The notes under the pieces were generated by a model. That model was given only the letters and a program-made list of their open reading frames with translations. It searched no databases and was not told where the DNA came from. 39,389 nt of DNA from Candidatus Dormiibacterota bacterium (lineage in GTDB: Bacteria > Chloroflexota > Dormibacteria > Aeolococcales > Bog-877): NCBI GenBank assembly GCA_027306655.1, contig DAHUZL010000111.1, positions 1 to 39,389 of the forward strand, read 5' to 3'. Each line of letters starts with the position of its first letter. Positions within the stretch are counted from its first letter, which is position 1. Both the position numbers and the translations under genes were made by a program. Below are positions 1 through 39,389 of this stretch, piece by piece.

Positions 1-372
1 GGCGCCGCGGCCCGGGTCATCGCACGGCGCCGGGCTGCGCAGGCGGAGCTGGTGGCGCGGGCGCGCGACTTCGCCGCCGGCCTGGACCCGTCGCTGGGGA
101 CGGTGGCCGCGGTCGTGGTGGGGTCGGTGGCGAGGGGCGACTTCAACCTGTGGAGCGACCTCGACCTGCTGGTCGTGGCGGAGAGCCTCCCCCGACGGTC
201 ATGGGACCGTGCTCTGGTCATCGGTCTCGCCGCCCCGCCGGGGCTGTCCCCGATGGCGTGGACCCCTGCGGAGTACCTCGGCCGGCTCGACCAGGGCGAC
301 CTGATCGCGGTCGAGGCGAGGGCCGCTGGCATCGTCGTCCGCGGCCGGCTGCCCGAGCCCCCAGCCGCCTGA
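1..372 (+). CDS. Nucleotidyltransferase domain protein (partial at window edge)
   Basis: Small protein of the minimal nucleotidyltransferase (MNT, polymerase-beta-like) fold. The motif GSVARGDFNLWSDLDLLVV is the family signature G-S-x-x-R-G followed by S-D-x-D-L, whose two aspartates bind metal and NTP. The frame is open to base 1 (AAARVIARRRAAQAELVARA before the track's GTG at 52), so the true start probably lies outside the window; GTG 52 is the only start offered here. No HEPN partner follows, although MNT proteins often pair with one. The substrate cannot be told; it may be an orphan MNT or a toxin-antitoxin half whose partner is upstream. Confidence 0.7.
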   Translation, partial: GAAARVIARRRAAQAELVARARDFAAGLDPSLGTVAAVVVGSVARGDFNLWSDLDLLVVAESLPRRSWDRALVIGLAAPPGLSPMAWTPAEYLGRLDQGDLIAVEARAAGIVVRGRLPEPPAA

Positions 373-381
373 TCATCGTGC

Positions 382-408
382 GGTCCGGCAGGTCCGGCAG
401 GCCCGGCA
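382..408 (+). repeat. Three tandem 9-bp repeats upstream of the lyase gene
   Basis: GGTCCGGCA occurs at 382-390 and 391-399 and as GGCCCGGCA at 400-408. The run sits about 30 bases upstream of the proposed -10 of the lyase gene. It could be a direct-repeat protein site or simple low-complexity GC-rich sequence. Confidence 0.5.
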
Positions 409-435
409 CGCCCGGGCCGCCCCGGATGCCCCGGC

Positions 436-441
436 TATGAT
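436..441 (+). promoter_or_regulatory. Putative -10 element of the lyase gene
   Basis: TATGAT matches the -10 consensus at five of six positions, in a GC-rich background. It lies 10 bases before ATG 452 and overlaps the upstream ATG 437, which argues for 452 as the start with an almost leaderless transcript. No good -35 is visible. Confidence 0.45.
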
Positions 442-451
442 CGGCGCGCCG

Positions 452-1396
452 ATGCGTCTTCGCCGAGCGGTCCTTGCCTGCCCCGGGTCGAATCCCCGGA
501 TGATGGAGCGCGCCGCCGCCAGCGGTGCCGACGAGGTCTTCCTCGACCTCGAGGACGCCGTCGCCCCCAGTGAGAAGGTCGCCGCCCGAGGGCGGGTGGT
601 GGCCGCCCTCCGCCGCCACGACTTCGGCCGCACGCTCCGCTGCGTCCGCGTGAACCAGATCGGCTCCGCGCTGATCCTGGGTGACATCGAGGAGGTGGTG
701 CGCGGAGCGGGGGACCGCCTCGACACCCTGATGCTGCCCAAGGTGCAGGACGCCCTCGACATCGCCTTCGCCGACCGGCTCCTCACCGGCCTCGAGGCCG
801 AGCTCGGGCTCGCCCGCCGGATCGGCCTGGAAGCGCAGATCGAGGACGCCCGCGGGCTCGTCAACGTCGATGCGATCGCCGCCCAGGACCGGGTCGAGAC
901 GGTGATCTTCGGCCCGGGGGACTTCGCCGCCTCGATGGGCCTTCCCCAGCTCACGGTCGGGGCCGAGTCCGCCGACTATCCCGGCGACCTCTGGCACTAC
1001 CCCCTGGTCCGGATCGTGGTGGCGGCGCGCGCCGGCGGCAAGCAGGCGATCGACGGGCCGTTCGCGGCGATCCGCGACCTGGAGGGGCTGCGCCGGTCCG
1101 CCCTCCGCGCGGCGGCGCTCGGCTACGACGGCAAGTGGGCCCTGCACCCGAGCCAGCTGGAGCCGGTCACCAGCGCGTTCACCCCGCGCCTGGAGGACTA
1201 CCGGCGCGCCCAGGCGATCCTGGAGGCGTACCGCGCCGCCGCCGAGGACGACCATCGCGGGGCGGTGATGCTGGGGGACGAGATGATCGACGAGGCGTCG
1301 CGCAAGATGGCGGCCCAGCTGGTGGCCCGCGGCGCCGCGGCCGGGCTGGACCGGGCCCCGGACCAGGCGTCGCCGCCGGTCGCCGCCGTCCCGTGA
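452..1396 (+). CDS. mcl: HpcH/HpaI-CitE family lyase, likely malyl-CoA/beta-methylmalyl-CoA lyase
   Basis: A 314-residue TIM-barrel lyase. LDLEDAV near residue 31, the acidic stretch IGLEAQIEDARG and FGPGDFAASMG are the CitE/Mcl metal and CoA-thioester motifs. Family members cleave malyl-CoA to acetyl-CoA and glyoxylate, or beta-methylmalyl-CoA to propionyl-CoA and glyoxylate, the closing reaction of the ethylmalonyl-CoA pathway. That role fits because ccr, a mutase, an acyl-CoA dehydrogenase and a MaoC hydratase are in the same window. ATG 452 is preferred to the track's ATG 437, which lies inside a -10-like TATGAT. The stop overlaps the next gene's GTG (GTGA), implying coupling. A malyl-CoA thioesterase or another CitE-like lyase cannot be excluded. 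Confidence 0.75.
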   Translation: MRLRRAVLACPGSNPRMMERAAASGADEVFLDLEDAVAPSEKVAARGRVVAALRRHDFGRTLRCVRVNQIGSALILGDIEEVVRGAGDRLDTLMLPKVQDALDIAFADRLLTGLEAELGLARRIGLEAQIEDARGLVNVDAIAAQDRVETVIFGPGDFAASMGLPQLTVGAESADYPGDLWHYPLVRIVVAARAGGKQAIDGPFAAIRDLEGLRRSALRAAALGYDGKWALHPSQLEPVTSAFTPRLEDYRRAQAILEAYRAAAEDDHRGAVMLGDEMIDEASRKMAAQLVARGAAAGLDRAPDQASPPVAAVP

Positions 1397-2571
1397 CCGC
1401 CGGCGAGGGGCCAGGCGGCGCGGCCGGCGCGCGGGCCGCAGACTGGGCCCTCGCCACCCGGGCGGTCCATGCCGGGATGAGCCCCGACCCGGCGACCGGC
1501 GCGATCGTCCCGCCCCTCGTCACCACCTCGATCTACGCCCACGACCACCCCGCCCCGTACAGCTACGGACGCGACCACAACCCCACCTGGGAGCGTCTGG
1601 AGGAGGCGCTGTCCGAGCTGGAGAGCGGGGCGGGGGCGGTGGTCTTCGGGTCCGGGATGGCGGCCCTCAGCGCGGCGGTGGCGACGGTCCCCCTGGGAGG
1701 GACGGTGGTGGCGCCGGCCGACTCGTACACCGGCCTGCGCCGCCTCCTCGGGGAGCTCGAGGCGGCGGGACGGCTGCGGGTGCGGCTGGTCCAGTCGGCC
1801 GACACCGAGGCGGTGGCCCGGGCCTGCGGCGGCGCGCAGCTGGTGTGCCTGGAGACCCTCACCAACCCGCTCCTGCGGGTTCCCGACATCGCCGCCGTCG
1901 TCGCTGCAGCCCACGCCGCCGGCGCCCGCTGCCTGGTGGACAACACCTTCGCCACGCCGATCGGGTGCCGGCCGCTTAGCTTCGGCGCGGACATCGTGGT
2001 GCACTCCGCCTCCAAGTACCTGGGAGGCCACAGCGATCTGGTCCTCGGCGCCGTCGTGGCCGGGTCGGCGGAGCTGGCCGAGACGCTGCGGGTCTATCGG
2101 ACGGACCACGGCGCGATTCCGGGACAGCTGGAGGCGTGGCTGGCGCTTCGCGGCCTGCGCACGCTCGCCCTCCGGGTGCCGCGACAGATGGCCAGCGCCG
2201 CGTGGCTCGCCACCCGTCTCGAGGCCGATCCCCGGGTGGTGCGGGTGCATCACCCGGCGCTGCCCGGGCACCCCGACCACGATCGCGCCCAGCGCCAGCT
2301 CCCGGCGGGGTTCGGGGGAGTGATCTCGATGGAGCTGCACGGCACCGCCGACGACGCGGAGGCGGTCTGCCGCGGCACCCGACTCTGGTCGCACGCCACC
2401 AGCCTTGGAGGGGTGGAGTCAACCCTGGAGCGCCGCGCCCGCTGGCCCGGCGACGACCACCTGCCCCCCTCCCTTCTGCGCCTGGCGGTCGGGATCGAGG
2501 ACCGCGAGGACCTCCTGGATGACCTGGTCGGTGCCCTGGACCGGGTCGGGGCCGCGGGCGGCCAGGACTGA
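1393..2571 (+). CDS. PLP-dependent trans-sulfuration enzyme (cystathionine gamma-lyase/synthase family)
   Basis: A 392-residue Cys/Met metabolism PLP enzyme, the usual length for the family. Lys208 in VVHSASKYLGGHSD is the Schiff-base lysine; the aspartate of LVDNTFATP is the cofactor-pyridine residue; YSYGRDHNPTWERLE matches the phosphate-binding YSR-type loop of the neighbouring subunit; and SLGGVESTLERRAR is the substrate-carboxylate region. GTG 1393 is chosen because it overlaps the lyase stop by four bases; the track ORF from 1135 is an extension inside the upstream gene. Family members include cystathionine gamma-lyase, gamma-synthase and methionine gamma-lyase, and sequence reading does not separate them. 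Linkage to a CoA-ester lyase has no obvious metabolic logic. Confidence 0.85.
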   Translation: MTAGEGPGGAAGARAADWALATRAVHAGMSPDPATGAIVPPLVTTSIYAHDHPAPYSYGRDHNPTWERLEEALSELESGAGAVVFGSGMAALSAAVATVPLGGTVVAPADSYTGLRRLLGELEAAGRLRVRLVQSADTEAVARACGGAQLVCLETLTNPLLRVPDIAAVVAAAHAAGARCLVDNTFATPIGCRPLSFGADIVVHSASKYLGGHSDLVLGAVVAGSAELAETLRVYRTDHGAIPGQLEAWLALRGLRTLALRVPRQMASAAWLATRLEADPRVVRVHHPALPGHPDHDRAQRQLPAGFGGVISMELHGTADDAEAVCRGTRLWSHATSLGGVESTLERRARWPGDDHLPPSLLRLAVGIEDREDLLDDLVGALDRVGAAGGQD

Positions 2572-2583
2572 CCGCGCCGGCCG

Positions 2584-3573
2584 TCAGCTCGGGCCGGAGG
2601 CCCCGGCCTGCCGGACCGCGACGTGGCAGGCCACCGCCCGCCCGCCCGGCAGCGCCCCGAGGTCCGGATCCACCTCCCGGCACACCGGCTCCGCGAGGGG
2701 GCAACGGGGCTGGTAGGGGCAGCCCCGGTCGGGCTCGCGAAGGTCGACCGGGGCCCCGACCGACCGGCCCCGCCGGCGCTCGGCGTCGACCCCAGGGTCC
2801 GGCACCGGCACCGCGGCGGCCAGCGCCTCGGTGTAGGGGTGGAGAGGCCGGTCGAGGACGGCGTCGTAGGGGCCGGCCTCCACCACCTTGCCCAGGTACA
2901 TCACCAGGATCCGGTCGCTGAGGTGGCGAATCATGCTGACGTCGTGACTGATGAACACGTAGGCGAGGCCGAGCCGGTCCTGCATCCCGACGAGGAGATT
3001 GAGCAGCTCGGCCCGCACCGACACGTCCAGGGCGGAGGTGGGTTCGTCGAGGACCAGGACCCCGGGCTGGACCGCCAGGGCCCGGGCGACCGCCACCCGC
3101 TGGGCCTGGCCGCCGGAGAGCTCATGGGGGTAGCGGTCCGCGAACCGTGTTCCCAACGCCACCATCTCGAGGAGCTCCGTCACCCGCTGCCGTCGGCCGT
3201 CCGCCCCCTCCCCGAGGCGATGGACCTGGAGGACCTCCGCCAGGGTTCGCCCGACGGTGCGACGCGGGTCGAGCGAGGAGAAGGGGTCCTGGAACACGAG
3301 CTGGATCCGCCGGGCCAGCTGGAGGCGGGCGTCGCCGGCGCGGGTCGTGACCGGCACCCCATCCACCTCGGCGCCGCCCCGGCTGGGCGCCTCGAGGCCG
3401 ACGAGGAGCCGGGCCAGGGTGGACTTGCCGCAGCCACTCTCGCCGACGATGCCCAGGGTTCCTCCCGAGGGCACCTCCAGGGAGACCCCTCGGAGCGCCC
3501 GCACCGGCGGTCGACCGCCGGTGCCGCGATAGGTCTTGACCAGGTCCCAGCCCCGGACCGCTACCCCTGCCAT
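2584..3573 (-). CDS. Peptide-type ABC transporter ATP-binding protein (DppF/OppF-like)
   Basis: A 329-residue ATPase, last gene of the leftward arm. It has Walker A GIVGESGCGKST, signature LSGGQAQRVAVARALA and Walker B VLVLDEPTSALD, followed by the C-terminal region typical of peptide importers, with HPYTEALAAAVP and the cysteine cluster CPYQPRCPLAEPVC. The start is set at ATG 3573 (MAGVAVRGWDLVKTYRG), which overlaps the end of the preceding ATPase gene by 13 bases; the track start at 3687 runs far into that gene. It should pair with the DppD-like ATPase to energise the two permeases encoded upstream. Given AnmK inside the same operon, muropeptide fragments or amino sugars are a plausible cargo. 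Confidence 0.9.
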   Translation of the reverse strand: MAGVAVRGWDLVKTYRGTGGRPPVRALRGVSLEVPSGGTLGIVGESGCGKSTLARLLVGLEAPSRGGAEVDGVPVTTRAGDARLQLARRIQLVFQDPFSSLDPRRTVGRTLAEVLQVHRLGEGADGRRQRVTELLEMVALGTRFADRYPHELSGGQAQRVAVARALAVQPGVLVLDEPTSALDVSVRAELLNLLVGMQDRLGLAYVFISHDVSMIRHLSDRILVMYLGKVVEAGPYDAVLDRPLHPYTEALAAAVPVPDPGVDAERRRGRSVGAPVDLREPDRGCPYQPRCPLAEPVCREVDPDLGALPGGRAVACHVAVRQAGASGPS

Positions 3574-4541
3574 CGGTCCCGAGGCTTCCAGCAGGCGGAC
3601 GCTCGTCCGGGCCCCCGATCCAGGAGGTCCGGCTCCGCTACCCGGCACTCCTGGTCGCCCTGGGGGCAGCGGGGGAGATAGGGACACCCGGACCCGAGGC
3701 GGGCCGGGTCGGGGGGGGATCCCGGGATCTGACGCAGGGTGGCCCGATGTGCCGTCCCCGGGCGCGGGAGCGAGGCGAGCAGGGCGGCCGTGTACGGGTG
3801 CTGGGGGCGCGCGAAGAGGTCCGGGGTCGAGGCGTGCTCGACCACGCGGCCGGCGTACATCACCGCCACCCGGTCGACCAGCCGGGCCACCACCCCGAGG
3901 TCGTGGGTCACCCAGACGACGGCCATTCGGTTCTGGGCCTGCAGCTCGCCCACCAGGCTGAGGATCTGCTCCTGCACGGTCACGTCCAGGGCCGTGGTCG
4001 GCTCATCGGCGATGAGGACCTCGGGCTGGGTGGACAGGGCCATCGCGATCATGACCCGCTGGAGCATGCCCCCCGAGAGCTCGTGGGGGAACGCGCCCTC
4101 GACCCGGGCGGCGTCGCGCAGCCCGACCTGGGACAGGACCTCCCGGGTCCGCTCGCGGGCCCGCCGACGGTCGACGCCATGGGCCACCAGGGTCTCGACG
4201 ATCTGGGTGCGCACCCGAAGGAGCGGATTGAGCGAGCTCATCGGGTCCTGGTAGATCATGGCGATCCGGGCCCCCCGCACCCGCCGGAGGTGCGGCTCGT
4301 CGAGATCGAGGAGCTCCACCCCACCGAGACGGACGCTGCCCCCGAGCACCCGCAGGGCGGGGGTGGGCAGGAGGCCGAGGACGGCCAGCATCGAGAGCGT
4401 CTTGCCGGACCCGCTCTCGCCGACGATGCCGACCTTCTCACCGCCGTCGACGTCGAGATCGACCCCGCGGACGATCTCCACCGGGACGCCGCGTCCGACG
4501 CCGACCCGCAGCCCTCGGATGGTGAGGAGAGGGTGCGCCAT
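3561..4541 (-). CDS. Peptide-type ABC transporter ATP-binding protein (DppD/OppD-like)
   Basis: A 326-residue ATPase with Walker A GIVGESGSGKTLS, signature LSGGMLQRVMIAMAL, Walker B VLIADEPTTALD, and the peptide-importer C-terminus HPYTAALLASLPRP plus GCPYLPRCPQGDQEC. The N-terminus MAHPLLTIRGLRVGVGRG fits ATG 4541, which overlaps the TAA stop of anmK by one base (TAATG), a classic reinitiation arrangement; the track's ATG 4547 adds two residues. It forms the ATPase heterodimer with the downstream DppF-like gene. In peptide importers the two ATPases normally follow the permeases directly; here anmK is inserted between them. Confidence 0.9.
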   Translation of the reverse strand: MAHPLLTIRGLRVGVGRGVPVEIVRGVDLDVDGGEKVGIVGESGSGKTLSMLAVLGLLPTPALRVLGGSVRLGGVELLDLDEPHLRRVRGARIAMIYQDPMSSLNPLLRVRTQIVETLVAHGVDRRRARERTREVLSQVGLRDAARVEGAFPHELSGGMLQRVMIAMALSTQPEVLIADEPTTALDVTVQEQILSLVGELQAQNRMAVVWVTHDLGVVARLVDRVAVMYAGRVVEHASTPDLFARPQHPYTAALLASLPRPGTAHRATLRQIPGSPPDPARLGSGCPYLPRCPQGDQECRVAEPDLLDRGPGRASACWKPRDRWQG

Positions 4542-5764
4542 TAGCATCCCCCGCCCGCAGGGAGAGGCGTGCGGACCACCAGCCGTCGCGGCGGGCGGCC
4601 CCCTCCGGTGAGCGGCAGCGGGCGGGTGCCGGGGGTGACGGCGCCCAGGACCGTCGGGTGGCGCGCACCGGTGCAGGAGGGCAGGGTCCCGGCCCAGCCA
4701 TGAACGGTGAGGTACCCGATCACGGCCATGAGGAGGGCCTCCTTGGCCGCCTCGTCGACGCCGAGGGAGTCAAGACGCTCCAGCGACACTCCCGGGAGGT
4801 GTCGGCTGAGGGCCGCCATCAGGGTGGGATTGCGCGTGCCCCCGCCCGAGACGACGAGCCGCTCCACCCCGTGTCGGACAAGGGCGTCGGCCACCGTGCG
4901 TGCGGTGAGCTCGGTCAGGGTCGCGAGGAGGTCGTCCGGGGCCAGCCGTCGACCGCCGAGGTGCTGCTGCACGTGGCCGAGGTGGAAGTGCTCCTTCCCG
5001 GTCGACTTGGGCGGGGGCGCTGCGTAGTACGGGTCGTGCAGGAGGGACGCGAGGAGCTCGGCGTCGACGCTCCCGCGAGCGGCGCCGCGACCGTCCTCGT
5101 CGCGGTCGACGGCGCCGGCCGCGAGCCAGCCTGCAGCAGCGTCGATGAGCGCGTTGGCGGGGCCGATGTCGAAGGCGACGGGGTCGCGGACCGGCCCCAC
5201 CACGGTGACGTTCGCGATTCCGCCCAGGTTGAGCGCCCCGGTCACCCGGGACGGGTGGGAGCCGAAAAGGAGGACGTCGAGGAGGCTGGCCAGCGGGGCC
5301 CCCTGGCCGCCCGCGGCGATGTCCCGGATGCGGACGTCACTGACGACGGTGGCCCCGGTGCGCTCGGCGATCCAGGCAGCCTGGCCGAGCTGGAGCGTGC
5401 CCAGGGCGCGGCCACCGTCGACCCAGTGGTAGACGGTCTGGCCGTGGCTGCACACGAGGTCGGGCCGACCGCCAGGGTGGCGGTGGACGAGGTCAGCGGC
5501 CACCCCGGCGAAGCACTGGCCGACCCGGGCGTCCAGCGCACAGAGGGCGGCCGCCGTTGTCCGCGCCGGTGGCAGGACCGCCAGCAGGGCATCGCGGACG
5601 GCCGTCGGGTAGGGCACGGACATATGTCCTCTGAGGTCCGCCACCAGTCGGGTGCCGGCCCGGCTCAGCTCCACCAGCACGGCCTCGATCGCGTCGTGCG
5701 AGGTGCCCGAGATCATTCCGATGGTGCGGAGCGGCCGCCCTGCTCCAGCGGTCTGGGCGCTCAC
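4541..5764 (-). CDS. anmK: Anhydro-N-acetylmuramic acid kinase
   Basis: A 407-residue kinase that converts 1,6-anhydro-MurNAc with ATP and water to MurNAc-6-phosphate in the cytoplasm. Family landmarks in order: IGMISGTSHDAIEAVLVEL near the N-terminus, SHGQTVYHW, GTLQLGQAAWIAERTG, RDIAAGGQGAPL, LNLGGIANVTVV, FDIGPANALID, DPYYAAPPPKSTGKEHF and VVSGGGTRNPTLM. The first motif reads D-A-x-E where E. coli has D-G-x-D; from memory, SGTSHDAI also occurs in actinobacterial homologues, so this looks like a lineage variant rather than damage. Start and stop overlap both neighbours (ATGA with the permease, TAATG with the ATPase), so it is an integral cistron of the transporter operon. Its product is the substrate of the MurQ domain encoded on the divergent arm. 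Confidence 0.92.
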   Translation of the reverse strand: MSAQTAGAGRPLRTIGMISGTSHDAIEAVLVELSRAGTRLVADLRGHMSVPYPTAVRDALLAVLPPARTTAAALCALDARVGQCFAGVAADLVHRHPGGRPDLVCSHGQTVYHWVDGGRALGTLQLGQAAWIAERTGATVVSDVRIRDIAAGGQGAPLASLLDVLLFGSHPSRVTGALNLGGIANVTVVGPVRDPVAFDIGPANALIDAAAGWLAAGAVDRDEDGRGAARGSVDAELLASLLHDPYYAAPPPKSTGKEHFHLGHVQQHLGGRRLAPDDLLATLTELTARTVADALVRHGVERLVVSGGGTRNPTLMAALSRHLPGVSLERLDSLGVDEAAKEALLMAVIGYLTVHGWAGTLPSCTGARHPTVLGAVTPGTRPLPLTGGGRPPRRLVVRTPLPAGGGC

Positions 5765-6663
5765 CGGGTCCGACTCCGGGGATCGGCGGCGTCGCGCAGG
5801 CCGTCACCCAGGAAGTTGAAGCCGATCACGGCGAGGACGATCGCCAGCGAGGGCCCGACCAGCGTCCACCAGGCCACTCCAGCCAGGCTGCTCGACTGGC
5901 TCACCATCTCGCCCAGCGACGCGGTCGGAGGCGGCGGGCCCAGACCGAGGAAGCTGAGGCCGGCCTCGGCCAGGATCGCCCAGGCGAAGGCGAGGCTCGT
6001 CTGCACCGCCACCGCGCCGCCGACATTGGGGAGGATGTGGCCGAAGAGGAGCCGCCGCCGGGAGAAGCCGAGGACGCGCCCGGCCCGGATGAAGTCCGCC
6101 TCGCGCAGGGCCAGGACCGGCCCCCGCACCACCCGCACGAAGATGGGGACGTAGCCGACCCCGATGGCGAGGGCCGAGTCGATCACGCTGGCCCCGAGGG
6201 AGGTGACGATGGCGAGGGCGAGGAGGATGGCGGGGATGGCGAAGATGATGTCCGAGCCCCGCATGATCAGGGCCTCCGGCCACCGTCCCAAGAGCCCGGC
6301 GGTGATCCCTCCGAGCGTGCCCACCACCGCCGCGATCGCCACCGCGATGCCGGCGATCTCGAGCGACACCCCCATCCCCTGGAGGACGAGGGAGAACACG
6401 TCTCGGCCGAACTGGTCGGTTCCGAAGAGGTGGGGCGGCGACGGCCCCCGAAGCACCGCGCTCGAGCTCTGGACCCCGGGGTTCTCCGGCGTGAGACCGA
6501 CCCCGCCCAGGATCCCGGCCAGGCTGACGACTCCGACCAGGACGAGCCCGACCCGTCCGCTCCGGCTGCGCCAGAGCGTGCGCAGCCAGCCCGCCCGGCG
6601 GCGCTCCAGCCCGACCTCCGCGGCGTCGGGATGCCCGAGCAGGCCGCCGCCCACGGCCGTCAT
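5761..6663 (-). CDS. Peptide-type ABC transporter permease (DppC/OppC-like)
   Basis: A 300-residue inner-membrane permease. It has an N-terminal membrane segment (VGLVLVGVVSLAGILGGVGL), the OppC-family region LFGTDQFGRDVFS, and a BPD_transp_1 domain. The cytoplasmic EAA loop is ALREADFIRAGRVLGFSRRRLLFGHILPN, where the ATPases dock. ATG 6663 overlaps the stop of the DppB-like gene (ATGA), and its stop overlaps the anmK start in the same way. Confidence 0.92.
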   Translation of the reverse strand: MTAVGGGLLGHPDAAEVGLERRRAGWLRTLWRSRSGRVGLVLVGVVSLAGILGGVGLTPENPGVQSSSAVLRGPSPPHLFGTDQFGRDVFSLVLQGMGVSLEIAGIAVAIAAVVGTLGGITAGLLGRWPEALIMRGSDIIFAIPAILLALAIVTSLGASVIDSALAIGVGYVPIFVRVVRGPVLALREADFIRAGRVLGFSRRRLLFGHILPNVGGAVAVQTSLAFAWAILAEAGLSFLGLGPPPPTASLGEMVSQSSSLAGVAWWTLVGPSLAIVLAVIGFNFLGDGLRDAADPRSRTR

Positions 6664-7616
6664 CGAGCCCGGGTCCGCGGGTCGATGACGGTGTAGAGGA
6701 TGTCGGTCAGCATGTTGACGACGACGAAGGCGGCGGCGAAGAGAAGGGTCACACTCTGCACCACCGGGAAGTCACGGTTGGCGATCGATGTGACCAGGAG
6801 CCGCCCCAGCCCGGGAAGGACGAAGATCTGCTCGACGATGACCGTGCCGCCCAGCAGGTAGCCGAGCTGGATCCCGGTCATGGTCACGATCGGGATGGAG
6901 CTGTTGAGGAAGAGGTGGCGCCAGGACACCGTCCGAGGCGCCAGGCCCTTGCCCCTCGCGGTTCGGACGAAGCCCTGACCGCTCACCTCCAGGATGGCGG
7001 CCCGGGTCGTCCGCATGATCGCGGCCCCGATGCCGAGGCTGAGGGCGAGGGCGGGGAAGATGATCTGCTGCAGGTTCAGCCAGGGGTTCTGGAAGAATCC
7101 GGCAAAAGACTGGGAGGACGGAAAGTAGTGGAGGACCGAGGCGAGCAGGGTGACGATGCCGGTGCCGAGGACGAAGCTGGGCACCCCCAACCCCACCACC
7201 GCCACCCCCTGGCCGACCGAGTCGGGTAGCCGCCCGGGATGAAGGGCGCCCAGCATGCCCAGGCCAACGCCGATGAGGAGTCCGAGGACAATCGCCACCA
7301 GGGCCAGCTCGACCGTGACGGGCAGAGCCGCCCCGATCAGGGTCGCCACCGGCTCCCGCGAGGCGAGGGACACGCCCAGGTTGCCGGTGAGGACGGCGAC
7401 CAACCAGGAGACGAACTGCTGGACGGCTGGCTGTCCCACTCCGTAGTAGCGATCCAGCGCTGCCAGCTGCGCGTGGCTCAGAAGCCCGGCGCTCACCCCG
7501 AGGGAGGCGGTGACCGCATTGCCGGGAAGCAGGCGGAGGATGACGAAGATGACGACCGATACCCCCAGCAGGGTGATGACCATGCTGAGGAGGCGCCGGG
7601 CGACCCCGAGCAGCAA
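6660..7616 (-). CDS. Peptide-type ABC transporter permease (DppB/OppB-like)
   Basis: A 318-residue permease. The N-terminal segment LLSMVITLLGVSVVIFVILRLLPGN is the DppB/OppB signature, followed by a periplasmic stretch containing DRYYGVGQPAVQQFVSWL, further membrane helices and the EAA-loop region SGQGFVRTARGKGLAPRTVSWRHLFLNS. It ends with YTVIDPRTR, typical of the family. It is separated from the binding-protein gene by 70 bases that contain a very strong hairpin, whereas all later genes of the arm overlap, so its expression may be set lower than that of the binding protein. Confidence 0.92.
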   Translation of the reverse strand: MLLGVARRLLSMVITLLGVSVVIFVILRLLPGNAVTASLGVSAGLLSHAQLAALDRYYGVGQPAVQQFVSWLVAVLTGNLGVSLASREPVATLIGAALPVTVELALVAIVLGLLIGVGLGMLGALHPGRLPDSVGQGVAVVGLGVPSFVLGTGIVTLLASVLHYFPSSQSFAGFFQNPWLNLQQIIFPALALSLGIGAAIMRTTRAAILEVSGQGFVRTARGKGLAPRTVSWRHLFLNSSIPIVTMTGIQLGYLLGGTVIVEQIFVLPGLGRLLVTSIANRDFPVVQSVTLLFAAAFVVVNMLTDILYTVIDPRTRAR

Positions 7617-7645
7617 TGGGGACCTCCCGCTGGACGGAACGGCCA

Positions 7646-7678
7646 GGGTCCGGCCGCGCCGCGGGCGCGGCCGGACCC
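7646..7678 (-). repeat. Perfect 15-bp inverted repeat between binding-protein and permease genes
   Basis: The arms GGGTCCGGCCGCGCC (7646-7660) and GGCGCGGCCGGACCC (7664-7678) are perfectly complementary around a 3-base loop. The hairpin starts 8 bases after the binding-protein stop and has no following T-run on the minus strand, so it is not a classical terminator. Intercistronic hairpins at this place commonly protect the 3' end of the abundant binding-protein message and reduce read-through to permease genes; that role is inferred here. Confidence 0.8.
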
Positions 7679-7686
7679 CTCGCGAA

Positions 7687-9252
7687 CTATGAGACGGTCG
7701 TCGAGCTGAGCGCGCGCAGGGAGGTCGAGGTGCTGGGCGAGAGGCTGAACCCGTGCACGCCGGGAGCCAGCACCGCGTAGTCGAAGCTGTCGAAGAGCCA
7801 GATCCAGACCGCGTTGCCGGTCAGCGTGGAGGACAGCTGGCTCCAGATCCGTGACCGCGTCACCGCCGCCGCGGCCTCGTCGCCCTGGACCAGGAGCCGC
7901 TGAAGGGCGGTCGAGCTGTAGCCCGCGGGAACCCCGAGGTTGGCGCCGGGTCCGAAGTACCGCCCGTACATCGTGTAGGGGTCGGGATCGGCGCCATTCT
8001 CGGCGAAAGCGGCCTGGAAGTCACCCTTGAGCCAGTCCTGGATGTAGGCGTCGCCCGCCAGGTTCTGAATGCTCATCTTGATCCCCACCCGGGCCAGCTC
8101 CAGCTGGACCGCGATCGCCTGGGCGCTGCTGGTGGGGTCGAGGTCGGTGGAGGTGATGGCGGTGAAGCTGAACCCGCTCGGGTCGCCGGCGGCCGAGAGG
8201 TAGCGCCGAGCCTGGGCGAGGTCAGGGGTCGCGCAGATCGCCGACACCGGCTTGGAGGCGTAGGGACCGAGGGGCACGGGCCCGACCACCCGGCCCTGGC
8301 CGAAGACGGAGTCGCCCAGCACCTGGCTCCGGTTGACGGCGCAGGCGATGGCCCGCCGGTTGTTCACATTCGCCAGCGGTCCGTGGTGGTCCTGCAGCAT
8401 GAGCGCGCGATAGGAGAGGTCCAGCACCCGGTCCACGTGGAAGGATGAGGGCAGATGGTCGGCCACCTGGGGCTGGGTGAGCAGGCCCAGCTGGACCGTG
8501 TTCGCCTGCAGCGCCGAGGCGATCGACTGCTCCGACGCGATGGTCTTGATCTCGATCCGCGCCAGCGACACCCGGCCGCCCCAGTAGTGGGGATTGCGCT
8601 TGACCACGAAGGAGTTGCCGGGGCTCCAGCTGACGAACTGGAAGGGCCCGGTGCCGTCCGGCCTGGTCGCGATCGAGCCGCTGGCGATCGCCTTCGCGGG
8701 CAGCATGGCCAGGTTCATCGACGTGAGCCCGTAGAGGAGGGACACGTCGGGACGGCTCAGGATGAGCTTCACCGTGTACGGGCCCTCCGCCACCACCTGC
8801 TTCATCGCCGCCAGGTAGGAGGCGGCGGCATCTCCCGTCTTGGGATTGACCACCCGGTTCAGCGAGGCGACCACGTCGGCTGAGGTGAAGGCGGAGCCGT
8901 CGTCGAAGGCGACGCCCTGGCGGAGCTGGAAGGTGATGGAGCGATTTCCCGGGCCGAACTGCCAGCTGGTCGCCAGGTTGGGGACGATCTGCAGCTGGCG
9001 GCTGAGCTGGACCAGGGTGTCGTAGATCAGGCCGAGCGACTGGAAGTCAAGGAAGTTCGTGACCACATCGGGGTCCAGCTTCTGGACGCTCGAGGTGTTG
9101 GCCACGACGAAGGTGGAGCCGGCGCTGCGGGGGTGGGCGGCCGGGTGGCGCTGGGCCGCGGTCGTCGGCACCCCCACCAGAAACAGTCCGCCCAGCCCGA
9201 TTGCGGCCGCGACCGCGGCCATGGGTCGAAGTCGTCGCAGTGGACGGTGCAT
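7687..9252 (-). CDS. Extracellular solute-binding protein family 5 (peptide/nickel/muropeptide type)
   Basis: A 521-residue binding protein of the DppA/OppA/MppA superfamily, first gene of the leftward arm. The N-terminus (MHRPLRRLRPMAAVAAAIGLGGLFLVGVPTTAAQ) is a Sec signal peptide with an A-x-A-like cleavage site and no lipobox cysteine. The mature part shows the SBP_bac_5 pattern: LIYDTLVQLS, NLATSWQFG, ITFQLRQGVAFDDGSAFTSADVVASLNRV, GTGPFQFVSW and NPHYWGG. A strong Shine-Dalgarno (GGGGGAGGG on the minus strand) precedes ATG 9252. It should deliver ligand to the DppBC-like permease. AnmK within the operon and the MurQ-NagA arm opposite make a murein fragment the likeliest cargo; an ordinary oligopeptide is the alternative. 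Confidence 0.88.
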   Translation of the reverse strand: MHRPLRRLRPMAAVAAAIGLGGLFLVGVPTTAAQRHPAAHPRSAGSTFVVANTSSVQKLDPDVVTNFLDFQSLGLIYDTLVQLSRQLQIVPNLATSWQFGPGNRSITFQLRQGVAFDDGSAFTSADVVASLNRVVNPKTGDAAASYLAAMKQVVAEGPYTVKLILSRPDVSLLYGLTSMNLAMLPAKAIASGSIATRPDGTGPFQFVSWSPGNSFVVKRNPHYWGGRVSLARIEIKTIASEQSIASALQANTVQLGLLTQPQVADHLPSSFHVDRVLDLSYRALMLQDHHGPLANVNNRRAIACAVNRSQVLGDSVFGQGRVVGPVPLGPYASKPVSAICATPDLAQARRYLSAAGDPSGFSFTAITSTDLDPTSSAQAIAVQLELARVGIKMSIQNLAGDAYIQDWLKGDFQAAFAENGADPDPYTMYGRYFGPGANLGVPAGYSSTALQRLLVQGDEAAAAVTRSRIWSQLSSTLTGNAVWIWLFDSFDYAVLAPGVHGFSLSPSTSTSLRALSSTTVS

Positions 9253-9293
9253 GGGCCCTCCCCCAAATCGACTGGTCAGCCAGGTTCCGAGCG

Positions 9294-9324
9294 ACTCTAC
9301 AACTTCTTCATGGTACGGTCAACT
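9294..9324 (-). promoter_or_regulatory. Promoter and operator of the leftward transporter/anmK arm
   Basis: On the minus strand TTGACC (9322-9317), a 17-base spacer and TAGAGT (9299-9294) form a good promoter, giving a leader of about 35 bases to ATG 9252. The block AGTTGACCGTACCATGA covering the -35 and spacer (9324-9308) recurs, with one mismatch, in the opposite promoter at 9409-9425. It is the best candidate binding site for the GntR-GNAT regulator. Confidence 0.65.
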
Positions 9325-9408
9325 CCGACCCGCCCACAGGGGAATCGGCCGCTCATCCCCGAGATCACCGGTGCACCCTCTCGCTCCTCCAGGCAACCGA
9401 TGGGTCCC

Positions 9409-9439
9409 AGTTGACCGGACCATGATCTCTTGGTACTGT
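9409..9439 (+). promoter_or_regulatory. Promoter and operator of the rightward regulator/murQ-nagA arm
   Basis: TTGACC (9411-9416), 17-base spacer and TACTGT (9434-9439) form the rightward promoter, leaving a leader of about 44 bases before GTG 9490. AGTTGACCGGACCATGA (9409-9425) is the same block as in the leftward promoter, in the same position relative to its -35. The two copies form an inverted repeat across the divergent intergenic region, as expected for coordinate control of both arms and autoregulation. Confidence 0.65.
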
Positions 9440-9489
9440 GCCTCTCGGCCTCGGCGCTCGTGGGGGCGCCCGAAGCAGGGGAGGGGCAG

Positions 9490-10809
9490 GTGCGCGAGAC
9501 CGCCGGCCAGCCGAAGTATCGCCGGCTGCGCGACACCCTGACCGCGCTGGTCCGAGACCTGCCCGACGGGGCCGCCCTCCCCACCGAACGCGAGCTCTGC
9601 CAGACGTTCGCGGTGTCGCGGTCGACGGTTCGCCAGGCCCTCCACCAGCTCGAGGTCGAGCAGAAGGTGGTGCGTCGTCAGGGCAGGGGAACCTTCGCGG
9701 CCCGGCCCAAGGTCGAGCAACCGCTCGAACTCACCAGCCACACCGAGGACATGCAGGCCCGCGGCATGGTCCCCGGCTCCAAGCTGATCGACGTGAGGCG
9801 GGTCGCTGCCGAGGGCGAGCCGGCGGCGATGCTGGGGGTGGCGGTCGGATCGGAGCTGCTGCGAATCGAGCGCCTGCGCCTGGCCGACGGGGATCCAATG
9901 GCGATCGAGGTGCTCTTCGTCGACGGGGCCCGATTCGATGGGATCTCGGCCGCCCTGGGCGAGCACGCATCCTTCTATCAGCTGCTCCACGCCACCTATG
10001 GGGTTGAGCTGGCATCGGCCGAGGAGACCATCGAGGCGGTGGTCGCCGGGACCCGCGAGGCGGAGCTGCTGGGGTCGCGACCCGGCGCCCCCCTCCTCCT
10101 CCTCTCCCGCCGCACCCTCGACACGGCCGGCCGCCCGACCGAGTTCGTCCGCTCGCTCTACCGAGGCGACCGCGTCCGCTTCCGTACCAACCTGCGGCGC
10201 CCGCCGGGCGGCTCGGACCGGACCCCGGGGACCCTTCTCCGCGATGCCGTTCCCGCCGACGCCCCGGCCCTGGGCTCGGTGTTCATCGCGGCATGGAGGG
10301 AGGCCTACCCCGGGATCGTGGACGCCGCCATCCTGGCCGCCCTGGACCCGGACGAGGTCACCGATTGGCTCCAGAGCCTGCTCGACTCGGTCGGACGGAC
10401 GATGGTCGTGGCCGAGGATCCAGCCGGGCGGGTCGTGGGCTTCACCCGCTTCGGCGAGGATCCCGATGACCCGCGCCGGGGGCAGGTCTACGCCCTCTAC
10501 GTCCATCCGGGCGCCGCCCACCGGGGCATCGGGCACGCCCTGCTCGGACACGCCGTGGAGCGATTGTCCGCCGATCGTCCCGCGTCCGTGTCGCTCTGGG
10601 TGTTCGAGCGCAACCATCGGGCCCGTCGCCTCTACGCATCGCTGGGTTTCACCCCCGACGGTGCCCGCCGGATCGATCCGCGCTATCGGGCCGAAGAGGT
10701 CAGGCTGCTTCGGCCCTGGGACGGACGGCCTGCGATCCGGGAGCTGCCCCCCGCCCCTGCAGCCGTCGGCCTCCAGGCGATGGACGGGCCCCGACGGACG
10801 CACGGGTGA
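9490..10809 (+). CDS. GntR/HutC-type regulator (wHTH + UTRA) fused to a GNAT acetyltransferase
   Basis: A 439-residue, three-part protein. Residues 1-72 are a GntR winged helix (LPTERELCQTFAVSRSTVRQALHQLE, then VVRRQGRGTFAA). Residues about 90-230 are a UTRA ligand-binding domain of the HutC/DasR/NagR type (GSELLRIERLRLADGDPMAIE, ending in VEFVRSLYRGDR-like TEFVRSLYRGDRVRFR). Residues about 245-410 are a GNAT domain with motif A VYALYVHPGAAHRGIGHALLG and the C-terminal motif WVFERNHRARRLYASLGF. GTG 9490 is chosen because GGGGAGGGG lies just upstream and the GntR homology begins at once; TTG 9430 in the track lies within the promoter. UTRA regulators of amino-sugar genes usually sense phosphorylated amino sugars, the intermediates made by the neighbouring enzymes. 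The role of the GNAT part is unknown. Confidence 0.85.
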   Translation: MRETAGQPKYRRLRDTLTALVRDLPDGAALPTERELCQTFAVSRSTVRQALHQLEVEQKVVRRQGRGTFAARPKVEQPLELTSHTEDMQARGMVPGSKLIDVRRVAAEGEPAAMLGVAVGSELLRIERLRLADGDPMAIEVLFVDGARFDGISAALGEHASFYQLLHATYGVELASAEETIEAVVAGTREAELLGSRPGAPLLLLSRRTLDTAGRPTEFVRSLYRGDRVRFRTNLRRPPGGSDRTPGTLLRDAVPADAPALGSVFIAAWREAYPGIVDAAILAALDPDEVTDWLQSLLDSVGRTMVVAEDPAGRVVGFTRFGEDPDDPRRGQVYALYVHPGAAHRGIGHALLGHAVERLSADRPASVSLWVFERNHRARRLYASLGFTPDGARRIDPRYRAEEVRLLRPWDGRPAIRELPPAPAAVGLQAMDGPRRTHG

Positions 10810-10819
10810 TCCACGCGGG

Positions 10820-11920
10820 ATGAGGACCGCGGCCGGCTCCGGGTCTCAGCTGGAGTTGATCGAGGACGGCCCCCCGGGGCGACGATCCGGGCGGTTCCTG
10901 GGCGAGCTGGCCGGGGCGGTCGCCGCCGGACATCCCCCGAGCCTGCAGCTGGCGGTGGTGGGCCCGGCGGGGACGGCGATGCAGGCCTGGGGAGGGCTGG
11001 CCTGTGCGGTGGGCGATCCGACCCCGTCCACCCGCTCGACGCTCTATGACCTGGCCTCGCTGACCAAGGTGACCGTCACCGTTCCGCTCGCGGTCTGGCT
11101 GGAGCAGCGCGGCAGCTGGGCGCTCGACGACGCGGTGGCGAGGTGGGTCCCCCGCTTCCCTCGCACCGAGATCACCCTCCGCCATCTCCTCACCCACACC
11201 TCGGGGCTCCCCGCCCATCGACCCTTCTACCACCTCGGCCGGGGGCGTCCGACCGTGGAGCGGGCGCTGTTCGCCGAGGCGCGGTCGGCGGGTGCTCCGG
11301 GCCCGGTCCTCTACAGTGACCTGAACTTCATCCTCCTGGGATGGGCCGTGGCCCGCTGCGCCGGCACCCCTCTCGACCGCCTCACCGCCCTGCGCATCGC
11401 GGCGCCCCTGGGGATGACAACCGCCCGCTTCCGCCCGCCCGCGGGTCGGCGGACCGCGACCGCCGCCACCGAGCTGGACGGTGACCAGCGGCTGGAGCCG
11501 GGCCTCATCTGGGGGACGGTCCATGACGGCAACGCGGCGGCGCTGGGCGGGGTGGCGGGCCATGCCGGCCTCTTCGGCACCGCCTGGGACCTGGCCGCCT
11601 TCGCCCGGCCGCTGCTGGGCGGGCCGCCCCATCCACTGCTGAGCCCGTCGTCGATCGCGGCGATGTCCACGGCCCAGGCCGGCCGTCCGCCGGAGGTCCG
11701 AGGGCTGGGATGGCGGATCGGAGCGCCGGCCGAGTGGGGCCGGTGGCCTGCCTCCACCCTCTGGCACACCGGGTTCACCGGGACCTCGCTCCTGATCGCC
11801 CCCGCGGTCCCGGTCGCGGTCGCCCTTGTCAGCAACGGCGTCCACCCGCACCGGGCCCCGGCGGAGCAGGCGGCCCTCCGCGAGCACGTGCATCGCTGGG
11901 TGGCGCGGGCGTGGGGATGA
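10820..11920 (+). CDS. Beta-lactamase-fold serine hydrolase, AmiE/EstB-like
   Basis: A 366-residue serine hydrolase of the class C beta-lactamase family (PF00144 type). Catalytic motifs: S80-L-T-K83 (SxxK) in YDLASLTKV, Tyr165 in LYSDLNF (YxN-like), and H316-T-G in LWHTGFTG, replacing KTG. LLTHTSGLP and GTVHDGNAAALGGVAGHAGLF are typical of the family. In Bacillus subtilis a member of this family in the murQ operon, AmiE, is a MurNAc-L-alanine amidase, which suggests peptide removal from imported muropeptides. No signal peptide is visible, so it should act in the cytoplasm. It lies 10 bases after the regulator, and its stop overlaps the MurQ-NagA start (ATGA). A general esterase or D-aminopeptidase remains possible. 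Confidence 0.75.
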   Translation: MRTAAGSGSQLELIEDGPPGRRSGRFLGELAGAVAAGHPPSLQLAVVGPAGTAMQAWGGLACAVGDPTPSTRSTLYDLASLTKVTVTVPLAVWLEQRGSWALDDAVARWVPRFPRTEITLRHLLTHTSGLPAHRPFYHLGRGRPTVERALFAEARSAGAPGPVLYSDLNFILLGWAVARCAGTPLDRLTALRIAAPLGMTTARFRPPAGRRTATAATELDGDQRLEPGLIWGTVHDGNAAALGGVAGHAGLFGTAWDLAAFARPLLGGPPHPLLSPSSIAAMSTAQAGRPPEVRGLGWRIGAPAEWGRWPASTLWHTGFTGTSLLIAPAVPVAVALVSNGVHPHRAPAEQAALREHVHRWVARAWG

Positions 11921-14013
11921 GGGGACCGGCGGATTCCCCCGCCGGCCTGGTTGGGCTCGCGACCGAGCAGGTTCGGGACGACGTGGGCGACCTGGATACG
12001 CTGACGGTCGACGCCATCGTCGGCCTCATGTGCGCCGAGGCGAGGCGGGCGCCCGCGGCGGTGGCGGTGGCCGGGCCCGCGATCACCCGTGCCGTCGAGG
12101 CCGTCGTCCTCCGCCTCCAGGCGGGCGGGCGTCTCGTCTATGTCGGGGCGGGGACCGCGGGACGGCTCGGCATGCTCGACGCGGCCGAGGCGGGACCCAC
12201 CTTCAGCGCTCCGCCGGGGCAGGTGGTGGCCGTGCTGGCGGGGGGAGACGGCGCCGTCAGCGTGCCGGCCGAGCGGGCCGAGGACGATCGGGACGCGGGG
12301 TCCCGGGCGATGACGGAGCTCGGAATCGGCCCGGCCGATGCGGTGGTGGGGATCTCGGCCAGCGGTCGGACCCCGTACGTGGTGGCGGCGGTGGAGACCG
12401 CCAGGGGCGCCGGCGCCGTCACCGTGGGCCTTGCCTGCAACGTCGGGTCCCCGCTGGGGCAGGCGGCGGAGCTCGCGATCGAGGTGGCGGTGGGGCCCGA
12501 GGTCATCGGCGGGTCGACCCGGCTCAATGCCGGCACGGCGCAGAAGATCGTGCTCAACATCATCTCGACCGCCGCCATGGTCAGGCTCGGCAAGGTCCAC
12601 GGGACCCTGATGGTGGAGCTCCGTCCCACCAACCAGAAGCTACGCGACCGGGCGGTCCGGATCGTCGCCGCGGTCGCCGCGGTCAGTCTCTCCGAGGCGC
12701 GCGCGGCCCTGGGCCAGGCGATGTGGCAACCCAAGGTGGCCGCGGTGATGCTGGTCGGGAGGACGGACCGCGATCGGGCGCTGGCACTGCTGGCGGAGCG
12801 CAACGGTCGCCTGCGGCCGGTCCTCGACGCACTGTCCGCTCCGGCGGGGGCGAGGCCCGCCGCGGCTCCCGCCGTTCCGACGCAGCGCTCGCGGCGGCTG
12901 GGGGTGGGGGCGGCGGTGGTCGACGGCACCCTGGTCCGCGGCGACGTCGCCGTCCGTGCCGGACGGATCGTGGCGGTGGGGCTGCCCGGCTCGGGCCAGG
13001 ACCTGGCCATCCCTGGGCTGGTCGACCTCCAGGTGAACGGCTACGCCGGCGTCGACATCCTCGAGGCCGATCCCGACGCGCTCCGGTCCATGGGCGCGGC
13101 CCTGATCCGCGCCGGGGTCTTCGCCTACCTGCCCACCCTGGTCAGCGGCGAGGTGGCCCCGACGGTCGAAGCGATCCGCCGCATCACGCAGTACATCGAG
13201 CACCCCGGGCAGGGTGGGGGCCCGGTCGCCTCCCCGCTCGGCGTCCACCTGGAGGGGCCGTTCCTCGCCCCCGGGCGAGCCGGAGCCCACCGGCTCCGCC
13301 ACCTGCGCCCGCCCGACCCGGTCCTCCTCGCGGAGCTGCTGGGCGCGGGCCGGGTGAGCCTCCTCACCCTGGCGCCGGAGCTGCCGGGGGCGCTTGCGCT
13401 CATCGCCGACGCGGTGGCGCGGGGGGTGGTCGTCTCGCTCGGACACAGCGCGGCCACCGCTGAGGAGGCCCGGGCCGCCCACGCCGCTGGGGCCACCGCC
13501 GTCACCCACCTCTTCAATGGGATGCCCCCGCTGGCCTCGCGGTCACCGGGGCTGGCCGCGTCCGCGCTCCTTCTTCCCGGACTCACCCCCCAGGTCATCG
13601 CCGATGGGCTCCACGTCGCCGACGAGATGGTGCGCCTGGCATTCCAGGCCGCCCCCGGCCGCTGCACCCTGGTCAGCGATGCGATCGCGGCCGCCGGCGT
13701 GGGAGACGGCCCGTTCCGGCTCGGAGACCTCGACATCGAGGTGCGCGACGGGGTGGCCCGTCGGTCGGACGGGACACTGGCGGGGAGCGCCCTGGGACTC
13801 GCCACCGGGCTGGTCACCCTTCACCGCCTCGGCGTCAGCCTCACCGACTCCGTGGACGCGGCCACCCGGCGACCGGCTCAGCTGCTGGGTGAGCCTCGGG
13901 TCGGGCGTCTCATCCCGGGCGGTTCCGCGAACCTCATCGTGGTCGACGGGGCCCTGAGCCTCCGCCGGGTCCTGGCCGCTGGACGGGAGCTCGACCCGCC
14001 CGCGCCCCGCTGA
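11917..14013 (+). CDS. murQ-nagA: Fused N-acetylmuramic acid 6-phosphate etherase (MurQ) and N-acetylglucosamine-6-phosphate deacetylase (NagA)
   Basis: One 698-residue reading frame holding two complete enzymes. Residues about 12-305 are MurQ (SIS fold): YVGAGTAGRLGMLDAAEAGPTF with Glu91 (E. coli Glu83 position), PAERAEDD with Glu119 (Glu114 position), ISASGRTPYV and GGSTRLNAGTAQKIVLN. It splits MurNAc-6-P to GlcNAc-6-P and D-lactate. After an Ala/Pro-rich linker (about 307-325), residues 328-690 are NagA: IPGLVDLQVNGYAG, HLEGPFL with metal ligand Glu446, LGHSAAT (His510), THLFNGM (His531), IADGLH (His566) and LVSDAI (catalytic Asp588). It yields GlcN-6-P and acetate. Each half is near full family length and all catalytic residues checked are present. 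ATG 11917 overlaps the upstream stop; the track start at 11710 is an extension. Confidence 0.93.
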   Translation: MRGPADSPAGLVGLATEQVRDDVGDLDTLTVDAIVGLMCAEARRAPAAVAVAGPAITRAVEAVVLRLQAGGRLVYVGAGTAGRLGMLDAAEAGPTFSAPPGQVVAVLAGGDGAVSVPAERAEDDRDAGSRAMTELGIGPADAVVGISASGRTPYVVAAVETARGAGAVTVGLACNVGSPLGQAAELAIEVAVGPEVIGGSTRLNAGTAQKIVLNIISTAAMVRLGKVHGTLMVELRPTNQKLRDRAVRIVAAVAAVSLSEARAALGQAMWQPKVAAVMLVGRTDRDRALALLAERNGRLRPVLDALSAPAGARPAAAPAVPTQRSRRLGVGAAVVDGTLVRGDVAVRAGRIVAVGLPGSGQDLAIPGLVDLQVNGYAGVDILEADPDALRSMGAALIRAGVFAYLPTLVSGEVAPTVEAIRRITQYIEHPGQGGGPVASPLGVHLEGPFLAPGRAGAHRLRHLRPPDPVLLAELLGAGRVSLLTLAPELPGALALIADAVARGVVVSLGHSAATAEEARAAHAAGATAVTHLFNGMPPLASRSPGLAASALLLPGLTPQVIADGLHVADEMVRLAFQAAPGRCTLVSDAIAAAGVGDGPFRLGDLDIEVRDGVARRSDGTLAGSALGLATGLVTLHRLGVSLTDSVDAATRRPAQLLGEPRVGRLIPGGSANLIVVDGALSLRRVLAAGRELDPPAPR

Positions 14014-14035
14014 CGCAGATGGTCGATGCCGGGTC

Positions 14036-14063
14036 GGCGCGGTCTGTTCGGGGTGCCCGCGCC
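14036..14063 (+). terminator. Weak hairpin after murQ-nagA
   Basis: GGCGCGG (14036-14042) can pair with CCGCGCC (14057-14063) around a 14-base loop, 22 bases after the stop. There is no T-run. It is the only stem found between the recycling arm and the VapBC module, so its terminator role is tentative. Confidence 0.3.
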
Positions 14064-14165
14064 ATTGGTCTCGGGCCCGCCGGCAGGTCCAACCCACCCG
14101 CTCGGCACCCGAAGTAGTGACCGTTGAGATCAGCCATGCGGCGTAGGGTCCAATACCGGGGAAGA

Positions 14166-14186
14166 TAGCACCTATTGTGCTACACT
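14166..14186 (+). promoter_or_regulatory. Palindromic operator and -10 of the vapBC module
   Basis: TAGCAC-CTATT-GTGCTA (14166-14182) is a perfect 6+6 palindrome that runs into the -10-like TACACT (14181-14186). Seven bases separate TACACT from GTG 14194, so the transcript is probably leaderless. Antitoxin-toxin complexes usually repress their own promoter through such palindromes. Confidence 0.6.
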
Positions 14187-14193
14187 TCACCCC

Positions 14194-14472
14194 GTGACGC
14201 GGATTGGTGTGCGCGAACTGCGGCAGCACGCGAGCCGGTACCTCGACCTGGTCAAGGCAGGCGAGACGGTGGAGGTGTCTGAGCGAGGGGAGCTGGTCGC
14301 GCTGCTGGTCTCACCGCGTCCGGCGGTGGCGGCGCGCGATCGCCTGGTGGCCGCGGGTCGGCTGGCACCGGCCCCGGCTCGGTTCCAGCTACCGGCTCGC
14401 CGGGTCCGCCCGGACAGGGAGGAGACGGCGTCCGCGGTCCTCGACCGGCTGCGTGGAGAGCGGTTGGCGTGA
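14194..14472 (+). CDS. Phd/YefM-type antitoxin
   Basis: A 92-residue antitoxin starting MTRIGVRELRQHASRYLDLVKAGETVEVSERGELVALLV, the canonical Phd/YefM N-terminal DNA-binding fold. The C-terminal half (PAPARFQLPARRVRPDREETAS) is the disordered-looking region that would wrap the toxin. GTG 14194 follows TACACT by seven bases. The stop overlaps the toxin start by four bases (GTGA), as usual for vapBC-type modules. Confidence 0.88.
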   Translation: MTRIGVRELRQHASRYLDLVKAGETVEVSERGELVALLVSPRPAVAARDRLVAAGRLAPAPARFQLPARRVRPDREETASAVLDRLRGERLA

Positions 14473-14861
14473 TCTACCTCGACACCTCTGCGCTGGTGAA
14501 GCTCGTCTTCGAGGAAGCCGAGAGCGAGGCGTTGGAGCGGTGGCTGGTGGAGCGAGACGACTCGCCGAAGGTGACCAGCGAGCTCTCGACCATCGAGCTC
14601 CTTCGTGCGTGCCGCCGCGTCGACGAGGGGGCCGTGACGGCAGCACGGCAGGTCCTGGCCGGCCTTGACCTGCTCCCGATGACCGGCGAGCTCGTGGGAC
14701 AGGCGGCCTTGGTCGGCCCTGCCGAGCTGCGCAGCCTCGATGCCATCCACCTGGCAAGCGCCCTGATGTTGACCGGGACCCTCGACGCCTTCGTCGCGTA
14801 CGACACCAGGCTGGGCACGGCCGCTCGCGACGCCGGCCTCGAGGTCGCGGCACCCGCGTGA
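14469..14861 (+). CDS. vapC: VapC-type PIN-domain toxin (ribonuclease)
   Basis: A 130-residue PIN-domain protein of normal length. The acidic metal-binding residues are present: Asp5 in MIYLDTSALVKLV, Glu43 in STIELLRA, Asp91 in SLDAIHLASALML and Asp112 in AYDTRL. PIN toxins cleave tRNA or rRNA when freed from their antitoxin. GTG 14469 overlaps the antitoxin stop. The module appears intact, unlike the second one near 20.4 kb. Confidence 0.88.
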   Translation: MIYLDTSALVKLVFEEAESEALERWLVERDDSPKVTSELSTIELLRACRRVDEGAVTAARQVLAGLDLLPMTGELVGQAALVGPAELRSLDAIHLASALMLTGTLDAFVAYDTRLGTAARDAGLEVAAPA

Positions 14862-15159
14862 GGGGTGCTCCCGTCTCCGGTCTTCGCATCGGCGGCCCAC
14901 CGAGCATCCGCTGCTGCCGGTGACACGTATCGGACACTGTCCCCGAGTGGTTCCTCGCCGAGGTCGTCGCGGTGGCGGCGGGACCCCGGACCGGCGCGGA
15001 CGACACCGATCGACCGCGCTGCACCGATACGACCACCCGATGCCGATACCTGCCCGTCAGGGATGTCACACTCGCGTGCACCCTGGCCAGATGCCCGCGG
15101 GCACGGTCATACTGCGACGCATCGATCCGGGGGAGCTGTGACGTCCCCACCGAGGAGTC
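14862..15159. other. 298-base non-coding interval before the MMPL gene
   Basis: No convincing gene. It contains the palindrome GGACACTGTCC (14932-14942) preceded by GTATCGG (14927-14933), two further copies of that heptamer in reverse (CCGATAC at 15024-15030 and 15043-15049), and a -10-like CATACT at 15108-15113. These are candidates for a repressor-controlled promoter of the transporter gene, but none is strong. Confidence 0.35.
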
Positions 15160-17508
15160 GTGGTGTTCGCCGCACTGGGCCGCTTCATCTACCGCCACCG
15201 CCGCCCCATCCCGCTGGTCATGCTGGGGGTGGCGGTCGCCGCCTTCTCCATGTCCGCGGCCTTCGGCGGGCAGCTCAGCCCCGGTGGGTTCACCATCCCG
15301 GGTTCCAACTCCGCCCGCGCCGAGGCGCTGCTCGCCCGCTCCTTCGGGAGCGGGCGCACGTCGCTTGTCGTCGTCTATGTCAGCCCGCTCCCCGATGCCG
15401 CCGGCGCAGCGGTGCAGCGGCAGGTCGACCAGAGCCTCCGACGACTCCGCGGCCACAGCCCGGTCAGCTCCATCCTCACCTACGCCTCGACCGGCGATCG
15501 CACCTTCGTCGGCGATCAGGGGCGGGCGACGTTCGCCGTGGTCAACCTCTCGATCTCGGAGACCCAGGCGATCACCCGCCTCCCCGCGCTGGAGGCCCGG
15601 ATCGGCCACCCCCGGGCCCTGAGGACGTACGTCACCGGTGCCCCTCCGGTCGACGCCCTCTACAACTCGACCCTGCAGCGCGACCTGGAGCGGACCGAGG
15701 TGATCACCCTCCCGATCTCCTTGGTGCTGCTGCTCTTCGTCTTCGGCTCGCTGGTGGCGGCGGCGCTCCCGCTCCTCACCGCGGGGCTGGCGCTGCCGAC
15801 CGCGCTGGCGATCGTCTCCCTGCTGGCGGCCCATCTCCAGATGTCGATCTTCGTCACCAATGTCGCCACCGTCATCGGCCTCGGCCTCGCGATCGACTAC
15901 GCGCTGTTCCTGGTGCGGCGGTTCCGCGAGGAGCTGGCGGCGGGCGACGTGGAACGGGCGCTGGAGCGGACCATGGCCACGGCCGGCAAGGCGATCGCGA
16001 TCTCGGGCACGGCGGTCGCGATCGGGCTCAGCTCGCTCATCCTCTTCCCCGCACCGGGGCTGCGCAGCATGGGCATCGGTGGCGTCGTCGTCGCCTGCTG
16101 CACGCTCCTCTTCGGCCTCACCGCCCTGCCCGCGGTGCTGGCGCTGCTCGGCACCCGGGTGAATCGCATGCGCGTGGGGTGGCCGCGGCTGGGCTCGCGG
16201 CGGCGCTCCGCCGGGGCCGCCGGCGCCGCCGCGGCGGTCGCGGCGGTCGCGGAGAGCCCGGGGCGGTCGGCTCCGGGCGGGAGAGGGTTCTGGGCCGGGG
16301 TGGCGCGGCTGGTGATGCGCCACCCGCTTCCGATCGCGCTGCCGGTGGTGGCACTCCTGGTGGCGGTGGGGACCCCCTTCCTCTCCCTCCAGCTCTCCAC
16401 CGGCGGGAGCATCGCCGACATCCCGCCGGGCCCAGCGCGGGTGGGATTCGCGCTCCTCACCCGCGACTTCCCCAGCGCCGGCGGCGGCGACGTCCTCACC
16501 CCCGTGATCGCGTACCCGACCCCGGGACTCACCGCGTCCCGGGCGCGCCAGCTGGCCGCCTACACCGCCCGGCTGCTCCAAGTCCCGGGCGTGACGTCGG
16601 TGCAGAGCGTGCTCGATCCCCCCCCGCATGTCTCGAGGGCGGCCTACCGCCGCTGGCTCGCGCTCCCCGCCGACCGCCGGCCCCCCGCCGTCGAGTCCTA
16701 CGTCAACGCCTTCCTCGCAGGCCGGGTGACGCAGCTGCAGGTGGGCAACGACGCCAACGCCAATGGCGCCGCCGGCAATCGCCTGGTGGTGCGGGTCCGG
16801 CGCGTGCGGCCACCCGCCGGAGCGCGCACCTACGTCACCGGTGGCGCCGCCGATGCGGTCGACTTCACCCAGGCTTTCCAGCACACCATGCCGCTGGCGG
16901 TGGTGGTGGTGATGGGGGTGACCGCGCTGGTGCTGATGCTCACGTTCGGCTCCCTGCTGCTGCCGCTGCAGGCGGTGGCGATGAGCCTGCTCTCCCTGAG
17001 CGCGGCCTTCGGCGCCCTGGTCTGGATCTTCCAGCAGGGCCACCTCGCCTCGGTGCTGGGCTTCACGCCAGCCGGGTCGATCGTCGCCACCGACCCCGTC
17101 CTCATCTTCGCGATCGTCTTCGGGCTGTCGATGGACTACGAGGTGTTCCTGCTCTCGCGCATCCGCGAGCGCTACGTGGCGACCGGCGACACCCGCCGCG
17201 CGGTCGCCGAGGGCCTGTCGGCCACCGGCGGCCTGATCACCAGTGCCGCGCTGATCATGATCACCGTCTTCGGCGCCTTCGGCCTCAGCAACATCCTCGA
17301 GCTCAAGGCGCTCGGATTCGGGATGGCGCTGGCGGTGGCGGTGGATGCCAGCCTGGTCCGCGGCGTGCTGGTGCCCGCGCTGATGCGCCTGCTCGGCCGC
17401 GCCAACTGGTGGGCGCCCCGCCGGCTGCAGCGCTGGGTCGAGCGGCTGGGGTTCTACGAGCCGCCGGCCGCGGTCGCCGACCGCGGCGAGCTCCCGGTCG
17501 CCGGCTGA
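15160..17508 (+). CDS. MMPL/RND-family membrane transporter
   Basis: A 782-residue protein with two repeats of the MMPL layout: an N-terminal helix (IPLVMLGVAVAAFSMSAAFGG), an extracytoplasmic domain, and a bundle of helices, then again from about residue 385. The two halves carry the conserved motifs GLAIDYALFLVRRFREEL and GLSMDYEVFLLSRIRERY, whose aspartate-tyrosine pair lies in the proton path in MmpL proteins. An Ala/Gly-rich cytoplasmic linker (SAGAAGAAAAVAAVAESPG) joins the halves. MMPL proteins export lipids, siderophores or drugs; the substrate is not evident. GTG 15160 follows CGAGGAG closely; GTG 15163 is equally possible. No partner or regulator gene is adjacent. Confidence 0.88.
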   Translation: MVFAALGRFIYRHRRPIPLVMLGVAVAAFSMSAAFGGQLSPGGFTIPGSNSARAEALLARSFGSGRTSLVVVYVSPLPDAAGAAVQRQVDQSLRRLRGHSPVSSILTYASTGDRTFVGDQGRATFAVVNLSISETQAITRLPALEARIGHPRALRTYVTGAPPVDALYNSTLQRDLERTEVITLPISLVLLLFVFGSLVAAALPLLTAGLALPTALAIVSLLAAHLQMSIFVTNVATVIGLGLAIDYALFLVRRFREELAAGDVERALERTMATAGKAIAISGTAVAIGLSSLILFPAPGLRSMGIGGVVVACCTLLFGLTALPAVLALLGTRVNRMRVGWPRLGSRRRSAGAAGAAAAVAAVAESPGRSAPGGRGFWAGVARLVMRHPLPIALPVVALLVAVGTPFLSLQLSTGGSIADIPPGPARVGFALLTRDFPSAGGGDVLTPVIAYPTPGLTASRARQLAAYTARLLQVPGVTSVQSVLDPPPHVSRAAYRRWLALPADRRPPAVESYVNAFLAGRVTQLQVGNDANANGAAGNRLVVRVRRVRPPAGARTYVTGGAADAVDFTQAFQHTMPLAVVVVMGVTALVLMLTFGSLLLPLQAVAMSLLSLSAAFGALVWIFQQGHLASVLGFTPAGSIVATDPVLIFAIVFGLSMDYEVFLLSRIRERYVATGDTRRAVAEGLSATGGLITSAALIMITVFGAFGLSNILELKALGFGMALAVAVDASLVRGVLVPALMRLLGRANWWAPRRLQRWVERLGFYEPPAAVADRGELPVAG

Positions 17509-17520
17509 GCTCGCGCCGCC

Positions 17521-17546
17521 CCGGCGGCCGGTTCACGGACCGCCGG
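17521..17546 (+). terminator. Hairpin after the MMPL gene
   Basis: CCGGCGG (17521-17527) pairs with CCGCCGG (17540-17546) 13 bases after the MMPL stop. A second stem follows (GCCGGCGG 17568-17575 with CCGCCGGC 17584-17591) inside the leader of the next gene. No T-run follows either, so termination is only suggested. Confidence 0.35.
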
Positions 17547-17617
17547 CCCGTGGCATGCTTGGGGGCGGCCGGCGGCCACCCCGCCGCCGGCACCCCAAGG
17601 GAACGGAGAGTCAGCCC

Positions 17618-18112
17618 ATGCAGTACGGACGCTACCTGGAGGAGTTCACCGTCGGCGCCACCTACCGGCACTGGCCCGGCAAGACCATCACCGAGTCGGA
17701 CGACCACCTGTTCTGCGCCCTCACCCTGAACCACCACCCGCTCCACACCGACGCCGCCTACGCCGCCGAGCGGACCCAGTTCGGGCGCAATGTCGTGGTC
17801 GGCAACCTTATCTACAGTCTCGCCATCGGGATGAGCGTCGCCGACGTCAGCGGCAAGGCGATCGCCAACCTGGAGGTGGACGAGCTTCGCCACCTCGCCC
17901 CCACCTTCCACGGCGACACCGTCTATGCCGAGTCGACCGTGCTGGCGGTGACGCCGTCCGCGAGCAAGCCCGACCGCGGCGTGGTCACGGTCGCGACCCG
18001 GGTGCGCAACCAGCGGGGTGAGCTGGTGTGCTCGTTCCGCCGCAAGGTGATGGTGCCGTCGCGGGCGGCCCACCCCGACCTCCAACCCCCCGACCTCGTC
18101 GCCGGCGGCTGA
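17618..18112 (+). CDS. mch: MaoC-family dehydratase, likely mesaconyl-CoA hydratase
   Basis: A 164-residue single hot-dog (MaoC) protein. LTLNHHPLHTDAAYA contains the hydratase-2 catalytic Asp/His motif, and VVGNLIYSLAIGMSVADVSGKAIANLEVDELRHLAPTFHGDTVYAES resembles, from memory, the MaoC proteins next to ccr/meaA in Streptomyces. In the ethylmalonyl-CoA pathway this enzyme hydrates mesaconyl-CoA to beta-methylmalyl-CoA, the substrate of the lyase at 452-1396. The start is ATG 17618 after the Shine-Dalgarno ACGGAGAG; the track start at 17555 lies in the leader hairpins. It stands alone here, about 15 kb from ccr. Another enoyl-CoA hydratase role is possible. Confidence 0.75.
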   Translation: MQYGRYLEEFTVGATYRHWPGKTITESDDHLFCALTLNHHPLHTDAAYAAERTQFGRNVVVGNLIYSLAIGMSVADVSGKAIANLEVDELRHLAPTFHGDTVYAESTVLAVTPSASKPDRGVVTVATRVRNQRGELVCSFRRKVMVPSRAAHPDLQPPDLVAGG

Positions 18113-18131
18113 CGGCCAGGGTGCGGCCGAG

Positions 18132-18147
18132 GGCGGCCTGCGCCGCC
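18132..18147. terminator. Hairpin between converging genes
   Basis: GGCGGC-CTGC-GCCGCC lies in the 45 bases between the convergent stops of the MaoC gene (18112) and the binding-protein gene (18158). Symmetric position suggests a bidirectional terminator; no T-run is present. Confidence 0.4.
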
Positions 18148-18157
18148 GCCGCCCGGC

Positions 18158-20002
18158 TCAGCCGGAGATCGACCAGTCCTGCGGGTAGATGTTGAGGGTG
18201 GGGTCCTGGGGGAGCGCCCCGTGCAGTCGGGTGCTGATCTCCGAGATCTGGTTCACGCTGTTGGGGAACCAGAGCACCGGCAGCATCCTGGCGGCGTAGT
18301 CCTCATAGCGATAGAGCGGCTCCAGGCCCTGGGCGAGGTGCGTCGCCGCGATCAACCGATTCATGGTCGGGTCGCAGTAGTTGCCGGCGTTGGAGCCGGC
18401 GTTGCAGGCGAAGATCTCGCCCCCGGTGGGATAGATGTCGGGGGTGTAGATCCAGTCGGGCGGCCCGTTGTTGCCGAGGCCCCAGGCGCAGCCGGTGCTG
18501 CTGGTGGGCTCCTCGCAGGGGACCTCGGCGGCGAGCACGGTGGTCCCCGGTACCCCGCTCGGCACCACCGTGATCCCAGCCTCCGAGAACGCGGATTGGA
18601 GAGCCTCCATCTCCGCCTCCAGCGACGGCGACCCGGTCGGGTAGAGGAGGAGCAGGCGCAGCGCTGCGCCCCGGTGGATGCCGGCCCCGCACTCGCTCGG
18701 TCCGGCGCCCGGTCGGACACAGGTGTCGGTCCCCCGCGGCGCCACCCGCCAGCCGTGCTCGGACAGCAGTCCGCGGGCCGCGGCGACGCTGAACGGGTAC
18801 GGGTCGGAGCGCTCGTAGCGGGTGGCAAAGGGGGTCAGGGGCCGGATCGGCACCGGCCCGTAGGTGGGGTAGCCGCCGACCTTGAGCAGGTGCGTGATGT
18901 AGGCAGGCTGGTCGATCAGATGCTGCATCGCCTGGCGGACGTAGAGCTGACGCAGGATCACTCCCACCTTCGGATTGGTGAAGTTGACGGCGATGAAGGA
19001 GATCGACCACGCGGTCCAGGGGGCCGCGCGGTAGCCGATCCGGTTGAGCGCCGACTGCTGGCTCAGATCGGTGGTCGGCAGGTAGCCGTAGTCGATCGTT
19101 CCCTCGCGCAGGGAGTCGAACTCGGCGGTGGCGCTGGTGAAGGGAACGAGGTCGACACGCCCCACGTTGCCGTGACGGGGCCCGGAGTAGGCGGGGTTGC
19201 GGACCAGGGTCGCCGCTCCCGTGCTGGGGTCGAAGCCGACGCCGCGGGCGAGCCGGAAGGGACCGTCCACCACCTGCCAGAGCGGATTGGTGCTGTAGCT
19301 GTTGAGCGTCTGAGACTCGAGGTTGAGGAACCGGTACACCGCCACCGCGCCGGCGCGGGTCGCATCATAGGCGCCGACCCGACCCCCGGCCCGCAGCCGA
19401 TCCCAGGCATGCTGCGGGATCGGGGTGATCTGGCTCAGCTCGTTGTAGAGGAGCCAGTGCTGGCTGTAGGCCTTGTTGAAGGTGAAGCTGATCCGGGTGG
19501 GGCCCTCCACCTGGACCCGGACGATGTTGTCGGGGTAGCCCCCGGGGACGTAGCCGGCCCAGTCGGCCTTGTTGGCGACGACCAGGTTCTCCCAGAATGC
19601 CACGTCGCGGCTGGTGATGGGGGACCCATCCGACCACCGCCACGGTTTCAGCGTGATCGTCACCCGGCGGCCCCCGTCGGAGAAGACGGGCATCCGGGCG
19701 AGGCTCTCGGACGGATTGACGAGGGGCTGACCGGCCCGCCCGAACCAGTAGAGCGGGCGGTACATGAGGGTGGCGAAGAACTCCCCGTCGGTGGGGCTGA
19801 AGTAGGCGAGCGACTCGAGCGGGAAAATGTAGTTGGGGGTGGTCGCCGTGGGGTCGGCGATCGTCACCGTGGCGGTGGCGGCGGGGCCCCGGGCTGCGAC
19901 CGCGAGCCCGCATCCGGCCAGAACGAACCCGGCGGCGGCCACCAGCGCGCCGATGGCCATCCCGCGACCGCTGCGATCCACCCTGCGCCCCCCTGCGCCC
20001 AT
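18158..20002 (-). CDS. Orphan family 5 solute-binding lipoprotein
   Basis: A 614-residue SBP_bac_5 protein with a lipoprotein signal: AIGALVAAAGFVLAGC ends in a lipobox (L-A-G-C). Mature landmarks are TPNYIFPLESLAYFSP, ATLMYRPLYWFG, ITLKPWRWSDGSPITSRDVAFWENL and NPLWQVVDGPFRL. A cysteine pair lies in DTCVRPGAGPSECGAGI, and the end is LHGALPQDPTLNIYPQDWSISG. It is clearly paralogous to the protein at 23918-25735. No permease or ATPase genes adjoin it, so it either shares a distant transporter or is a sensor. ATG 20002 and ATG 19960 (MAIGALVAAAG) are both possible starts. Confidence 0.85.
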   Translation of the reverse strand: MGAGGRRVDRSGRGMAIGALVAAAGFVLAGCGLAVAARGPAATATVTIADPTATTPNYIFPLESLAYFSPTDGEFFATLMYRPLYWFGRAGQPLVNPSESLARMPVFSDGGRRVTITLKPWRWSDGSPITSRDVAFWENLVVANKADWAGYVPGGYPDNIVRVQVEGPTRISFTFNKAYSQHWLLYNELSQITPIPQHAWDRLRAGGRVGAYDATRAGAVAVYRFLNLESQTLNSYSTNPLWQVVDGPFRLARGVGFDPSTGAATLVRNPAYSGPRHGNVGRVDLVPFTSATAEFDSLREGTIDYGYLPTTDLSQQSALNRIGYRAAPWTAWSISFIAVNFTNPKVGVILRQLYVRQAMQHLIDQPAYITHLLKVGGYPTYGPVPIRPLTPFATRYERSDPYPFSVAAARGLLSEHGWRVAPRGTDTCVRPGAGPSECGAGIHRGAALRLLLLYPTGSPSLEAEMEALQSAFSEAGITVVPSGVPGTTVLAAEVPCEEPTSSTGCAWGLGNNGPPDWIYTPDIYPTGGEIFACNAGSNAGNYCDPTMNRLIAATHLAQGLEPLYRYEDYAARMLPVLWFPNSVNQISEISTRLHGALPQDPTLNIYPQDWSISG

Positions 20003-20043
20003 CCGGCGCCGCCAACCGGCACGAGCGGCGCGCGCGTGGGGTC

Positions 20044-20072
20044 ACTCTACCACCGGCCGCGGGACGCCACAA
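20044..20072 (-). promoter_or_regulatory. Putative promoter of the orphan lipoprotein gene
   Basis: On the minus strand TTGTGG (20072-20067), 17 bases and TAGAGT (20049-20044) form a plausible promoter, leaving about 35 bases to ATG 20002. The -10 is identical to that of the muropeptide transporter promoter at 9294-9299. Confidence 0.4.
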
Positions 20073-20137
20073 CCCGCCCCCGGCCCGGGGTGCGGGACGG
20101 CCTTGCCCGGAGCGCGGATCCGGCGTCGCCCCGGGGC

Positions 20138-20441
20138 TCACTGGGCGGCCAGTCCCTCGCCGCGGGCGGCAGCCTCGAGGGTGGCGTCGAAGGTGAGCAG
20201 CACGGTCGAGGGGACGGTGTCAGCCAGGGTGGTGGTGGCGGCGAGGTGCCAGAGGTCGGCGGAGGTGTTCCAGCACGGCGGTGCTCTCGGCGAATGTGAG
20301 CGAAGCGAGGAGATGAGCCGCCTCCCGGCTTCGCCACTCGCGCGCCACACCCTGTCGGGGATCGTCGGTGAGGGCGGCGAGGACCATCGAGCTGTCCCAA
20401 TAGACGGCAGCGGGAGCCTCAGCGGCCGTTGCGATCCTCAT
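20138..20441 (-). pseudogene. Decayed VapC-type PIN toxin (frameshift and internal deletion)
   Basis: The frame starting at ATG 20441 gives MRIATAAEAPAAVYWDSSMVLAAL then TFAESTAVLEHL, a PIN-domain N-terminal half with the first aspartate and the acidic residue of the second motif. A different frame then continues NTSADLWHLAATTTLADT and STVLLTFDATLEAAARGEGLAAQ, the PIN C-terminal motifs. The frames meet near 20265. Only about 100 codons separate start and stop, against about 130 in the family, so roughly 30-40 residues between the motifs are also missing. The start overlaps the antitoxin gene by 23 bases, as in a normal module. An expressed toxin is unlikely. Confidence 0.75.
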
Positions 20442-20721
20442 CGAGCGTCCTCCGAGCGTGCCCAGGGGGCAGGACGCCGGTCGGGGCCAGCTCGGCGGCC
20501 CGTCGCGGCAGCGGACCGATCAGCCCGCGCCGCTCGAGGTCCTCCAGGCCGGAGCGGTGAGCAGGGACCGGGACGGGTGAGAGCTGGGCCACGGCCCGCC
20601 CGCGATCCGTGATCACGACGGAGTTGCCGCTCTCGACCAGGCGCACCAGCTTGGACCGTTGCGCCTTCGCCTCACGGATTCCGACGCGCGCGTCCCCCGT
20701 CGTCGGACTGGATGTGGTCAT
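20419..20721 (-). CDS. Phd/YefM-type antitoxin, partner of the decayed toxin
   Basis: A 100-residue protein. VGIREAKAQRSKLVRLVESGNSVVITDRGRAVAQLSPV is the Phd/YefM fold, followed by a charged, probably disordered tail ending GHARRTLDEDRNGR. ATG 20721 is preferred; the track ORF from 20850 adds a low-complexity Pro/Gly/Arg extension before it. The antitoxin frame is intact although its toxin is broken, which could leave it as a solitary regulator or cross-antitoxin. Confidence 0.75.
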   Translation of the reverse strand: MTTSSPTTGDARVGIREAKAQRSKLVRLVESGNSVVITDRGRAVAQLSPVPVPAHRSGLEDLERRGLIGPLPRRAAELAPTGVLPPGHARRTLDEDRNGR

Positions 20722-20900
20722 GATCGCTACATGACACGAGCGACCACGCGGTGTGGTTCCGCGCCCGCTGGAGCGGTCCCGACGTGCCGACTGCCCCGCT
20801 GGCTCGCCACCCGGCGGGGCACCGGGGTGTGCGACGGCAGCCCCCGGCATGCCGTCGGCGAGGGGTCCGGTTCACTGGCCCTGAGGCCGCGCCCATGCCC

Positions 20901-20931
20901 TTGACCCTCACGTTGGGTGACGGTGTAGGGT
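20901..20931 (+). promoter_or_regulatory. MerR-type promoter with 19-bp spacer
   Basis: TTGACC (20901-20906) and TAGGGT (20926-20931) are separated by 19 bases holding the imperfect dyad CCTCACGTTGGGTGACGG. Over-long 19-bp spacers with a dyad between the hexamers are the hallmark of promoters activated by MerR-family proteins through DNA distortion. Its own MerR-type gene starts 7 bases after the -10, so autoregulation and a leaderless message are likely. Confidence 0.75.
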
Positions 20932-20938
20932 GGGCGCG

Positions 20939-21709
20939 ATGGCTCCGAGAAGCGGGTACACGGTGGGCGCCGTCGCCCGCTTGGCGCGGGTGACGGTGCG
21001 TGCGCTGCACCACTACGACGAGACGGGCCTGCTCCGTCCCAGTGGTCGCACGCCCTCCGGATACCGGACGTACTCGCGGGCCGACCTGGAGCGGCTGCAA
21101 CGCATCCTCTGCTACCGGCAGCTGGGCCTTCCCCTGCGCGCGATCGGCGCCTTCCTGGACGCCCCCGCTGCCGACCGGATGGACCAGCTGGCACGCCAGC
21201 GTCAGCTGCTGGGGGCGCGTATCGAGGAGCTGGGTCGGATGCTCGAGACGGTGGACAAGATGATGGAGGCGCACCGTATGGGACTGACGCTCGATCCCGG
21301 AGAGATGCTGGAGGTATTCGGCGACGATGACCCCGCCCTGCACGCCGCAGAGGCGGAATCGCGCTGGGGCACGACCGACGCATGGGCGGACTCGCGGCGG
21401 CGCACGGCGCGGTACGGTAAGCCCGATTGGCTGCGCATCCGCGCCGAATGGGACGAGATCTGCCTTCGCTACGCCAAGGCGCAGGCGGCCGGCGCCGTCG
21501 CCGCCGGCGCCGATGCGGTCGCGGTCGCGGAGGCGCACCGGCAGTACCTGACCCGCTGGTTCTACCCCTGCTCGCCGCCGATGCACGCCCGCCTGGCTGA
21601 GCTCTATGTCAGCGACGCCCGCTTCGCCGACCACTTCGACCGCCGTGCTGCCGGCCTCAACACCTACATCCACGACGCCATCTGCGCCAACGCCGCCGCC
21701 CGGGGCTGA
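20939..21709 (+). CDS. MerR-family regulator with TipAS-type ligand domain
   Basis: A 256-residue TipAL-like regulator. Residues 6-75 are a MerR winged helix (YTVGAVARLARVTVRALHHYDETGLLRPSGRTPSGYRTY), followed by a dimerising coiled coil (about 80-112). Residues 135-253 are a TipAS antibiotic-recognition domain (ESRWGTTDAWADSRRRTARY, then EAHRQYLTRWFYPCSPPMH and ELYVSDARFADHFD). Cys211 in WFYPCSP is expected to correspond to the thiopeptide-binding cysteine of Streptomyces TipAL. TipAL activates its own promoter on binding thiopeptides. ATG 20939 is chosen over GTG 20930 because the promoter places transcription start near it. No obvious resistance gene is adjacent; the flanking gene is a convergent peptidase. 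Confidence 0.88.
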   Translation: MAPRSGYTVGAVARLARVTVRALHHYDETGLLRPSGRTPSGYRTYSRADLERLQRILCYRQLGLPLRAIGAFLDAPAADRMDQLARQRQLLGARIEELGRMLETVDKMMEAHRMGLTLDPGEMLEVFGDDDPALHAAEAESRWGTTDAWADSRRRTARYGKPDWLRIRAEWDEICLRYAKAQAAGAVAAGADAVAVAEAHRQYLTRWFYPCSPPMHARLAELYVSDARFADHFDRRAAGLNTYIHDAICANAAARG

Positions 21710-21727
21710 CGGGGCGCCGGCTCAGCC
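21704..21727. terminator. Stem spanning converging stop codons
   Basis: GGCTGA (21704-21709) pairs with TCAGCC (21722-21727) around 12 bases, so the two stop codons of the converging regulator and peptidase genes form the stem. No T-run; a weak bidirectional terminator at best. Confidence 0.3.
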
Positions 21728-23803
21728 GGGCGTCGCCATGAGATAGCGGTCGAGCCACTCCACCAACCGCGTCATGCGGTCGATGCGGCGGTCGGGGCGC
21801 CCGGTCGCCATGTACGTGTGCGACTCCTCGGGGTAGAGGATGTACTCCACGGTGCGGCCGAGCAGGCGCAGGGCGATGAAGAGCTGTTCGTTGTCCTGCG
21901 GGGGACAGCGCAGGTCGGCCTCTCCCTGGAGCATCAGCAGCGGGGTGCGGAGGTCCTCGACATGGGCCAGCGGGGATTGCCGCCAGAGGGTGGCGACCCC
22001 GGCCGCGGTGAGGGGGCTGCCCAGGCGCGCGCTCCGGTTGTAGAGCGGCCCGGTGTCGGAGTTGGCGAAGGCGCTGACCTGGTTGGTGACCCCGTTCTCG
22101 GCCACCGCGGCCCGGAAGCGCGGGCTGGTCGCGGCCAGCCACTGGGTGAGGAAGCCGCCGTAGGAGAGGCCGATCACACCGAGCCGGTCGGCGCTGGCGA
22201 GGCCGGCGGCGCAGCAATGGTCGACGACGGCGTGGACGTCGGCGGCATCGACGTCGCCCCATCGTCCGCCCAGCAGCGCCGCGGTCCAGGTCCTCCCGTA
22301 GCCGGCCGACCCCCGGATGTTGGGGAGAGCCACCCGGTATCCGCGCCCGGCGAGGAGGTACGCCTCGAGGGGCGGGGTCGGGCCCCATGCGCCCACCGGT
22401 CCGCCGTGCACGTCGACCACCAGGGGGAGAGAGTGGCCCGAGGTCCCGGGCGGCGAGACGACGAAGGTGTGGATCGGGCCCCCCGGGCCGGGGGCCTCCA
22501 GCTCATCGACCGCGACCGGGGGCAGGTACCGCTGCCATGACGAGCCGAGCCGGGTCGGCCGGCCGGCGAACGGGGTCGGGGCGGTGCCGGGGGACTCGGC
22601 CGGTCCGATGGGGAGAAGCTCCGGCGCGCGATCGCCGCAGGCCGCGATCACGGTCACGGCGGGGCCCTGGACGGCGAGGCTCCAGGCCAGCTGGTCGGCC
22701 GGGCCGAGCGGGTGGGGGGGGCCGGCGGGTCCCCCGGTGGCGGGATCGACGGGGAAGCGCCACGGCCGAGTGCGGCCACGACTGGTGACGAGGGCGACCA
22801 GCCCGTCGTCGCCGCTCCAGGCGGGGCCCGGCCTGGGGTCGCTGGTCCAGCCTGCCAGGTCGGTGTCGGCGAAGACCCCGACCGGGCGGTCCAGGGCCGG
22901 GGCGAGCGCCTGCGGGATGCCGCCGCCGCCGGCGGGGCCCACGAAGATGCCGGGGAGCGCGTCGTCCGGGGGGTCCTCCTCGTCGGTGCCGATCACCGCC
23001 AGCCAGCGACCGTCCGGCGAGACCGCGGGGGCGGCGGCGGGTCCGGCCAGCGCCAGCACCTCGCGCACCTCACCGCCGCCGTCGGGGACCCGCCAGATCG
23101 TGGAGCGCGGGTGCTGCTCGCTGTCGGGGCCGCGGTCCGCCGCGAACACGAGGGTGGCGCCGTCGGGAGCCCAGACCGGGTCGCGCACGTCGAAGTCTCC
23201 CCGGGTCAGCTGGCGGGGCCGCGCCCCCTCGTGCACCCTCACCACGAAGAGGTGAGCGCGACGATCCAGATGGCCGACGCCGTCGAGCCGCCAGTCGATC
23301 CGGGTGATCCGGCGGGCGGTGGGGCTCCGCCTGCTCGCCGTGCCGCCCACGATGAAGCGCGGCGGGTCAACCGGGGCGGTGAACGCCAGCCGGCCCCCAT
23401 CCGGCGACCAGGCCGGAGCCCCGGCCCCATGGGGCGGCCGTGCCGCCACCCACGGTTCGCCACCGCGGAGGTCGAGCACCATCAGCCGCGGCCCGTCATC
23501 CGGCCGATCCGGGAGGGCCCGCAGGAATGCCAGGCGCCGTCCGTCGGGGCTGATCCTCGGGACGGTGTCCCGGACCGGACCCCGGGTGAGCGGGCGGGCC
23601 CGCCCGGATGGCAGCTCGACCCGCCAGCAGTGCGACCGGTAGCCGTCGCCGTGGGTGGTCCGCCGGCCCACCACGGCGAGGTCGGCCGAGGGGGCGAGGT
23701 CGTGGCCCTCCAGCACCACCTGGCTCCGGATCGCCCGCTCGGCCAGGAGGGCCGCGCCGGCCATGGGGGCCGGGGCGGTCCGGCGAGAGCGGTCGGGGGC
23801 CAT
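21722..23803 (-). CDS. S9 family prolyl oligopeptidase/acylaminoacyl peptidase
   Basis: A 693-residue serine peptidase. The N-terminal two thirds form a beta-propeller of WD40-like/TolB repeats (ISPDGRRLAFLRA, WSPDGGRLAFTA, WAPDGATLVFAAD, VSPDGRWLAVIGT). The C-terminal alpha/beta-hydrolase domain has VDVHGGPVGAWG (oxyanion), the nucleophile in GLSYGGFLTQW, the acid in QGEADLRCPPQ and the histidine in PEESHTYMA. It has no signal peptide and probably cleaves short peptides in the cytoplasm. ATG 23803 is preceded by GATACT with a 6-base gap, suggesting a leaderless start; ATG 23764 is an alternative. The 1317-residue track ORF through 25675 is an antisense read-through of the neighbouring gene. 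It is divergent from a peptide-binding protein gene. Confidence 0.88.
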   Translation of the reverse strand: MAPDRSRRTAPAPMAGAALLAERAIRSQVVLEGHDLAPSADLAVVGRRTTHGDGYRSHCWRVELPSGRARPLTRGPVRDTVPRISPDGRRLAFLRALPDRPDDGPRLMVLDLRGGEPWVAARPPHGAGAPAWSPDGGRLAFTAPVDPPRFIVGGTASRRSPTARRITRIDWRLDGVGHLDRRAHLFVVRVHEGARPRQLTRGDFDVRDPVWAPDGATLVFAADRGPDSEQHPRSTIWRVPDGGGEVREVLALAGPAAAPAVSPDGRWLAVIGTDEEDPPDDALPGIFVGPAGGGGIPQALAPALDRPVGVFADTDLAGWTSDPRPGPAWSGDDGLVALVTSRGRTRPWRFPVDPATGGPAGPPHPLGPADQLAWSLAVQGPAVTVIAACGDRAPELLPIGPAESPGTAPTPFAGRPTRLGSSWQRYLPPVAVDELEAPGPGGPIHTFVVSPPGTSGHSLPLVVDVHGGPVGAWGPTPPLEAYLLAGRGYRVALPNIRGSAGYGRTWTAALLGGRWGDVDAADVHAVVDHCCAAGLASADRLGVIGLSYGGFLTQWLAATSPRFRAAVAENGVTNQVSAFANSDTGPLYNRSARLGSPLTAAGVATLWRQSPLAHVEDLRTPLLMLQGEADLRCPPQDNEQLFIALRLLGRTVEYILYPEESHTYMATGRPDRRIDRMTRLVEWLDRYLMATPG

Positions 23804-23809
23804 CGGAAG

Positions 23810-23815
23810 AGTATC
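23810..23815 (-). promoter_or_regulatory. Putative -10 of the S9 peptidase gene
   Basis: GATACT on the minus strand ends 6 bases before ATG 23803, placing transcription start at or next to the start codon. No -35 was recognised. Confidence 0.4.
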
Positions 23816-23868
23816 GGTCGCCCGGCGGGCGCGCCGCCTCCGGGCGGGAGGCCGCGCCGGACCCGTGC

Positions 23869-23874
23869 TACCAT
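23869..23874 (+). promoter_or_regulatory. Putative -10 of the second orphan binding-protein gene
   Basis: GCTACCATC contains TACCAT, a TAnnnT-type -10, about 44 bases before ATG 23918. No good -35 is visible at 16-18 bases. CGGAGGTG at 23904-23911 is a clear Shine-Dalgarno. Confidence 0.35.
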
Positions 23875-23917
23875 CTGCGCCCAGGATCGGCAGCCCGCTC
23901 GATCGGAGGTGCTCCGG

Positions 23918-25735
23918 ATGATCCGCGTGCGCGAGCGTGGCGGACTCGGGGGCCGCCTGGCGGCCCTGGGGATCGGCCTGGGGATGGCGCTGGTCGCCAC
24001 CGCGAGCGTCGCCGGGGCGGCGCCGGGCGCGGCAGCGGTGCGGGCGGCGGCCGGCTCCGGCACCGTGACCTTCGCGCTCCCTTCCGGCGCCAGCCCGAAC
24101 TACATCTTCCCGATCACCCCCGGCGCCGAGTACAGCATCGGCAACCTCACCGACTTCCAGCCGCTGATGTTCCGGCCCCTCTACTGGATCGGCAGCGGCA
24201 CCCAGCTGGTGCCGAGCCGGGCCCTGAGCCTGGCCCAGCCGCCCCGCTTCCTCAACGGGGACCGCGCGGTGCAGATCACCCTGAACCACTACGTCTGGTC
24301 CGACGGGGCCCCGGTGACGGCGCGCGACGCCCAGTTCTACTTCAACCTGCTGCGGGCCAACAAGGCGCAGTGGGGCGGCTACGTGACCGGGGACTTCCCC
24401 GACTTCATCACCCGGTTCACGATCAACAGCACCCGCACCTTCACGCTCACCTTCAATCGGTCGTATGCGCCGGCGTGGCTCATCAACAACGAGCTCCCGA
24501 TCATCACCCCCCTCCCCCAGCAGGCCTGGGACAAGACCTCGGCCCGCTCCGCGGTGGGCAACTACGACCTCACCACCAAGGGGGCGGTCGCCGTCTACAC
24601 CTACCTCAGCCACCAGTCCGCCTCGCTGGGCACCTATGCCACCAACCCGCTCTGGCAGGTGGTCGACGGGCCCTTCCGCCTCACCTCCTACATCACCTCC
24701 ACCGGCTACAGCGTCTTCGTGCCGAACGCCCGCTACGCGGGCCCGGTGAAGCCCCGGATCGCCAAGCTCATCGAGCTGCCGTTCACCAGCAATTCGGCCG
24801 AGTTCGACGCGCTCCGCGCCGGCCAGGTCGACTACGGGTACATCCCCACCACCGACCTCAGCCTGAAGGGGTACTTCACCAGCCGCGGCGCCGTGGTCCA
24901 GGCGTGGCCCGACGTCGGCATCAACTATGTGGTCCTCAACTACACCAACAAGCAGATGGCGCCGTTCTTCCGGCAGCTCTACATCCGCCAGGCACTTCAG
25001 CTGATGGTCAATGAGCCGCTCTGGATCAAGCGGATCCTGAAGGGGTATGGCTACCCCGACTACGGCCCGGTGCCGGTCCTGCCCAAGGGCCCCTACGTCA
25101 GCCGCTACGAGCAGGACAACCCGTACCCGTACAGTCCCGCCCGCGCCGCCCGCCTGCTGGTGGCGCACGGCTGGAGGGTGGTGAAGAACGGGACCAGCAC
25201 CTGCACCCGCCCGGGGTCGGCCGCCAACGAGTGCGGCGCCGGCATCCGTGGCGGCGCCCCGCTCACCTTCAATGTCGTCTACGCCTCGGGGAGCGTCCAG
25301 TACGAGCAGGAGATGGAGGATTGGAAGTCGGCGGCGACCGCGGTCGGCCTCACCCTCAACCTCTCCGCCGTCCCCTTCAACACCGTCATCAGCATCGCCA
25401 ACCCCTGCACCAAGGGACCGACCTGCACCTGGGACCTGGCGATGTGGGGCGGCTGGAGCTTCGGCAGCCCCTACCCCACCGGGGGCCAGGTGCTCTCCCC
25501 CGCCAACGCCGGCGGCTACTCGGATCCCATCAACACCGCCAACGTGCGCGCGACCCACGTCAGCAGCCGTCCCACCGCGATGTTCACCTATGAGAACTAC
25601 GTGGCCCGGACCCTGCCGATGATCTTCTGGGTGAACAACCCCCTGCAGATCTCGGTGATCGCGAAGCAGCTCCACGGGGTGGTCCAGAACGCGGTCTCGG
25701 CGCTCACCCCGGAGTACTGGTCGATCGGACCGTAG
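23918..25735 (+). CDS. Orphan family 5 solute-binding protein
   Basis: A 605-residue SBP_bac_5 protein with a Sec signal peptide (LAALGIGLGMALVATASVAGAAPGAAA) and no lipobox cysteine. Landmarks: SPNYIFPITPGAEYSI, PLMFRPLYWIG, ITLNHYVWSDGAPVTARDAQFYFNLL, NPLWQVVDGPFRL, CTRPGSAANECGAGI, NPCTKGPTCTW and a C-terminus LHGVVQNAVSALTPEYWSIGP. These match the lipoprotein at 18158-20002 almost block by block, including the first cysteine pair, which may form a disulfide. ATG 23918 follows CGGAGGTG; the track start at 22712 is an antisense read-through of the peptidase. It has no adjacent permease and is divergent from an S9 peptidase, hinting at peptide capture. Confidence 0.9.
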   Translation: MIRVRERGGLGGRLAALGIGLGMALVATASVAGAAPGAAAVRAAAGSGTVTFALPSGASPNYIFPITPGAEYSIGNLTDFQPLMFRPLYWIGSGTQLVPSRALSLAQPPRFLNGDRAVQITLNHYVWSDGAPVTARDAQFYFNLLRANKAQWGGYVTGDFPDFITRFTINSTRTFTLTFNRSYAPAWLINNELPIITPLPQQAWDKTSARSAVGNYDLTTKGAVAVYTYLSHQSASLGTYATNPLWQVVDGPFRLTSYITSTGYSVFVPNARYAGPVKPRIAKLIELPFTSNSAEFDALRAGQVDYGYIPTTDLSLKGYFTSRGAVVQAWPDVGINYVVLNYTNKQMAPFFRQLYIRQALQLMVNEPLWIKRILKGYGYPDYGPVPVLPKGPYVSRYEQDNPYPYSPARAARLLVAHGWRVVKNGTSTCTRPGSAANECGAGIRGGAPLTFNVVYASGSVQYEQEMEDWKSAATAVGLTLNLSAVPFNTVISIANPCTKGPTCTWDLAMWGGWSFGSPYPTGGQVLSPANAGGYSDPINTANVRATHVSSRPTAMFTYENYVARTLPMIFWVNNPLQISVIAKQLHGVVQNAVSALTPEYWSIGP

Positions 25736-25793
25736 CGGGAGCGCCGTCCCCCGACCCGGCCCGGGGCCCGATGCGCTCCGTCGCCCCCCGCCC

Positions 25794-25799
25794 TACACT
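25794..25799 (+). promoter_or_regulatory. Putative -10 of the xdhC/coxI pair
   Basis: TACACT, identical to the -10 of vapBC, lies 41 bases before ATG 25841. GGAGGA at 25825-25830 is the Shine-Dalgarno. No -35 consensus was found. Confidence 0.35.
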
Positions 25800-25840
25800 C
25801 GGGACCGGGGGCGGGACCGGGACCGGAGGACCAGGCGGGC

Positions 25841-26158
25841 ATGCGCGAGCTCCTCGACGACATCGACCGTTGGCGGGGGGAGGGCCGCAGGGTCGCCCTC
25901 TGCCGGGTGGTCGACCTTGAGGGCTCCGGTCCGCGCCTGCCGGGGGCGGCGATGGCGGTCAGCGACCGGGGCGAGGTGTCGGGCTCGGTCTCGGGCGGCT
26001 GCGTCGAGGGGGCGGTGGTGGAGGAGGCGCTCGCCATGCTGCAGGGCGACCAGGGCGCCCGCATGGTCCGCTACGGGATCAGCGATGACGACGCCTTCGC
26101 GGTCGGGCTCACCTGCGGTGGCACCATCCACCTGCTCGTCGCCCCCCTCGACTGGTGA
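25841..26158 (+). CDS. XdhC/CoxI-type maturation factor, N-terminal domain only
   Basis: A 105-residue protein equal to the XdhC_CoxI N-terminal domain: RVALCRVVDLEGSGPRLPGAAMAV, GSVSGGCVEGAVVEEALAML and AFAVGLTCGGTIHLLV. XdhC proteins insert or sulfurate the molybdenum cofactor of xanthine-dehydrogenase-type hydroxylases. The stop overlaps the next start (GTGA at 26155-26158), so the pair works as a unit. Its client is almost certainly the CoxL-type enzyme encoded on the opposite strand nearby. Confidence 0.85.
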   Translation: MRELLDDIDRWRGEGRRVALCRVVDLEGSGPRLPGAAMAVSDRGEVSGSVSGGCVEGAVVEEALAMLQGDQGARMVRYGISDDDAFAVGLTCGGTIHLLVAPLDW

Positions 26159-26937
26159 GCGGCCTCTACCAGGCCCTGAGCGGGGCGCTGCGCCTGGGTC
26201 ACCCGGCGGCGCTGGCGACCACGGTGGAGGGGCCGCGGGTGGGCGCCACCCTCCTGGTCCGCCCCGGCGCCGATCCCATCGGCAGCCTCGGCGATGACGA
26301 GCTGGACCGGGTCGTGAGCCGCGACGCCCTCGCGGCGCTGGCGGTGGGACGGACCGGGATCCGCCACTACGGGCCGCACGGCGAGGCACGGCAGGAGGGG
26401 GTGACGGTCTTCGTGGACGCGTTCGCCCCGCCGCCGCGGATGGTGATCTTCGGGGCGGTGGACTTCACCGCGGCCTTGGTGCGGGTGGCGGTGCTGCTCG
26501 GCTACCGGGTCACCGTGTGCGACCCCCGCTCCGCCTTCGCCACCCCGCATCGATTCCCCCAGGCCAACGAGGTGGTGGTGGAGTGGCCCGAGCGCCACCT
26601 GGAGCGGGTCGGCGCCGGGCTCGGGCCGCGCGATGCGGTCTGCGTTCTCACCCACGATCCCAAGTTCGACGTTCCGGCGATCGTGGCCGCGCTGCGGACC
26701 GGAGTCGGGTACCTGGGCGCGATGGGGTCGCGCCGCACCCACGCCCGCCGGCTGGAGGCGCTCCACGCGCTGGGGGTGACCGACCGGGACCTGGAGCGGC
26801 TGATGGCACCGATCGGGCTCGACCTCGGGGCCCGCACTCCGGAGGAGACCGCGGTGGCCATCGCCGCCGAGGTCATCGCCCGGGGGGCGGGCCGACCGGT
26901 TCCGGGCCTGCGCGACCGGAGCGGGCCGATCCACTGA
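26155..26937 (+). CDS. XdhC/CoxF-type maturation factor
   Basis: A 260-residue protein. Residues 1-95 look like a diverged second copy of the XdhC_CoxI domain. Residues about 98-240 are the Rossmann-like XdhC_C domain (MVIFGAVDFTAALVRVAVLLGYRVTVCDPR, CVLTHDPKFDVPAI, GYLGAMGSRRTHARRLEAL). The Rossmann turn reads GAVDFT rather than GxGxxx. It is coupled to the upstream CoxI-like gene. Its last 65 bases overlap the end of coxE on the other strand, so the two transcripts share complementary 3' ends. Confidence 0.85.
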   Translation: MSGLYQALSGALRLGHPAALATTVEGPRVGATLLVRPGADPIGSLGDDELDRVVSRDALAALAVGRTGIRHYGPHGEARQEGVTVFVDAFAPPPRMVIFGAVDFTAALVRVAVLLGYRVTVCDPRSAFATPHRFPQANEVVVEWPERHLERVGAGLGPRDAVCVLTHDPKFDVPAIVAALRTGVGYLGAMGSRRTHARRLEALHALGVTDRDLERLMAPIGLDLGARTPEETAVAIAAEVIARGAGRPVPGLRDRSGPIH

Positions 26938-28079
26938 GGCTGGCTTGCGCGAGCGGGCGGCGGTGGCGCGCCCGCTCCACCACCCCCACCAGCTGCTCCA
27001 GGCTGTCCAGGGTGTGCACCGGGTGGAGGAGGTCCACGTGCGGCAGCGCCGCCCGCATCCCCTGGGTGACCGGGGCGAAGTCGGGGTCGCCCATCAGCGG
27101 GTTGCACCACACGAGCCGCCAGCTGGACCGGCGCAGGCGCTGGAGGGCTGCCGCCAGCCGCTCCGGGCTCCCGGTCTCCCAGCCGTCGCTGATCACCAGC
27201 GTGACCGGCCCGTGGCTCAGCACCCGTGGGCCCCAGCGGATCAGCAGCTCGTGGAGGGCGTCCCCGATCCGGGTGCCCCCGGCCCAGCCCGGCGCTGCGC
27301 CGCCGACGGCGGCGAGCGCCCGGCTCGGGTCACGATCGCGGAGCTGGTGGGTGACCCGGTTCAGGCGCGTACTGAAGACGAAGGTCTCCACGCCGCCGGG
27401 CCCCTGCTGGAGGGCGTGGCAGAACCGGAGCAGGATCCGGGTGTACCGCTCCATCGACCCGCTGGTGTCGCACAGGACCAGCAGCGGACGGCGGCGCACG
27501 CTCGGGCGCGCCCGGACCAGCCGCAGCCACTCGCCCCCCGATCGCAGCGCCAGCCGCTGGCTTCCCGGCCAGTCGATGCGGGAGCCGTGGGGCCCGCGGC
27601 GCCGGCGGCGGCCGGGCCGCTCCGGGGCGCAGGTGGCGAGGGCGGCCACCGCCCCCGCCAGCTCGGTCAGCTCGGCCGGGCTGCAGTGGCCGAAGTCGAC
27701 CGCCCGGAGGCCAGGGTCCGCGCTCGGCTCGAGCCGGTGCTCGCGCCGGGCCCGTGGGGGCAGGTCGTCCCGGGGACCCCCCTCCCCGCCCACCGCCGGG
27801 TGGAGGCGGACACCGCCGTCCGTCGGGACGCCGGACGCCGGCGGGGCGGAGGGCGGGCGGCCCCACCACGTCGCGAACACCCGGTCGAAGAGGTCGAGGT
27901 CGGCGTGGGCATGGCACCAGCAGCAGCGCAGGGCACAGGCCAGCCTCCCCGGATCGCCCACCCCCACGGCCGCCGCCGCGCGCAACCCCAGGAGGGTGTC
28001 TCCCGGCCCGACCGCGATCCCCGCCTTCCGGAGGCGGCGGGCGAGTACGACCAGCTGTCCGGCGAGCCCTCCGCCCCCG

Positions 28080-28093
<14 letters not shown>
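26873..28093 (-). CDS. coxE: CoxE-like von Willebrand factor A domain protein
   Basis: A 406-residue protein, last gene of the cox operon. The C-terminal half is a VWA domain with the MIDAS motif in LLVLCDTSGSMERYTRILL, followed by RIGDALHELL and SDGWETGSPERL. The N-terminal half begins LVVLARRLRKAGIAVGPGDTLLGL, typical of CoxE. CoxE works with the CoxD ATPase in cofactor maturation of CO dehydrogenase-type enzymes. GTG 28093 overlaps the end of coxD by 14 bases. A low-complexity Pro/Gly/Arg insert lies before the VWA domain. Confidence 0.85.
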
Positions 28094-28985
<892 letters not shown>

Positions 28986-29006
28986 CGCCGCCCAGGCCGC
29001 CGCCCC

Positions 29007-29816
29007 TCAGGCGGCGGCCTGCTCCAGCGCCCGGCGGGTCAGGACCCGGGCCAGGTGGCGGCGGTAGTCGCTGCTGGCGCGGAGGTCGCTGGGCGGGGTG
29101 AGCCCCTCCGCCGCCTGCAGGGCGGCCTCTGCCATCGTCCGACCCTCGGCCAAGGCCGCCTCCGCCGCCCGCGCCCGCATCGGGGTGGGGCCGCAGTTGG
29201 TGAGGCCGAGGCGCCAGCCCCCGTCGCTCTGCTGCACTGCCGCCCCGACGATCGCCCAGTCGCAGCGACGGCGGCGGAACTTGATGTACCGGTGGGGGCC
29301 CGCGGCCACCGGGAAGGTCACCTCCCGGATCACCTCGTCGGGCTGCAGCGGGGTGGTGAAGAGGTGCTGGAAGAAGTCGCGGGCCGGGTGCGAGCCGTGG
29401 GTGGTGACGATCTCCGCGTCCAGCATCAGGGCCAGGGTGGGATAGTCGCCGGCCGGGTCGGCATGGGCGATCACGCCGCCCAGGGTGCCGCGCGCCCGCA
29501 CCTGCTGGTCGCCCACCTCCGCCGCCATCTCGGCCAGCAGCGGCAGCGCGCGCCGCACCACCTCGGAGCGGGCCAGCGCGGCGTGGCGGACCAGGGCGCC
29601 GATGCGGAGCCGGTCGCCGTCCACCCGGATGGTGTCGAGTCCGGGCACCCGACCGATGTCGACCAGGGCCGAGGGCTGGGCGAGGCGCAGCCGCATCAGC
29701 GGGATGAGGCTGTGGCCGCCCGCCAGCACCTTGGCCTCCGGCCCCAGCTCCCCAAGCCACCGGGTCGCCTCGTCGAGGTCGTGGGCGCGACGGTAGTCGA
29801 AGCTGGCCGGGATCAT
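29007..29816 (-). CDS. coxM: FAD-binding medium subunit of a molybdenum hydroxylase
   Basis: A 269-residue flavoprotein subunit. AGGHSLIPLMRLRLAQPSALVDI and GTLGGVIAHADPAGDYPT are the two FAD-binding motifs of the CoxM/CutM family, and the C-terminal CO_deh_flav_C domain follows (NCGPTPMRARAAEAAL). ATG 29816 overlaps the coxL stop (ATGA); the track start at 30011 lies inside coxL. It passes electrons from CoxS clusters to the quinone or other acceptor. Confidence 0.9.
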   Translation of the reverse strand: MIPASFDYRRAHDLDEATRWLGELGPEAKVLAGGHSLIPLMRLRLAQPSALVDIGRVPGLDTIRVDGDRLRIGALVRHAALARSEVVRRALPLLAEMAAEVGDQQVRARGTLGGVIAHADPAGDYPTLALMLDAEIVTTHGSHPARDFFQHLFTTPLQPDEVIREVTFPVAAGPHRYIKFRRRRCDWAIVGAAVQQSDGGWRLGLTNCGPTPMRARAAEAALAEGRTMAEAALQAAEGLTPPSDLRASSDYRRHLARVLTRRALEQAAA

Positions 29817-32161
29817 GGGCGTCGGACCTCCTGCAGCTGCTGCCAGAGCCGGTCGGGGCTGGCCGGCATGTCGACGTGGCGGATGCCGAGGGGCTGGAGG
29901 GCATCGCAGATGGCGTTGATGACGGCGACGCTGGCGGCGATAGTCCCCGCCTCGCCCACCCCCTTCACCCCCAGCTCGTTGGTGGGGCTCGGCGTCACCT
30001 GCCGGCTGCACTCGGGAACCGGCAGCTCGCTCATGGTGGGGACCAGGTAGTCGAGCAGGGTGCCCGTCCGCAGCTGTCCGGAGTCGGGGTCGTAGACCAC
30101 CTCCTCGAAGAGCGCCTGCGCGATCCCCTGGGCGATCCCGCCCTGAACCTGACCCTCCACGATCATGGGGTTGATGACGGTGCCGCAGTCGTCGACCGCG
30201 ACGTAGCGCTCGATCGTCACCTGGCCGGTGTCAGGGTCGACCTCCACCACGCACACATGGGCGCCGAAGGGCCAGACGAAGTTGGCGGGGTCGAAGTAGT
30301 GGACCGCCTCCAGGCCCTGCTCCATCCCACTGGGCAGGTTGGCCCCGTAGGCGGCGAGCGCCACCTCCTGGAAGCTCCTGGAGCTGGCCGGGCTGCCGCG
30401 GACGGCGAAGCGCCCGCGCTCGACCAGGACGTCCGCCTCCGCCGCCTCCAGCAGGTGGGCGGCCAGCCGCCGGGCCTTCTCGCGCACCAGCAGGCTGGCG
30501 CCGCGCACCGCCATCCCGCCCACCGAGAGGCTGCGACTGCCGTAGGTGCCGTACCCGAAGCCGGTGCCCTCATCGGTGTCGCCGTGGTGCAGCTCGACCT
30601 GCTCCATCGGGACGCCGAGGGTGTCGGCGACGATCTGGGCGAAGGTGGTGTCGTGCCCCTGACCGTGGGCGTGGGTGCCGACGTACACGGCGACCGAGCC
30701 GGTGGGGAAGACCCGCACCTGGGCCCCCTCCACCAGCGCGATCCCGCCGGTGGCGCCGGCGGTCGGCGCGCTGGGGCCGAAGCCGCAGATCTCGACGTAG
30801 GTGGAGAGGCCGATGCCGAGGTACCGCCCGGCCGCCCGCCCCTCGGCCTGGCGGCGGCGCAGGCTTGGGTAGTCGACCGCGGCCAGGGCCAGGTCCAGGC
30901 TGCCGTGGTAGTTGCCGGAGTCGTAGACGAAGCCGAAGGGATTGGTGAAGGGGAAGGCGGTGACGAAGTTGCGGCGGCGGACCTCGGCCTGGTCCATCCC
31001 CAGCTCGCGGGCGACCAGGTCCACCATCCGCTCGACGAGGTGGGTGCCCTCGGGACGCCCGGCGCCGCGGTAGGGGTCGGTCGGGACCCGGTTGGTGAGG
31101 ACGCCGATCGTGCGGCCCTCGACGCCGCGCCATCGGTACGCCCCCGGCGCCATGTACACGGCGACCGCCTGGAAGGCGCCGAAGGTGCCGCAGTAGGCGC
31201 CGACGTCGAGCGTCTGGGTGAGGCGCATGCCGAGCAGGGTGCCGTCGCGCCTCACCGCCACGTCGGCCTCGAAGACCTGACCCCGGCCGTGGGTGGTCCC
31301 CGCCATCGCCTCGGTCCGGGTCTCCACCCACTTGACCGGACGGCCCACCAGCTTGGCCGCCGCCGGCACCAGGTAGTCCTCGGGATAGGGGCTGATCTTG
31401 CTGCCGAACCCGCCGCCGACATCCCGGGAGACGACCCGCACCTGGGTCTCCGCCATCTGCAGCGCCTGGCTCACGAAGAGGCGGATGAAATGCGGATTCT
31501 GGCTCCCCAGCCAGATCGTCATCCGCTCGTCGTAGGGGTCGTGCTCGGCCACCACCACCCGCCCCTCGATCGGTGTGGGGGCCAGCCGCTGCTGCACGAT
31601 CCGCCCGTGGACGACCAGCTCCGCGTCCGCGAAGGCCCCGGCGACGTCGCCGCCGGTGTAGGTGACGTCCCAGCAGACGTTGTCGGGGGCGCCGGCATGG
31701 GCCCGCGGGCCGGCGGGATCGAGGGCGGCGATCGGGTCGACCACCGCCGGCAGCGGCTCGTAGTCCACCACCACCCACTCCGCCGCGTCTACGGCGGCGG
31801 CCCGGTCGCGGGCCACCACCACCGCGACCGGCTCGCCCTGGTAGACGACCTCCTCGGTGGCGATCGGGAACCGCTCCGGGACCTGGCGCTTCTCGGCCAC
31901 GAAGGACGGGGTGACCGGCATCGCCCCGTGCAGGACAGAGCGGAAGTCGGCGGCGGTCAGCACCCGCAGGACGTCGGGGTGGGCCGCCGCCCGGGCAGTG
32001 TCGATCGAGCGGATCCGGGCGTGCGGGTGCGGGCTCCGCACCACCTGGAGGACGCAGCACCCCCGCGGGCTGCGGTCGTCGGTGAAGCGGCCGTGGCCGG
32101 TGACGAGGCGCGGGTCCTCGCGGCGCTGGATCCGGGCGCCGATGAGCTGGGTGACGGCCAT
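29813..32161 (-). CDS. coxL: Molybdenum-binding large subunit, form II CoxL type
   Basis: A 782-residue molybdopterin-cytosine-dinucleotide hydroxylase subunit. It begins IGARIQRREDPRLVTGHGRFTDD; later come RDVGGGFGSKI, HAHGQGHDTTF and KGVGEAGT with the catalytic glutamate at 737. The active-site loop is PYRGAGR (363-369). Form I (proven CO-oxidising) enzymes carry AYxCSFR with the copper-binding cysteine; AYRGAGR marks form II, so this is form II with Pro for Ala and no such cysteine. CO oxidation by form II enzymes is disputed, and the true substrate may be another aldehyde or heterocycle. ATG 32161 lies 4 bases after the coxS stop. Confidence 0.9.
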   Translation of the reverse strand: MAVTQLIGARIQRREDPRLVTGHGRFTDDRSPRGCCVLQVVRSPHPHARIRSIDTARAAAHPDVLRVLTAADFRSVLHGAMPVTPSFVAEKRQVPERFPIATEEVVYQGEPVAVVVARDRAAAVDAAEWVVVDYEPLPAVVDPIAALDPAGPRAHAGAPDNVCWDVTYTGGDVAGAFADAELVVHGRIVQQRLAPTPIEGRVVVAEHDPYDERMTIWLGSQNPHFIRLFVSQALQMAETQVRVVSRDVGGGFGSKISPYPEDYLVPAAAKLVGRPVKWVETRTEAMAGTTHGRGQVFEADVAVRRDGTLLGMRLTQTLDVGAYCGTFGAFQAVAVYMAPGAYRWRGVEGRTIGVLTNRVPTDPYRGAGRPEGTHLVERMVDLVARELGMDQAEVRRRNFVTAFPFTNPFGFVYDSGNYHGSLDLALAAVDYPSLRRRQAEGRAAGRYLGIGLSTYVEICGFGPSAPTAGATGGIALVEGAQVRVFPTGSVAVYVGTHAHGQGHDTTFAQIVADTLGVPMEQVELHHGDTDEGTGFGYGTYGSRSLSVGGMAVRGASLLVREKARRLAAHLLEAAEADVLVERGRFAVRGSPASSRSFQEVALAAYGANLPSGMEQGLEAVHYFDPANFVWPFGAHVCVVEVDPDTGQVTIERYVAVDDCGTVINPMIVEGQVQGGIAQGIAQALFEEVVYDPDSGQLRTGTLLDYLVPTMSELPVPECSRQVTPSPTNELGVKGVGEAGTIAASVAVINAICDALQPLGIRHVDMPASPDRLWQQLQEVRRP

Positions 32162-32165
32162 GGCC

Positions 32166-32696
<531 letters not shown>

Positions 32697-32783
32697 GCCG
32701 TCCCTCCGCGGTGAGCCCACGACCGATCCCGCCGCTCCGGTCCCGGCCGACCCGGGGCCGTGAGCCGCCCATCCTCCGGGCCG

Positions 32784-32812
32784 AGTATCGCGCCCGCGAA
32801 GCCGGTCCGCAA
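32784..32812 (-). promoter_or_regulatory. Putative promoter of the coxSLMDE operon
   Basis: TTGCGG (32812-32807), 17 bases and GATACT (32789-32784) on the minus strand, about 88 bases before ATG 32696. The -10 is identical to that proposed for the S9 peptidase gene. Confidence 0.4.
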
Positions 32813-32842
32813 GCGGGGGTCGTGGCGGCGGCCCCGTCACCC

Positions 32843-32871
32843 TTGGCAGCGGGTGCGCGGGCCGCTACCCT
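32843..32871 (+). promoter_or_regulatory. Putative promoter of the ccr-mutase-dehydrogenase operon
   Basis: TTGGCA (32843-32848), 17-base spacer and TACCCT (32866-32871) form a promoter about 115 bases before GTG 32987. It is back-to-back with the cox promoter, about 30 bases apart, so the two operons could share control. Confidence 0.45.
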
Positions 32872-32986
32872 GGGGGGACCGGCGACGGGGGCGCCTCGGC
32901 TGCCGGGGCGTCCGGGGCGTGTGCCGGGGCGCGCGGATCGTCGGGCGCGGTGCCGTGCGGGCCGCGCCGCTCCCGGAGGTGGTGCC

Positions 32987-34189
32987 GTGACCGCGACCGT
33001 CGCCGACCCCCTCGCCCTGGGCACGCTGCCGCCGGCAATGCCGGCGTTCGTCATCCGGCCCGAGACGGAGGGGGAGCCGGAGCAGGCGATGCGCCTGGAG
33101 GAGGTCCCCACCCCCGAGCCCGGCCCCGACGACGTCATCGTCCGGGTGATGGCGGCGGGCGTCAACTACAACGGGGTGTGGGCCGCCCTGGGCGAGCCGG
33201 TCTCGGTGTTCAAGATCCACCAGGAGCCCTTCCACATCGCCGGCTCGGATGCCAGCGGGGTCGTCTGGCGGGTGGGGGCCAACGTCCGCCGCTGGCAACC
33301 CGGGGACGAGGTGGTGGTCCACTGCAACCAGTCGTGCGGCCAATGCCCGGAGTGCAACGGGCTGGACCCGATGGCGTGCAGCGAGCAGCGGATCTGGGGG
33401 TACGAGACCTCGTGGGGCTCATTCGGCCAGTTCTGCCGGGTCCAGGCGCAGCAGCTGCTGCCCAAGCCCCGCCACCTCACCTGGGAGGAGGCCGCCTCCT
33501 ACGGCCTCGTCTACTTCACCGCCTACCGGATGCTGGTCGACCGGGCTCGGATCCGGGCCGGCCAGAACGTCCTGGTCTGGGGCGGCGGGGGCGGTCTGGG
33601 CTCGATGGCGGTGCAGATCTGCCGTCTCTACTCCGCCAATGCGATCGCGGTCGTCTCCTCCGACGAGAAGGCGGCCCTCACCCGCGCCCTGGGGGCGACC
33701 GCGGCGATCAATCGCAGCGAGTTCGACCTGGTGAAGCGCCCATCGGAGACGGCTGAGCAGGGCCGCCACCGGGTCGCCGAGATGCGCCGCTTCGGCAAGC
33801 GCATCCGCGAGCTCACCGGGGGCCGTGACGTCGACATCGTCTTCGAGCACGTCGGCTCGGCCACCTTTCCGACCTCCGTCTTCGTCTGCTCCCGATTCGG
33901 CCAGGTGGTGATCTGCGGCGCCACCGCCGGCTACAACCTGGAGTTCGACGTCCGCTACCTGTGGATGCGCCAGAAGTCGATCATCGGCTCCCATTTCGCC
34001 AACGCCTACCAATGCCAGCAGGCCAACGAGCTCGTCATCCAGCGCAAGATCCAGCCGGTGGTGGGCGACGTCTTCCCCTTTGCGGACATCCCCCGAGCCC
34101 ATCAGGTGATGCGCCACAACCAGCACGCCGGCAAGATGGTGATCCTGGTCGGCGCCGCCCGGCGCGGGACCGGCGCCCATGGCGGCTGA
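32987..34189 (+). CDS. ccr: Crotonyl-CoA carboxylase/reductase
   Basis: A 400-residue medium-chain dehydrogenase/reductase. AFVIRPETEGEPEQAMRLEEV, MAAGVNYNGVWAALGEPVSVF, PFHIAGSDASGVVWRVG, EVVVHCNQSC, RIWGYETSWGSFGQF and RVQAQQLLPKP match Ccr along the whole N-terminal half. The NADPH-binding Rossmann motif is VLVWGGGGGLGSMAVQI, and VDIVFEHVGSATFPTSVFV, WMRQKSIIGSHFAN and NQHAGKMVIL complete the pattern. Ccr reductively carboxylates crotonyl-CoA to ethylmalonyl-CoA, the signature step of the ethylmalonyl-CoA pathway. GTG 32987 follows CGGAGGTGG; the track start at 32711 is in the leader. The 3' end overlaps the mutase gene by 11 bases. Confidence 0.93.
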   Translation: MTATVADPLALGTLPPAMPAFVIRPETEGEPEQAMRLEEVPTPEPGPDDVIVRVMAAGVNYNGVWAALGEPVSVFKIHQEPFHIAGSDASGVVWRVGANVRRWQPGDEVVVHCNQSCGQCPECNGLDPMACSEQRIWGYETSWGSFGQFCRVQAQQLLPKPRHLTWEEAASYGLVYFTAYRMLVDRARIRAGQNVLVWGGGGGLGSMAVQICRLYSANAIAVVSSDEKAALTRALGATAAINRSEFDLVKRPSETAEQGRHRVAEMRRFGKRIRELTGGRDVDIVFEHVGSATFPTSVFVCSRFGQVVICGATAGYNLEFDVRYLWMRQKSIIGSHFANAYQCQQANELVIQRKIQPVVGDVFPFADIPRAHQVMRHNQHAGKMVILVGAARRGTGAHGG

Positions 34190-35906
34190 GGTCGTGGGCG
34201 CCGCCCCCGGGGCCGGCCCGGGCGCACCGGCGGACGGGGAGGGTCAGCTGGCGGAGGATCGGGCCGCCTGGGCCGCCGGCCCCCTCGCCGCGGCCCAGGC
34301 CCGGGGGGAGCGCCGGGAGGCCTTCTGGACCCCGTCGGGCCTGCCGATCCTCCCCTGCTACACGCCGCTCGATGTCGCCCCCGGCCGCCACCGCGCCCGC
34401 GTCGGGCTCCCCGGCCAGCCTCCCTACACTCGCGGCCTGCGCGCCAACGGCTACCGGGGGCGTCCCTGGAGCATCCGCCAGTACGCTGGCTACGGGACCG
34501 GGGCGGAGACCAGTCGGCGCTTCCGCTTCCTCCTCGCGGAGGGTCAGACCGGGCTCTCGCTGGCCTTCGACCTCCCCACCCAGATGGGGCTGGACTCCGA
34601 TGACGCCCGCTCGCGCGGCGAGGTCGGCCGGCTCGGGGTGGCCGTCGACACCGTCGACGACCTCGCCGGCTGCTTCGAGGGGATCCCGATCGGGGCGGTC
34701 AGCACCTCGATGACGATCAACGCGCCGGCGGCGGTGCTGGTGGCGATGTACGCGGTGGCGGCCGAGGCCCAGGGGGTGGAGCCGGCCCAGCTGCAGGGCA
34801 CCGTCCAGAACGACGTGCTGAAGGAGTATGTCGCCCGGGGAACCTACATCTTCCCGCCCCGGCCCTCGCTGCGGCTGGCCGCCGACCTCGTCTGCTGGTG
34901 CGCCCGGTCGGCGCCGCGCTTCAACCCCATCTCCGTCTCCGGCTACCACCTCCGCGAGGCGGGCAGCACCGCGGTCCAGGAGATGGCCTTCGCGCTCGCC
35001 AACGCTTGTGCCTACGTCGACGCGGTGCGGGAGCGCGGGCTCGCCGTTGACGACTTCGCCCCGCGCCTCTCCTGGATCTTCAACACCCACAGCCATCTCT
35101 TCGAGGAGGTGGCCAAGTTCCGGGCCCTGCGCCGGATCTGGTGCGCCTTGATGCGGGATCGGTACGGGGCCCGGGACCCGGCCTCCTGGCAGCTGCGCAC
35201 GCACACCCAGACGGGGGGATCGGTGCTCACCGCCCAGGAGCCCCTCACCAACATCGTCCGGGCCGCCTACCAGGCGCTGGCCGCGGTCCTCGGCGGGGTG
35301 CAGTCGCTGGCCCTGTCCTGCTACGACGAGGCGCTCGGGATCCCCTCGGAGGCGGCCCAGCTGCTGGCCGTCCGCACCCAGCAGGTCCTGCTTGAGGAGA
35401 CCGGGGCGGCGGATACCGCGGACCCGCTGGCGGGGTCCTACGTGATCGAGGCCCTCACCGACCAGCTGGAGGCGCGGGCCCTGGCGCTGCTCGGGGAGGT
35501 GGAGGCCCGCGGCGGAGCGGTCGCCTGCATCGAGAGCGGCTGGATGCAGGGGGAGATCCAGGAGGAGGCGGTGCGGGCCGAGCGCGAGCTCGCCACCGGG
35601 GAGCGGCGGGTGGTGGGGCTCAACGTCGCGGTTGCCAGGGGGGGCGGTGGCGCCGCCACATCCGACTTCCGGGTCGACCCTGCCATCGAGCCGCAGCAAC
35701 GAGCGCGACTCCGGCAGGCGCGCGCCGACCGCGCCGCCGGGCCGGTGACGGACGCCCTGGGCCGGCTCGAGGCGGCCGCCCGCGATCCGGGGGCGGACCT
35801 GATGCCGCCCATCCTCGAGGCGGTGCGGCGGCGCGCGACGGTGGGTGAGGTCTGCCGGGTGCTGGCCCTTGTCTTCGGCCGCTACCGTGCCCCGGCCGTG
35901 ATCTGA
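34179..35906 (+). CDS. Acyl-CoA mutase large subunit, likely ethylmalonyl-CoA mutase, lacking a B12 domain
   Basis: A 575-residue catalytic (TIM-barrel) mutase chain. GYRGRPWSIRQYAGYGT, LSLAFDLPTQMGLDSD, STSMTINAPAAVLVAMY, GTVQNDVLKEYVARGTYIFPPRPSLRL, ISVSGYHLREAGSTAVQE and RTHTQTGGSVLT are methylmalonyl-CoA mutase family blocks; the arginine of VARGTY is kept where isobutyryl-CoA mutases have Gln. The chain ends without the C-terminal cobalamin domain (no DxHxxG), so a separate B12-binding subunit is required and is not in the window. Proteobacterial Ecm/MeaA is longer and carries that domain. Position between ccr and an acyl-CoA dehydrogenase argues for ethylmalonyl-CoA to methylsuccinyl-CoA; methylmalonyl-CoA is the alternative. 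Confidence 0.82.
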   Translation: MAAEVVGAAPGAGPGAPADGEGQLAEDRAAWAAGPLAAAQARGERREAFWTPSGLPILPCYTPLDVAPGRHRARVGLPGQPPYTRGLRANGYRGRPWSIRQYAGYGTGAETSRRFRFLLAEGQTGLSLAFDLPTQMGLDSDDARSRGEVGRLGVAVDTVDDLAGCFEGIPIGAVSTSMTINAPAAVLVAMYAVAAEAQGVEPAQLQGTVQNDVLKEYVARGTYIFPPRPSLRLAADLVCWCARSAPRFNPISVSGYHLREAGSTAVQEMAFALANACAYVDAVRERGLAVDDFAPRLSWIFNTHSHLFEEVAKFRALRRIWCALMRDRYGARDPASWQLRTHTQTGGSVLTAQEPLTNIVRAAYQALAAVLGGVQSLALSCYDEALGIPSEAAQLLAVRTQQVLLEETGAADTADPLAGSYVIEALTDQLEARALALLGEVEARGGAVACIESGWMQGEIQEEAVRAERELATGERRVVGLNVAVARGGGGAATSDFRVDPAIEPQQRARLRQARADRAAGPVTDALGRLEAAARDPGADLMPPILEAVRRRATVGEVCRVLALVFGRYRAPAVI

Positions 35907-35914
35907 GCGGGCCG

Positions 35915-37069
35915 ATGGCCGCCGCCGTGACCGACGAGCAGGCGGCGATCGTCGCCACCGTCCGCGACTTCGTCGAGCGGGAGGTGATCCCGACCGCCTC
36001 CGAGCTGGAGCGCGAGGACGTCTTCCCCGACGCGATCGTGGCCGGGATGCGCGCCCTCGGCCTCTTCGGGCTCACCATCCCGGAGGCCTACGGCGGCGCC
36101 GGGCTCGACCTGGTCACCTACGCCCTCGTGGTCGAGGAGCTGGCCCGCGGGTGGATGTCGGTGGCCGGGATCCTCAACACCCATGTGATCACGGCCCACC
36201 TGATCACCGCCTTCGGCACCGCGGCCCAGCGGCAGCGCTTCCTGCCCCGGCTGGCGTCGGCGGAGCTGCGCGCCGGGTTCAGCATGAGCGAGCCCGGTGG
36301 GGGCAGCGACGTGCAGGCGATCCGCACCCGGGCGGAGCGCCGCGGCGATGCGTACGTCGTCAACGGGACCAAGATGTGGGCCACCAACGGCGCCCGCGCC
36401 GGGTTGGTGGCGACCCTGGTCCGGACCGCCACCGACATCGAGCCCTCCCACCGCCAGCTCTCCTGCCTGCTCTGCGAGAAGGGGCCCGGGTTCGAGGCCG
36501 GCCGCTCCATCGGCAAGCTCGGCTACAAAGGCGTGGAGACCACCGAGCTCCTGTTCCGCGACAACCGCCAGCCGGCCCACAACCTGCTCGGCGGTGAGGA
36601 GGGCCAGGGCTTCCGTCAGATGATGTCGGGGATCGAGGTGGGACGGATCAACGTCGCCGCCCGCGCCGTCGGGGTCGCCCGCGCGGCCTTCGAGCACGCC
36701 CTCCGCTATGCGCGCGAGCGACGCACCTTCGGCCGTCCGATCGCCGAGCACCAGGCGATCCAGTTCAAGCTCGCCGACATGGCGACCAAGATCGAGGCGG
36801 CGCGGCTGCTCACCCACCGGGCGGCGGCGCGCAAGCAGGAGGGCCGGCGCAGCGACGTGGCGGCGGGGATGGCCAAGCTGTTCGCGTCCGAAGCCTGCCA
36901 GGAGGTGGTGCTGGAGGCGATGCGGATCTTCGGGGGGTACGGGTACAGCACCGAGTACCCGATCGAGCGGCTCTACCGGGACGCGCCCCTGCTCATCGTC
37001 GGCGAGGGAACCAACGAGATCCAGCGCCTGATCATCGCCCGCGGGCTGCTCGCGGGGGCGGATGACTGA
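35915..37069 (+). CDS. mcd: Acyl-CoA dehydrogenase, likely methylsuccinyl-CoA dehydrogenase
   Basis: A 384-residue flavin acyl-CoA dehydrogenase of normal family length. FSMSEPGGGSDVQAIRT and KMWATNGARAG are FAD/substrate-binding motifs; RRTFGRPIAEHQAIQFKLADM and AMRIFGGYGYSTEYPIERLYRD are the C-terminal family signatures. Glu364 in IVGEGTNEIQR is the catalytic base. The gene follows the mutase by 8 bases, which in this context points to oxidation of methylsuccinyl-CoA to mesaconyl-CoA, feeding the MaoC hydratase at 17.6 kb. Proteobacterial Mcd is longer, about 550 residues, so a short-chain acyl-CoA dehydrogenase of other specificity cannot be ruled out. Confidence 0.8.
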   Translation: MAAAVTDEQAAIVATVRDFVEREVIPTASELEREDVFPDAIVAGMRALGLFGLTIPEAYGGAGLDLVTYALVVEELARGWMSVAGILNTHVITAHLITAFGTAAQRQRFLPRLASAELRAGFSMSEPGGGSDVQAIRTRAERRGDAYVVNGTKMWATNGARAGLVATLVRTATDIEPSHRQLSCLLCEKGPGFEAGRSIGKLGYKGVETTELLFRDNRQPAHNLLGGEEGQGFRQMMSGIEVGRINVAARAVGVARAAFEHALRYARERRTFGRPIAEHQAIQFKLADMATKIEAARLLTHRAAARKQEGRRSDVAAGMAKLFASEACQEVVLEAMRIFGGYGYSTEYPIERLYRDAPLLIVGEGTNEIQRLIIARGLLAGADD

Positions 37070-37171
37070 CGCCGATCCCCTCGCCGCCAGGGTTGGGGTG
37101 GCCGTGCGTGGCACAGCCGTCACCGATCACGGACGCGGATGGAGCCGATCGCGACACCGATCTGGTAGCCG

Positions 37172-37195
37172 GGCCCGGTCCGACCGGGCCATAAT
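37172..37195 (+). promoter_or_regulatory. 19-bp palindrome abutting a -10-like CATAAT
   Basis: GGCCCGGTC-C-GACCGGGCC (37172-37190) is a perfect 9+9 palindrome whose last base begins CATAAT (37190-37195), itself 11 bases before ATG 37207. It could be an operator for the small gene that follows. Its distance from mcd (about 100 bases) and lack of a T-run make a terminator less likely. Confidence 0.5.
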
Positions 37196-37206
37196 CCCCT
37201 GGTCCT

Positions 37207-37548
37207 ATGCAGGCCGACACGGACGGGCCCGAACGGCGCCAGTTCCTGCGGCGCCTCGACGACATCCTCGAAGCGCTGGAGCAGCTGAACCTCCAGGAGC
37301 GCCCCCAGCTCCCGGAGGCGGTGCGGCGGTCCCTGTTGGCACAGGGGATCGTCTTCGACGACGCGCCCGACGTTCGGGCGCTGATCGAGCGGGTGTGGCG
37401 CAAGCAGGAGCCCTACCTGCTCCGGCTCGGGCCGGAGCGGCGGTCCGCCACGTCCCGCCGGGGTGGGGTCCGGCGACCGCCGCGGCACCAGGTGGTCGAG
37501 GGCATCCTCCGCCAGCTCGCCGAACCGCCGCGCCCGGCCCGCTCCTAG
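37207..37548 (+). CDS. Small hypothetical protein
   Basis: A 113-residue protein that I do not recognise. The first 75 residues (RRQFLRRLDDILEALEQLNLQERPQLPEAVRRSLLAQGI) look mostly alpha-helical and charged; the remainder is Arg-rich and basic (RRSATSRRGGVRRPPRHQ). There is no signal peptide or membrane segment. It has a plausible -10 (CATAAT) and palindrome in front and ends 25 bases before the alpha/beta hydrolase, so the two may be co-transcribed. The coding call rests on an intact frame, position and promoter, not on homology. Confidence 0.55.
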   Translation: MQADTDGPERRQFLRRLDDILEALEQLNLQERPQLPEAVRRSLLAQGIVFDDAPDVRALIERVWRKQEPYLLRLGPERRSATSRRGGVRRPPRHQVVEGILRQLAEPPRPARS

Positions 37549-37573
37549 CCGGCGGAACGGGGCCGGGCCGGGC

Positions 37574-38497
37574 GTGACCGCGGACGACAGGGCCGATCGC
37601 CCCCCCGCCCTGGAGGAGCGCTACCTCGCGCTCCCGCACGGCCGCGTCTTCACCCGCAGCGTGGGGGCGGGCGGCGTGCCGCTGCTCTGCCTCCACGGCG
37701 GACCGGGCTCCCCCCACGACTATCTGGAGGCCCTGGAGGGGCTGGCCGACCAGCGTCGGGTGGTCTTCTACGACCAGCTCGGCTGCGGACGCTCCGACCG
37801 CCCCGACAATCCCGAGCTCTGGACGGTGGAGTACTTCGTCGGCGAGCTGGCCCAGGTCCGCGAGCAGCTGGGGCTGGAGCGCTGCCATCTCTTCGGCAGC
37901 TCCTGGGGCGGGATGCTGGCGATGGCCGCCGTCCTCGACGGCGCCCGCCCGCCGCTGAGCCTGGTCCTGGCCAGCAGCCCGGCCAGCATTCCCCGCTGGA
38001 TCGCGGACTGCAACCGGCTGCGGGCCGAGCTGCCCGACGACGTCCGCGCCACCCTCGACCACCACGAGGCGACCGGGCACACCCTCTGCCCCGAATACCA
38101 GGGCGCGGTCGCCGCCTTCTACCGGCGCCACCTGTGCCGGCTGCAGCCCTGGCCGGCGGGCTTGGAGCGCAGCCTCGCCGGGATGGGGGTGCAGGTGTAC
38201 GAGACCATGAACGGCCCCAACGAGTTCACCACCACCGGGCGGCTGCGGGCGTTCGACGTCACCGACCGTCTCCCCGAGATCCGGCTTCCCACCCTCATCA
38301 CCGGGGGGCGCCACGACGAGTGCCGTCCCGAGCATCTGGCGGCGATGCAGCGCCTGATCCCGGGCGCCGAGCTGGTCATCTTCGAGCACAGCGCCCACCT
38401 CGCCTTCGCCGAGGAGACCGACCGCTACCTGGAGGTGGTGGCGCGCTTCCTGCATCGGGTCGAGGCCACCCTCGGCGGCGCGGCCGCCGCGGGCTGA
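37574..38497 (+). CDS. Alpha/beta hydrolase, proline iminopeptidase-like (S33)
   Basis: A 307-residue hydrolase. LLCLHGGPGSPHDY contains the HGGPG oxyanion motif of S33 peptidases; VVFYDQLGCGRSDRP follows; the nucleophile Ser110 is in FGSSWGGMLAM; the acid is in TGGRHDECRPEHL; and the histidine in FEHSAHLAF. Such enzymes release N-terminal proline or other residues from short peptides, or hydrolyse amino-acid amides. GTG 37574 is chosen since homology starts soon after; the track start at 37463 overlaps the preceding gene. Its stop lies three bases from the stop of the converging proC. Confidence 0.82.
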   Translation: MTADDRADRPPALEERYLALPHGRVFTRSVGAGGVPLLCLHGGPGSPHDYLEALEGLADQRRVVFYDQLGCGRSDRPDNPELWTVEYFVGELAQVREQLGLERCHLFGSSWGGMLAMAAVLDGARPPLSLVLASSPASIPRWIADCNRLRAELPDDVRATLDHHEATGHTLCPEYQGAVAAFYRRHLCRLQPWPAGLERSLAGMGVQVYETMNGPNEFTTTGRLRAFDVTDRLPEIRLPTLITGGRHDECRPEHLAAMQRLIPGAELVIFEHSAHLAFAEETDRYLEVVARFLHRVEATLGGAAAAG

Positions 38498-38500
38498 GTC

Positions 38501-39389
38501 TCAGACCCGGTCGTCGCCGCCCGACCCGGCACCCCCGGCCGGTCCCTCCAGGCTCTCCTCCAATCGGAGGGTGCGCCGGTAGGCGGCCCACACGGCGTCG
38601 CCGACCACCGTCCGCAACCCGCCCCGCTCCAGCGCCGCCAGCGCCTCCGCCGAGGTGCCGCCCGGCGAGGTGACCATGTCGCGGAGCTCGGCGACGTGCC
38701 GGCCGCTCTGGAGGGCGAAGGCCGCCGACCCCTGGATCGTGTCCAGCACCAGCGCCCGCGCCACGTGGCGGGCGAAGCCGATGTGGACGGCCGCGTCGAT
38801 CAGGGCTTCGATGAACAGGAAGATGTAGGTGGGGCCGGTGCCGCTCACCGCCGTCGCCATCGCCACCTGCCCCTCATCCTCCACCTCCACCTCCCGTCCC
38901 AGGGCCGAGAGCAGGCCCCGGGTGCGCGCCTTGCCGGACGCCGTCACCACGTCAGTGGCGTACCAGACCGTGACCCCCTGGCCGATCTGGGCGGGCGTGT
39001 TGGGCATCGCCCGGACGATCGCGGGATGGCGCAGGCCGGTGCCGAGGGCTCGGGTGCTGGCCCCGGCGACGATGCTGACCACCAGCTGGGCGGCGGTCAG
39101 CACCGGGGCCAGCTCGGGCAGCACCTGCGGCAGCACCTGCGGCTTCACCGCCAGCAGGCAGAGGTCGGCGTCCCGGGCGGCGGCCGCATTGCTGGCCGCG
39201 ACCGTGACCCCGTAGGTGTCGCCCAGGTGGGTCGCGCGGGCGGCCCGCGGGTGGCTGCACACCACCTGGTCGGCGGTGAGGAGCCGCTGGCGGAGCATCC
39301 CGGCCAGCATCGCCTCCGCCATCGCCCCGGCGCCGACGATGCCGACCCGCGCCCCGGCGAGGGGGCTCGGCCCGGAGGGACGGGGGGCG
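38501..39389 (-). CDS. proC: Pyrroline-5-carboxylate reductase (partial at window edge)
   Basis: Final step of proline synthesis, NAD(P)H reduction of pyrroline-5-carboxylate. The frame runs past the track's ATG 39322: upstream codons give ARVGIVGAGAMAEAML, the N-terminal Rossmann motif, so the true start lies at or beyond the right edge. Further landmarks are CLLAVKPQVLPQVL, AMPNTPAQIGQGVT, SGTGPTYIFLFIEALIDAAVHIGF and MVTSPGGTSAEALAALERGGLR, all typical of ProC. About 295 residues are visible. It converges on the alpha/beta hydrolase gene with three bases between stops. Confidence 0.92.
   Translation of the reverse strand, partial: APRPSGPSPLAGARVGIVGAGAMAEAMLAGMLRQRLLTADQVVCSHPRAARATHLGDTYGVTVAASNAAAARDADLCLLAVKPQVLPQVLPELAPVLTAAQLVVSIVAGASTRALGTGLRHPAIVRAMPNTPAQIGQGVTVWYATDVVTASGKARTRGLLSALGREVEVEDEGQVAMATAVSGTGPTYIFLFIEALIDAAVHIGFARHVARALVLDTIQGSAAFALQSGRHVAELRDMVTSPGGTSAEALAALERGGLRTVVGDAVWAAYRRTLRLEESLEGPAGGAGSGGDDRV

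Follow-up and report, generated by a model that had tools for sequence, protein, structure and literature searches.

A GntR-UTRA regulator with a C-terminal GNAT domain in a muropeptide-salvage divergon of a Candidatus Dormiibacterota bacterium

The stretch of DNA analysed here (the window; 39,389 nucleotides) contains, at 9490-10809 on the forward strand, a single frame of 439 codons in which a GntR winged helix, a UTRA sensor and a complete GNAT acetyltransferase follow one another. Frame, Pfam matches and coding signal together define this 439-aa GntR-UTRA-GNAT fusion protein. Its winged-helix DNA-binding domain spans residues 10-69 (9517-9696, +; PF00392, 2.5e-16, 59.5 bits against a cutoff of 27), and its UTRA effector domain, with a DasR/NagR-type sugar-phosphate pocket, residues 90-230 (9757-10179, +; PF07702 over its full length, 4.6e-39, 133.9 bits against a cutoff of 23.8). 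The GNAT domain occupies about residues 248-396 (10231-10677, +), as delimited by Pfam (Acetyltransf_1, residues 288-387, 6e-16), an AlphaFold model, a match to the solved structure 1wk4 and a residue table. All Pfam matches of the protein lie well over the curated cut-offs, far beyond chance. The frame is open from its GTG start, with no stop at the junction, and an in-frame TTG at 9430 would extend it upstream; because this TTG falls within the -10 region predicted for the fusion gene's promoter, and because the GTG at 9490 is preceded by a ribosome-binding site, AGGGGAGGGG, 9490 is the better start. An earlier note, made from the letters alone, had placed a wHTH, a UTRA domain and a complete GNAT in one frame and had quoted the motifs HRGIGHA and RNHRARRLYASLGF; the open frame, the Pfam matches and the confident GNAT model bear this out, and both motifs are present.

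A Gly/Pro-rich linker of about ten residues (PPGGSDRTPG; 10201-10230, +), read from the sequence and free of start codons, connects the final strand of UTRA to the first strand of the GNAT. Since no in-frame ATG, GTG or TTG occurs in residues 184-264, separate translation of the GNAT is implausible. GC3, at 0.90 for the regulator part and 0.85 for the GNAT part, is what coding DNA should show here. The genome is a fragmented draft (233 contigs, 92% complete, 3% contamination) in which no second copy was found, and the join might on these grounds be suspected of being an assembly error. We regard this as very improbable, since frame, linker and coding signal run on continuously, the surrounding operon is intact, and such an error would need to have deleted a stop as well as a start codon while staying in frame. 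The fusion is real in this assembly.

By its predicted gene products, the surrounding locus is a complete muropeptide-salvage divergon, with DppABCDF and AnmK on one side and the regulator, a hydrolase and MurQ-NagA on the other. The reverse strand encodes a DppA-type extracellular solute-binding protein of family 5 (7687-9252; Pfam PF00496), DppB-type (6660-7616) and DppC-type (5761-6663) permeases recognized by profile matches, the anhydro-N-acetylmuramic acid kinase AnmK (4541-5764; NCBIfam PRK09585.2-6, above cutoff), and DppD-type (3561-4547) and DppF-type (2584-3687) ATPases, both with Pfam ABC_tran and oligo_HPY matches. On the forward strand, the fusion gene is followed by a beta-lactamase-fold serine hydrolase resembling PBP4B/AmpH (10820-11920; Pfam PF00144, 1.4e-47; the best NCBIfam match, PBP4B, is below cutoff) and by a frame encoding MurNAc-6-P etherase (MurQ) and GlcNAc-6-P deacetylase (NagA), identified by profile matches and motifs (11917-14013), the MurQ part of which retains its sugar-phosphate and glutamate motifs. 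Here these consecutive pathway enzymes share one continuous frame; in the class relatives that were examined, each has a frame of its own. Directly downstream lies a PhdYefM antitoxin and PIN toxin pair, VapBC-like (14194-14858, +). Elsewhere on the contig there is a second PhdYefM-like frame (20422-20850, -), and XdhC, a molybdopterin-binding large subunit and a 2Fe-2S small subunit at 26155-32840 suggest an aerobic CO dehydrogenase or a xanthine-dehydrogenase-type cluster.

With a gene set of this kind, muropeptides can be taken up and anhydroMurNAc phosphorylated; removal of lactate and deacetylation then yield GlcN-6-P. The earlier proposal that the neighbouring enzymes lead to GlcN-6-P thus agrees with the presence of AnmK, MurQ and NagA. 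A search for NagB of the TIGR00502 type, which did detect it in eight control genomes, had no hit in this 92%-complete genome, so the GlcN-6-P may instead be passed to GlmM. Of 110 class genomes, just one other has AnmK (G089, 44% identity), without the rest of the cluster nearby, and no strong MurQ match was found in the family's other genomes; for these reasons the salvage cluster may have been acquired.

The two divergent operons are separated by a gap of 237 bases, within which two nearly mirror-image promoters (9294-9439) carry a common 24-nt sequence over their -35 boxes. On the fusion gene's side the predicted promoter (TTGACC, 17 nt, TACTGT; 9411-9439, +) was read from the sequence and falls under the promoter-scan threshold; on the other side the promoter scan predicts a divergent promoter for the dpp-anmK operon (TTGACC, 17 nt, TAGAGT; 9294-9322, -). 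The overlying arms, GGGTCCCAGTTGACCGGACCATGA (9402-9425, +) and GGGTCGGAGTTGACCGTACCATGA (9308-9331, -), share the form GGGTCnnAGTTGACCGkACCATGA and emerged from a repeated-site comparison and a genome search, the first of them found only here in the genome. Allowing up to one mismatch, their 15-base core has no further occurrence in the genome. The twin sequences are therefore a genome-unique candidate operator, and their arrangement fits one regulator acting on both promoters. The canonical dre operator, TGGTCTAGACCA, has no match in 9253-9489 at up to 3 mismatches; in its place stands this other repeated, genome-unique site.

Among solved structures, the best relative of the regulator half is DasR (E 4e-63; 48% identity over 236 aligned residues). 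The DasR structure paper lists 14 residues as contacting GlcN-6-P or GlcNAc-6-P (PMC4918961), and alignment to DasR shows 12 of these to be identical in the fusion protein. In DasR numbering they comprise the phosphate ligands Thr99, Arg142, Arg144, Ser175 and Tyr177 and the sugar-contacting residues Ser97, Glu154, Glu193, Arg221, Glu232, Val234 and Tyr238, so that the two arginines, the Thr and the Ser that bind the phosphate and the Tyr that stacks on the sugar are all kept. The two that differ are Tyr98, replaced by His, and Leu176, replaced by Phe at the N-terminus of helix E5. The regulator half is thus a GntR-UTRA protein of the DasR/NagR type that very probably senses amino-sugar phosphates set free in cell-wall recycling. 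Of all functional assignments for the fusion protein, that of an amino-sugar phosphate as inducer is the one for which the sequence argues most strongly, and release from the operator by the sugar phosphate is predicted. Since a canonical dre operator is lacking, we class the regulator by sequence as a DasR/NagR-like member of GntR/HutC rather than as a DasR orthologue.

The set of homologues compared with the regulator half numbered 40 and was drawn from this genome, its class and phylum, three species-genome records and one plasmid. None of the 40 carries a GNAT, and each chain stops no more than about 36 residues after the UTRA domain. The unfused orthologues of the class lie near MurQ and NagA; those closest from other classes of the phylum adjoin Dpp genes (L118, L119) or belong to a cluster of SIS, NagA, beta-lactamase-fold, AnmK and GH20 genes (L120). 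As unfused orthologues share such clusters, a cluster of this kind is where the regulator belongs, and the GNAT is what has been added. The kept DasR ligand residues and these orthologues in like clusters together uphold the description of the regulator, in the earlier note, as an amino-sugar-type GntR/UTRA repressor in a cluster that generates GlcN-6-P.

The search for further GntR-UTRA-GNAT architectures that the same note had proposed turned up no other fusion, whether in 110 class genomes or 400 phylum genomes, in two further classes (158 and 29 genomes, at strict thresholds and for an architecture of which no positive control exists), in 84,980 species genomes (by 8-residue patterns, whose reach is close relatives only), or in plasmids, phages and viral contigs. 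Four homologues whose open frames are long (L031, L035-L037) were ruled out as fusions, their extra length not being GNAT, and the small gene after the L120 regulator was ruled out as a separate GNAT, having no Pfam match. Three plasmid matches covered at least 80% of the query: in Caballeronia sp. SBC2 and Streptomyces pSVH1 the two parts are separate genes, and the third, Caballeronia sp. SBC1, has the same query range and identity as the other Caballeronia match. On pSVH1 (L062 1465-2781) a GntR-UTRA gene is followed directly by a GNAT gene on the same strand, and on the Caballeronia plasmid pSBC2-1 (L061 8893-10397) a GNAT gene of the window's type stands just upstream of a GntR-UTRA gene, again on the same strand. 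No report of a GntR-UTRA-GNAT protein was found in the literature searched. The fusion is a singleton, and its function is therefore without support from conservation.

Modelled separately, the GNAT half gave a confident structure (pLDDT 86, pTM 0.80; above 90 for 151 of 200 residues), whereas the full-length model is reliable for the regulator half only. In a structural search with the GNAT model, 993 of 999 chains scored a Z of 8 or more; the best matches were all GNATs, and acetyl-CoA-binding members of the fold were matched at Z above 18. The closest solved structure is TTHA1209 (1wk4/2cy2; E 1.9e-15; Z 23.7, rmsd 1.7 A over 167 residues), and profile searches add PaiA-like and phosphinothricin-type acetyltransferases as near relatives. 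The acetyl-CoA pyrophosphate loop (Q/R-x-x-G-x-G/A) reads AHRGIG, with Gly346 and Gly348 kept and its first position Ala rather than Q/R, as in three homologues. The residue table shows that the general-acid Tyr382 and the motif-B Asn375 are retained. At the beta-4 position, where 13 of 16 homologues have Glu and 3 of 16 have Gln, the fusion protein has Gln332; in Gcn5 the Glu at this position serves as general base, and its replacement by Gln may lower activity. Sequence and model together predict a GNAT half that binds acetyl-CoA and is probably catalytic. A mixed alignment of regulators and GNATs proved misaligned and was dropped.

The same features bear on the reading, which we consider unlikely, that the GNAT is an acetyl-CoA gauge, in which binding beside the C-terminal UTRA strand would shift the DNA-binding heads and so integrate amino-sugar supply with carbon status. 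An intact acetyl-CoA loop combined with loss of the beta-4 Glu would suit such a role, as would the short linker and the geometry of DNA-bound NagR, whose heads and C-terminal strand betaE7 share one direction (PMC4333415), which would bring an appended domain near the heads. However, Tyr382 and Asn375 are kept, as expected of an enzyme, Gln is also found in 3 of the 16 homologues, and the full-length model, being unreliable in the GNAT half, predicts no interface.

The earlier note had drawn an analogy to GNA1, which acetylates GlcN-6-P, and had suggested that the protein could modify its own inducer. The sugar and phosphate ligands of GNA1 include Asp121, Tyr151, Lys152 and Glu156 (PMC4680927), and in a remote alignment to the human enzyme (20% identity, four ligands compared) they correspond to Ala, Ala, Ser and Trp in the fusion protein. 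With all four alignable ligand residues replaced, and with TTHA1209, PaiA-like and phosphinothricin-type enzymes as the nearest relatives, we rejected a GNA1-type activity. Acetylation of GlcN-6-P likewise goes unsupported, because these ligands are replaced and because the reaction would undo the NagA step of the same operon. The missing GNA1 and RmNag rows in the structural match list were given no evidential weight.

The nearest free-standing GNATs (37-39% identity) have SnoaL, globin and MFS genes as neighbours, not amino-sugar genes, and their context therefore gives no hint of an amino-sugar substrate. Such generic relatives, together with the occurrence of the fusion in one genome only and the presence of a second fusion, MurQ-NagA, in the same operon, might point to an accidental, idle or unrelated join, in which a generic detoxifying GNAT is carried along by the regulator but has nothing to do with its signal. 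Against this stand the key residues kept in both halves and the coding-type GC3, unexpected after a long idle period, and we judge such a join improbable.

We give about as little credence to a third possibility, namely that the GNAT acetylates proteins, either the repressor itself or pathway enzymes, and is switched by bound sugar phosphate. In the fungal protein Ngs1, an amino-sugar sensor region controls an attached GNAT that drives transcription (PMC5063960), and the fusion protein has only four lysines (9, 59, 74 and 98), of which two lie within the DNA-binding domain and one in the stretch that links it to UTRA. Yet beyond the fold there is no sequence link to known protein acetyltransferases, RimI matches being far under cutoff, and a single sequence offers no conserved target.

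Starting from the domain order, the conserved sugar-phosphate pocket, the cluster content, the twin sites and the intact acetyl-CoA loop, all visible in the DNA itself, we infer how repression, operator, inducer, catalysis and substrate might fit together. The explanation we prefer, to which we give somewhat less than an even chance as a whole, is a DasR/NagR-type repressor of the salvage divergon that gained a GNAT by gene fusion and acts through it on an amine of the pathway. Like DasR and NagR, it would act as a dimer: bound to the twin arms that overlie the -35 boxes of the divergent promoters, it would keep the importer-AnmK operon and its own operon (hydrolase, MurQ-NagA) switched off until GlcNAc-6-P or GlcN-6-P, arising from MurQ and NagA, occupies the UTRA pocket and the repressor is released. 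Homology lends good support to this part, a dimeric DasR-like repressor released by either sugar phosphate. The added GNAT would bind acetyl-CoA and most likely still be an acetyltransferase, so that expression of the repressor would also supply a repair or detoxifying acetylation. Its substrate may be an amine of the same pathway other than GlcN-6-P, either free glucosamine or a de-N-acetylated muropeptide, a suggestion made by analogy and with the balance leaning against it. We favour such a substrate because of two precedents, RmNag of Rhizomucor miehei, a GNAT fused to an amino-sugar protein that acts on glucosamine, and a Clostridium acetobutylicum GNAT linked to amino-sugar or cell-wall salvage that acetylates glucosamine (PMC4680927). 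RmNag has a tandem GNAT, whereas Pfam and the model show a single GNAT domain here, and the match of RmNag (4zm6) to the window's GNAT is weak (E 0.71).

Neither GntR/HutC repressors nor GNATs are novel in themselves; what is new is an architectural variant of this repressor family that combines the two in a single polypeptide encoded by a cell-wall salvage operon, and it is seen in one draft genome. Like the GntR/HutC regulators DasR of Streptomyces coelicolor and NagR/YvoA of Bacillus subtilis, the fusion protein combines a GntR wHTH with a UTRA domain and its pocket, and adjoins amino-sugar catabolic genes. Unlike them, it has a C-terminal GNAT, no canonical dre at its promoter, and a cluster for muropeptide import and salvage. 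TTHA1209 of Thermus thermophilus, an uncharacterised protein, comes closest to the GNAT half among solved structures but is free-standing and has Glu where the fusion protein has Gln332. The pSVH1 pair resembles the fusion in the order GntR-UTRA then GNAT, but consists of two separate genes, and its GNAT is only distantly similar. HTH-GNAT bifunctional proteins such as MarR-GNAT fusions also unite a DNA-binding regulator and a GNAT in one chain; they differ in regulator family and have no UTRA sensor.

The closest parallel in working principle is Ngs1 of Candida albicans, a GlcNAc sensor with a GNAT that acts on histones at promoters (PMC5063960). Both proteins join an amino-sugar-sensing region and a GNAT in one chain that controls catabolic genes. 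The Ngs1 sensor, however, is of the non-homologous GH3 type, whereas Pfam gave no GH3 match in the fusion protein, whose sensor is the UTRA domain, and the likeness is therefore not one of descent. It is rather unlikely, though worth considering, that a single repressor reads an amino-sugar phosphate through UTRA and acetyl-CoA through GNAT and sets salvage by acetylating itself, a pathway amine or a partner, as a bacterial counterpart of fungal Ngs1. The fusion protein is small enough for simple assays, and should its GNAT prove active and coupled to the sensor, the regulation of cell-wall recycling would be directly connected to carbon status or amine repair, in an arrangement of amino-sugar-sensing regulator and acetyltransferase in one chain that is known, by analogy, from Ngs1 in fungi.
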